From the NCBI RefSeq assembly GCF_933775445.1, contig NC_065874.1, positions 7,645,001 to 7,709,000 on the forward strand: 64,000 nt of DNA, in the 5' to 3' direction. Each line of letters begins with the position of its first letter. Within the stretch, counting starts at the first letter, position 1. This document shows, in pieces, positions 1-64,000 of this stretch. The DNA is from Argentina anserina (Eukaryota; Streptophyta; Magnoliopsida; Rosales; Rosaceae). Below the pieces are notes generated by a model, which was not told the DNA's origin, searched no databases, and was given only the letters and a program-made list of their open reading frames with translations. The translations under genes were made by a program, and so were the position numbers.

Positions 1-1740
1 AGGTGGACAACATTGTAGAACGATGGGGTTGACGCGCTTGAGCTTCCTTAGTGAGGCGAGTCAAGGTGAGCATAACCAACCACCCCAGTAATCATCGGAA
101 AAGAAAAACAATAGCAAGCTTTTCTAGTTCTATGGTTTTGTTCTCAAGTGTGTGTCTCACAAGACTTGGTATCTGTAATTTATCATCTCTGAATTCAGAT
201 GTTGTTCTTAAGTTTGCATGAGAATCTTATTCTTCTCATTCTTAATGGGGTGCTTACCCTATTATGTTTAATTGCAAGTTGGGTTATCGTAAATCTTCAA
301 TTTGGCCAGGTTTTCGGTCAATTGCTTCTCACTTTAAGCAAAGTTGTCGTTGGTTAATTGGGAATGGAAAGTCGGTTAGTTTTTGAAAGGATAAATGGCT
401 TGAGGTGCCTTTGCTAGAGACTTTGGGTATCTCAAATTGGTCGCATTTTAGCAATCTTCATGTGGCTGATTTTATTTCTAATAATTCATGGCAGTTTCCT
501 CTATTCTTTTCTCACAATTTTCCTGTATTGGCCAAACAGAATTCTGATATTTCCATTCCTCTCTCTGATGAGTCTGATATGCTTATTTGGGAACTCTCTT
601 CATCTGGTGAGTTGTGTTTTTCTAATGGATATGATTTTATGAGGCATCATCTCCCTGTGAAAGTGTGGGCATCTAATTATGGCGGTATTACATTCCTCCA
701 CATTACTCTTTTTTGGTTTGGAGAATTCTATTTGACCGGCTACCTACTGATGATAGGCTGCAAATATGTGGAATTCATGTGGTGTCCATCTATCAGCTTT
801 GTTATTGCTTTGTTGAGACTTCTTTGCACTTATTTTTACATTTGTCTTTTTCTCAACGTGTCTGAAGGTGGCTAGCGGTTCAGTTTGACATTTCTTTTTG
901 TACTTCTGCCTCTCTGATAGATTTTTGGGTAAGCTATTGTCGAAAACCTTTCTCCTCTCAGCTTTATAATTTGTGGCCAGCGGCAGACATGTTTACGTTC
1001 ATGGCTTTATGGAAGGTTCGGAATAGGCTAAGGTTTGACAATCGTCCCCCTATTTTTTATAAGTTGTGTTGCTCAATTTTGGCTTGGATTCGTCAAATTA
1101 ACCATTTTGCTCTTGGTCAGTTTAAAGGTGTTTTTGTTGCCTGTTTATTGGCCTCTTTGAATGTTGTTCCCAACCGCTATAAGGCTCCAAAAATACATCA
1201 TGTTTTATGGCAGACACGAATTTATCCCTTGGGTTAAAGTTAACATTGACGGATTGGCTAAAGGTAACCCAGGTCCAACAGCATGTGTGGGTGTTTTTCG
1301 GGATTCTTCAAGTGGTTTTTACGGGGTTTTGTCAATCTAGGGTTTTTTTGTCAATCGCTTAGTTGAAATTCTTCATTTTATGCTGTAATTTTGGCAATTG
1401 AAATTGAAATTGCTATTGTTAGAGGTTGGTTCTACTTATGGTTGGAAAGTGACTCTGTAAGTGTAGTGACATGTTTTTCTTCCAAATCTTTCTCTCCCCC
1501 ATAGAACTTAAGAGTATGTTGGCACAACTGTCTATCTAAAATCCGCCTGATGTCTTTTCGATGCAGTCATATATTCAGATAAGGAAATGCGGTAGCTAAC
1601 AAAATTGTCAATTTATGCCTCACCAATGACTCTTTTGCTTGGTATGATAAACCTTCAGTATGCTCGTTAAGTTCTTACAAGCTGATTACTTGGAATTTCC
1701 GAATTATCGGTTTTCATAGTAGAATTATTTACTTTCTTTT
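1..1740 (+). mobile_element. LINE (L1-type) 3' fragment, decayed
   Basis: The plus strand carries scattered reading frames of a plant non-LTR retrotransposon, interrupted by stops and frameshifts. Around 400-900 a zinc-binding reverse-transcriptase-associated (zf-RVT) region can be followed across frames, with pieces such as DMLIWELSSSGELCFS. At about 970-1330 it continues as ALWKVRNRLRFDN and then the RNase H-like start VKVNIDGLAKGNPGPT. At about 1430-1640 come an ESDS motif and a broken REGNAVAN-like motif (a stop replaces the Glu). This is the order zf-RVT then RNase H found at the end of plant L1-type ORF2. The 5' part lies outside the window. It is not functional. The 3' boundary near 1740 is approximate and I saw no clear target duplication. 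Confidence 0.75.
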
Positions 1741-1991
1741 TCTTTTTTCTTTGGGTTTTTTTTTCTCTTGACAAAGTTTTGGTCTAATCCCCCTTACTAT
1801 GTATTTTTGTTTTGTTTTTTATTTATTGAAACCGGCGTGGGCTGAGCCTCCCAACTTGGCTGGGTTCCAAACCCTAAAAAAAAAAAGATGTAATTAACTA
1901 CGATTGAGTTCATGACTTTTCGAATCTTAAATACTCGCGTTTTATTAAATAGTAAAATAATATGTTGAAAGTCAAGATTGGCGCCAAATAA

Positions 1992-2160
1992 GACTAGTTG
2001 TGACTGTGACATTTTTTCACCACGTAACTACGAATTTAACTACAAAACTTTGAATCGTGTATACTCTGGCCCTTAGCTCCATATACAATGAGACTAGTTG
2101 TGACTATGGCATTTTGTCATACGATTTAAGATTACAAGACTTTGAATCGTGAATACTCGG
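1992..2160. repeat. degenerate direct repeat, about 100-bp period
   Basis: Two units start with GACTAGTTGTGACT (1992 and 2092) and end with CTTTGAATCGTG.ATACTC. A weaker third unit may precede them near 1912. The rest of 1741-3188 holds T-rich tracts and the probable 3' untranslated and downstream region of the minus-strand zinc-finger gene. I see no further gene there. Confidence 0.6.
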
Positions 2161-3188
2161 CTAAACATGGTCTATTCTCCTTTTTTTTTTCTGAAATGTT
2201 AAGGCTAAAAATGGTGGTATTTGTAGCCTTCTGGCCGGGTGTCATCACAATATGGGATCAATTCTAAGTTTTGAAGCAGTTTTTTTTTTGTTGAAGAATT
2301 TTGAAGCAGTTCTTCCCTAACCAACTGACTAGAAAGCTATTTTCATATAAAAAATTACAAAAGGAATCAGTTCTACGAAGCATGAGATTATCTCAAGTTG
2401 CTGCTGTATGCACATTTGTTGGTGCTACTCCCACCTCTCTTGTTTCCAGAAGCCCCCTTTATGATTCCATTTTCTTCCATAATTTTGAGCTGTTACAGTT
2501 ACAATGTAGAAAGTTATCGAGGAAATTTGATTTTTGGGTATCAGCGATTAGGCAAACTCCTCAACACAAGTGCGGCCTATAAAACGTGCGAAAGATTTTT
2601 GGGGAACTCTCCCAACGAGCAACTTGTTTCTCATTTTCTTTTGGTAAAAACTTCTGAAGGACGTTATATTGATGAGATGAGACAAATAACAATCTCAAGA
2701 AGTAAAAGTTCATGAAAGCCAGATCACCAAAATTTCGCATTGTGCATTGTGAATCTTGCACAATCGACAACAAGATGAATAACAATCACAGAGAGAAGTG
2801 AATGAATATGCAATCAACAGGAAAAGGACAGAGAATAAGCTCTTTCCAGGCTGAATATCATCATAGCAGACTGAGAGCAAACTTTTTTTACAAAACCATA
2901 GCATTGAAACTCATCAATCTGATACTCCAGATATACAAAGTACATGTAGAGACTCACTTAATGCAGGAGAACAAAATAGCTCATGACATCCAATCAGTCA
3001 ACACTGGCACCTTATACTAGAGCATAAAGAATGGCTGATTGGAAAATTTTAAACCATGATGCTCATAAACATAGTACACAATCGAACCCATTGCCATCCA
3101 ATACTTATGCCACAAGACATCCTTTGAGGCCTCATCTATTTTTCATTGCAGCCGGGGTCGGCTGCTGCTGCTGTTTGGATTCAGCTGC

Positions 3189-4267
3189 TTATGCTTTCGC
3201 TCCAGTAGAATCAGACTTTGCCTGTGATGCTGCCATTGCTACAACTTCTCCAGGAGGCGGGTGGTCAAATCTGCATGATGCACCATATTTGCATGTGCCA
3301 GTTTTTAAGTAGTATACACAGATAACAGCACCCTGTAAAAAAAAAAAAAAAAAAAAAACTCCACCCTGGTTAATGGTCTAACATGTATAAGATAGATAAT
3401 ACCTAGATGGATACAGAACAAAACATTTTTGAGATACGAGGATAGATAATGGTTTGCAATAGGAAATCCCGTCCCTATTCACTGGAAAAATGGTTTTAAC
3501 ATGTCCTTTTTTCCAATCGTGATTGTGCAAACAGTATAATCATAGAGTTCATAGCTTTATGAGATAAGTGGCAATCTAAAATTGCAAATGCAAAAACTTA
3601 GCATGATGTACTCATTCTTATAAAAATTAACCATATGGTATCTAAGTTTTATATAATATACTGGTACCCTGCTTAACACAAGGACAGATGAACCCTACTG
3701 ATAGAGAATAGCTCCGCCATTCGTACCTCTCTCCTAGGTAGCCCAGCAAGTGTTAGCTTCACATTTTCTTGTTGAGATGGCTTTGTTGTTAACAACGGCG
3801 CTGCTGGCCTATCAATGGGGTGATGGAATCTGCATTGTGCGCCATACTTACATTCCCCAGTCTTCATATAGTACTACAACATGGAAAAACCACAATACAT
3901 AAACATGAGAGAAATCATTATAAAGTTCCGAATGATTCAAATATATGAACAGGGTAATCAAACAGAACCCTTACTGGCAAGATGTCTACCACCAGATTAT
4001 CTAATGTGGATATATATTAAGCAACACTTCACTGTGGTGTTGGAACTCAAATTCAGTATAATTTTCCTTGGGATAAGTTTCATAGTAGATTAACATACTA
4101 ATAAGATCTGGAAGGTCAATCATGTACAATTGGAGTCAATATACAAAAGTAGTTGCTTACTTCACACTCAGCCTGTCCAAAGCGCTGAGGATAGACAGTA
4201 GGATTCACTCCCACTCCCACCTGCAACAGCATATAATAACATGAATGATGAATCAAAATTATGTGTG

Positions 4268-4327
<60 letters not shown>

Positions 4328-7300
4328 AGTTGTTCAATTCAGTTAATGATACAAACGAAAGGCCTTGGTGAAACATAGAATACTGTAGCTCATATTTACC
4401 GTTGGTTGCGCCAAAGTTTGATAAGTGAAGGCAGCTGGATTAGCAACTCCTATGTTGAAACCCGCAACGGAAGGCGCTGAAAGAGAATAGCTGAGTGCAG
4501 CAACCGGCGGATTGAAATCTGTACAAAAAATTTAGCAATTAAATTCTGATGCACGTTTATTGTCCAAACACATGAAACTGAACTGTAGAATATCTTAAAT
4601 ATATACCATATCTATCAGGGTGGTTGTACCGGCAAGTGGCCCCATACTTGCAACTGATTACAGAAAAAAAAAGTAATTATACTTCTGGTCGTTTATAGTA
4701 ATCATAATCCAACAACAAAAGAAGACATAACTGACCTTCCTGTTTTCAGGTAGAACGGACAATCAGCTTCACCCTGGTAGAAGTAACAGACAAATGATCA
4801 GCAAACAAAATTATCATAAAGCTGATATCACAACTTTGAAGAGGCTCAATCATATCTACTAAGTACATACCGGTCTTACAGGAAGCTCTTTAGAATTATA
4901 TAATAGTGCTGGACTGAATGAAACAAGAGGCTTCAAAGCAGCATCACTGCCCTCCGTCTTAAGAGCTGTCTCAGTTTCACCAGATTTATTATCTTGAGTG
5001 GATGATGGTATCTGGATGTCTTTTGGGTGATTAAATTTGCAGGTTGCTCCATACTTGCATTGCCCAGTTTTCAAGTAGAACTGTGGAAATTTTTTTGGTC
5101 CAAATCATTATTACTAATAGATAGATAATGCACATTACAAGAGTAGGGGATATATATCTCACTGCACATGGGGGTTCAGAAGACCTTTCAGGTAAGGTAT
5201 AAACATCACCATTTTCTGAAGCACCCTGAAACCAGAGTATGTTATCATATCATTATAACTACAGTGAGCACGCCAGACAATAATTATATATTGGCATTTT
5301 AGTCTCATTCACACATACCGCAGTAGCCAGTTTGTCCTTTGGATGATTAAACTTGCATCTAGGACCGAACTTGCACCTTTGAGTTTTTAGGAAATACTGC
5401 AAAATATAGAATATCAGGGCATATGTGGGCTACGCCAGTACATAAATACATCATCTAGGAAAAAATAAAATAAACTTAAATGCTACTCACGGGACAATCT
5501 GGTGCTCCAGGTCTCTCAGGAAGGGACTCACTTGGAGCAACAAGTGGAACCTAAATGAACAAGATATCAATAATGTGTTTTAACAATATACCTTCTTCCG
5601 TTCTTTCGCCACAATTGATAAGCAAATTGAAAATAGCACACAAAGAACAAAAACAGCTGCAAAATCATCTTCTAAGCCTAACAGATTGTCAATGAAAAGT
5701 TGAAGATAGTTCAAATATGCAGAAAACATAAAACTAAGTAGGCCAGCTGAATTACTTACCAAATAAATGAAATAACAATTTATAATATTGAGCTACTACC
5801 AGAACAGAAGACTTGTGTGGTCATGTATGTACATAGGTTGATCATCAGACAGAAGCCCTACCTAACGTGGAAAAAGCCTATATGTTTGGGAAAATGAATC
5901 ATTATCTTGCAATGGTATGGAACTTAGGCTTCATGAAGAAACTATAGGTATAAATCTTGATATCGCACAGTGGATCAGAAAACCTTTCTCAAATTATGTA
6001 GGCGAAGCAAAGGAATATGCCTACAAAGAAGTTAGGGTTAGGGCAAAACAAAACAAAGATGATTGACTGCTCAACTCCACAATCCTTAATGCATTGCGGC
6101 AGTCCTCAGACCAACTCATACGAGACAAACACATAAAGGTGAAAGTACCTTCTGCAGTTGTGTACTAGTACAACCCCACAAACAATCTGCCCAGTGGTTC
6201 TCTAGCTTCAAGTTAGCTTCACAGCATCTTAATTTACCTCCAAATTAGCATAAGGTCCTTCATGAATTATGATGCAGAATGATCAGACTACCCCAAGAGG
6301 AATCCTAAAACTCTTGGGAATATGCATGAAAACCCAAAGCCAAAGATGGGTGCATCAAACTTTCTTATATTCTTATGTTAAGTGAGGGATCTTCACACCA
6401 AGACATTTTACTGGACTTTCAAAATTCAAAACCTGGGGAGCTTTCTGCTTAAGCAACGATTATGAGTGAACATCCATCATTCACTCAACCGAAAATGTCT
6501 TATAGTTAAATATGCTTCAGACTTGTGAATCGAAACACTTGGGATGCTGTGCTATGATATCTTTCACCTTTCTAAATTTGAGATCTTTGGCTAGAAAATT
6601 TTATTTTATGATGAAGGCAACCTTTCCAAGTATATAGAGCCTACTTCAAGATGGCATATGATCCAATGCCAATCATGGCAGACAAAAAATCAAGATACAG
6701 TACAAGTGTACAACTTTTAGGGTGTTTCAAACAAACAAGCCAGCAAAATGCTAGACCCAACAATTTTTCTTCCAATTCAGCCGTTCATGAGAGACTAATG
6801 AACAGTAATCTGTCTGTTCATTTATAACTAGAGTTAAAAAGAAACCAAGATGACATTATATCTTAGATAGATTTATTGCTGAACAAAAAACAATAAACAG
6901 AAGACAGAAAAAATCAGTTATATCACTTAATAACCCACAGGGTACAAGGGAATGACTGGATACGGAAAATTAGGAAGAGCATATAAATTTCCAACACTGG
7001 AATATTTGCAGCCTCACTAGCCACATAACCAGACCTTTTTGCAGAAAATGAAGCAGGTTATATCAACTATAAATGAATATACTCTGTAGAACTGAGAGTG
7101 AAAAAATCAACTATAGTTATACATAACAGCAATTATTATAGGAAAATAGGATTATATTCGAAAAAGTATTAAAAAAAAGTATCTATCTGCACCTTCAAAG
7201 AACTAAATATAGGTATAGGACGTGATCGATATATTCATAAGCTTGGAGACATAATATAGAGTTGATTGTTATTTTACTAAAAGTACTTTATAGTTATTTA

Positions 7301-8583
7301 TACATAATAAGGTAAATGTCATGAAGCTATAAGTATAGGCATAAGATATAATAATAAGCAGTCACCTCTTTCCAATCTGGGATTCCACCCTCAGGAACCC
7401 ATATAGGATGGTCAAACTTGCAGCCCTCTCCAAATTTACAGGTTCTTGTTTGCATATAGTGTACACAATCTTTCTCTCCTGGCCTCTGTGGATAAATAGG
7501 CAAGCTTGTATTCTCGAATCTAGGTCGCTTTGCTAAAGGATTTGTGGAATACCAAGCTTCCAATTGCCCAATCGGATTATGGACACCCAAATAAGCCTGA
7601 TGGTAGAGTGCTATAGTACATAGTAGACAAGTATATACAAGAAAAGAGGAAATGTATATGTTACCAACTTACCATATAGTATATATATATCTTAAAATGT
7701 AATTTGGCGTAATAACGTACACATACTAGAAACGCAAAGATAGACTCTTTCATCTCTTTCTATTATAGCACATATTACGCTAAATGCATATACAAAAAAG
7801 CTATTAGCTTTCCATAGTTATTACACATATAAACTCTTCTACACGGCGATGTACACATATACTGATAATAGGTAACAATCTAAACCTTGTTAAACATTCC
7901 AACTTTTAACGATTTACATCAAGATCACAAACCACCTCAGACATTACTGACGAAAAGCAAAATGCCTACTCATAATCTGATGATGAAGCAAACTATGAAC
8001 ACACACTAGAAAGCCAGAAAAGCATAAACAAAAGCTACTAGCTTCACATAGTAATTAGACATAAACTCTTGTACTCAGCTAAAGCTTATATTACTTAATT
8101 CTAGTGTTACACAAGTCCCACTTTACATAACCACATTTCACACTTACCTAAAGCACCAAGCTTTAAACATACTCACATCTATCTAAGCAATTAAGTAAGC
8201 AATTTCAGCATGTATCAAAAACACAAGGCAATCAAGATTCAAACTTTACATCACTAAACAGACAGAAACACTAAAGTGAGAGCTCACCAACCTTCATGGG
8301 AGCGTTTGAAGCCGGGCGGGCCGGGTTCGACATCCGGGGCGGGCCATGATGACATCATGTACGACGTGGCCCTGGCGGCGTCCGAGTAAGCGCCGAGGCC
8401 GTCGGCGCCGGAATAGTACATGGAGGTGGAGGAGAGAGGGTCGGACCCAGAGAGGTAGCGGTGGGCCGGGTCGGAGAGGTAGGATTGGGCGAGGGTCCGG
8501 GGAGTGTAGACGGTGGAGAGAGCAGGGGTGGGAGGCGGAGCTGATTGGGCGGCGGCTCCGTAGGTGAAGAGGTTGCTCGCCAT
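3189..8583 (-). CDS. HUA1: HUA1-like six-CCCH zinc finger RNA-binding protein
   Basis: Twelve exons on the minus strand join in frame to a 500-aa protein: 8583-8292, 7610-7366, 5550-5491, 5396-5319, 5225-5163, 5080-4871, 4773-4736, 4653-4607, 4518-4400, 4220-4161, 3873-3727, 3332-3189. All introns are GT-AG. The start is the ATG at 8583 ([10 protein letters not shown]). Six CX8CX5CX3H fingers are visible, for example [60 protein letters not shown] and [12 protein letters not shown]. Each follows a K/Q-T-x-x-C segment, and the first follows a [13 protein letters not shown] stretch. Six tandem fingers, a Ser/Pro/Tyr-rich N terminus and a length near 520 aa are the HUA1 (Arabidopsis C3H37) pattern. 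HUA1 is a nuclear protein that acts in AGAMOUS pre-mRNA processing and floral determinacy; that role here is inferred from family. The 1.8-kb second intron is by far the longest. A family paralogue is possible, but the finger count favours the HUA1 group. Confidence 0.88.
4269..4325. repeat. (GATA)n(GA)n microsatellite in HUA1-like intron
   Basis: Compound simple repeat: about five GATA units run into about 19-20 GA units. It lies inside the intron between exons 9 and 10 of the minus-strand zinc-finger gene, where it reads as a CT tract on the transcript, about 50 bases from the exon-10 acceptor. It is likely length-polymorphic. Confidence 0.95.
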
Positions 8584-9420
8584 TGTTGAAGTGAGGTATG
8601 AGAAGAGTGTTCGTGCCCTAGAGCTTTATTACAGTGAAGAGTGAAGCTCAGGGAAACTGGGTTGTGAGTTACTGAGATTTAAGGGATGGTGTGCCCTTTT
8701 GGAAGGTGTGGGTAACTTTTGTTCATCCCTTTTACTTCTTCTACTTTCAACCCAATTGTTTTACTGCTCTTACAGAGGATGGCTTTTAGGTTGATTTCTA
8801 ATGACAAACTAAGATGATGTCATGTGATTTTGAGTGTTGTTGCATCAAATGAAACGTAAAATTTTTCAATCAAAATATGCTTGATGTGTTAATGTTGATG
8901 TAACTGTGACAAAAGATGTATTGTAGTGTTTGTGTTCATCATTGTTCCCAGAGAGATAAGTCGGTAAGTATATGAAATAATTGAATTTTTTTTTATGATA
9001 AAAAGTTAAAAACAAAAAAAAAACCATAAAGATACAAAGAGATGCAAAAACACACGGTTAATTGGCACAAGTGATGTGCTCCCTAATAGAGATCTAACCA
9101 ACTGTCTTAGTGTTTTAAGATGGAACCAACTGTCTTGGTTTATGTTTGCTTTTTACATCCTTTAGTTTTTTTTTGGTTAATTTAGTTGGTTTGTGTGTGC
9201 TTTTACATCCTTGAGGATATCCCTGTGAGATATGCCAAAAATTGCCAATAGCCCCCAATATGGTACCCAGACACCCAGGTCATAATTCTTTGGGAGAAAG
9301 AACCCAAGGAACCAAGTGATCTTGGACTGCCATTGTTTTTTAACTATCCGTGATTGGATCTGGATAGAATTGCTACAACCGAACAAAAAAAATTACTAAA
9401 CATACGTATATGAAGGTTTG

Positions 9421-9825
9421 AGACTTCTTAACTACGGAAGTCCACACTAAAATTTTTAGTGTGAATTTATATTTTTCACCATTTTTCAATTAAAATTTTC
9501 ATTGATATCGTTTAATATTTAGATAATATTATATAGATCATCTATGTAAATTTTCAGCCGATTTAGTTATTGATAAGACACTAAAAATAAAAAAAAAATA
9601 AATGAACATTGAGTTTTGTCAAATATGAACCGTTCATATTATTTTAAAAAACAATTTTTAAGAACCTTAATAATTACCAAATTGGTTGAAATTTTATAAA
9701 AATGATATATACAATATTATCTAGATACTAACAATGAAGAAATTTGATCGAAAAATGATGTAAAAATAAAAATATGCATCAAAATTATTAATGCGAACCT
9801 CCGCAACTGAGAAAATCGGATCATA
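9421..9825. mobile_element. foldback MITE, about 400 bp
   Basis: The first half (about 9425-9600) is an imperfect inverted copy of the second half (about 9640-9825). ACTTCTTAACTACGGAAGTCC on the left pairs with the reverse complement of a stretch near 9795-9815, and the TTTAGATAATATTATAT block pairs with the reverse complement of ATATACAATATTATCTAGA. It has no coding capacity. Size, AT-richness and near-full-length palindrome fit a MITE; the superfamily was not decided because no clean target duplication was seen. The remainder of 8584-10672 shows no gene. Confidence 0.65.
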
Positions 9826-10672
9826 ACTTCATGCCTTCATGTAACACTAGTACGTATCTTATTTTCCTCTAGAACTCGTGAAGCGCTAGTTTTATGCACA
9901 CACCAATATACTTATATCAGTTATATACTCATATGACAATATACGCTCAATGAATAAGCATATTTGTATACTATTGATAAAATAATTGAAACCATGCAAG
10001 TTTCAATTAAAAAAAAGTATATTGAGATATTAGAGAAAACTAAAAATAATGTGTAGTATGAAAATAAACACAGTTTTCTGAAAACCTTCTGTGACTGCTT
10101 TGTCATTTGATAGATGTAAATATGTTGGTAGATTCTCATAAAAACACGAATTATCAGGCTATAACTAATAGCAACATAGTATTAAGGTTTTTCTAAAGAC
10201 ACATTATTAAGTTTTTCTAAAAACACATGAAGTGGTCACTGATAAACACGATATTAAGATTTTTTCAAAGAAAATAGAAGCGGCCACGGATAAACAGTAA
10301 TACAGATACAGTCTAATTAGTCACTTACCTACTTTCATATTGCAAATTTTCAATATAAGCTACAAATTGTAGATACTATCAACACCAACTAACCAACAAA
10401 TAAATAAAAAACTAACCAATAAGTACCTATAATGCATACTGATATAGTAATCAGTCTGAAAAAAAAAACTTAAATTACACCAGTTTATCTAGACAAACAA
10501 CATTACTGAGGTGTGAGTTCCACAGAGTAACAAAACTAACAAGCCGACAACACATATAATTTGCATAAAATGCCCAAGACACATAACCAAGGCACATAAT
10601 GGTCCAAGCATATCTGCCCAAGAACTAGTAGAAATATTTATTTTTCAACAAAAGCACTGCTGCCTAAATCAT

Positions 10673-10954
10673 CTATGAAGGAGAAGCAAGTGCTTGTACA
10701 TGTCTGTATTCTCTAGCTAGCCATGAGCCGGCGCCAGTGGCACCTAGGTCGTCTTTAGGGGCATCTTTCCCGGTACCGAAAACCGGCCCGCCTTCTCCAA
10801 CAGCGTCCTTCACCTTGTCTTGGAGCTTATCAATCTGAACGCTTCCCTGGTCCTCCCGGGAGTGTACGTCAGTCCTGCTCTTGTTCTCTCCAGTTGACTT
10901 GTATGTCGTCGCCGTGAATGACCCCGGCGGCTGAGCTCCCTGTGCTCCTGACAT
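10673..10954 (-). CDS. seed maturation protein PM41-like, small hydrophilic LEA-type protein
   Basis: A single exon encodes 93 aa. I chose the ATG at 10954 (MSGAQGAQPPGSFTATTYKS) because this N terminus matches the soybean PM41-type seed maturation protein as I remember it; the frame stays open further upstream, but that part looks like 5' leader. The protein is Gly/Lys/Asp/Glu-rich, with no hydrophobic segment or signal peptide. It includes IDKLQDKVKDAVGEGGPVFG and ends SWLAREYRHVQALASPS. Such proteins accumulate in late embryogenesis and dehydration, presumably as cytosolic or nuclear protectants. A TATA box and an ACGTG core lie upstream, consistent with ABA or seed expression. Family assignment is from memory; the biochemical function is unknown. 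Confidence 0.7.
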   Translation of the reverse strand: MSGAQGAQPPGSFTATTYKSTGENKSRTDVHSREDQGSVQIDKLQDKVKDAVGEGGPVFGTGKDAPKDDLGATGAGSWLAREYRHVQALASPS

Positions 10955-11063
10955 GGTCTGTGTATCCTGATAAGTGAGAGTGAGAACTCTCAGCTGACGA
11001 GTGTATGTACAGATTGCTATGATACAGCTCTGCTTTGTAACGTTGTCGCATACCATTTTGTGG

Positions 11064-11071
11064 TTTATATA
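11064..11071 (-). promoter_or_regulatory. TATA box of the PM41-like gene
   Basis: TATATAAA on the minus strand lies 110 bases upstream of the chosen ATG, which leaves room for a leader of about 80 bases. The match to the plant TATA consensus is good. No transcript start is known. Confidence 0.55.
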
Positions 11072-11159
11072 GCGTTTGGGATTAGTAGGCCGAGTCTACT
11101 GCTTGAGCTGATGAAGCCTTGATTCATTGTTTGCAGGACACATGTCGACTACAGACTCT

Positions 11160-11166
11160 ACGTGTC
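11160..11166. promoter_or_regulatory. ABRE-like ACGTGTC element
   Basis: ACGTGTC contains the ACGT core bound by bZIP factors in ABA-responsive promoters. It lies about 90 bases upstream of the TATA box of the seed-maturation-like gene, a usual place for such a site. It is a single short match, so this is inference only. Confidence 0.4.
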
Positions 11167-11516
11167 TTAAATCGCAATGTTCCATGTGTCTATGTATCAA
11201 GCTTCCTCATAACTCATAAGTGTCGGTTATATTCTTAGGTAATGTACATCATATTCACGAGAGTTACAATACTCCTATGCATTGATACACCAGTGAGACT
11301 AATCTGTCTTTGAATCGAAGCAGTCTCTTTATGTATTGTAAAAAACTAAAAAGATAAATGGTAACACAAAATGTATAGTCCAAGAGTACGGTACATTGTG
11401 CTGTTATGGTCTGCCCTCTGAAAGTAGCTTAACCCAAAACTTGTTGGATTTCAAGCTAATCCTAGTAAGAATGGGAGATATTTGTATTGAATGAAAGAAA
11501 ACATGAGCGTCTCAGA

Positions 11517-13941
11517 TCACAGTGTGGTATACACTGCCAAGCTTACTAAGAAACCCAAAAGAGCACCGGCTGCAACTTCAACTTCAGTGTGGCCAATCGT
11601 TTCTTTTAGTGGAGTATAACTGTCAGCTAATCCATCAGTTCCTAAGTCAGAAGACTTGATCTGCGTCTGAGTGGTTTGACTCATTTTGGTGATTGACTGG
11701 GAAATGCCCTTTTGGTTTGTTGGTTTTGATGAAAAAGACTTTGCAAGGGACTTGAGCCTATCCAACTGTAACGAAGATGACGTTTTGGGTTGGGAATTAA
11801 CTCTACCTCTATCTTGGGATGGGATTGTGTTTGCCCTTGTAATTTGAGACAATGTTTTGTTCAGTACTCTTGCGTGGTTTCCAGCTTCTCTTCTCACCCC
11901 CTGAAATAACAGTAAGGAATTTCCTTCAGTTTAGTCCAGAACTTGAGACCCATGAGCAGGTACAAGGGTAAATAATCAAATCAAAAGACTACATATAGGG
12001 CAAACCTAAAGGAAAAGAAACAAGACAGGAATCCCATGAACTAAAGATGATCACATATCAGAAATGGACATATGCAAAGATGTTCCACATTTATGAACAA
12101 TGTGAATTTGGCACGTTGATCACAATAGGAACTGGGAAACGTTTTCTTATTCAGCATTGATGTAAGATATTTTTTGCAAATACAGGCATGACAGCCTAGG
12201 TTGAGGGGTTTACATATGACACCTCCGTAGATAAACCTCTCACCAAGTGTGTATACTGGCAAGGTGCGGTATGGATATCAAAGCATTAAACTGGCCCATC
12301 TATTGTTGTCAGCAGAATGGCTCTTGGTCAGGCTTTAAAATGGAAAGCCAACAATAAAACATCCTAATAAGAAGCAGAAGAAGAGGCTCCAAGAAAGAAC
12401 AAAGTTCTCTATCATCAGCATCTCATAAGAAACTGGTTTCATGGAAAGATAAAATTATTCTTTAATTTGATTGTTTTCTCTTACAGACTAGTTCTATTTA
12501 TGTTATTGCTAAGTATTCTGAAACATCTGGTTCCTGATGACTAAGATGAAATAGAGATATACTATGAAGTCTCTCACCTTTCAGAATACAAATTTACAAA
12601 CAGCATGAGCTTACATTACTAAGATATCTAACTGAAACTAACTATTTTGGCAGAATGCTATCTGATAAGCCGGTAAAACATATCCTTCCTAAACCTAATG
12701 GAACTATTTGGCAGATTGTTGCAATATTAGACTATCAGAAAGGAAGTACTATATTGTGTTGTGCCCCTGTTGTCATCTGTCTAAAAGTAAGCCATAGAAT
12801 AAATCTCATAAGTTAGAAGATACTGTTCTGCTATATCAGTGAGCGTACTCAGCAGATATTCAGATATGCTAGCATAATCAAGGAGTACAGCATCACATTA
12901 TCAGTCCTTTTTAATCAGACCTCATGAAACCAAAAACTAATTCTCAAGTACTTAAGAATGACAAAGCCTGACAAGCAAACAAGCCTAAAATTTCAAACTA
13001 AGTACTACCATTAAAGAAAATAGTTTGACCATAATTAAGCTGTCTAAAATGCCAGATACATCAGATTCAATCATGGGCAGTAGTTCAGCTCAAATATCCA
13101 TTAGTTAAACTATGCAAATCTGTCAAATTTATGAAATCAAGGAATAGATGGATGGAGAAAGAATGAGATAAGCCAGCATCAATACCTGGGCATCATACAT
13201 CACAATGCCTGCATAAACAACAGTCAAGCCAAATATCGAATCCGACAGCCCCCTGATATATAACCAACACAGTCATGAATTGAATATGAGTTCAATGATA
13301 CAATCTCCATTCTCCAACCAAATACAAGAAAATAAATAAAATGGGCCATACCTTTCAAGGCCGAGCATTGTTGCAGTAGCCACCATTGCCTACACATGTA
13401 GAAAACAGCAAGAAAAGCAATTCCGGCATCAGTCCAACCAATCATTTCATTCTACAATGTTACATGATTGGATCATAATAAGTTAGAAATAGCTTACAGA
13501 GGAATGCGAGGAAGGGAAGCCGCCAGACTGAACGGTGGACCTAAAGAACTCAAACTTTTTGCCGTATAGAATCACATTAGTAAAAGGCTTAGACAGCTGT
13601 CCAATCACAGCACAAATTCCAGCTGCAACCAAAACCTTCTTAAACACAAAACACATGCCCGATATTTCATTCAGTTACCACATCAGTACAACAGAACAAA
13701 CAATTCAGATTATGTATTATAGAACCAAAATTTACAGATACCCGGAATTGGTTTAGACCTTGTTATGGGCAAGCTGAGCAAACTCCTCTACTAACTGAGC
13801 TTTCACGCAAAAGGGTCCGGATTGTCTTGACTTCTTAAGGGAGAGGGGCTTGTTGAAGATGAGATTATGTTGCTTTAGAGTAAGAGCCCCAGAACTGTGA
13901 AATCCACTACAACTTGAAATGCCCCAAAACTGAAGCAACAT
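11517..13941 (-). CDS. DUF212 (divergent PAP2-like) membrane protein, plastid-type
   Basis: Five exons (13941-13759, 13635-13498, 13389-13352, 13252-13186, 11900-11517) join in frame to 269 aa with GT-AG introns. The first exon is Ser/Leu/Lys-rich and acid-poor, typical of a chloroplast transit peptide, and ends VEEFAQLAHNK. The DUF212 core follows: VLVAAGICAVIGQLSKPF, then the signature SGGFPSSHSS at the exon 2/3 junction, AMVATATMLGLERGLSDS, VVYAGIVMYDAQGVRREAG, and near the C terminus GHTEVEVAAGALLGFLVSLA. This is the family annotated as acid phosphatase/vanadium-dependent haloperoxidase-related (bacterial YuiD-like). The biochemical activity is unproven. About 60 polar residues separate the VRREAG helix from the C-terminal membrane helix. 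In Arabidopsis a member of this family sits beside HUA1, as here, which supports the call. The final intron (11901-13185) is long and holds no gene that I can see. Confidence 0.85.
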
Positions 13942-14350
13942 GTTGTCTCTCTATTTTTCTGGACCAGAGAGAGACACCCCCAGTGAGAGATAGTCAAACT
14001 TCCAAAGTACCAATCACTCCTGTCTGATGGATAAAGAGTTAAAAGACTCAATTCTCTTCTCCATTGGGTACTTCGCTTTGTGGTCAAAACAGTCTCACCC
14101 AGCTAGTGTAAAACTCTACGACGTCGTTTGGCACTTTGGCTTACACAGAGTATAAAATCTCTAAAACTTTTTTTATTCTATTGCAATAAAGTTGCAAACT
14201 TTTCAGCTACACTAAAACCCTAAATCCCAAAATTGTAATGCAAAAATCCCAATTCCTCAATCCCAGATTTCCCAGACCAAAACCACAGAAATCAAACCAC
14301 TCCAAAACCCTAAAAATTGAATCTTTTTCAATGTGGTTCACACTGAAACA
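13942..14350. promoter_or_regulatory. head-to-head promoter between DUF212 gene and PPR gene
   Basis: Only 409 bases separate the two start codons, which point away from each other. A TATAAAAT box at 14151-14158 faces the PPR gene, and an ACGACGTCGTT palindromic ACGT element lies at about 14118-14128. Both genes must draw on this one short spacer. Organelle targeting of both products (plastid-type and mitochondrial or plastid-type) makes co-expression plausible but unproven. Confidence 0.5.
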
Positions 14351-14354
14351 ATGA
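14238..14354 (+). other. upstream ORF (38 codons) overlapping the PPR start codon
   Basis: An ATG at 14238 opens a 38-aa frame with no internal stop. It contains a second in-frame ATG at 14331 and ends in TGA at 14352-14354. That stop overlaps the PPR start codon at 14351 in an ATGA. The TATA box at 14151 would put both upstream ATGs on the mRNA. The peptide (MQKSQFLNPRFPRPK...) has no family that I recognise. The stop/start overlap suggests regulation by reinitiation or leaky scanning rather than a peptide function. Confidence 0.5.
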
Positions 14355-16669
14355 ACCTACTCCGCCCCATCTACTACTTCATCCCCAAACCCCCATGGCG
14401 GCGCCGCTACTCCACCACCCAACCTGACCCCATTGACCTCCTCACCGTCCTCGACAAATCCGACGGCGCAGAATCCCTTGTCTCCCATCTCTCCAATCCC
14501 AAGCTCATCTCTTTAATCAAGCAAAACCAGACCAACCCACAAGTGGCCTTCCGCCTCTTCATCTGGGCCACCCAAAGATCCCACCTTTGCGCCACAAAAT
14601 GCCGCTCTGCAGTCATTGACATGCTCCTCAGGGACCAAAGCGCGTTCGAGATGTACTGGAGGACGATGCAGGAGATGAAAGATTACGGAGTTGGGATCGG
14701 GTGTGGCGCTTTTAGTGTGCTGATCAGAGGGTATGATAAGATGGGCATTGCCGAGAAGGCGGTGGAGGCTTTCACAAGGATGAAGGAGTTTGATTGTAAG
14801 GCTGATGTTTTTACTTACAATGAGGTTTTGTATGTTTTGGTGAGGAAAGAAGTGTTTTTGTTAGCTTTAGGTGTGTATAATCAGATGTTGAAGTGTAATG
14901 TTAGTCCCAATAGGAATACTTATAGCATTTTGATTAATGGGTTTTGCAAGACTAGGAAAACCCAGGATGCATTGCAGATGTTTGATGAGATGACTAGTAG
15001 AGGGATTGCGCCGAATACTGTTACTTATACTATTGTCATTTCGGGGCTGTGTCATGCGAAGAGGGTGCATGAGGCGCATAGGCTGGTTGATACAATGAAG
15101 GAGAAAGGGTGTGTTCCGGATTTGATTACGTACCATGCTTTGCTTGATGGGTATTGTAAGTTGGGCAGGCTTGATGAGGCGTACGCGCTTGTGAGATCGT
15201 TTGTGAGGGATGGTTATGTTCTTGGGATAGAGGGATATAGTTCCTTGATTTATGGGCTGTTTAGAGGTAGGAGTTTTGATGAGGCGCTTGGGTGGTATGG
15301 CAAAATGATTAGTGAGGGGATTAAGCCGGATGTTATCTTGTGTACTATATTGATTAAGGGGCTAGCGGATGGTGGCAGGGTTAAGGATGCATTGAAGTTC
15401 TTGGGTGAGATGAGTGAGAATGGTTTGGTTCCAGATGCGTACTGTTATAGTGCTGTAATTAAAGGGTTCTGCGATTTAGGTCTTCTGGATGAAGCTCGGT
15501 CGCTCTATCTTGAGATTTCGGAGCAATATGGTTTTCCCAATGCCTGCACTTACACCATTCTCATTTGTGGTATGTGCAGGAACGGGCTGGTTGGGGAGGC
15601 AGAACAGATATTCAATGAGATGGAGAAGGTTGGATGTGTTCCTTCTGTTGTGACCTTCAATGCTCTTATTGATGGGCTTTGCAAGGCTTCTCAGCTTAAG
15701 GATGCACAAATGCTGTTTTACAAAATGGAGATAGGAAAAAAGCCCTCATTATTTCTTCGTCTTTCTCAAGGTAGTGATCGGGTTATTGATAGTGCAAGTC
15801 TTCAAAAGAAGGTGGAGCAATTGTGCGAGTCAGGATCAATTCTTCAGGCCTATAAGCTTCTGATGCAGCTAGCTAGTAGTGGGGTTGCCCCCGACGTCAT
15901 CACTTACAACACTCTAATTAATGGGTTTTGTAAAAATGGAAACATAGACAGTGCTTTTAAACTCTTCAAGGATATGCAATTCAAAGGGATCAACCCAGAT
16001 TCTGTTACATATGGAACACTTATCGATGGACTTCAAAGGATTGAAAGAGAAGAAGATGCCTTCGTGGTCTTTAATCACATGGTGAAAAATGGATGCACAC
16101 CTAACTTTGAAGTTTACAAATCACTGATGACCTGGTCTTGCCGGAATAGGAAGGTTTCATTAGCTTTCAGTCTTTGGTTGAAGTACCTGAGCAGCCTTCC
16201 TCACAGAAAAGAGGAAGCAATCAAAGCAATAGAGGAAAACTTCAAGGAAGGGAAAATTGAGAAGGCGATCCAAGGTTTACTTAAAATGGATGAAGAGTCG
16301 AAACATTTGGATTTAGGACCATACACTATTTTGCTCATTGGTTTGTGTCAAGTGCAAAGAGTGGATGAAGCTCTGAGAATGTTCTCTGTACTTCAGGAGT
16401 ACAAAGTCAATGTCACTCCACCAAGTTGTGTGCACCTGATAAATGGTCTCTGCAGAGAAGGGAATTTGGACCTTGCAATAAATGTCTTCCATTATACTCT
16501 GGGGAGGGGTTTCATATTAATGCCCGAAATATGCAATAAGCTGCTCAAGTGTCTTCTTCGTTCCCGAGACAAAAAGGGCCATGCCTTTGATCTCGTTCGC
16601 AAAATGAGAAATTTTGGATATGATCTTGATGCATGTCTTCACCAGACTACAAAATTACTCCTACAGTGA
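14351..16669 (+). CDS. P-class pentatricopeptide repeat protein, organelle-targeted
   Basis: A single exon encodes 772 aa from the ATG at 14351 (MNLLRPIYYF). The N terminus is rich in Arg, with an RRRYSTT segment and few acidic residues, so an organelle (probably mitochondrial) presequence is likely. From about residue 110 onward, 35-residue PPR motifs follow each other, for example TYSILINGFCKTRKTQDALQ, TYTIVISGLCHAKRVHEAHR, TYHALLDGYCKLGRLDEAYA, TFNALIDGLCKASQLKDAQM and TYNTLINGFCKNGNIDSAFK. All are canonical P-type repeats. A non-canonical spacer around residues 465-500 breaks the array and further degenerate repeats follow. There is no E, DYW or SMR tail, so RNA stabilisation, processing or translation in an organelle is more likely than C-to-U editing. 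It resembles the Arabidopsis At1g79540-type protein from memory (uncertain). The RNA target is unknown. Confidence 0.92.
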   Translation: MNLLRPIYYFIPKPPWRRRYSTTQPDPIDLLTVLDKSDGAESLVSHLSNPKLISLIKQNQTNPQVAFRLFIWATQRSHLCATKCRSAVIDMLLRDQSAFEMYWRTMQEMKDYGVGIGCGAFSVLIRGYDKMGIAEKAVEAFTRMKEFDCKADVFTYNEVLYVLVRKEVFLLALGVYNQMLKCNVSPNRNTYSILINGFCKTRKTQDALQMFDEMTSRGIAPNTVTYTIVISGLCHAKRVHEAHRLVDTMKEKGCVPDLITYHALLDGYCKLGRLDEAYALVRSFVRDGYVLGIEGYSSLIYGLFRGRSFDEALGWYGKMISEGIKPDVILCTILIKGLADGGRVKDALKFLGEMSENGLVPDAYCYSAVIKGFCDLGLLDEARSLYLEISEQYGFPNACTYTILICGMCRNGLVGEAEQIFNEMEKVGCVPSVVTFNALIDGLCKASQLKDAQMLFYKMEIGKKPSLFLRLSQGSDRVIDSASLQKKVEQLCESGSILQAYKLLMQLASSGVAPDVITYNTLINGFCKNGNIDSAFKLFKDMQFKGINPDSVTYGTLIDGLQRIEREEDAFVVFNHMVKNGCTPNFEVYKSLMTWSCRNRKVSLAFSLWLKYLSSLPHRKEEAIKAIEENFKEGKIEKAIQGLLKMDEESKHLDLGPYTILLIGLCQVQRVDEALRMFSVLQEYKVNVTPPSCVHLINGLCREGNLDLAINVFHYTLGRGFILMPEICNKLLKCLLRSRDKKGHAFDLVRKMRNFGYDLDACLHQTTKLLLQ

Positions 16670-18116
16670 CGATAGATTGTGATGGAATTGGTAATTTTTG
16701 TTTTGGTCGTGGCTGACATTAAGGAGCTACTTGATCTTTGATTCACAAATGACAACAATTCTTGGCTAGCCTCAGGCTTGTCCGATGATTGAACTTTGGC
16801 CGGTGAACTTCATGATTCACTTCTTCAACAGTTCAATGTGAGTTTACTGTCAGGAAATTGTTTTAGAACAAAGAGCTTGTTGCACAATCTGAAACCCCCT
16901 TCCATCAAACCTTGTATTTTTCACTGGTGTTGATGCACAGGAGGGTTGCTGTAGATTTTTTCACACTGCCAGAAAAATAAGTAGGAGAATGCTCCTTATG
17001 AAGTGGATGACATGGATCATTGTCTATGCATCCCAATTTTTTGTAAGTTATATAGTTGATACCCTGTAACAATACCGACTTGAGAAACTGGAAGGTCATT
17101 TTTCCTTTCATTTTGACAAAGAGCTACTTCTGAGTTTGTATTTGCATGGTGCGCTGTATGTCAGAAAACAGTGGAAACACAGTTTTGATTGCTGAAATGT
17201 TTTGGTCATTAGCAATACTGACCTCAGTACATGAAGAAACATACTGGTAGGCATGATTTAAGCGAATGGAGCCAGTCAATTTCTGTAGTTGGTCACCAGG
17301 CCCATACGAGGTGGGAGGCATGATTTATTGAAGATTGGTCTCCTAATAAAGTTTCTCAATGCACTCTCCTAGTCTTTGTAGAAGGGCTCAACAAGGACCA
17401 TTTTTTCCCTGACAAGTATCCTCAGTAGAGGCGTGGATCCTACAGCATCATAGGATTCTCATCCAGCCAAAAACTACATTCCATGAAAATTTACTAGTAC
17501 ACGATGAGCTATACTCTGTACGTCTAATTCGGGCACTTTTTTCTGGCACCCAGTTAATGCAAATAATCTTCAAAGTTTTATATAGGTATTCCCCTTAATA
17601 CAGTCCATTGTTTGTGGCTTGTTTTGGTTGTTGAGGAATTCGGTTTAGTCCCCCATCTGTCTGTATCTTTTTTCTTAAGAAATTATTACGGTATCTGGTT
17701 TCAGCTAAAAACAAATGGCATAGCATCATGACATGCATTTTGAGCTGTTCTCACTAGTCATAGCTGGTGTGTGTCATCAACAAGGTCTGGAAATGGAACT
17801 CTCCTAAAGTTTTACGTTTCAAATTCTTTTACTTCTTTCCTCCTCTCATTGGAAATCACATGCATGATCCATTAATACCAACCTAACCACCCCACAAGCT
17901 TTGGATTACTCGTCTTCTTCTCATAAATGTGTTTATACCAAACAGACTAACTATTTCTTGAAAACCAAAATCTGTTTAACTTGCAGTAATACTAAACGAG
18001 CTAAGCCAGCCGGAAGAAGATTCAAAACTCATGGTTCTATGCTTTCTCTCTATAATCTCATACGTTTTTCCAGTGAAGACCTGATACAGTACACCTTCCT
18101 ATGAGATTGGCCGGCA
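16670..18116. other. intergenic, no gene recognised
   Basis: This stretch contains the 3' region of the PPR gene and the promoter of the next gene. Open frames are short and unlike known proteins. An out-of-frame ATG at 18101, 16 bases before the chimeric gene's start, opens a 28-codon frame that ends at 18187 inside exon 1. Confidence 0.6.
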
Positions 18117-21100
18117 ATGTGGAGCTCTCGCGCTCCGTTTGTTGTTTCTCTTTTTCTGCTTCACTTGGTAGCTCTGGTCTCAGCTGATCAAAGCTCAACC
18201 AGTAATCAGTGGGAAACACTCAATGGTAAAAGATATATGTAATCTGATCTGTTTTTAACTCTCTGTGTTTGAGAATGTTGATTTTGCCACCTTTGCATGT
18301 TATGTAAATTTCTTGGTAGTGGAGAATGGAGGAGACTGGAAATCTTTTCCAGTTTCGTTGAAGGTTTTTTGCAATTGGTTCCCAAATACGAAAATGAGAA
18401 CAATAGAAAGGAGTTGTTCAATAAAAGAGTGTATATATATACACATTTTTTTACAGCAGTTCACTATATTTAAGTTATCCGTAAATTTTTTTCATTGTAA
18501 AATTTCAGAAACAAGCAAATTTTTCTTGAAAGATTGTACAATTTCCAGTGGTTATAAATAATCCGAAATATCTGGGTTTGGTTGCCTATGTTTGGAATTC
18601 AGATTTTTTTGGTAAAATGTTTGTATTCAACAATCGATGACCATTCTGTAAACGAATCTAAGACATTTGATACATGGATAAGTACTTTTAAAGCTGTTCT
18701 TGTCTTTACCGAGCAACAATGGCAACAATTTTCCCCACAGTATGGCTAATGTGGTTAACTGGATTGATTCGATTTTCAGGCAAGCCGCCTGTGGTCATAG
18801 CACACGGGGGATTTTCAGGACTATTCCCTGGTTCTACTGAAGTGGCATATGAATTCACATTGTCCACGAGTGTATCAGATGTGTTATTTTGGTGTGACGT
18901 CCAACTGACCAAGGAAGGAGCTGGAATTTGCTTTCCGGATCTGCTACTGAATAACAATTCTGATGTTAAAGTTATGTATCCAGAGAGGGTCAAGAATTAC
19001 ACAGTTAATGGAGCTCCTACCAGTGGATGGTTTACCATTGATTATACTCTCAAGGACCTTGCACATGTTTATGGTGAGTAGCATCTTATTTGAATCAACC
19101 AATGGAATAGGAAATTCGGTTTTAGATTGTTGCTTATTCATTGAAGTACATAAATGAGTTGTGGAATTGACACATTATAAACTGATTGCTAGACATTACT
19201 TCATGCTTTTGGTGTTTATAGACCAGTTTTTAGTCAAGGTCTGATTGTGGAAATTGCTCACCAATTTCTTGTTACATAAACAGTTACGCAAGGAGTATAT
19301 ACCCAAGCTGAAAGGTATGATGGAAACGGGTACCGAATTATCACTGTTGAATATGTGGCTCTGAAATTGAAACCACCAGGCTTATGGTTGAACATTGAGG
19401 TAACTGGTCAACTACAAATCATATGTGATCAAATACTTTGATTTTTAAGACTATTCATTCAACTATAGTCTCACAAAACCTGAAATTTTTAATGCTTTTG
19501 CAGAAAAATATTTTCTTCTCACAACACAACCTGAGTATGAGAAACTTTGTGCATTCTGTAATGAGGAAAGTGGCTGTCAATTACATCTCATCACCAGAGG
19601 TGGCTTTCCTGAACAGCATTAAAGGAGCTGTTAGTCCAAGAACTACTAAGCTGGTCTTTCGCTTTCTGGGACTATCTCAGATTGAGCCTTCAACCAATCA
19701 AACTTATGGATCTCTGTTAAATAATCTCACATTTGTCAAGACCTTTGCCTCAGGAATTCTAGTTCCTAAATCTTACATATGGCCTGTCACTAAAGACAAT
19801 TATTTGGAACCACACACTTCACTTGTTGTGGATGCTCATAAAGCAAAACTTGCAGTGTTTGCTTCCGACATGATGAATGATGCAGCATTACCCTACAATT
19901 ACAGTTATGATCCATTAGCTGAGTACCTGTCATTCATCGACAACAAAAATTTCACTGTTGATGGTGTCATGTCTGACTTTCCAATCACTCCATCAGCAGC
20001 CATAGGTAATCTATTTTCTTGCCGAGTTTCTTGTCATAAAATAGTGTTAAGCTATTTACTGTACTTTTTCTGTAGATAGTTCTCCTTTACTGATTTATAC
20101 AATGTCGATCAACTACGTTGCAGTTACAGTGAATGATGAGATGAAATTCCAGGAATTGCACATCAATGCATCAAATCCTAAGGAACTAAGAGTGAAGTGG
20201 TCAGACTTCCCCAGTGATTTCGTATTTGGAGTCAGCACTGCTGCTGCACAGGTTATTTTTGTAATTCTGGAACATTTATGGTTTCCGACTTTTTGTACAT
20301 GGAAATGCTAATTATATATGTGCGGTTATACGTTGCAGATTGAAGGATCAGCAAACAAAGCAGGACGAGGACCAAGTGTTTGGGATCAGTATGTTAAGAT
20401 ATTTCCAGGTTCGTTTCTAAAATAGCCTTAGATTCTAGTTTTTTGCAGTAGTTTTGCCCTACCAACAATATATCATGCTCATTATAATCCTTTTCTCCAT
20501 CACTTTCCTTTCTATTTAGAAAGAATTGCTGACCGTTCTACCATGTCAACAACAATCAATTCTTACAAGCGATACAAGGTTAGATGAGAGCTAGCTAGCC
20601 GTTACTTATATTTCCATTAATATTCATTATACATAAATCAAGCCTTTTTTTTAGTCCATTATATTGACTGGCAAGTATTTGTTCGTAATGGCAGGAAGAT
20701 GTGAAGGCAATAAAAGCCCTTGGAGTTGATTCTTATAGATTTTCCATCTCTTGGACTAGGCTTCTCCCGAGTAAGCTTTTTATCTATTTATCGTCCCCAA
20801 ATGAAAGTTCAGATGATCTATGTGTTATGGTTTAATAGGTTAATCAAAACTTTTGATGTGTAGAGGGAACTTTGAGTGGAGGAATAAACCAAAAGGGTAT
20901 TGATCACTACAACAACTTGATTGATGAACTAATCAAGAATGGTAAGAACCTATTTCTCATATACCGTTGTTTCCACGTATACTAATGTCCCTTTTCTCTC
21001 ATTAGGAAATAGCTCATATACATGCTATTCCTTCTGTTGGTTTTAGAAATTTACATTGATGAGATTTTAATGCAGGCATCACACCATATGTAACCATATT

Positions 21101-22748
21101 ACATTTTGATGCTCCACAAGCCTTGACAGTGAAGTACGGAGGCATTCTCAATCGGTCATTTGTGTAAGTTCTTCCACTCTTTTTAATCAAAATTTCTAAC
21201 CAATATTGCTCCACAAGACTGAGTGTTTCTATTCATTATCACTTTTGCTCAGGAATGATTTTAAGGATTACAGTGAACTTTGCTTTAAGAACTATGGAGA
21301 TAGAGTCAAAAATTGGATTACAATCAACGAGCCTTTTATTATAGCTGAAATGGGTTATGATCTTGGGGTTGCTGCACCAGGGCGGTGTTCTGTACCAGGC
21401 GGCCCTTTCAATTATTGCACAGCTGGAAATTCATCTACTGAACCTTACATTGTGGCTCATAACCTTCTCCTTGCCCATGCCACTGTTGTTAAGCTCTATA
21501 GAGAAAAGTTTCAAGTGAGTTAAACTTTTCACCTTGGTAACATTAATTTCGTAAGTTTTTGGATGACATATATAATTATGAGACTTCATATGCAGCGCTG
21601 AAATGTTTCTCATTATTTTGCATATTATAGAAAACACAAGGTGGACAAATTGGATGGAGTCTTGTAGGTTCGTATGTTGAGCCTTATTCAAATTCAGCAA
21701 AGGACAAAGCTGCAGCTAAAAGAATATTGGACTTTGAAATTGGATGGTTAGTCACATACTCCGATCCCTATGATCCTCAGTTCACCTGCTTATTGATTTT
21801 GCAAAAAATCTCCTTGATTACTATAAATCATTCTCCCTACTAATATATATATATGGTGTTTCTTTTTACTAGGTTCATGGAACCAATAGTGTATGGACAT
21901 TATCCAAAGAGTATGAGGCGCTTGGTCAAGAAAAGGCTCCCCTGTTTTACCAAAGAAGAGAAGAAACTGATTAAGGGATCCTTCGATTTCATCGGCATCA
22001 ACTATTACACCTCCAGATTTGGTAGAAACATTCAAGCACATTCACATATGCCACGCCTCGCCCGCAATGATTCTTTAGCGTCATCAGAGCTTAATAGTAG
22101 GCTTCAATACTTCATACTACCTTTTATATTTTCTGTGTTGTTTGTTCATGTTTTCTTAACTTCTTCGCATATGATGGTTGCAGATGACAAAGGACTCCAA
22201 ATTGGTCCTAAGGTAAGAGATATATTACCTGAAAATTTTGACATTTTCTTTAGATAAATATAGGATTACTTATTCATGCTGATTACCTCGCAGGCTGGTG
22301 CCAGCATATACATCTATTCTTATCCACAAGGTCTCAAGAAACTTTTGAAGTTCATGAAGCGAAAATACCAGAGTCCTAAGATCTACATTTCCGAAAATGG
22401 AATAACAGAAGCAAAGAACAATAAGCATGGCCTCGGTGCAGCACTGAAGGACCCACATAGAATTGAATGTATTCTTCGGCATTTGTACATGATCAAGCAT
22501 GGCATAAAGTAACGATCCATCTACCCAGATTTTTTGTTTTTGAACTGAATTAAATTTGAATCAACCAATTCATTTACGTACCCTTGTCATTCTTGTTTTG
22601 CAGGAAGGGTGTGAATGTCAAAGGATATTTCCACTGGGCTCTATTCGATGACTATAAAAACAATCTCAAGCGCATTCCGAAAGAATCTGCAAGGTGGCTC
22701 CCTAAATTCCTCAAGGGCGAGGATGCTTCGTATGAAAAGTTATACTAG
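18117..22748 (+). CDS. chimeric protein: GDPDL (SHV3-type) N-terminal domain fused to GH1 beta-glucosidase
   Basis: Sixteen exons join in frame to 836 aa: 18117-18225, 18780-19073, 19284-19399, 19504-20005, 20124-20251, 20339-20408, 20520-20578, 20695-20770, 20864-20941, 21076-21163, 21253-21514, 21631-21746, 21873-22096, 22184-22212, 22294-22508, 22604-22748. All introns are GT-AG and every phase agrees. Residues 1-25 form a signal peptide. Residues 30-340 match the first GDPD domain of GDPDL/SHV3-like wall proteins: [85 protein letters not shown]. Canonical GDPD catalytic His-Arg and Glu positions are degenerate, as is usual for this first domain. GH1 follows: [32 protein letters not shown], acid/base TINEP, nucleophile YISENGIT, and a C terminus cut by a 17-codon deletion that removes the FEW..RFG segment. 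GDPDL domain 2 and its GPI signal are absent. A secreted or wall protein is likely; glucosidase activity is doubtful. An alternative is two transcripts, with GH1 starting at an ATG at 20102. Confidence 0.8.
20006..20123 (+). other. fusion-junction intron (phase 1) joining GDPDL and GH1 parts
   Basis: This 118-base GT-AG intron lies between the GDPDL-type exon (ending ATA G) and the GH1-type exon (starting TT ACA GTG), so the join reads through as Ile-Val-Thr-Val. The last 35 bases, from ACTGATTTATACAA at 20089, match the end of intron 1 in the sister GH1 gene (from 49488). The sequence before that does not match. The chimera breakpoint is therefore visible inside this intron. Confidence 0.75.
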
Positions 22749-23149
22749 ATATAAACCGTAGTCTTAAACTATGCAGGGGGGAGTTGTACTGTTAAAGGGG
22801 AAAATTGTTAGAGAAACAATCATTGTTATACACGTTTTATAGGCACTCGTACGTTTATGTGTCGGTGATATCGATCGAGTTAGAAAATCTAAATTGCTTG
22901 GGAAAAGAAAGTAGGGCAATGAAGTATCTTGCACTTGGATTAATTTGATGTCTATTTTCAGCGTTCAGAATTCAGATCAATGTAGCGAGATATATGAATA
23001 TATTGTTCTATATGATCCCTAATGGCCTATCACATTTTCCTATCGTAATATTCGTATAACGTATCTATGTGATATATTGGAAGAATCTAAGTGGATTGAC
23101 AGCTAAGAGTTCATGATACGATTTATTCTTTGTTGCGATGGGTTGTTGC

Positions 23150-23537
23150 CTTTGATTTGGCAATTGAGGAGTTCTGAACAATGCCGCTACCGGCCTGCTG
23201 CTTCAAAACTCGAGAAAATCATTTACATCTGGCAGCTTCTGTTGGAGGATGCCTCTGTGCATTTCATTGTCCTGGTATTTTCGGAGGCTCTTATCGATAT
23301 GTGGGTAATGAAAGAATATGGGGTGGCTGATTCCTGGTCTAAGCTCTTCAACTTTCAGGTCCCCAATCGGCCTGTGAAAATATATAGATCTGGATGGCTA
23401 TGTGTTTGGGACAGTAGTATCATTTTTGCGAGTGAGGAAACTCTTGAATGGGATGACAGCCTGCCAACATTTAGAGAGTACCAGTTTATGAGTCTTCATC
23501 ATCAGGAAGACAAGCAGAAAATTCATACGATTTGAGA
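23150..23537 (+). pseudogene. F-box-associated domain fragment, C-terminal part
   Basis: The frame contains EALIDMWVMKEYGVADSWSK followed by LFNFQVPNRP and ends in a stop at 23533-23535. IDMWVMKEYGV..SW.KLF is the hallmark of plant F-box-associated interaction domains. Upstream, the expected GGCLC motif is found only in another frame (GTTGGAGGATGCCTCTGT), so a frameshift separates the pieces. There is no F-box. It starts right where homology between the flanks of the two GH1 genes ends. A remnant of an F-box gene is the best explanation. Confidence 0.65.
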
Positions 23538-25023
23538 AGTGACGAGACGGATACATATTGCATACAATGAGAGACTATTTTAGCTACCTAGCTGATTGAT
23601 CATAGATCTTATTGATCTTCCTTCATTATTTGCTTTTGATGCCACACGCCCACACATGCAGTGGTTTATTTTGTTCTTCTAGATCTGCCTTGGTAATACC
23701 CTTTTGATCGTCTCTGTCGTTTATTGGTTTGGCTTCATTTGTTTCATTAGCAGACGCATTAGCTCTATTGTGTACGTCTCCTTTCTTTCTTCTGATTATT
23801 ATATCAAAACATCAAATATACTTGCATAGAGTTCTCAACTGAGTTAGACCAAGTGGCATCTGCAAGCAATTGCAATAGATTGTGGAATATAGAGGGTTAT
23901 AATGATATATATATACACACACGTCTCAAGACACACTCTTCATGTGTGCTGTATTTAGCAGAAATTATGGAAAAATAAAATTAATAATAGATAATTATCT
24001 TTTCAATATATTAACAAGTATAATTCATTTGGACTGAATGATAAGATTGTGATTTTCTCCTTCTATTTTTTATATTCACTTTTAGATTTTATAAATTACA
24101 ATCTTACCTTTCGTATTATATCCGGAGAGAATTGAGATATTAATAAATTATAACTGACTTTGTTAATAGAATATACATGCCCACTCACCTGCGGGACAAG
24201 AATTAAGAGACAAAACGGGACAACTCGTTTTTAGCCTTTAGATCTTAAAGAAACACATCTAAGGGCAGGAAACAATTATGCATACGTTCTTGAGTCTACA
24301 CTAATCATTGTCCTATTTTCTTTTCGTTCCTTCTCATCCTCACCCAGAATCTATTTTCTTTGCGTTCCTACTCTTCCTCACCCATAATCTTACCCTGTTC
24401 ATGCCAACATAGACATTCAGGTTGTGGTTAGCTTTGCTTATTTTCTTATTTCCTTTGACTATCACTCGATTGAAAAATCATTCAACGAAAGATGATTAAG
24501 TTCCAGTGTCAATCAGAAAACCAATTTTTTTTTTGGATACAAGAAGACCAGACTTTGAGATTGAACAATTTTGGGATATTTTCAAATCGGGTGCATTGGG
24601 TATTGACTCATGATTGAATTCAAAGGTTAATTAAGGGCTTCGGCTTTTCAAATTGATCAATTTATGGGCACCCAATATATGTGAATTCATATTGCATCAA
24701 TATCTTCCCCTCCGTAACCTACTTTCAATATCTTACAACTACTTGGAGAGAAATATAGAGAGAAAAGGAGAGAGTTACAATGTTCACTAGATGATGCGAG
24801 ATGGAGGAAGAAGTAAAGAACTGAAGAACATATACGATTACAGGCAAAGATGAAGGACTTCAGACGGCGGAACTTCGGCCAGAGACGTGTTAATATGCGT
24901 TCGTTTTAATGAATTGCTTTTTGGTCTGTCAGATCATTTCAGGAAAAATCTAAGGGTTGTCAAGAGTTTAATTGAGGTGAGCTGGTCTGATAGAAGATAT
25001 TCAAGATATATATCTATATGAAG
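23538..25023. other. intergenic, no gene recognised
   Basis: AT-rich sequence with a short TA/CA microsatellite near 23906-23921 and pyrimidine-rich patches near 24310-24400. I see no coding frame with a recognisable family. Confidence 0.5.
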
Positions 25024-25026
25024 CCA

Positions 25027-25167
25027 ACTTGGGATATGATTCCCCAACTCTATTTCGATTTACGAGTGATGTCATCTGCCATTAGTAACAACCTTCAACA
25101 CAGGATGTCTCACACTCTCACCAAGTCACTGTATAGTCATTTAGTCCTCAACAGTTAGCATCTGATG

Positions 25168-25198
<31 letters not shown>

Positions 25199-25943
25199 TG
25201 TGTATAATTATCTCTGCAAAATTTCAGTCATTTAGGTAATCGTTAAAGCCCTTAAAGTGTCGACATCTTAGCTTTTTTAAAGATCACGCGCCGGCGACGG
25301 AGTTTCTGCCGGTGTATGGAGTCCAAGTCTCTACTTGGAGCTTATTCTTGCCGGTGGAGCCGCCGCCGACTGGTTTTTGATCTATTCCGACGAACCAGCA
25401 GTTTAAATTGAGACTATTGCCCATAAACTTCAAACCTGCTCTCCTTGGGCCTTCATCTTCATGGTATCGACGTCTAGGATGCATCTGTAGTTACTTCGGC
25501 AATAGAATCGTCATTGCCGGTGTGTGAACGTGGAAAGAACTTAGACGTCCGCATTTGATGAGAGTTGCAAACATCCATTTGTGATCCTTATATATATATA
25601 TATATATATATAGCTTCTCAGCTGCGGACGTCCGCACGATTCGCACCTTGCGGATTCGGCTATTCTAGCGACTAGTGACGCACGACGATGGCACAGAAGG
25701 TGCCGGCCGCATTCCTCCCCTCCCGACGCTCATGTTTGTACCAACTAGAGTTGCAACACCTGCCCACTGTGGCCGAAATCTCGAAATTTCAAGTAATTTG
25801 GCACCGTGTGGAAATTCCGGTTGGCACAGATAGGAGTACTGGGAGGGGGGAAGCATGGCCTGAACCATCCGTGCCATCGTTGCGCGTCACAATAATGGCT
25901 GAATCCGCACAGTGCAGACTGGGTGAATGTTCGCATCTAAGAA

Positions 25944-25974
<31 letters not shown>

Positions 25975-26080
25975 TATCGACTTCGTGAAACATCATGTGT
26001 TGAAGGTTGTTACTAATGGCAGGCGACATCACTCGTAAATCGTAATAGAGTTGGGGAGTCGTATCCCAAGTGGGGCTTTG
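25027..26080. mobile_element. inverted-repeat element, about 1.05 kb, with about 90-bp arms
   Basis: The left arm (25027-25115), with CAACTTGGGATATGATTCCC and TTTACGAGTGATGTC, recurs inverted at 25990-26078, with about 90% identity by eye. Between the arms lie a GC-richer segment (25285-25560) and a second palindrome flanked by TA microsatellites. The structure looks like a non-autonomous DNA element, or two inverted copies of one fragment with another element nested inside. No transposase is visible. Confidence 0.55.
25640..25935. repeat. inner palindrome (foldback) between two TA microsatellites
   Basis: The left half, with TTGCGGATTCGGCTATT and GACGATGGCACAG, recurs inverted in the right half, with reverse-complement TGTGCGGATTCAGCCATT and AACGATGGCACGG. 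The two strands therefore encode similar short peptides. TA runs at about 25589-25612 and 25952-25977 flank it directly, and a perfect GCGGACGTCCGC palindrome lies at 25624-25635. Insertion of a hairpin element into a TA repeat is likely. Confidence 0.55.
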
Positions 26081-28616
26081 ACGAGACCAAAATGTGGCCC
26101 AATCGATCAAATTATTTTCTCGTCGAAGTTGTATTCTTATCCTTGTTCTCAAAGTTAACTCCTACATACCGTCAGGGGCGGACGCACGTGGGAACTTGAT
26201 ATAAGCACTTTGTGCGACATTCTTAACATGTTTTTACCTGCATTTGTACTTTGCTTAGCTCTTATTGTTGTAATATAGAGTCATTGGGTCGAGTTAGGAG
26301 TCTAGGATGATGTTAGTTGAATTTTAGTGTTAAAACATGCTAAAAACGCAGAAATTGTCGAGTGTGTTATGTAGAGTAGTATTCCTTGTCGAACTAAGAA
26401 ACCTAATTGGGTTAGGATTTTTTTTATTCGACATTTTTGTAACATTTTTGATTTATATTTATCATTTTCTTTCTTTATTTCAGAATTAAATGAGAGATAA
26501 TGGCTTGGAAATTAAGGAAAGAAAGAGGAGAAGAAAGAAACAAAAGAAGAAAAAAGAAAGAAGTAATTTAGTTTCTGAATGAGATAAAAATGAAGAAGTA
26601 TGCAGCCTCAAAGAATGGAAGGTTCATCCGGCCATAAATAGAAAAGAAAGAGGAAAAGAAGGAAAGAAAAGAAGAAAAAAGAAGGATATAACTAAGAGAT
26701 ATTTCAGAAGAATGCATGTGGCCTATAAGAATAGAGAATGCACGTGACCAACAAAGATGATCATCATTCAATTGAGAAGGAAAGAAGAGAAGAAAAAGGA
26801 AAGAGAGAATCAACTCATAACCATGCAATCCCTCTCCCTCATTCCTCTATAAATAGCATGACATTTTTTCACATTGGGATGACTTCTCATTTGCATTCAA
26901 GAGCCGAACCTCTGTCAAAATACCATCACCATCTCCAGCGAGTTCACCATTGAAGCCGTACCTCTAAAGTTACTACAACATGTGATTATCGCAACTCATC
27001 TCCATGGCTTTGTTTATTTGTGTTATCCTACAATACTTTGTTTATAAAGATTATAGTTTGTTGTTTATGTGGAAGTATTGGTTTTGTATTTGTTTCAGAA
27101 TTTTCTGATTGTATTTGATATGATTTTGGATCTATGTCGAATCTATGTTCTTATAATTATTGAAGTTTGTATTTCTATTGTTGTGTTCTATTCTTCTTTT
27201 ACACGCTCTTAGATAATTTTCAGATATGTGCATACGAATTTAGTGCTTGAATGCAGTCCCTAATATTGTGTTTGAGTGCTATCTTCATCATCCATATTGA
27301 CAAAAATCGAATCATGCCCTAAGTAGGTTCGGTTTGTGTTAATTAAAGTGGGAAATTCTAGAAATTTACATGTAACCCCATGGTGAGTGACGTCACCGTG
27401 AAGTATGTCTCCAACAAAGATTTTGTGCTTAAATGTAATCTTGTTTGGTTTCTACCCTAAGTGTTGTTAAACTTGCTTACATGCAATTTAGGTGAGGCCC
27501 TAAGTCAACCTAAACGTCAATTGAAATCTTGCATGATTAGATGTTCCCCTAAGGCTCTAATTATATTAGTGTCTAAAAGTATGTAATCAGATGAATTAGA
27601 ATTCATGATAGAATCGAACTTGTAATTCTGTGATGCATTGGTGAATTTGGTTTAGTTTGATAAAGAGAAGTCGATCATGTAAATAGTAATTTAGATTTCA
27701 TTTTTAGTAGGTAATAATTAATTTCAAACCCCCCAATAGCATGATAAGTATTGAGTCCCTTTTAATTCCCCAGACTGAACGATCTCTGCTTATTCTATAC
27801 TAACAATGATCTTTTGCAGGATTTATTATAATCGTCTTAAGTAACGCTCTATCAGAACTACTGAGGGCAACTACCCCCACTCAAGTTTTTACATTTGGCA
27901 ACTGACCATCTTTTTATTTATTTAAATAATATATAAGGTTGTATAAGGCAGGTTTTCAACCCACCCAAGTATTACTAAGGCACCAACTTGTTTTTTGTAT
28001 TGTATGTTGCCTTAGTAATCAATGTCAACTACAAAAGATCACCTACACCTTTTCATTTTTTTTCTAGGACTCCAAGTGAACCAAGTCCCAAGTCACTCAA
28101 GAAACAAAGAGGAAGATGCTCTGTATCGGAAAAAAAAAAGAAAGAGAAGCATTCAACCTTGCTCTATCTCGTATTATGTGCATATTTACCAATTTGTGCT
28201 TCTATCCTAAAAAAAGGCGAGACTTGGTCGTTGATTATTTAGAAAGCCATGCATGCGACTAAAATAACTTGTATATTATGCCTACCCATTTTCCATCCAT
28301 ATATAACAGTAGAATAGAACCCTGCCTTTCGATCGATACACAATTGAGTGGCCCGATCACAAATGCTTGGCTTTCAGGGGGGGATCTCCAATCGATTCAA
28401 GTTAGTCAACCTATTTGATATGCATGTTTGTTCTTTCTTCATCTCCTATGTAATCTTCCCATATTGTTGAATTGTGATTTGTGTGTAGATTAAATGACTC
28501 ATTTTAATCCTTATTAAAATTACAGATTTGAAAGATCATAGAAGTTGGAGAGATTCTTCAAACGAAAATCATCAAATATAGAGTTGTATTGAAGTTAACT
28601 TAGGTGATCTTCTTTC
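26081..28616. other. intergenic, purine-rich tract, no gene recognised
   Basis: From about 26480 to 26720 the plus strand is almost all purine (AAGAAAGAAGAGGA-type). A CAGGGGCGGACGCACG motif at 26173 resembles a hAT-type terminus. Open frames are short and unlike known families. 27000-28600 is AT-rich with no clear feature. Confidence 0.5.
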
Positions 28617-30162
28617 TGATCGGCTCGATTACTCGACATCAATATTAACTATATAAGCATCGTTAGTAGTATAAAGCAAGAGGGTATCGTTCACAAACCG
28701 GGGATCCAACCAGGGCAAAAAATCACAAACATTTTCACATAGAGATTTAAAAATTTGAGATAAGTTTCAGATAAAAAACAGAATATAAAACCTAAACTAA
28801 TATATACATGTGATCAACCAACCAACACACAAACCATTACCAAAACAATTCATATAAACATAACGAAAACAAGTTCTAGTCCTCCTCTAAGATTCATGCC
28901 GAGACACTGTCATGAATAACTAAGGTTGGATCATGTAATTAGGGTTCTAAGCAGTAACCTAAACACATAAACACGTAACACGTTTGACTCTTACGAAGCA
29001 GTCTTAATCGAAATCTAACATACTCATCCTACCATGTAAATTCCAACGCCATGCATAATGAATTCATTAAGCATGTCACCTACTTAACCAACAATCATGC
29101 AATTTCGAAACTTACATAGAAAAGAACAAACATGTTCATAACATAAGACTTTAATCCAACAACCTAAATATCATGCTACAATCGTATACATAACACATAG
29201 ATATCGAAATCATTCAAAAACATGTCACGGCAGAAATCTAAATTAATAAAATCAAAAACTATAAATCGCAACTTTATATAAATCGAATCAAGTAGCTATT
29301 TCATAGACAAAATCGAAACAAGTTTACAATACATAAATCACATACATAACCAAGAACAAGAAAAACCAAAAACCCGAAATTAACATAGAGAGAATCATAG
29401 TTACACTTTATTAATCAAGCGATCCTACAAGGTGTAGCCGTGGCTTTCTAAGGGAATTGACTTCTTCACAAGTGTGCTTCGAAGCTAGGGAATGATGGAA
29501 GGATGATGGAATCGGTTTTAGGATTTCTGAATTGGTGAGTATGAAATTCGGTAGAGCTTTGGCTAGTATGTGCGCAAGGTTGATGATCCTTAAACAATGA
29601 GGCCGTGTCTCTATATATAGGAGTCAAAAACATAGCCTTGCCGTCCCAAATAGGAGATAAAATCGGATTGGGAAGTTGAAATCTTCTTTGATATGGACTT
29701 TAATTCATGTACTCCAAATCCAACTTGATGTAGGAAACCAAATCTAATTGGGAAACAATTAAGGGTTGCACGTCATCTCTCATTCTTCAACTAGGAAATA
29801 GCTAGGCCGGCTTCTTCTGTCCTTATCAAACTCGGATATGATCTCCTTGTGTCACTAGGAATGCATTACGACACCACTACTCCTTGTCCATATGATTTGT
29901 CTTTCCAGAAAAAAAAATCGACGATTAAGGAATAGGAAAGAATGAAAATAGGAAAGTAGAATCCTAGTCGAATAAGGAATCATAGCGCAATAAGGATTTC
30001 TAACACTTAGCACGATTTCATCATCAAAACATCCAAATTCGGCATAGCTCTACTAAAACATACAAATAACAAATATGAACCTAAAACAACTAAATAAGAA
30101 GAAACAAAGCATACGAATATGACATATATACATTAAGAACGTCACACTTTGTGCTCCTATCA
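28617..30162 (-). repeat. 3' LTR of the Athila-type element
   Basis: This 1,546-base LTR starts TGATCGGCTCG on the plus strand and ends TCCTATCA. It aligns along its whole length with the copy at 38182-39713, with scattered substitutions and some small indels (for example TTTAACAATGAATTCAC against TTTTCAC). The element is therefore not very recent. Confidence 0.9.
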
Positions 30163-31979
30163 ACAATCCCACATTTAGACTTTGCTAGCCCCTTAGCAAA
30201 CACTAAAAAGGGAAATCAAAACATAAAACAATACCATTAAACTAACGACACAACTACACACGAAACATTCTAATGCCTTCAACATTTTGTTTCAGAGATT
30301 TTCAAACTCATAGCATCAAGAATAACACTCAATCGAAATAGATATGATGAACTTAATGGTTAATAAACATGAGATTTCGTTTAACAAGTAAGACATGGCA
30401 GAAACAGAGGTGATATTAAGCTCGACATGTTCGAAACAAGTTCAAATTCAACTCACAAGGATATGCACTCTGAATCTTTTCTCTGAAGAACATGGCATAT
30501 GCTTAAAAGCTTTTCACACACAAGAGTTATGAACACATAGTGAAATCGAAAATCTCATGAAAGATACCAATCATATGCACAAATGAACCCAAACCATATG
30601 TTTACTCATGAAACAAACTCTACAGATTAAGAGCTACTCATTTTAATAATCATGCCGATCTTTAGAAAATGGATGGTTTAGGCTCGACATGGATATCATT
30701 TTTCAGGGAAAATGAATCACAAAGATCATCCGCAAGACTTAGCAGAGCAAACACATCCACCTTATGTCGCCATACATAAAAACAAGGGTCAAATATCATC
30801 ATGTTGAACTCATCCTTCACTTTAAACATTGTGAAAACGAACAAAGGCTAAAGTATAACATTATTGAGCCTTCAACATTTACAACATATCTCCAAATTCA
30901 CAAAAACAACAAGCATGTCGTAACTTCATACTTCTCATTCATTCATTCTTTTCTTTTCTTTTTTCAAACCGTGTATCATATATCTTTTGTTCTTCTTCTC
31001 ACGGAAATTTTTCTTTTTCTTTCTCTTTTCACGGCACAACATACATACCATAACCCCACACTGGAATCAAATCATCACTTCATATTAATACCACAAATGG
31101 CTCTGCCAAGCCTCAAAGACAAGGTAGAGATACAACTATACTAAGCAAGGACATTAACATGTTAGTAATGAAAAAAAGGCTTAATGTAGGCTCAAATGGG
31201 TTAAAACTAAAGTGTCTCGAGCAAGGCTCAAATAAAGATACGGCTTTTTGGCTTAAAGTGGTGGAAATCCTAAAAAGATCCAACAATCATTTTCAAAATC
31301 AGAGTATATTATGACATAAAGTTTCGAAAGTTTCACAAAGTAAGTTCTAGCATTCTCTAGTTCAATGCAATTCTATGACATATGAATTGATCAAAAATAT
31401 ATGTAATGAGGTTATAAAGCCAAGAAACGAAAGAATAAACTCTCCAAAGAAAGACATATATATGGATCGAAACTCACAAAGGTTACATGAATTCAAATAA
31501 GTAAGGAACATGCTCATTATGTACCTAAGTTTCAAAATCATCATCTACTACACGTTCGTACAATTTCTACACATCGATTAACCATGAAATAACAATGAAG
31601 TTCAATTCAATATCATGCTCATCTATCAACCAATCATTCAAAGATCATACTCATCCTATACGGTTAAAGGCATACATAAGACTAAAAAAAACATACATAA
31701 CAAAAATCGAAAAATAAAACATAAAATTCAATCTAAAAATCAGAAATCAAAGCAAGAAAAACAAAAATCAAAGCAATCAAATCAAACAATAGAATATAAC
31801 GAATGATGTATATCCCACTCACACTTAAAACTTACATTGACCTCAATGTACTATATGATGAGCAACGAAAATTAAAAAGAGATAAGGGATAAGAAAATGC
31901 AAACACTCGTCTATAGCCTAGACTATCTAAAAAATATCACTTGCTTGTCATAGGATCAAGGAGAGAGGTCTCCTCCACG
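30163..31979. other. non-coding region between integrase and 3' LTR of the Athila-type element
   Basis: About 1.8 kb lies between the end of the integrase-like sequence and the LTR. Athila elements can carry an env-like ORF here. I see no such frame on the minus strand, only short AT-rich ORFs and an A-rich tract near 31680-31800. The weak polypurine-like stretch next to the LTR reads ATGTGGGATTGT on the minus strand. Confidence 0.5.
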
Positions 31980-34900
31980 TTATGCTCCATAAAATTCTCA
32001 TAGTACGGCTTCAAGCGATGTCTATTGACCGTGAATTCCTTTCCATGCACCGTACTTTAGATCTGAATAGCACCAGAAGGAAAAAAATTAGTAACAACAA
32101 ACGGGCCAAGCCACCTAGAACGAAGCTTTCCCGGAAACAATCTATGTCGAGAAATTAAACAAAAGAACTTTCTGCCCAACGACAAAGTGTTTCTTTCTAA
32201 TCATACGGTCATGGAACGATTTAGTATTCTCCTTGTAAATCATTGCCGAATCATAGGCCTCATTCTGAATCTCTTCAAGCTCATGCAATTGCAACTTCCT
32301 ATGCAATCCGGCCTCATCAATGTTCATGTTAAAGTTCTTCACAGCCCACCATACACGATGTTCAAGCTCCATGGGAAGATGACATGCCTTGCCATAGACT
32401 AACCAAAACGGTGACATGCCAAGAGGGGTCTTGTATGTTGTCCAATAGGCCCAAAGAGCATCATCCAATCGTTGAGACCAATCCTTGCGTGATGGTCCAA
32501 CCCATTTCTCCAAAATTCTCTTGATCTCACGATTAGATAGCTCAACTTGTCCACTTATTTGGGGGTGATAAGGCGTAGCAACCTTATGCTTGATTCCATA
32601 CTTCTTCAACAACGCCTCAATAGTCCAATTGCAAAAGTGAGATCCTACATCACTAATGATAACTCTCGGCATACCAAACCTACAGAAAATGTTTAAACGA
32701 AGGAAATCTACAACAACTCGAGAATCATTAGTATGGGTGGCTTTTCCTTCCACCCATTTCGAACATAATCAACACAAACGAGTATGTACAAGAAACCATT
32801 AGAGTTAGGAAAAGGTCCCATAAAATCAATGCTCCAACAATCAAACATTTCGACATATATAATCGGTGTCATAGGCATTTGATTTCTAGATCCTAAGTTT
32901 CCCATGCGTTGGCATCTATCACAAGTTATGAAAAAATGATATGCATCTCTAAAAATCGTAGGCCAAAATACGTGAACCAAAATGTCCTCCACAAGACTCA
33001 GAATGACAAAAGGTAAGTATAGAATGATGTTCAGATTCAGAGACACACCTCCTAATGATTTGATCAACACAATGTTTCCAGAAGTGCAGTTCATCCCAAA
33101 TGTAATACTTAGCTAATGCCTTGAGTATAATCTTTTGAGCATGCGATAAAATATCTGGAAATTGCTAAGAAACAAGATAATTCACGATATTTGCATACCA
33201 TGACTCACTCACCTCAACTCAAAAGAGTTTTCCATCCAGAAAACTCTCTTGAATGGCCAAGGGCTCGGCATCTCTCACCAAACAGCTCAAATGATCCGCC
33301 ATAACATTGTCATTTCCCTTCTTGTCCTTGATCTCGAGATCAAACTCTTGGAGTGAGAGAATCCATCGAATCAATCTCAGTTTGGCATCCTTCTTCGTCA
33401 TTAAGTACTTCAAAGCTGCATGGTTAGTGTAAACAATAACTTTTGATTGAAGTAAGTAAGAACGAAACTTATCTAAAGCAAAGATTACGACAAGAAGTTC
33501 TTTCTCGGTTGTGGTGTAGTTCTGTTAAGCATCATTGAGCGTTCGTGAGGCATAATAGATGGCGTAGGGCTGCTTATATTTCCTCTACCCTAGCATGGCT
33601 CCACCTGCATAGTCGGAAGCATCACACATTAACTCAAACGGCAAAAACCAATCTGGCAGTGCCAAGATCGGTGCCGACGTCAAAAGCTTCTTCAAAGTCT
33701 CAAATGCATGCTTGCAATCAACATCAAAGTGAAAGGGAACGTCCTTTTGAAGCAATGAACTCAATGGTCTCGCAATCTTGGAAAAGTCATTGATAAACCT
33801 ATGATAGAAACCTGCATGTCCAAGAAACGATCGAACATCCCTCACATTTGTGGGGAGGGGTAAGTGACGCACAAGATCTCTTTTAGACTTATCAACCTCA
33901 ATTCATTTAGATGAAACAATATGGCCTAAGACAATATCTTGTGTAACTATGAAATGACATTTTTCCCAATTCAAAACCAAGTTAGTTTATTCACAACGTT
34001 TAAGCACAAGTTCCACATTCTCTGAACATGCATCGAAACTTTCACCATAAACAGAGAAATCATCCATGAAAACTTCAATTTTAGAACCAATATACTTAGA
34101 GAAAATGTGATACATACAACGTTGAAACGTACGTAGAGCGTTGTATAAACCAAAAGGCATGCGACGATAATCAAACGTATCAAAATGACATGTGAATGTA
34201 GTATTTTCTTGATCTTCCTCTGCAACACTAATCTGATTGTATCCACTGTATCCATCAAGGAAACAATAGAAAGAATGACTAGCTAACCTCTCAAGCATTT
34301 AATCAATGAATGGTAACGACATATGATTCTTCCTTGTCGTAGCATTGAACTTCCTATAGTTGATACACACACGGTGACCAGTTACTGTCATTTGAGGCAT
34401 TAACTCGTTATCTTTGTTCTTCACCACCATGATTCCAGACTTCTTTGACACAACTTGAATGAGAGAGATTCACCTACTGTCCGAGATAGAGTAGATGATG
34501 CCACAATCATGTAACTTAGTGATCTCGTCATTGACAACTTGCATCATTAGTGGGTGAAGACGTGTCTGACCTTCCTTGGTCGGTTTGGCACCATCTTCAA
34601 GCAATATTCGGTGCATACACATGGTAGGATTCATTCCCTTGATGTCGGATAGGCACCATCTTATGGCCATCTTGTGTCTTTTCAAAACCTCAATCTGTCT
34701 CTCCTCTTGCTCCGCATTAAGTGCAGATGAAATGATCATTGGAAATGTATCCTCATCTTTCAAAAACGCATACTTCAAGTGGTCCGGAAGAACCTTAAGA
34801 TCAAGCTTTAGAGCTTGCACCACAGAAGGAAGATTTTTGTTAGTGGTTAAGAGAATTGGACTAGGAGAGGCATAACTTACCTCACGTGCAACCTCAAGAG

Positions 34901-37581
34901 AGGTCATGTTCTCTAGAACATAAGATGACACGACATCATTATAACTCAAGAACGTTGGAACCATCACTCATAAATCGGGCCCCTTGGGAAATAATGAGTG
35001 TCAACTCGTCATGTGCCAAGGTATCTAGATAGTTATCTGCAAGGGAATCAAGAATGTCAACTGAAAATCAATCACTCAATTCTGAAAGGGGATACCTCAT
35101 AGCTTCAAAGATGTTAAAGCTAATCACTTAACTGTCGAACTCAAATGTGAGTTATCCACTAAACACATCGATTTTCGTTCGTGCAGTCCTTATAAAAGGG
35201 ATGACCCAACAAGATAGTGACCTTTTTATCCTCTGCTTCAGTTGGCTCCATGTCAATGACATAGAAGTCTGCATGGAAAATTAAGCTCGAAACCTGTACA
35301 AGAACATCTTCAACATAGCCCAAAGAGACTTTGTTGGAATAATCTGCCAATCGAATCACAACATTATCTCGTTTCAAATCACCTAGGCCTAGATCCTCAT
35401 AAATATAGTAAGACATTACATTGATCGATGCACCTAAGTCTAGCATTATCTTTTCAAATGTCATGTTTCCGATTGTACAAGGGATAGAAAAACTCCTTGG
35501 ATCCTTAAGCTTTGGCGGTAGCTTCCTTTGGAGTACGGCAGAAACTGTCTCACTCATTGTGACAACCTCATTCTTTGAGTCATCCTCTTATTGGTGCACA
35601 ATTCTTTTAAAAACTTAGCATACCTGGGATTAAGTTGTATGCATTCAATAAGAGGCATGTTCACTTCCACATTCTTAAAGATGTCGAGCATGGCTTGATC
35701 AGAGTCATCATTCTTTTGTTTTGCAAATCTATTGGAAAAACGAACATGAGGAAGAGCTTTAGTTGAAACCAAACCACTAGAGATAGAATCCTTACCTGTG
35801 TCATGCACGACATGATCATCTTGGGGTAGAGGCATGACATCATTAGCCTTAGAAGAGGAAGGGTCATTCTCTAAGTCATTAGCATTGAAACTCTCAGCCT
35901 TTTTTCCTTTAGAAGGCACGACCTTCTTGTTTTGCTGCAATGAAGCATCCAAGATCCTCCCACTTCTTGTCATCATGACATTCAGGTTAGGATTTGGCTC
36001 AATTTAGCTCGGCAACTTACCTCCTTCATGGATCTTACCCATGAAGTCGATCACTTGTCTCATCTGCTTCTTAATCTTGGTTATGTCCTTAGAATGAGCT
36101 TGTTGACCTGTAACTAAATCTTAAGTAGCAGAGTTTAAATTCTATTGCCCTTAAGCAAGGGACTTCAAAAGTTCATCATAGTTAGGTGCAAATGCATTAT
36201 TCGAACCATGAACATTAAACTTAAAGGGAACATAACCTTGAGGTACATGAGGCTTCATAAACAAACCTGGAGGACGGGGTCCTTGACCTTGAGCATTGGA
36301 CGGTTGAGCATTGTTGTTACAATTAAAGTTGGGATGATCTCTAGTCCAGGATTGTATGTGTTTGAGTAAGGATTGTACCTAGGCCTTTGTTGCCCCATGA
36401 AGTTCAATTCCTCTTCAGTCATTGCACCATTTGGACAATTTTCGGTTGTGTGATCTTTGAAAGAACAAATGTCACACACTTGAGTGTTGATACTCGAACC
36501 ATTGAATGCCTTGACTAGAACGTCAAGTTTTCTCTCTAAAGTAGCCATCTGATTTCTTGCATCAACATCATATACCCCATGATTCTTGCTTCCTCTCTTC
36601 TCCTTGGAACTAAATTGGCGATTGTTGTTGGCCAAGTCATCAATAAAGGTGTAAGCTTCTTGACCGGTCTTGTTTATGAATGTGCAGCCATATGTCGAAT
36701 CCACCATGCTCTTATTAGTGGTGTCGAGTCCTTCATAGAATAATTGTACCAAGTCATCCAACGAAATACCATGGTGAGGGCACTTCCTTTGTAGTTCCTG
36801 AAATTCCTCTCATGCCTCATAGAGTGAATCACCGTCCTTTTGAGTGAATTTATGAATCTCCTTTCTAAGTCTTTTCGTGAGTTGAGCAGGGAAGAATTGC
36901 TTCAAAAACCTTCTAGTCATTTCGTCCCATGTGGTGATGATTCCCGCAGGCAGAGAGTACAACCAACGCTTAGCATTGTCCTTAAGGGTAAATGGAAACA
37001 AAAGCAAACTCAAGCCTTCCTGAGACAGATGATGAATCTATTGGAGCTTGCAAATATCCAAGAACTCCTTAAGGTGAACATTAATTAGGGTCTTCCATTG
37101 AGAAACCAGAGTACTTAGGCAATTGGTCAAACAATTGAACCGGAATGGAGAAGTTGGCTTCATCAGGTGGAGTGAAAGTAATGCATGAAGGTGATTCAGG
37201 GGTGGTGGGAATGAAAGCATTCTTGAGTGCCATTGGAGCACTGACATGAACTAGATTACGGTCCGCAATTGTGTCTGTCTCTGAATCGAAGATGAAGGGG
37301 GAAGAAGGATCCTCTTCTTCTTCTGATCTAGGTGAAGAGTTTAAGATTGAGTTGCTTGGAGACGATTCAAAATCTAAGAGTCTACTCGAGCTAGAGTCTT
37401 GTAAGTCTTTAAGCGCTTGAATTTGATCTTTGAGCTCTTGTGTTTTATTAGATATCGCAGACATGCATAGTTCTTGTAACACAAAAGTGAAAGGGTTAGC
37501 ATTGAAGAATACAAAACGAAGACATGGAATGTGCCCTTCCTTAGTCATATACACAACACACTTATGGAAAAGGCATGACAA
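31980..37581 (-). pseudogene. broken gag-pol of the Athila-type element
   Basis: Read on the minus strand, the pieces come in the usual order. Gag: 37581-37081, then FLKQFFPAQLTKRLRKEI at 37013-36810, then a part with a CCHC knuckle CDICSFKDHTTENC at 36761-36255. Protease: 35557-35159, with DLGAS in place of DTGAS. RT: 34967-33987, with FMDDFSVYG. RNase H and its connection: 33872-33219. Integrase: 33094-32142, with CDRCQRMGN, SDVGSHF and [14 protein letters not shown]-terminal LRSRWLGPF motif is decayed near 32100. Stops and frameshifts separate the pieces, so no functional polyprotein can be made. Confidence 0.85.
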
Positions 37582-38160
37582 CTATGTTGTCATGTTATAA
37601 AGAGTTAGTTATTTACGTTTACAAAGGTCATACAATTCATAAGTTCATTTTGTCGTTTCAATGTTTGAACGATCGATTGATTCTAAATTGTAAATCGAGG
37701 TGGACGTGCGGCCTAAGTATGGATGCCTAGACACAAGATCAAGTCTTTGTTTCAGAAGGCCGTGTAACTCGATTAGAGATAGTGAACATGGTAGGACTCA
37801 TTTGTTGAACTATGGAGAGCGCCCTATCGACTCCATCACCGAGATGTATATCAGTCAATAGTTCTCTGAGATCCAATTTTGGTCTCATAGACCAGGGTAA
37901 TAAAAAAGTGTGCCCCTTACTCAGCTGGAGTTAACTTTGGGTGTTAGACAAATCTCCAAGTGTTAATAAAAGCCGCCCTCGACCTCATGCAAACCCGAGA
38001 GTTAACATGAAAGGTTAAGGCTAATATTAACAAAAGAGATTTTACATATTCCGTTCGATTTACAACCTACAATAATTACTCACTCAAGCACCAAAACAAC
38101 AACCTAAGATATATTTTAACAGTGAATTCAAAATTAAAAGTTAGGGATCCATCTTTTTGG

Positions 38161-38179
38161 ATCCCCGGCAACGGCGCCA
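38161..38179 (-). other. primer binding site, tRNA-Asp type
   Basis: On the plus strand ATCCCCGGCAACGGCGCCA equals the 3' end of a plant tRNA-Asp(GUC), including the CCA. On the element's own strand it is the complementary primer site starting TGGCGCCGTTGCC, two bases from the LTR end. It is not a tRNA gene, because the rest of the cloverleaf is missing. Confidence 0.9.
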
Positions 38180-38181
38180 TT

Positions 38182-39713
38182 TGATTGGCTCGATTACTTT
38201 ACATCAATTTTAACCATGTAAGCATCATTAGTAGTAAAAAGCAAGAGGGTATCGTTCACAAACCGGGGATCCAACCACGGCAAAGAATCACAAACATTTA
38301 ACAATGAATTCACATAGAGATTTAAAAATTTGAGATAAGTTTCAGATCAAAAATAGAAAATAAAACCTAAACTAATATATACATGTGATCAACCAACCAA
38401 CACACAAACCATTACAAAAAAAATTCATATAAAGATAACGAAAACAAGTTCTAGTCCTCCTCTAAGATTCATGCCGAGACACTGTCATGAATAACTAAGG
38501 TTGGATCATGCAATTAGAGTTCTAAGCAGTAACCTAAACACATAAACACGTAACATGTTCGACTCTTACGAAACGGTCTTAATCGAAATCTAACATACTC
38601 ATCCTACCATGTAAATTCCAACGCCATGCATAATGAATTCATTAAGCATGTCACCTACTTAACCAACAATCATGCAATTTCGAAACTTACATAGAAAAGA
38701 AAAAACATGTTCATAACATAAGTCTTTAATCCAACAACCTAAATATCATGCTACAATCATATACATAACACATAGATATCGAAATCATTCAAAGACATGT
38801 CACGGCAGAAATCTAAATTCATAAAACCAAAAACTATAAATGGGAACTTTATATAAATCGAATCAAGTAGCTATTTCATAGACAAAATCGAAACAAGTTT
38901 ACAATACATAAATCACATACACAACTAAAAACAAGAAAAACCAAAACCTGAAATTAACATAGAGAGAATCATGGTTACACTTTATCAATCAAGCGATCCT
39001 ACAAGGTGTATCCGTGGCTTTCTAAGGGAATGAACTTCTTCACAAGCGTGCTTCAAAGCTAGGGAATGATGGAAGGATGATGGAATCAATTTTAGGATTT
39101 CTGAATTGGTGAGTATGAAATTTAGTAGAGCTTTGGCTAGTATGTGCGCAAGGTTGATGATCATTGAACAATGAGGTCGTGCCTCTATATATAGGAGTCA
39201 AAAACATAGCCTTGTTGTCCTAACTAGGAGATAGAATTAGATTGGGAAGTTGAAATCTTCTTTCATATGGGCTTTGATTCGTGTACTCCAAATCCAACTT
39301 GATGTAAGAAACCGAATCCAATTGGGAAACAATTAAGGGTTGCACGACATCTCTCCTTCAACTAGGAAGTAGCTAGTCCGGCCTCTTCTCTCCTTATCCA
39401 ACTCAGACATGATCTCCTTGTCTCACTAAGAACTCCATGTCTCACTAAGAATGCATCACGGCACCACTACTCCTTGTCCAAATAGGATTTGTCTTTCCTG
39501 AAAATAAATTGACGATAAAGGATTAGGAAAGAATGAAAATAGGAAAGTAGAATCCTAATCGAGTAAGGAATCATAACTCAATAAGGATTTCTAACATGGC
39601 TATACTAAAACATACAAATAAAAATATGAACCTAAAACAACTAAATAAGAAGTAACAAAGCATAAGAATATGACATGTATACATTAAGAACGTCACACTT
39701 TGTTCTCCTATCC
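38182..39713 (-). repeat. 5' LTR of the Athila-type element
   Basis: This 1,532-base LTR (TGATTGGCTCG to CTCCTATCC on the plus strand) lies next to the primer site. The terminal CA is mutated to CC. It is followed directly by the target duplication CTTTC. A TATATATAGG stretch near 39186-39195 could be the promoter TATA box of the minus-strand element. Confidence 0.88.
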
Positions 39714-40188
39714 CTTTCTGATCCTGGATTAAGGATTAAAATATCAGAGTATCATCTTGATCTCATAGATCAATTATGAAGGGAATATCTGCTAAGAGTC
39801 TCATGTCATCCTAAAGATCATTTATTTGTCCAGACACATAAAGGAGAAAGCAAACAGAGGTTTATTTGTGCTTGGTTTTATGCTGGTTAGTAATCTTTTA
39901 CAAGTTGTATGAATTGATAATTTTGGATTTTGGTTCTTAACATCTTTTTACAGGTTCATCTTTTTTATTTATTTACATGACACCATGCATGTTTTTTGGT
40001 TAGATTCCTTTGTTTCTCATTTGTTTCATACTTTTATGTACTATTGTGGTTTTGGTGCAAATATGTCCATGAATATGAGTGACATGAAACTTGCCCCCGT
40101 ACATAAAATTTCCTGCATCCGCCACTGCGTACCACTTTAAATAATTAAGGTTACCATCGTACGAACTACTAGGGTTACAACTGTAATA
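39714..40188. other. flank of the Athila insertion, no gene recognised
   Basis: This continues the host sequence interrupted at 28616. A TGCATCCGCCACTG motif near 40114-40127 resembles an inverted hAT-type terminus. There are no coding frames of note. Confidence 0.4.
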
Positions 40189-40860
40189 GCGGAGCACATC
40201 CCCGAAGATGTAATGATCAAATTTCTGGAAAGGCTACCAGTTAAATCCTTGATCCGGTTCACCTGTGTTTCAAAGCGCCGGCGTTTCATCATATTGTTCA
40301 ACCTCCAATTCGCCAAAGACCATTAAAAAGTATCTCGCGAGCGCCAAACCATCCACCACATATTTTTTATCACCACCTCAATCCGATTTGAACTCAATTC
40401 CCTAGATTTCGATACGTCGTCGTTCGATTAAAAAGGTAGAATCCTATTTGAGCAACCAAGCATTAAGTCTTAGTCGTTCTTATGCTTCTGCAAAGCTGCA
40501 ATGGTTTGGTATGTGCAACAGTTTCTATCTCCACCGCAGCGAAACCAAGATTTGTAAATCACATTTATATTTGGAACCCATCAACTGGATTTTTCAAAAA
40601 TATTACCTGATCCTTCCATTAATGTGTATCCAATATTCTACGGTATGAGCTACATGTCAGCCACTGACGACTATAAAATTATAAAATCCGGTGAGATACT
40701 CTCACTGAGAGCCAACGTTTGGAAACTGATCTATATCCCTTTCAATTATGATTACGCATATCAGGGGATTCGTGTACATGAGGCACTCCATTGATTCGAC
40801 GAACATAATCCGAGTGTTGTTAAATTCACACATAGACGAGGCTTTTCCAAACTACACTCA
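40189..40860 (+). pseudogene. F-box protein gene fragment, N-terminal part
   Basis: Translation gives EDVMIKFLERLPVKSLIRF followed by TCVSKRRRF, a typical plant F-box, then FAKDH and an in-frame stop, then RERQTIHHIFF. In other frames follow CNGLVCATVSIS, IWNPSTGFFK-like and YGMSYMSATDDYKI pieces and a SLRANVWK segment, all from the F-box-associated domain. At least two in-frame stops and two frame changes make it a pseudogene. The C-terminal part is missing; a C-terminal piece of similar type lies at 23.2 kb. Confidence 0.75.
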
Positions 40861-41011
40861 ATAAATTAATATAAAATATCATTCAAGCACATTTCCACGA
40901 CTCTCTCTCATTTAAGGACACCATAATTTATTTATTCACATAAGGCCACTTTTACATCAGTTGACAAATATGGTATACTTAAACTACCATAGGTTGTTTT
41001 TTTATCCCAAA

Positions 41012-41047
<36 letters not shown>
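41012..41047. repeat. (CT)n microsatellite
   Basis: About 17 CT units, directly upstream of the small open frame at 41081. This position, in a possible leader, is common for plant CT repeats. Confidence 0.95.
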
Positions 41048-41051
<4 letters not shown>

Positions 41052-41080
41052 GGGGATTTCTTCAAATATCTTCGTCGGCC

Positions 41081-41428
41081 ATGTCAGTGTCGGCACCATT
41101 AACCAATTCCACCTCTTCTCCTCCCCCTCTGCCATCAAGTTCTACCTCTCCTACAACTAATCATGCGCCGCTGACCAACGCCACATATCTACTAGTACTT
41201 CTCCAACTGCCAACTCTATCATGTCTTCGAGGGAACCACACAAAAGGCATTGAAGTTGATGAAAGAGTTGTGCCAGAGGATGAGAATTCGACGCTAATTC
41301 ACCAATTCATGGCACTGTGTGCGTTAAAAATCGCGGTCGTTGTCGACGACTCCAATGCGAGAGGAACACAGCGGAGCCGACGCGACAGGCAATGGAGTCG
41401 TCTCGTGGAGGCTGAAACGTTGTCCTAA
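41081..41428 (+). CDS. hypothetical 115-aa ORF
   Basis: An ATG at 41081 (MSVSAPLTNSTSSPPPLPSS) opens a frame with a Ser/Pro/Thr-rich start, a short hydrophobic stretch (YLLVLLQLPTLSCL) and a charged C terminus. A CT-rich leader precedes it. I recognise no domain. It sits among transposon remnants, so it may be a chance frame or a captured gene fragment. Confidence 0.2.
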   Translation: MSVSAPLTNSTSSPPPLPSSSTSPTTNHAPLTNATYLLVLLQLPTLSCLRGNHTKGIEVDERVVPEDENSTLIHQFMALCALKIAVVVDDSNARGTQRSRRDRQWSRLVEAETLS

Positions 41429-41639
41429 TCAAGTTTAGGAGTTGAGTTGATAAAGGTGGAGGTCGAGGAGGCCATGCATAATGAAGGTGAGGTTGTGAAT
41501 TTTTGATTGCTGAAATATGTAATTGCCAAGTACATAGCTCGATTGAGATCTTGCTTGAGAATTGAGATAGGAAATGGAGAAGGGAAAGGAGGTTTGAGAT
41601 GAAGATTTAGGGTAGTAGCTTTTTATGAAGGTGAAAGTA

Positions 41640-42330
41640 CCCTTAATTTGGGTTAGTAGTAGCTTTGTGTAAATGTAAATGTAGTTTTTATACAGCTTAG
41701 TAGTAGTTTTTTTTGTATAGTAATAACTTATTTTTCTAACTAGTAGCTTGTATTCTGCTTGCTAGTAGTTTTTGACACAATAATAGTATTTTTCTATGTT
41801 TATGTTGGTATGTTATTCAACCAATCATAGTATCTATTTAGGTCTATAGTAGTTTCTTTGTAATTCATTATCATTATCTTTATAATATTGAGATAATATC
41901 TTTTCAACGCCTCGTTGATGTCAGTATAGTACATTTGTTTGTCATTAGTAGTAGCATGATGTGTCAATGATAGTATATTTTTCTTTACAAGGTAGTAGCT
42001 TTATTTGTTGCTGGTATTATCTTTGTTTTTTTACTTGTAGTACATTTGTTGGTTGTTGGTAATGGCTATAGGCCTATAGCTTTATGAGGTAGTAGTTTTG
42101 TTTGCCGTTGTAGTAGATTTTGATAACAATGATAGTGATTTATTAACCTTTTTTATTTGCACGGTAGTAGTTTTTATTTTTTTAAATAGCTTGATTGTAG
42201 CTTTGTTTCTCCTTGATAGTATCATTGGTAGACATGTATAGTAGCTTTTGTCTAGCTCAGTAATATTTTTTGTGTGGCTCGGTAATCTTTTATGTGGCTT
42301 GATAGTACCTTTCGGGACCTCGTTGGAGAT
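41640..42330. repeat. degenerate TAGTAGYTTT-rich repeat region
   Basis: TAGTAGCTTT, TAGTAGTTTT and close variants recur about twenty times at irregular 25-50-base spacing, joined by T-rich sequence. No exact period holds. It looks like a very decayed minisatellite. Confidence 0.6.
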
Positions 42331-42469
42331 TGCCATAAATCTCATCGTAATACTTTTTACCGACTTATGTGTAATTGGCCCCTAAATTAATTAAAGAACA
42401 TGCATCATACAACTAAATTATGCAATACGTCATCGCCGATGTAGCCCAAGATTATTAAGTGCACCATAA

Positions 42470-42878
42470 GGGAAAAACTTGCGTACAAACTAGTATGTAC
42501 GCGTGCGTCCAAACTCTCATGTATTTGCACACTTTGCGAATATAAATACATGATTTTAACCGTTTAAAAGTTTAGTTTATTACTAAAGATCATTTCTATA
42601 AAATATCAACATAAACAAAAATCGTCTTCATAGTCGATTGCATCAAACAAATGAACGGTTATGGTGAAAGTTAGTAGTCTCATGATCAACCGTCAATTTG
42701 TTTGATGCAATTGACTATGAAGACGATTTTTGTTTATGTTGATATTTTACAGAAATGATTTTTAGTAATAAACTAAACTTTTGAACGGTTAAAATCATGT
42801 ATTTATATTCGCAAAGTGTGCAAATAAACGAGAGTTTGGACGCACGCGTACATACTAGTTTGTACGCAAGTTTTTCCC
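42470..42878. mobile_element. 409-bp hairpin MITE
   Basis: Almost the entire element is one palindrome. The left end GGGAAAAACTTGCGTACAAA is mirrored by the right end, and the arms of about 180 bases pair nearly perfectly through blocks such as AAATCGTCTTCATAGTC and ATTGCATCAAACAAAT near the centre. The loop is about 30-40 bases around 42655-42695. It has no coding content. A target duplication is not clear. Confidence 0.85.
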
Positions 42879-43289
42879 CTGCTATAATTGTCACAGGGAA
42901 GGTTACACTTGGTTGCAATAAAAAAACAAAACAAAATGCAAGCAATGGGACGCCAAGGGAAGGACATCTTTTGAAAAGGATAGTCTGTTCTCCACATATC
43001 CGTTATATTAACGTCAACACCAGACAAAAGCCAAAAGTCTGCATCATTCTGCAACAATAAAAAAAAACGCAATCAGCCATAAAGAAGGAATCACATTCAT
43101 AGATATTTGATTTACCACGTATATACATCACTGAGTATGAATGGTTTTGAATAACCATCTACACATGTATATGAAAATAGATTGATGTTTTCGTAAACTC
43201 CTATATATCTACATGGTTGACTTTGAATTGCTAGGATTTCTACTATCATTTTCCTTTTGCAAGTTGCCACCACATAAAGAAAACAATTT

Positions 43290-44400
43290 TGGGGTATTTC
43301 ACTATACACCCAATTTTTGAAAGCTCTTTTAAAAGAAACCCATATAGTTTTTTCTTCATTATACACTAAATTATTGACATTCTCTTAAATTTAAATTACA
43401 AAATGCCACTATTAATAGCTGATTAGTCAATTAACAAATTATGCTCTCATTTACTACTTTAATTATAGATTTTCATAGTCCCTTAATAATTTGAATTTTT
43501 TTTACTCATCATAAATTTAAAAATAATGGAACATTCTTTAATTACATACCTAGATTTCAGAAAATTTTCAAATTTAAATCAATTCAATATCAAAATCACT
43601 TAATGGTGACACAAACTTTTCATTTTTTTTGAATAATTTAAATATTCTATTTCATAGGTAGATTTCATATGAACAACAATGCAACCTACATTTGAGGTAT
43701 ATATATATATGTTTTTTCCCTATCTAGTAGGTTTTTTATTTTTAATTACAACCTAATTATTAGGTATGTATCTATATGAATATTTACATATTTTCGAGGA
43801 ATTTTTATATCCACCTATTTGTTAGGTATCTATCATTCCAAATATCTCTTTCATAGGTTGAATTTGCCATTTATACTGATATGACTTCTATCTATTAGGT
43901 ATCAATAAAGAGTGAAAAAAAGAAGTTAAAACCTAAAACAAATTTTTATTGCCATACAAAGTTCATGTAGAATGATACGAAAAGAAAATATTTGAGAAAA
44001 CATATATACATACATATTGCATGGATAACGACATATGTACCTTATTGGTAGATTAAAAAAATTGAAACGAAACAGATACAAATACACAACAAGCTAGCTT
44101 GGAATTCTCTCATAGGATCTATAAAAGTTGGACTAGTGTTTGTGTTTTGAAACTTTGATATTAGCTATATAAAGAAGTTTTTCTCAAGGAAAATTTGAAA
44201 TTAAATCTTTCAGCAATTTAATGTAATGAAAAATTATTGGAGAGTTTGAATTAAACATGTAAAATGAAAATTTATAAATAGATGCTAAGAATAAGCAAAT
44301 TAAAATGATCAAAAGGGCAAAATAGACTTGTATAAAAAGTTATTGGGTGTAGATTGAAAAAACATTTGGGTGTGGGTTTACTTTCAAAGGGGAACTCCAA
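43290..44400. mobile_element. AT-rich non-autonomous element with imperfect terminal inverted repeats
   Basis: The left end (TGAAAG..AAACCCATATAG..TTTTTTC..ATACAC) resembles the inverted right end (TTTGAAAGTAAACCCACACC..TTTTTTC..TACACCC). The interior repeats TAGGTAT/TAGGTTT-like motifs. A segment with CCACTATTAATAGCTGATTAG near 43405 resembles the start of the insertion in the sister GH1 gene's intron at 50.05 kb, so the two may be one family. The boundaries are approximate. Confidence 0.4.
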
Positions 44401-45024
44401 TATTGGATTTATCTCTAATTTTCTCAACAATTTTATCTGTATTATAGGGAAACATAGTTGTTGCCCACTTCTATCATGCCCACCACTATAAATAAATGCA
44501 AAGTGTCTTTTATAATATTATATTTATAAATTTGTTGAAAAAAATGACACTTGACATTTATTTAAGATGGTTGAATAATAGAGTTGAACGACAAAATTGT
44601 TTCCACATTATAATACTTACATTCAGGGGTGAAGCTACATTTAGGCCCTCCTGGGTCCGGACCCACCCCAATTTTTCCACAATCCTATATACTGTAAACT
44701 ACAGTAAATATATAGAGTATTTCTTAATTAATGAATATTACCTCATACTATCTTATAAATGAGTCAAATCTCATTTATTTTTACGTGACTATCCTCAAAT
44801 CCATACTTTAAAATAAAATCAATCAGTTTAGATATAGTCAAATGGTCTTATTTTGATGGATAACTCTATATTCTATATTTATTTATCTTTTTTTAGTTTT
44901 TTGAATTATATTTTATTTTTAAGATATGAAATATTTATGTTTTATCTTAAACTGATTTTAAATTATTTTTGAAACTATTGAATAAAAGTGTTAAATTAGT
45001 ATGATATTAGTGTCTTTTACACCG

Positions 45025-45042
45025 CCCCCCCCCCCCCCCCCC
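45025..45042. repeat. poly-C run of 18
   Basis: Eighteen consecutive C residues, rare in this AT-rich context. The length may vary or be a sequencing artefact. Confidence 0.9.
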
Positions 45043-45172
45043 AAACTCTTGAGAACCAGAAGCAATTGGGAGGCTGGCTCAACTCCATTGATATATATCA
45101 TCAAACTTCTCTTCAAATTGACTAATATATATCAATCAAGAAAGAAAGTCAAATAAATAATAAACCAGAAAG

Positions 45173-48100
45173 TGTAATATACCCGATTTTTCGGAATGAA
45201 TTTTGGATTTTTTTTAAGTTCATAAATTTGTGAAATTTATTTAAAACGAATTTTGTATGCTTCGCGAAGTGGTATATCGAAAATGGAAACATAATCATAA
45301 CGTTTATTTAGAAAAACGTTACGTTTTCGTGACGTGAATATCGACTTTTACTCCGTCGATCGTTTGTGAAAACTTCATTCACGAAAGTCGTAGAGCTCGT
45401 CGATACGAGTTCATGGACGCGTCACGCATTCGAATCGGATGTCGGACGTGAAAGTTATTAACGTCAGAAGTTCGTTTCCGATTTTGGAAACGGGTATAAA
45501 TAGACAATTAATAGAGTTAGGGTTTCCATTTCAGAAAACCCTTCACCCCGCCTCCCTTTCCCACTTTTTCTGTCTTCTCTCTCGTTCCCTCCCCGATCGC
45601 CCTCTCTCTCTCTCTCACTCTCGAAACCACACCGGCGATCTCCGCCTCCAGGCCGCCGTGCCTCTCACCGTCAACTCCTAGAGCACCGCAGGGACCTCCG
45701 CAGTCGACCCCTAGCCCGGTGCACCTCACCTCGCCGCCGCAACCTTCCTCGCGACTGATCGAAGCACGGGGACTGCCTCCGCCGAGCTCCTCCGTCAATG
45801 CCGTGCTCATGGCAAGCACGCCTCCACCCCTCCCCATCTCTAAAGCCCTTTACGACTATGGTCGAACCTGGAGTCGCCGCACGCCCACACCTCTGCTCGA
45901 TCGACGATGCCGGCTCCTCAAGCTCTCCCGACGATGATTCAAGGGCTCCATCGTGAGATCTAGGTACGAATTGGATGCGATTGATGTTTGTATGTGATTG
46001 TGTAATGATTTTGGTTGAATTTGGGTTGGAATTGTGGATATCAGAGGAGGATTGGATGAAGGGGGATACCGTCGCGTTAGGCCGCGCGTGAGGTAGCGTG
46101 GAGGAGGTGAGGAGCGGCATGATGCCGCAGGAAAGTAGAGAAGAGGGCGAGGAGGAGAAATTGGGCGGCGGTGGCGTGCTACGCGCCGGCTTTAGGTTCG
46201 GCGCATGGGCCCCACGCACGGTGCCGGCGAGTGGCGCGTGTACCCCACGCGCCGCCACGTGCGGCGGCGCGTGAACAGTGAATCGACATAGTAAAATTGT
46301 AAAATTTATTTTACGACGGTGAATGTAAAAAGTAATTTACATACAGTAAAAGTAAATTATATTTACATACGGTAAATGTAAATTACTTTCAGTAAATGTA
46401 AAAAGTAATTTCAGAAGGGTAAATCAATAATTTTTATTTACTGAGATAGTATTTACAATTGAATGGTATGTATACGTACAGAAATACGTAATGGATGAGT
46501 ATTTGTACATAAATATGAGAATAGTAAATACGTGAATAGTACACAGTGAATAGTAAATTCGTAAAACCAGAAATTGCTGAACAGTAACAGATTATTACTG
46601 TTTCGGCATTTAAAGGTTTACGAAACGATTCTAAATTCTTTTTTATCTTTTCAAGGTGATCGATAAATCAAGGAAATGAATTATCTTCGGAAATTGTAGA
46701 ATTACGCTCGAGTTGTTAAGGTGAGTAAAATCTCACTTATTTACGAATCTACCCTTACGGAGATTGCAGAGTTTGCAAAATATTAAAGAATGAAATATGA
46801 CATGTATATGATATAATGGATTATATATATATATTGTATAAATTGTAAATATGTACATATATATATATATAGGTTGTGATATTATATGTTGTTAGGATTT
46901 CGTTTCTGAAAATGATCATGGTGGTGATGAGAATTATTTATTGAGCATGTTGATGCGATTTTTACAAATAATGAGTAGATTATTGTACGTGGTTTTAACG
47001 TTGAGATTTGTTAAAATGTTTTATCTTCGGACGTGTTTATGAAATATGACATGTATATGATATAATAGATTATATATATATTATGTAAATGGTAAATAGG
47101 TACATATATATAGTTTGCTATATTATATACTGTTAGGATTTCGTTTATGAAAATGATCACAGTGGTGATGAGAATTATATATTGAGCATGTTGATGCAAT
47201 TTGTACAATATGAGATGTGATTATTGTACGTGGTTTTAACGTTGAGATTTGTTAAAACGTTTTATCTTCGGACGTGTTTATGAAATATGACATGTATATG
47301 ATATAATGGATTATATATATTGTATAAATGGTAAATGGGTACATATATATATATATATAGTTTGCTATATTATATACTGTTAGGATTTCGTTTATGAAAA
47401 TGATCACAGTGGTGATGAGAATTATATATTGAGCATGTTGATGCAATTTGTACAATATGAGATGTGATTATTGTACGTGGTTTTAACATGGAGTTTGTTA
47501 AAACTTTTTGTCTTCGGACCAGTCTTCAGATGTGTTTGGCATGTGGGAACCTAGCCTTTGACCGGGCGAAAGTTACGATACAGTTAGAGCTCTAGTCTGT
47601 CTACCGGAGTACTGCATGTGAGGTAACAGATGGGTTATCGGCTCATGAGTACTCATATTTTTGGACGTCGGGTAGCGAGGAGGTTGCCCGATGTCGGGCG
47701 TTGAGTAGCGAGGAGGTTGCCCAATGTCGGCGGTGTACTACGTGAGGGGTAACAGAGGTGTACCAGCGCTCATTAGTACCCGTATTATAAATGCATTTGG
47801 GTAAACAGAGGGGTTGCCCAATTTCTCTTGAGCATTTTCATTTTCATATTCTTGGGACAACCAGATGGGCCGTCCATTGACTCATGAGTGCATTTATATT
47901 TGTTGATTTGTGGATTGTCGTATATATTGATATGCGAGTTATATTTTACTCATACGAACTGTAAAACTTACCGGGTTTGTGTTTACAATCCCAGTGCACC
48001 AATTCGATGGTGTATGGGATAATTCCGCAAGTGTCGATTAGTGGGAATCGAAGGACAACTCTGAAGACTCGAAGTTGTTCATTGTCCTGCTTGTGTGAGG

Positions 48101-48362
48101 TTTCTATTGTGGATTTGTGTGAGAACTTGTGAGGATTTATTTTTGGGTTTTGTGAGAGTTTGCGATGATTATTACAATTCAATTCTTATGTAATATTCAA
48201 TTATAAATTTGGTTTGTAATAATTGGTTCGTCTGAGTTGCATTGAGAACTCAGTAATGATCCGCTGTGGCAGTTGAAATGATTTCGATTCATTGAGATTA
48301 TTTTAGTGTTTCACGACTTTGAAATTTTAAATTTTTATGCTCGAAATTATAGGGTCGTTACA
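45173..48362 (+). mobile_element. solo LTR of a Tekay/Del-type Ty3/gypsy element
   Basis: It starts TGTAATATACCCG and ends GGGTCGTTACA, like the LTR of the element at 54.1 kb, and shares long blocks with it (GTCGTAGAGCTCGTCGATACG-like, a TATAAATA box near 45495, the CT-rich leader, and a tail beginning CCGGGTTTGTGTTTACAATC). No primer site, coding region or second LTR is attached. The flanks GAAAG and GAAAC are a near-perfect 5-bp target duplication. Recombination between two LTRs of an older element explains this. The ORFs inside it are not genes. Confidence 0.8.
46792..47530. repeat. about 245-bp tandem triplication inside the solo LTR
   Basis: Three copies begin near 46792, 47039 and 47280 with ATGAAATATGACATGTATATG and run through TTAGGATTTCGTTTMTGAAA and TGAGCATGTTGATGC to TTATTGTACGTGGTTTTAAC. 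Copies 2 and 3 are closest to each other. The related LTR at 54 kb has about two diverged units at this place. Confidence 0.85.
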
Positions 48363-48878
48363 GAAACAATCAATCTATTTCAGCACAAACAAGCATACAC
48401 CATTCCTAAAGAAAACCATAACAGTGTATGGCTAGATGCAGTTACATCAGCCACAGAAAGAAGTACCTGACAAGGTACACATCAATCGGTCCCATTTATC
48501 CTGTATCTCTGTTGTGGATAGTCAACAGCCTGACGTGTATTGGACAGTTTAGCAACGTATTAAAGAGAAAACTAGGAATATATCACATGTTCCTTCCAAG
48601 AAAAAATTATAACTTTGACTTACTTCATCCAGATCTGGGACTTCCACGGTGGTTCCATTTGAAGCTTTAATCGCTATCAGGGTTTCATTCTGGCCAGAAA
48701 AGGGCCGATCAGTTGAATGCAAAACACTAAACGATCACTGAACAGGTGTTCTAACTTAGAGACGACTGACCTGGAAACACTGTAGGCCCTTAATATCTTC
48801 TTCAGTTACAAAAAGCCACCTAGGCAATATCATTAAAACGTACGTTTGGCCGGTTACAGATAGCTGTAAGAGGAGTGC

Positions 48879-48887
48879 TATATATAT
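48879..48887 (+). promoter_or_regulatory. TATA box of the sister GH1 gene
   Basis: TATATATAT lies about 150 bases upstream of the start codon at 49031. There is no such box near the chimeric copy's GH1 part, which would be expressed from the GDPDL promoter instead. Confidence 0.4.
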
Positions 48888-49030
48888 TTGCATGAGTTGT
48901 GATTTAGCTCTTCACTCTTGAATCCGGTCTTGGTTCTGGATTAAGCTAGCTTCTCCGCTAGCTTGAGTAAATCTGATCGACAATATTATTAATTTCTCCA
49001 AGAGTTGGATTAAAGTTTTAATTAGCTTCA

Positions 49031-52000
49031 ATGATCATGGAGTTTTCACACCCATGGTTGAGGATGATGTGCGTTATTGCTTTTATTGCCTGTTTTTCAG
49101 AAGGTATGTTAACCAAACTTAATAGTACATTTGTTCGTTAGTAATCTTGACGTACATAAAGCTAGGTTGCATCAAGCTTAAGGAAATTTGCATTTTCTCT
49201 ACATGCAATATATCAACTATATGTATATATTGAACTATAGAAGTTGTAAAGTGTTATTGATTATTTTAATTTTTCAGAGACAATTGTCCAAAACTTATGC
49301 AGAACCTGAAGATAAATCATCCAACTAGTAATAGTCCTTTTTACTTTCATAATTCAAGGAAAGCATAAAATTGCATTGCCAAAAAAAGAAAGAAAAGGAA
49401 AGCATAAAATTGGAATATTTTTGTTGTTGTAATAAAATCCATGATGGTGGAATGAATTAAGCAAGTGTTTTAAAAATAGATCAAGGAACTGATTTATACA
49501 ACGTCGATCAACTACGTTGCAGTTACAGTGAATGCTGAGATGCAATTCCAGGAATTGCACAACAATGCATCAAACCCTAAGGAACTAAGAGTGAAGTGGT
49601 CCGACTTCCCTAGTGATTTTGTATTTGGAGTCAGCACTGCTGCTGCACAGGTTCATTTTTGTAATTCTAATATTCGATAGTAACTTCAACATATAAGGTT
49701 TCCATCTTTTTGTTCATGGAAATGTTAATTATATATGTGCGGTTATACGTTACAGATTGAAGGATCAGCAAATAAAGCAGGACGAGGACCAAGTGTTTGG
49801 GACGAGTTTGTTAAGATATTTCCAGGTTCGTTTGTAAATTAGCCTTAGATTCTAGTTTTTTGCAGTAGTTTTGCCCTACCAATGATATATCGTGCTCATT
49901 ATAATCCTTTTGTCCATCACTTTCCTTTGTATTCAGAAAGAATTGTTGACCGTTCTACCATGTCAACAACAATCGATTCGTACAAGCGATACAAGGTTAG
50001 ACGAGAGAGCTAGCTAGCTGTTACATATATTTTCCCATCCAATATTCATAGTACGCCACTATTTAATTTGATTAGTCAACTATTAAAATTAAAATCTAGT
50101 TTAATTACATTAATTGAAGATTTGTTTAGTAATTTTAGCAGTTTTCGTCAACTCATCAATATTGCTAGAATTCATGAAGTTACTATACGTATATATATCA
50201 TATATCACCCAAAGTTTTATGAATTAAATAACGATGTCAAACTAACTTTCGGGCAATTTAAAGTTCTCCTTAAAGTTCTTAATTATCTTTAAGTGTAGTT
50301 GTTTTTTTTTTTAAAACTCATTACTTCAGATGTTGTTACCTTCAACATTTTACACTAACCTAATTCAAAGGTAGGTATCAATTAAAAATAAATCTTCAAA
50401 ATATAAAACTTATGTTCTTAAAGGTGCTAATAGAGTTTACTTAACTTACAACTTATATGTTAGGCGCGTTGGTTTATATGATATATCTACATGCTCAATA
50501 AAAATATACAAAAATACCTAAAACAAAAATACTTGCAATAGAAATGATAAAAGAAATCAATTTCAAGAATAACATACCTTACTAGTAGATACCAAAGAGA
50601 CTGTAGACATAGATGTGCATACACAAGTTCACAACAAACATATCAATTTAAATTTCTTCCTCTTTGCATTGATTCAAAGGAAATGAATTATTTGTATCAA
50701 CATTGTACAATTTAGAGTTTGACTAAATATAAAGGTTTTTCAATGCAAATTTGACATGAATGTTTGCACAAATCAATTAGGCCATAAATCACATATGCAG
50801 TTGCATTCTAAAGGGAATGTTGCCTACGTGGATTAGGTATAAATTAAAAGAAAAAAATATGTGTGGGTTTCTTTTCATGGCTTGTCTAGAAAATTGGTTT
50901 TTAATAAAATTTTCTCTTTTTTTTTTAGTCCATTATATTGACCGGCAAGTATCTGTTCGTAATGGCAGGAAGATGTGAAGGCAATAAAAGCCCTTGGAGT
51001 TGATTCTTATAGATTTTCCATCTCTTGGACTAGACTTCTCCCGAGTAAGCTTTTTATCTATTTATCGTTCCCAAATGAAAGTTCAGATGATCTATGTGTT
51101 ATGGTTTAATAGGTTAATATCAAAACTTTTGATATGTAGAGGGAACTTTGAGTGGAGGAATAAACCAAAAAGGTATTGATCACTACAACAACTTGATTGA
51201 TGAACTAATCAAGAATGGTAAGAACCTATTTCTCATATACCGTTGTTTCCACGTATACTAATGTCCCTTTTCTCTCATTAGGAAATAGCTCATACACATA
51301 CTATTCCTTCTGTTGGTTTTAGAAATTTACATTGATGAAATTTCAATGCAGGCATCACACCATATGTAACCATATTACATTTTGATGCTCCACAAGCCTT
51401 GACAGTGAAGTACGGAGGCATTCTCAATCGGTCATTTGTGTAAGTTCTTCCACTCTTTTTAATCAAAATTTCTAACCAATATTGCTCCACAAGACTGAGT
51501 GTTTCTATTCATTATCACTTTTGCTCAGGAATGATTTTAAGGATTACAGTGAACTTTGCTTTAAGATCTATGGAGATAGAGTCAAAAATTGGATTACAAT
51601 CAACGAGCCTTTTGTTATAGCCAAAATGGGTTATGATCTTGGGGTTGCTCCACCAGGCAGGTGTTCTAAACCAGGCGGCCCTATCGATTATTGCGCAGCT
51701 GGAAATTCATCTACTGAACCTTACGTTGTGGCTCATAACCTTCTCCTTGCCCATGCCATTGTTTTTAAGCTCTATAGAGAGAAGTTTCAAGTGGGTTAAA
51801 CTCTTCAGCTTGGTAACATTAATTTCATAAGATTTAGGATGACATATATAATTATGAGACTTCATATGCAGCGCTGAAATGTTTCTCATTATTTTGCGTA
51901 TTATAGAAAATACAAGGTGGACAAATTGGATGGAGCCTTCGAGGTTCGTATGTTGAGCCTTATTCAAATTCAGCAAAGGACAAAGCTGCAGCTAAAAGAA

Positions 52001-53072
52001 TATTGGACTTTGAAATTGGATGGTTTATCAACATATTCCCTATGATCCTGAATTCACCTGCTTATTGATTTAGCAAAAAGTCTCCTTGATTACTATACAT
52101 CATTCTCCCTACTAAATATATATATGGTGTTTCTTTTTAATAGGTTCATGGAACCAATAGTATATGGACATTATCCAAAGAGTATGAGGCGCTTGGTCAA
52201 GAAAAGGCTCCCCTGTTTTACCAAAGAAGAGAATAAACTGATTAAGGGATCCTTCGATTTCATCGGCGTCAACTATTACACCTCCAGATTTGGTAGAAAC
52301 ATTCAAGCACATTCACATATGCCACGCCTCGCCCGCAATGATTCTTTAGCGTCATCAGAGCTTAATAGTAGGCTTCAATACTTCATACTACCTCTTTTAT
52401 ATGTTCTGTGTTTTTTGTGCATGTTTTCTTTACTTCTTCGCGTATGATGGTTGCAGATGACAAAGGACTCCAAATTGGTCCTAAGGTAAAAGATATATTA
52501 CCTGAAAATTTTGACATTTTCTTTAGATAAATATAGGATTACTTATTCATGCTGATTACCTCGCAGGCTGGTGCCAGCATATACATCTATTCTTATCCAC
52601 AAGGTCTCAAGAAACTTTTGAAGTTCCTGAAGCGAAAATACCAGAGTCCTAAGATCTACATTTCCGAAAATGGAATAACAGAAGCAAAGAACAATAAGCA
52701 TGGCCTCGATGCAGCACTGAAGGACCCACATAGAATTGAATGTATTCTTCGGCATTTGTACATGATCAAGCATGCCATAAAGTAACGATCCATCTACCCA
52801 GATTTTTTGTTTTTGCACTGAATTAAATTTGAATCAACCAATTCATTTACGTACCCTTGTCATTCTTGTTTTGCAGGAAGGGTGTGAATGTCAAAGGATA
52901 TTTCCACTGGGCTCTATTCGATGACTTTGAGTGGGGAGAAGGCTATAACGTAAGGTTCGGGCTTTACTATATCGACTATAAAAACAATCTCAAGCGCATT
53001 CCGAAAGAATCTGCAAAGTGGCTTCCTAAATTCCTCAAGGGCGAGGATGCTTCATACGACAAGTTATCTTGA
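49031..53072 (+). CDS. GH1 beta-glucosidase-like protein with signal peptide
   Basis: Thirteen exons join in frame to 537 aa: 49031-49103, 49523-49650, 49756-49825, 49937-49995, 50969-51044, 51140-51217, 51352-51439, 51529-51790, 51907-52022, 52144-52367, 52457-52485, 52567-52781, 52877-53072. All introns are GT-AG with consistent phases. Exon 1 encodes a short hydrophobic signal peptide ([20 protein letters not shown]). GH1 landmarks follow in order: [38 protein letters not shown] (usually HWD.PQ), acid/base Glu in [16 protein letters not shown], nucleophile Glu in YISENGIT, and the glucose-binding segment [20 protein letters not shown]. All residues for a retaining beta-glucosidase are therefore present. 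The substrate cannot be read from sequence; plant GH1 enzymes hydrolyse glucosides of phenolics, hormones or wall oligomers in vacuole, ER or apoplast. It is the sister of the chimeric gene at 18.1 kb. A large transposon-like insertion sits in intron 4, with splice sites kept. Confidence 0.88.
50053..50910. mobile_element. insertion of about 850 bp in intron 4 of the sister GH1 gene
   Basis: The matching intron in the chimeric gene is 116 bases, here it is 973. Homology stops near 50050 and resumes at about 50910, a TTTTTTTAGTCCATTATATTG-like block. The extra sequence is AT-rich and non-coding. It starts with GCCACTATTTAATTTGATTAG, which resembles a block in the element at 43.3-44.4 kb, and its inverted end GAAACCCACACATA resembles that element's terminus. 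Confidence 0.6.
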
Positions 53073-54071
53073 TATTATCCCTAGTTCCAAACTATGCATG
53101 GGGGAGTTGTACTGTTACATGGGAAAATTGTTAGAGAACCAATCCTTGTTATACACGTTTTATAGGACTCGTACGCTTATGTGTTCATGATATCGATCGA
53201 GTTAGAAAATGTACATTGCTTGGTAAAAGGAAGTAGGGTAATGAAGTATCTGCAATTAGATAAATTTGTTGTCTACTTTCAACGTTCAAAATTCAGATCA
53301 ATGTAGCGAGAAATATGAATGTACAATTCTATATGATCCTAATGGCCTATCACATTTTCCTATCGTAATATTCATATAACATATCTATGTGATATATAGA
53401 AAGAATCTGAGTGGAATGATACGACTTATTCTTTGTTGCGATGGGTTCAAGCTTCTGGAGAGGTTTTTTATTTATTTAGAAAAATGAAATATATATCACC
53501 AAAAAGATTACAATAAAATAACACTCGGTGGTGGAACTAAATTCCCCACACTCCGTCCAACTAGTACTACCAATCACATGACTATCCCAAGAAGCAATAT
53601 ACATGAGTCATGAAGGTCCAATTCTGAACCAATCGAATTTGATTCCAAAAGTAGCCGATAACATAATCGTCGTTAATCACAAGTAGAGAACTGCTCCAAT
53701 AGCACCACATACCAAAACCTTTAGTATATTTGCAAAGACAACCTCCCCAATACATTGACACCCAGAAATAACCGACTTTTAGATAATCCTGGAAATGACA
53801 TGTACCATAAACGTGTGCACTCAACAACATAACCAAACTTTACCTATTGACAACCTAAACCCTTGCTCAAAGATGATGGAAGATAAAAGAAAAACTAAAT
53901 TAAACAGACCTGGGCCAAAGACCCAAGCTCACCTACACAAAGCAACTAATTGACCCATCATAGGCCCAAATGAGCCTAGGCCCATGTCCAAAGAACCGCA
54001 GGATGTGACCGCCGCCTAGTGCAATCGACATGTGTCGCCTAAAACTTATGGAGAGTTTGGCTCTACTCATT
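53073..54071. other. 3' flank of GH1 gene and intergenic sequence
   Basis: Up to about 53449 it matches the sequence downstream of the chimeric copy (22749-23150), which marks the end of the duplication. From 53450 to 54071 is unrelated sequence with no gene that I recognise. Confidence 0.55.
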
Positions 54072-54388
54072 TGTAATAACCCTCGTTTTCAAACATTATT
54101 TGAATTGAATTAAATTCTATTAAGTTGTGAAGTTTGATTTAAACCGAACATGATTGCTTGCAAATGTTACGAAACGGGAACGGAAACGTTCCGAGAACGT
54201 TTAATAAGAAAACGTTACGTTTCCGAATGAATTTATCGACTTTTACTTCGTCGCTCGGTTGTGAAAACTTTCTTCACGGAAGTTGTAGAGCTCGTCGATA
54301 CGAGTTCGTGGATATGTGACGCGTTCGAAACGGACGTTGGAGGTAAAAGTTATTAACGTCGGAAGTTAGTTTCCGATTTGGAAACTAG

Positions 54389-54396
54389 TATAAATA
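54389..54396 (+). promoter_or_regulatory. TATA box of the chromovirus LTR
   Basis: TATAAATA, followed about 30 bases later by AGGGTTTCC, the likely start of the U5-side leader. The same box is kept in the 3' LTR (near 62171) and in the solo LTR (near 45495). Confidence 0.6.
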
Positions 54397-55380
54397 GGTA
54401 ATTATAGGATTAGGGTTTCCTTAATCAGAAACCCTCATCTCACTTCTCTCTCTCTCAACCCGCCGCACTCTCTTCTCTCTCACCCTCGGATCGCTCTCTC
54501 TCTCCCGAAACCCCATCTTCCTCTCCTTCGCAACCCGAGCTCTCTCCCATCTTCCTCTCCTTCACGATCGAACACTCTCACCTCTTCCCGAGCTCTCTCT
54601 CCCTCACCCTCGGATCGCTCTCTCCCCGAAACACTCCCACCCTCACCTCGAAGAATTGCCCGGCGATCTCCCACACAGGGCTGCCGTGACGTGCACCGCT
54701 CGACTCAACCACGTCGCGAGGACCACAGCTGCCACCCTTCAGCTCGCCTGCTCGAGACTCGCCGCCGTGAGGACGCCCGACGTTGCCAAGCTTCTGCAAG
54801 TTTCGGCAACGATCTTCATCGCCACCATCGAGCTCCAAACGAGCTTTCCATCATCAAATTGAGGTGAGATACGTGCTAGGATGGATTGTGTGTTTGTTGA
54901 GTGATGTTTTTGGTTGATTTGGGAGGTTGTTGGTGGAGATCGGAGGGAGAGATGGGAGGGGAGGTTACCGCCGCTTTAGGCGGCGCGTGAGGTTAGTAGG
55001 AGGGGGTACGAGGCGGCGTTAGGCCGCGGGGAGGAGGAGGAAGAAGAAAAGGAGAAGAATGGGGCGGCGGTGGCATCACACGCGCCTTGGTTGGCGTCGG
55101 CGCGTGGGCCCCACGCGCGGCCGGCCGGAGGTGGCGCGTGTGCCACACGCGCCGCCGGGTGAGGCGGTGTAATTAGTTTTGACTGAAAGGGTATTTTGGT
55201 AATTTACTGTGTAACGGTAAATGTAAATGTAAATTTTATTTACTACGGTAAATGTAATTAATTTTTACCTTCAGTAAAATGTAATTATAAATTACTTTCA
55301 GTAAATGTAAAAAGTAATTTGTAAAAGGGTAATTTAGTAAATTTTATTTACTGAGTTGTATTTACATTTAAATCGTACGT

Positions 55381-55546
55381 ATACGTACAGAAATACGTAT
55401 TAATATTTATACGTACAGAAATACATATTAATATTTATACGTACAGAAATACGTATTAATATTTATACGTACAGAAATACGTATTAATTTTTATACGTAC
55501 AGAATTACGTATATGCTATTTATACGTACAGAAATACGTATAAATC
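55381..55546. repeat. 28-bp minisatellite inside the 5' LTR
   Basis: Six copies of ATACGTACAGAAATACGTAT plus a short AT spacer, period 28. The solo LTR at 46.5 kb has a single copy, so the array expanded in this lineage. Confidence 0.9.
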
Positions 55547-57033
55547 ATATATTTGTACAGTAACCGTGAATAGTAGCAGTGAACAGTAATTTCGTAAAAC
55601 CGAAAACTGCTGAACAGTAACCGATTATTACTGTTTTGGCATTTAAAGGTTTACGAAACGATTCTAAATGCTTGTCTTATCTTTTTAAGGTGATCGCTAA
55701 ATCGAGGAAAGGGATTATTATCGGAAATTGAGGAATTACGCTCAAGTCAATAAGGTGAGTAAAATCTCACTGAATTACGAATCTACCCTCGTGGTGATTC
55801 AACATTTTTGCAAGTGTGTTTATCAAATGAATTACAACATGTATATAATTTAGTGGACTACATATATACAGTATAATGGTAATAAGTACATATTATATAT
55901 ATAGTTCATTAAATTACGTACTGTTTTTAATTCATTAAAAATAGTCATTTCGATGACGGAAGTGAGAAATGAGCATGTGTAGTGAAATATGACATGTATA
56001 AGATATAGTGGATTATATATATATTGTATAAATGGTAAATAAGTACGAATATATATAGTTTGCTATATAATATACTGTTATGATTTTATTGTGATTATAT
56101 TGAGCATGTGATTTGAATTGTACAATATGATGTGGGATTATTGTACGTAATTTTTAACATTGAGATTGTTAAAATGTGAATTGTCTTCGGACCTGATTTT
56201 TGGTACAATATGATGTGAGATTATTGTACGTGTTTGGCAAGTCGAAACCTAGCCTTTGGCCGGGCGAAAGTTACGATACAGTTAGAGCTCTAGTCTGTCT
56301 GCCTTAGTACTGCATGCGAGGTAACGGGTGGTTATCTGCTCATGGGTACTCGGTGTATTTTGGATGTTGGGTAGCGGGTGGCTATCCAATATCAACGGTT
56401 TATTACGAGAGGGGTAACAGATGTGTACCAGCGTTCTTGGTACCCGTATTATAAATGCTTTGGGTAACCAGAAGGGTTACTTAATTTCCTCATGAGCGTT
56501 TTTATTTCATATTTCTTTGAGTCAACCAGATGGGCTGACTATTGACTCATGAGGGCATTTATATTTGTTGTTTTGTGATCTTTCGTATATATTGATATGC
56601 GAACTGTATTGTGATTTTACTCATACGAGCTATAAGCTTACCGGGTTTGTGTTTACAATCCCGGTGCACCAATTCAATGGTGTAGGGGATAATTCCGCAG
56701 GTACTGATTAGCGGAGATTGAGTGACGACTCCGGAGATTCGAAGTTGTTCGTACCCTGTTGTGGTGAGATTTCTGGCGTGGATTTGTGTGAGAATTTGAG
56801 TGAATTTATTTGTAAGCTTTGTGAGAGTTTGTGAGGATTATTACATTTTCCATCATATTGTAATGTCAAATTATAAAGTTGGTTTGTAATAATCGGTTTG
56901 ACTGAATTGTATTTGGAACTCAGAGATGATCCGCTGTTACGCTTTAATGATTTCGATTTATTTGAGATTATTTGGTGTTTAACGACTTTAGAATTTTGAG
57001 TTTTTAAGCTCGAAATTTTGGGGTCGTTACAGT

Positions 57034-57046
57034 TGGTATCAGAGCC
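57034..57046 (+). other. primer binding site, initiator tRNA-Met type
   Basis: TGGTATCAGAGCC, two bases after the LTR end. It is complementary to the 3' end of plant initiator tRNA-Met, the usual primer for this lineage. Confidence 0.9.
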
Positions 57047-57319
57047 TAAGTGCGTATTTGGCGATTATCAATATCATCCGGGAGCGATGATCCGACTGCA
57101 GGCGGGCCCCCATCACATGCTCCTCGGTATTGATATGTCGTCGGGTACGCGAGAGTGTTTTAGGAGCCATACCTAATGGTTTGGTCCTCCGAGAAGTATC
57201 GTGATGATACTTCGATGATTCATCATATCCTGAAATTTCATGTTAATACCTATTGAATCTGTTTTAGTTGAATTCGAGATTTCACAAGTATTGACTAAGT
57301 GTTTCGTTGTTTGAAGGTG

Positions 57320-60300
57320 ATGAACGCTGATAAGGGCCGAGGACAGGGCCGAGGACGGGCGAGAGGACGTGGTCGAGGTAGGACCACGGGCCGAGTCCGC
57401 AACGTGGAGAATCTTTATGAGGAGGCTGCTCCACAGGTAGAGCGGGTAGGCCGAGGTCGAGGTAGGGCCACAGGTCGAGTCCGCAACGTGGAGAACCTCT
57501 ATGAGGAGGCTGCTCCGCAGGAGGAGCAGGATGAGCCAGCTCCTGTGGTTAGAGATGACGGTCGAGTGTTGAAGCTGATCAAGGATATTAGTGCACTGTC
57601 AGCTCCGACATTTCATGGGGGACTAGATCATATGGTAGCTGACCATTGGATCGAGGGTATGGAGACTTATTTTGAGATGATAGAGTGCAAAGAGATTGAG
57701 AAGAGAAAGATAGCTACATTCTTTCTCAAGGGTGATGCTCTAGATTGGTGGAAGAGCATGAGACAGACTGTGGATGTGTCTACATTCACATGGGGAGATT
57801 TCACCACCATATTCCAAGAGAAGTATTTTCCAGCCTCAGTACAGGAGGACTTAGAGTTGGAGTTTCTGGCATTGGTACAGGGAGACATGACCATTAGAGA
57901 GTATGATGCTCGATTCTCGCAACTGTATCGGTATGTCAGGCCTATGGGTGCGACTGCTTTAGCTCAGAAGTATCTACGTGGGCTGAAACGAGAGTACAAG
58001 ACCATGATATCAGTCCTTTGCCTGACTTCACGGGAGCAGATATTTGAGAGTGCTATGAGCTTGGAGCAAGCAGAGAAGACTCAAGCAGGTGATGTGGGGA
58101 ACAAAGATGCAAAGGGGAAAGGCAAGGCAGTCTATACAGGCAGCGAGCACTCAGGGCCGAAGGATAGGTCATGGAAGAGGCCAAGACCCCACTATCAGGC
58201 CCCGACAAGGGCGCCACCCCTAGCTATCAGAGCAGCACCAGTCAGACCATTAGCAGCAGTGAGGTGTTATAGCTGCAATGAGATGGGACATTACGCCTCA
58301 GCATGTCCGAAACCGAAGAGAACAGGCTGCCACCGGTGCGGGCAAGTGGGACACATAGCTCGAGATTGTACCCGACCACTTCCGGGTAGACAGGAACGGC
58401 CGCAGAGACAGCTACCAGCGGGCCAAGCTAGAGTGTTCGCAGTGGGTCAACGAGACACAGGGGTGGAAGGTACATTATCACTTTTTGACTACCTTGCTAG
58501 AGTGTTGTTTGATACGGGAGCATCGCATTCATTCATTGCTAGTTCAGTAGTGGAGATGCTAGGATTGATCCCTACACCTCTCGGGGACGCCTTATGTGTC
58601 ACTTCACCCCTTGGAGTGTCACTTGAGTTAGAGACAATCTGCAAAGCTTGTCCTATATTGATTGGAAGTAGAGAGTTCTCTGCTTCGTTGATTGTGATTC
58701 CGGACCACACTTATGATGTGATCTTGGGGATTGATTGGTTGAGACCACAGCATGCTGTGATTGATTGTTTTGACATGGTAGTGTCCTTTCATAGACCCGG
58801 AGAGCCAGTGTTTCGTTATCGTTGTCTCAAGTCGGATAACGCCATGAGATCAGGAATTTTGGCACACGTGGAGTCAGTGGATCAGAAAGTGACTATCGCA
58901 GACATTGTGGTAGTATCTGAGTTTGGTGAAGTGTTCCAAGAGATACCGGGGCTACCTCCTCGAAGAGTGGTAGATTTCTGCATTGATGTAGTACCCGGTA
59001 CAGCACCTGTGTCAAAGGCGCCATATAGAATGGGGCAGAATGAACTTAAGGAGCTGAAGGTGCAGATCGATGAGCTATTAGACCAAAGGTTCATTAGACC
59101 TAGTGTTTCACCTTGGGGAGCACCTGTTTTGTTCGTGAAGAAGAAAGATGGTTCTCTGCGGTTATGTGTGGACTACAGAGAACTGAACAAGGTGACCATC
59201 AAGAATAGGTATCCCTTACCTAGGATTGATGACTTGTTCGATCAGCTCAAAGGTGCTACAGTGTTCTCTAAGATTGATTTGAGATCCGGTTATCATCAAC
59301 TCAGAGTGAAGGAAGAAGATATATCGAAGACAGCATTCAGGACCCGGTATGGACATTATGAGTTTGTCGTCATGCCATTTGGTCTAACGAATGCACCAGC
59401 TGTCTTCATGAGTTTGATGAACCAAGTATTTAGCCCGTACTTGGATGAGTTTGTTGTGGTGTTTGTGGATGACATTCTGATATACTCCAAGACACAAGAA
59501 GAACATGTGGTGCATCTGAGAACAGTGTTGCAGACCTTGAAGGAGGCGAGATTGTATGCCAAGCTAGAGAAGTGTGAGTTCTGGAAAGAAGAGGTCAAAT
59601 TCCTTGGTCATGTTGTCTCAAAAGATGGAGTACTAGTGGACCCAGCAAAGGTAGAGGCAGTAAAGAATTGGAGTCGTCCAAAGAACCCTACAGAGATACG
59701 TAGTTTCCTCGGGTTGGCAGGTTACTACAGGAGGTTTATCGAGGGGTTTTCTAGTATCGCATCTTCATTGACCAAGTTGACCAAGAAAGATACTCCGTTT
59801 GTGTGGACGGATGCATGTGAGGAAGCATTCAACAAACTAAAGACTAGACTGACCACAGCTCCAGTGTTGACGATTCCCTCTAGTGGTGGTGGCTATGTCA
59901 TTTACAGTGATGCTTCACTCCAGGGTTTGGGTTGTGTGTTGATGCAGCATGGAGGAGTCGTTGCATATGGCTCGAGACAGTTGAAGATTCATGAGAAGAA
60001 TTATCCGACACACGACCTAGAGCTTGCGGCAGTTGTATTTGCCCTGAAGATTTGGAGACATTACTTGTATGGTGAGAAATTTCAACTCTTCTCAGATCAT
60101 AAGAGTTTGAAGTACTTATTCTCACAGAAGGAGCTGAATATGAGGCAGAGGAGGTGGATGGAACTCCTCAAGGACTATGACTTCACTTTAGAGTACCACC
60201 CGGGAAAGGCAAATGTGGTGGCTGATGCCTTGAGCAGAAAACCGAGAGGCGTAGTAGCTTCACTTATGGTCCAGGAATGGTTCATGCTAGAAGCTGCATC

Positions 60301-61813
60301 AGAGTTTGATTTGGTACCATCGGGAGGAGAACCAAGGGTCTTTCTTGGTAGTGTCACAGTGCAACCCACATTGATCACGAGGATCATACAGGGTCAGGCG
60401 CAGGATAGACTCTCACGAGCTAAGTTGGCGGATCTTGTAGTTGATACGCTTGATGGGTGTCCTTCTGAGTGGAGAGTTGGACCCGATGGAGGGCTGAGGT
60501 TTGGGGCAAGATTGTGTGTCCCAGATTGTGATGATCTTCGGGAGGAGGTTCTTCGTATGGCACATCGTTCACGCTATACCGTCCATCCAGGGAACACCAA
60601 GATGTACAAGGACCTATGCAGACAATTCTGGTGGAACGGTATGAAGAAAGATGTAGCAGAGTTTGTATCGAAGTGCCTTACATGTCAGCAAGTGAAAGCA
60701 GAACATCAACGACCAGCTGGCATGTTGAAACCACTGACTATTCCTCTTTGGAAGTGGGAGCAGATATCTATGGATTTTGTGACCGGGTTGCCTAGATCGA
60801 AGAAGGGTCACGATGCCATATGGGTGATTGTCGATCGATTGACGAAGTCGGCTCATTTTCTCCCAGTGTCGATGAAGTACTCAGTGGACGTGCTTGGGAA
60901 ACTATATGTGGATGAGGTAGTGAGACTCCATGGTGCTCCAGTTTCTATTGTTTCCGATAGAGATGCACGTTTCACTTCGAAGTTCTGGGGTGGTTTGCAG
61001 AAGGCGATGGGCACTACCTTGGATATGAGTACAGCTTTTCACCCTCAGACGGATGGACAGACAGAGAGGGTGAATCAGGTGATGGAAGACATGTTGAGAG
61101 CATGTGTGTTGGATTTCAAGGGTAGCTGGGAAGATCATTTGAGATTGATTGAGTTTGCCTACAACAACAGCTACCATTCTAGCATCGGCATGGCACCTTA
61201 TGAGGCACTTTATGGTAGACCATGTCGATCTCCTATCTGTTGGGCCGAAGTTAGTGATGAGGCACTGATGGGTCCAGAGGTGGTTCAGGAAACCACGGAG
61301 AAGATCTCGATCATTCGAGATAGAATCCGGACCGCTCAGAGTAGACAGAAGAGCTATGCAGACTTGAAGAGGAGACATGTGGAATTTGAGGTCGGTGATC
61401 ATGTGTTCTTGAAAGTTTCACCTATGAGAGGTGTAGTGAGATTCGGCAAGAAAGGAAAGTTGGCACCGAGGTATGTTGGGCCCTTTGAGATACTTGAGAA
61501 GGTGGGCGAACTAGCTTATCGACTAGCCTTGCCTACTAGTATGTCGGGTGTTCACAATGTCTTCCACATTTCCATGTTGAGGAAGTATGTACCAGATGAG
61601 TCACATGTAATTGATCACAGCACCATTGAGGTGAAGGAAAATGCTACATTTGTGGTCGAACCGGTTCGTATCCTGGATAGATCCACAAAGAAGCTTCGGA
61701 GGAGAGAAGTTGGGCTAGTCAAAGTGTTGTGGAGTCACCATGATGAGGGTGATGCATCTTGGGAGCTAGAGTCAGACATGATGACCAGATATCCACAGTT
61801 GTTTGTTGAGTGA
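57320..61813 (+). CDS. gag-pol polyprotein of the chromovirus element
   Basis: One open frame of 1,497 aa from the ATG at 57320 ([10 protein letters not shown]). The domains in order, with approximate residues, are as follows. An RG-rich N terminus carries a duplicated block of about 33 residues ([14 protein letters not shown] occurs twice). Gag (100-220) has [11 protein letters not shown]. Two CCHC knuckles follow (315-350; [14 protein letters not shown] and [14 protein letters not shown]). The aspartic protease has FDTGASHSF (398). Reverse transcriptase (590-760) has [10 protein letters not shown] and [11 protein letters not shown]. RNase H is at 860-957. Integrase has an HHCC zinc region (about 1085-1125) and a DDE core with [17 protein letters not shown] and [13 protein letters not shown] chromodomain (1447-1494) has [18 protein letters not shown] before integrase plus the chromodomain place it in the Tekay/Del chromoviruses. 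No stop interrupts the frame, so it may be competent for retrotransposition, although its 3' LTR is now broken. Confidence 0.95.
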
Positions 61814-61840
61814 GCTTGAATTTCGGGACGAAATTCCTTT

Positions 61841-61853
61841 AAGGGGGGTAGAT
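61841..61853 (+). other. polypurine tract of the chromovirus element
   Basis: AAGGGGGGTAGAT directly precedes the 3' LTR, preceded by the lineage-typical CGGGACGAAATTCC stretch. It primes plus-strand synthesis. Confidence 0.9.
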
Positions 61854-62497
61854 TGTAATAACCCTCGTTTTCAAACATTATTTGAATTGAATTAAATTCT
61901 ATGAAGTTGTGAAGTTTGATTTAAACCGAACATGATTGCTTGCAAATGTTACGAAACGGGAACGGAAACGTTCCGAGAACGTTTAATAAGAAAACGTTAC
62001 GTTTCCGAATGAATTTATCGACTTTTACTTCGTCGCTCGGTTGTGAAAACTTTCTTCACGGAAGTTGTAGAGCTCGTCGATACGAGTTCGTGGATATGTG
62101 ACGCGTTCGAAACGGACGTTGGAGGTAAAAGTTATTAACGTCGGAAGTTAGTTTCCGATTTGGAAACTAGTATAAATAGGTAATTATAGGATTAGGGTTT
62201 CCTTAATCAGAAACCCTCATCTCACTTCTCTCTCTCTCAACCCGCCGCACTCTCTTCTCTCTCACCCTCGGATCGCTCTCTCTCTCCCGAAACCCCATCT
62301 TCCTCTCCTTCGCAACCCGAGCTCTCTCCCATCTTCCTCTCCTTCACGATCGAACACTCTCACCTCTTCCCGAGCTCTCTCTCTCCCCGAAACACTCCCA
62401 CCCTCACCTCGAAGAATTGCCCGGCGATCTCCCACACAGGGCTGCCGTGACGTGCACCGCTCGACTCAACCACATCGCGAGGACCACAGCTGCCACC
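61854..62497 (+). repeat. 3' LTR of the chromovirus element, first 644 bases
   Basis: Nearly identical to 54072-54736 of the 5' LTR (T/G near position 48, G/A in CCACRTCGCG, one deletion of about 20 bases in the CT-rich leader). It breaks off after CAGCTGCCACC, where an inverted LTR begins. Confidence 0.9.
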
Positions 62498-64000
62498 TGT
62501 AACGACCCCAAAATTTCGAGCTTAAAAACTCAAAATTCTAAAGTCGTTAAACACCAAATAATCTCAAATAAATCGAAATCATTAAAGCGTAACAGCGGAT
62601 CACATCTGAGTTTAAAATATGACTCAGTCAAGCCGATTATTACAAACCGAAATGATAATTCAACATATAACAAATGGAATTGTATAATCCTCACAACAAC
62701 CTCACAAATAAAATCACACCAAATCACACACAGAATCCACGCTGGAACCTCACCACGACTGGATGCGATCGACTTCGAGTCTTCGGAGTTGTCACTCAAT
62801 CACCACTACTCAGCACCTGCGGAAGTATCCCCTACACCATTGAAATTGGTGCACCGGGATTGCAACACAAACCCGGTAAGCTTTACAGCTCGTATGAGTA
62901 AAATATTAAAATAACTCTCGTCTCATAAAAGACACAACTCCACATCAACACAGTATAATGAAAATCATGAGAAAACGAGCAACCCATCTGGTTACTCTAA
63001 TACTTTCACAAAATGGTAACTAATGAGCGCTGGTACACATCCGTTACCCCTCACTTAGTATACCGCTGATGTTGGGTAACCACCCGCCACCCAACATCCA
63101 AAACAAGCTGAGTACCCATGAGCAGATAACCACCCGTTACCTCCATGCAGTACTATGGCAGACAGACTAGAGCTCTAACTGTATCGTAACTTTCGCCCGG
63201 CCAAAGGCTAGGTTCCGACTTGCCTCACATGTACAATAATCTCACATCATATTGTACCACACATCACGTCCGAAGACAAATCACAATATTTCACATTTTC
63301 CGTGATAAAATCACATGCACAATAATTTCACATCATATTGTACCACACATCACGTCCGAAGACAAATCACAATATTTCACATTTTCCGTGATAAAATCAT
63401 GTACAATAATCACTCATCATATTGTACGTTTTAAAACTTTCACAATATATCATAATAAAAATCATAACAGTATATTATATAGCAAACTATATATATTCGT
63501 ATTTATTTACCATTTATACAATATATACATAGTCCACTATATCATATACATGTCATATTTCATAAACACCTGAAAAATTACGTACGATAATCTCACATCA
63601 TATCGTACCATTAAAATCACACATGCACAATTTTTCTGTCACCGAAATGACTATTTTTAATGAATTAATAACAGTATGTAATTAAATGAACTATATATAT
63701 ATATGTATTTATTACCATTATACTATATATATACGTAGTCCACTAAGTTATATACATGTTGTAATTCATTAAATAAACACACTTGCAAAAATGTTGAATC
63801 ACCACGAGGGTAGATTCGTAATTCAGTGAGATTTTACTCACCTTATTGACTTGAGCGTAATTTCCACAATTCCCGATGCTAATTTCCTTCCCTCGCTTAT
63901 AGATCACCTTGAAAAGATAAGAAAGGAATTTAGGATCGTTTCGTTAAACCTTTAAATGCCAAAACAGTAATAAACGGTTACTGTTCAGCAATTTTGGTTT
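62498..64000 (-). mobile_element. inverted LTR of a related gypsy element, partial
   Basis: It begins TGTAACGACCCC, the reverse complement of the 3' end of the 54-kb LTR, and follows that LTR backwards for 1.5 kb, with clear divergence (it is a related subfamily, not the same copy). An 86-bp internal tandem duplication lies at 63231-63402. It continues past the window, so solo LTR and full element cannot be told apart. Confidence 0.85.

What the first reader, a model, noticed from the sequence alone, without database searches (positions are those of the whole stretch)
18117..22748. In-frame fusion of a GDPDL (SHV3-type) domain with a GH1 beta-glucosidase
Sixteen exons with matching phases give one 836-aa frame. 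It starts with a signal peptide and the first GDPD domain of a GDPDL wall protein and continues as a GH1 beta-glucosidase. I know of no described plant protein with this architecture, although I cannot search. SHV3-type GDPDL proteins act at the cell wall and GH1 enzymes act on glucosides, so the chimera could bring a glucoside-binding module to the wall or give a new secreted protein. All splice sites are canonical, and no frameshift or stop was found in any of the 16 exons.
Basis: partly seen in the sequence, partly recalled or inferred. Interest (0 to 1): 0.88.

Follow-up and report, generated by a model that had tools for sequence, protein, structure and literature searches.

The report
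Silverweed GDPDL–beta-glucosidase fusion gene
In the silverweed genome, the front half of a cell-wall protein gene has been joined in frame, through introns, to a partial copy of a neighbouring beta-glucosidase gene; the fusion is real and looks young, its enzyme half looks disabled, and whether it is expressed is not known.

Summary
Observation confirmed: the 16 exons of 18117-22748 give one 836-aa frame, GT-AG throughout, no internal stop. The window is Argentina (Potentilla) anserina chromosome 3. The fusion is a DNA-level exon shuffle. Exons 1-4 are the 5' half of a GDPDL gene; the rest is a partial duplicate of the intact GH1 gene at 49037-53072. Homology starts inside GH1 intron 1, 35 bp before its native acceptor, so the GH1 signal-peptide exon is missing and its phase-1 acceptor faces the GDPDL phase-1 donor. 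A second in-frame acceptor (20075) gives 852 aa. The GH1 half lost 51 bp, removing the FEW...GLYY segment with the glucose-binding Glu/Trp; both catalytic Glu remain, but it is probably inactive. The second GDPD domain and GPI-anchor end are absent. The GDPDL half carries about 3 to 3.7 times as many lineage-specific changes as its strawberry counterpart; the GH1 half is not faster than the intact copy. None of the 240 database proteins retrieved (best 120 of two searches) holds both halves. Transcription is untested. Verdict: a real chimeric gene of doubtful function.

The parts
18117..22748 (+). Chimeric gene, 16 exons, 836 aa (GDPDL N-terminal half + GH1)
   Evidence: rebuilt, 15 of 15 introns GT-AG, no internal stop
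18117..18225 (+). Exon 1 (GDPDL): start codon and signal-peptide-like N-terminus
   Evidence: hydrophobic core, mean Kyte-Doolittle 2.67 over 11 residues from residue 8
18780..19073 (+). Exon 2 (GDPDL)
19284..19399 (+). Exon 3 (GDPDL)
19504..20005 (+). Exon 4 (GDPDL), ends phase 1 after SAAI, where four relatives read SAAI-Asp
   Evidence: (P0043, P0047, P0051, P0094)
20006..20123 (+). Fusion intron; the last 35 bp (20089-20123) match GH1 intron 1 of the intact copy, the rest does not
20070..20075 (+). Alternative in-frame acceptor CTGTAG, probably the former GDPDL intron-4 acceptor (restores Ile-Asp); 852-aa product
   Evidence: origin inferred
20089..23144 (+). Partial segmental duplicate of the intact GH1 gene (pairs with 49488-53447), introns included
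20102..20104 (+). In-frame ATG giving a leaderless 503-aa GH1 if the halves are separate
20124..20251 (+). Exon 5 (GH1 exon 2), native phase-1 acceptor
20339..20408 (+). Exon 6 (GH1)
20520..20578 (+). Exon 7 (GH1)
20695..20770 (+). Exon 8 (GH1)
20864..20941 (+). Exon 9 (GH1)
21076..21163 (+). Exon 10 (GH1)
21253..21514 (+). Exon 11 (GH1), acid/base Glu in TINEP (residue 533)
21631..21746 (+). Exon 12 (GH1)
21873..22096 (+). Exon 13 (GH1)
22184..22212 (+). Exon 14 (GH1)
22294..22508 (+). Exon 15 (GH1), nucleophile Glu in ISENG (residue 751)
22604..22748 (+). Exon 16 (GH1), with the 51-bp deletion after 22649
49037..53072 (+). Intact GH1 copy, 13 exons, 535 aa with its own signal-peptide exon 49037-49103; database protein P0003 equals its residues 29-535
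52923..52973 (+). The 51 bp of the intact copy that are absent from the fusion; a GACT repeat marks the two deletion ends
14351..16666 (+). Upstream neighbour: PPR gene (At1g79540-like, open over 772 aa), used as chromosome marker

Best explanation
It is a chimeric gene made by DNA-level exon shuffling. A partial duplicate of a GH1 beta-glucosidase gene, lacking promoter and signal-peptide exon, became joined to the 5' half of a GDPDL gene on A. anserina chromosome 3. The right breakpoint is inside GH1 intron 1, the left one in or just after GDPDL intron 4. Both native junctions are phase 1, so transcription from the GDPDL promoter plus ordinary splicing would give one secreted protein: GDPD-like domain 1 followed by GH1. 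A 51-bp deletion between GACT repeats removed the conserved FEW...GLYY segment that follows barrel strand 8. The product is therefore most likely a soluble protein without glucosidase activity, from a gene that is either young and tolerated or drifting towards a pseudogene. Shown: exons, phases, duplication, right breakpoint, deletion. Inferred: promoter use, splicing in the plant, secretion, loss of activity, order of events. The confidence given is for origin and anatomy; the first two rivals concern what became of the gene and do not exclude this origin.
For: Frame and splice sites. Homology to the intact copy starts at 20089/49488 inside GH1 intron 1 and runs about 400 bp past the stop, introns included. 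The GH1 exon 1/exon 2 junction is phase 1 in the intact copy. Exon 4 ends after the Ile that is followed by Asp in four of four GDPDL relatives read there. No GDPDL second half was found in the window. The deletion covers E461, G465 and G471 of P0003, invariant in 20 of 20 aligned GH1 proteins; E440 and W441 of rice Os3BGlu7, matched by motif and spacing, bind the glucose analogue (PMC7356692, passages read). GDPDL half: 32 fusion-only against 9 Fragaria-only changes, p 0.00033.
Against: There is no transcript evidence either way. The left breakpoint is not fixed, because no intact GDPDL DNA of a relative was available. In Pyrus the PPR and GDPDL contigs differ, and in peach their locus tags are far apart, so GH1 as newcomer rests on chromosome-level hints. 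The GH1 half does not look like a simple pseudogene: 10 amino-acid changes assigned to it against 14 to the intact copy, dN/dS 0.43-0.54, no frameshift inside the ORF. Uneven intron divergence allows gene conversion, which would blur these rates. The deleted segment has only moderate model confidence (mean pLDDT 62 for residues 461-470).
Confidence: 0.75

Rival explanations
1. Two broken neighbours: a truncated GDPDL pseudogene and a leaderless GH1 pseudogene that lie in frame by coincidence and are never spliced together.
For: Each half lacks parts it needs: GDPDL second domain and anchor, GH1 promoter, signal peptide and 17 residues. The GDPDL half has extra changes. Reading on through intron 4 meets a stop at 20077-20079.
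Against: No stop, frameshift or lost splice site in 16 exons. Two acceptors, both in frame. Between the two GH1 copies, noncoding DNA carries 14 gaps in 1547 aligned sites; the exons carry two in 1489, one of 51 bp in frame and one of 1 bp beside the stop codon.
Confidence: 0.4
2. Functional secreted pseudoenzyme: the fusion is expressed and kept by selection for a non-catalytic task at the wall, as GH1-like Klotho proteins act as non-catalytic receptors (that role is recalled; Klotho chains are among the GH1 hits).
For: Open frame. About 10-14 amino-acid changes in the GH1 half against about 34 expected at half the mean intron divergence (the 1117 sites are my estimate, 0.75 x 1489, not a computed count).
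Against: The constraint may predate the fusion or come from gene conversion; the GDPDL half carries extra changes; no expression data.
Confidence: 0.2
3. Assembly or haplotype-collapse artefact that joins two loci.
For: The sequenced plant is tetraploid, and curation reduced the assembly length by 48.31% (PMC11162522, passages read).
Against: Assembly from 36-fold HiFi reads. The fusion copy differs from the intact copy (48 of 1489 exon and 71 of 1165 intron sites), so it is not a misplaced piece of it. One HiFi read would be expected to span the joint (inference).
Confidence: 0.05

Closest known systems
SHV3/GDPDL3 family (GDPD-like, GPI-anchored wall proteins; PMC6726743, passages read)
   Same: Signal-peptide-like start and first GDPD-like domain; groups with Fragaria vesca GDPDL3-like P0051 (FastTree support 0.951)
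   Different: No second GDPD domain, no GPI-anchor end; longer branch (0.158 against 0.057); the Arg of ARGG, present in 12 of 12 aligned relatives, is His
SNC4/GDPDL2 (GDPDL ectodomain on a receptor-like kinase; PMC9603095, passages read)
   Same: A GDPDL module joined to an unrelated domain
   Different: The partner is GH1, not a kinase; only one GDPD-like domain
Rosaceae beta-glucosidase 24-like GH1 (P0003, P0005, P0008)
   Same: Exons 2-13 of the 13-exon intact copy are present; catalytic Glu pair kept
   Different: No signal-peptide exon of its own; 17 residues with the glycone-binding Glu/Trp lost
Plant fusion genes formed by duplication then fusion (Oryza, Zhou et al. 2022, PMC9199173; abstract, passages and section 10 read)
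   Same: A duplicated copy of one parent fused to a second gene; introns kept (their type II is the nearest pattern)
   Different: Other species and genes; whether an intact GDPDL parent survives, and whether the gene is expressed, is not shown here

Membership tests
GDPDL (SHV3-like) | Signal peptide | tested here: met
   Hydrophobic N-terminus aligned with GDPDL relatives; hydropathy only, no dedicated predictor
GDPDL (SHV3-like) | First GDPD-like domain | tested here: met
   273 of 329 aligned residues identical to P0051. Against: Pfam 17.2 bits is below its cut-off; in P0051 itself the best Pfam stretch is the second domain
GDPDL (SHV3-like) | Second GDPD-like domain | tested here: not met
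   tblastn of P0043, P0047, P0051 and P0094 finds no second half in the window; their second-half matches are cross-matches to the first domain or weak short stretches
GDPDL (SHV3-like) | C-terminal GPI-anchor signal | tested here: not met
   Last 40 residues hydrophilic (best 11-residue mean -0.35); no dedicated predictor
GH1 beta-glucosidase | GH1 domain | tested here: met
   434.8 bits, reaching profile position 413 of 453; intact copy protein P0003 494.1 bits, reaching 448
GH1 beta-glucosidase | Catalytic acid/base and nucleophile Glu (NEP, ENG; motifs recalled) | tested here: met
   Glu at residues 533 and 751; the matching E187 and E405 of P0003 are invariant in 20 of 20 proteins
GH1 beta-glucosidase | Glycone-binding Glu/Trp after strand 8 (FEW) | tested here: not met
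   Removed by the 51-bp deletion; in the P0003 model the segment follows strand 448-454 (pLDDT 62 for 461-470)
GH1 beta-glucosidase | Hydrolytic activity | not testable with these tools
   Needs an enzyme assay
Fusion gene by duplicate plus neighbour (type II of PMC9199173) | One parent duplicated and still present, introns kept | tested here: met
   Intact GH1 at 49037-53072
Fusion gene by duplicate plus neighbour (type II of PMC9199173) | Other parent has no intact copy left in the genome | tested here: inconclusive
   The only A. anserina GDPDL among the 120 hits listed is P0094, which groups with P0089/P0090, not with P0051; 90% clustering may hide others; the search of the own genome did not complete
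Expressed fusion gene | Transcript across the junction | not testable with these tools
   No reads available here

The most novel reading that the evidence does not exclude
In A. anserina the fusion has replaced the species' only GDPDL gene of the Fragaria-P0051 group and now makes a secreted GDPD/GH1 pseudoenzyme under GDPDL control, kept by selection: a GH1 barrel recruited as a non-catalytic wall module.
Probability: 0.15. Interest if true: 0.6.

Novelty: new variant of a known kind. Interest (0 to 1): 0.36.

Why it matters
None of 240 retrieved proteins holds both halves, and two paper searches for this pair gave nothing on such a fusion (three papers held the terms, seen as listing only; none; open-licence PMC papers only). 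The case is unusually readable: the intact GH1 parent, the breakpoint inside its intron and the matching intron phases all lie in one 64-kb window. If it is expressed, it tests directly whether a phase-matched exon shuffle gives a working plant protein or an open frame in decay. Fusion genes as such are common in plants (310 in four Oryza species, PMC9199173, abstract), so the kind is ordinary.

Tried and rejected
Separate-GH1 reading: an ATG at 20102 opens a 503-aa leaderless GH1, but it lies in former intron 1 and the GH1 promoter and first exon are missing, so I rank it below transcription from the GDPDL side.

Retroposition: rejected, introns are kept in the duplicate.

The same fusion elsewhere: precomputed Pfam lists cannot settle this, since the fusion's own GDPD match is below the Pfam cut-off. 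I therefore compared both halves with all 240 proteins retrieved: 161 match only the GDPDL half, 79 only the GH1 half, none both. The long GH1 proteins P0001, P0002, P0004, P0035, P0056 and others hold two or more GH1 stretches. Limits: one search found 1534 proteins and one search found 265, only the best 120 of each were seen; the database is clustered at 90%.

Selection tests: dN and dS between the copies are 0.0253 and 0.0589 (NG86), 0.0267 and 0.0494 (YN00), after dropping 17 gapped codons and the last two codons. Of 28 amino-acid differences, 10 were assigned to the fusion, 14 to the intact copy and 4 left open, by which state is commoner among six relatives; 10 to 14 is not significant (p 0.41). 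The Poisson comparison (p 8.6e-5) uses an estimated site number and the mean intron rate; intron divergence is uneven (chi-square p 7.5e-7, or 0.00053 without the poorly aligned intron 20579-20694), so I give it little weight.

One search used a wrong end for the first exon of the intact copy and gave a false stop; one search corrected it. The bacterial promoter scan of 17900-18130 found nothing and means little in a plant. A PDB search with P0051 gave only three weak matches to GDPD-type entries. A paper search with GDPDL and Rosaceae gave no paper. The question whether an intact GDPDL or an unfused second subgenome copy exists stayed open, as the genome search did not complete.
Full report
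WHAT IS THERE. Residues 368-807 are a GH1 domain (434.8 bits); the GDPD match at 75-333 is weak (17.2 bits, cut-off 23.6). Residues 1-340 nevertheless align along their length with GDPDL3-like proteins, best with Fragaria vesca P0051 (273 of 329 aligned residues identical).

WHERE IT IS. The intact GH1 gene of the window encodes, from residue 29 on, exactly the database protein P0003 of Argentina anserina, on a contig of 35,144,299 bases; the PPR protein of the window is listed on a contig of the same length. The published assembly of Potentilla anserina (the former name of the species) has a chromosome 3 of 35.14 Mb (PMC11162522, passages read).

HOW IT AROSE. A second, complete GH1 gene lies at 49037-53072: 13 exons, 535 aa, with its own signal-peptide exon. 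DNA homology pairs 20089-20627 with 49488-50049 (89.5% identical) and 20645-23144 with 50919-53447 (92.7%), introns included. It begins inside GH1 intron 1, 35 bp before the native acceptor. In the intact gene this intron is phase 1. GDPDL exon 4 also ends in phase 1, after an Ile that is followed by Asp in the four GDPDL proteins I read there (P0043, P0047, P0051, P0094). So the donor of one gene meets the acceptor of the other in frame. A second acceptor, CTGTAG at 20070-20075, would rebuild this Asp and also stays in frame (852 aa). It is probably the old GDPDL acceptor, which would put the left breakpoint at about 20076-20088; this is inference, as no intact GDPDL DNA was available. No second GDPDL half was found elsewhere in the window.

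WHICH PARENT MOVED. The GH1 relatives of Rosa (49,737,312 and 70,290,800) and peach (47,851,208; PRUPE_1G525400) lie on others. Against a simple picture: in a Pyrus hybrid the PPR (29,912,832) and GDPDL (25,000,400) contigs differ, and in peach the PPR and GDPDL locus tags are far apart (4G124200, 4G228400). The evidence suggests that GH1 is the newcomer, at chromosome level only.

WHAT WAS LOST. The last exon of the fusion lacks 51 bp of the intact copy, between two GACT repeats. The lost residues include E461, G465 and G471 of P0003, invariant in 20 of 20 aligned proteins, and W462, nearly invariant. E440 and W441 of rice Os3BGlu7 hydrogen-bond the glucose analogue in the -1 subsite (PMC7356692, passages read); I matched them to E461 and W462 by motif and by the spacing to W433 (W454 in P0003). 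In the model of P0003 (mean pLDDT 84; 62 for residues 461-470) the segment follows the strand at 448-454. TINEP and ISENG remain. The second GDPD domain and an anchor-like C-terminus are absent.

HOW IT EVOLVES. GDPDL half: 32 changes on the fusion side against 9 on the Fragaria side with Rosa P0043 as outgroup (327 sites, p 0.00033), 33:9 with Rosa P0047 (329 sites, p 0.00021), 26:9 with Prunus P0072 (327 sites, p 0.0041). GH1 half: 10 changes against 14 for the intact copy, 4 open (p 0.41), dN/dS 0.43 or 0.54. Divergence between the copies is 48 of 1489 exon sites, 71 of 1165 intron sites and 42 of 382 sites of 3' flank; gaps 2, 9 and 5. The exons thus look constrained, but intron divergence is patchy, the two copies may have exchanged sequence, and the constraint may predate the fusion. 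The one A. anserina GDPDL among the hits listed, P0094, groups with P0089 and P0090 rather than with P0051, so the fusion may stand in place of the species' P0051-type GDPDL; the clustering of the database leaves this open.

HOW RARE. Both halves were compared with the 240 proteins retrieved: 161 match only the GDPDL half, 79 only the GH1 half, none both. A paper search for GDPDL, beta-glucosidase and fusion gave three papers, seen as listing only, none about such a gene by title or abstract start; one with glycerophosphodiester phosphodiesterase, beta-glucosidase and chimeric gene gave none.

READING. This is a confirmed chimeric gene, made by a known route (duplicate one parent, fuse it to a neighbour; PMC9199173, section 10 read), with a domain pair I did not find elsewhere. 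The most likely product is soluble, secreted and not an active glucosidase. Whether it is transcribed is the open question. Leaf RNA-seq exists but could not be reached here. The species is tetraploid, with subgenomes estimated to have separated from A. lineata about 4.1 and 4.8 million years ago (PMC12320355, passages read), so the second subgenome and A. lineata are the natural places to look for the unfused state.

Noticed in passing
49037-53072: The database protein P0003 of the intact GH1 gene starts in its second exon and misses the signal-peptide exon 49037-49103; the full gene codes for 535 aa.
   Followed up: yes
57299-61813, repeats 54071-54736 and 61853-62497: Gag-pol-like ORF of 1504 aa between direct repeats 96.5% identical: probably a young LTR retrotransposon close to the intact GH1 gene (Ty3/gypsy type by eye).
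   Followed up: no
28617-30161 and 38182-39712: Direct repeats of about 1.55 kb, 89.4% identical, enclosing short retroelement-like ORFs on the minus strand: probably an older LTR element between the two GH1 copies (by eye).
   Followed up: no
20771-21252 against 51045-51528: Introns here differ at 6 of 316 sites against 46 of 733 in the other introns (intron 20579-20694 left out): a possible gene-conversion tract between the GH1 copies.
   Followed up: partly
50050-50918: The intact GH1 copy has about 850 bp in its third intron counted from exon 2 that the fusion lacks.
   Followed up: no
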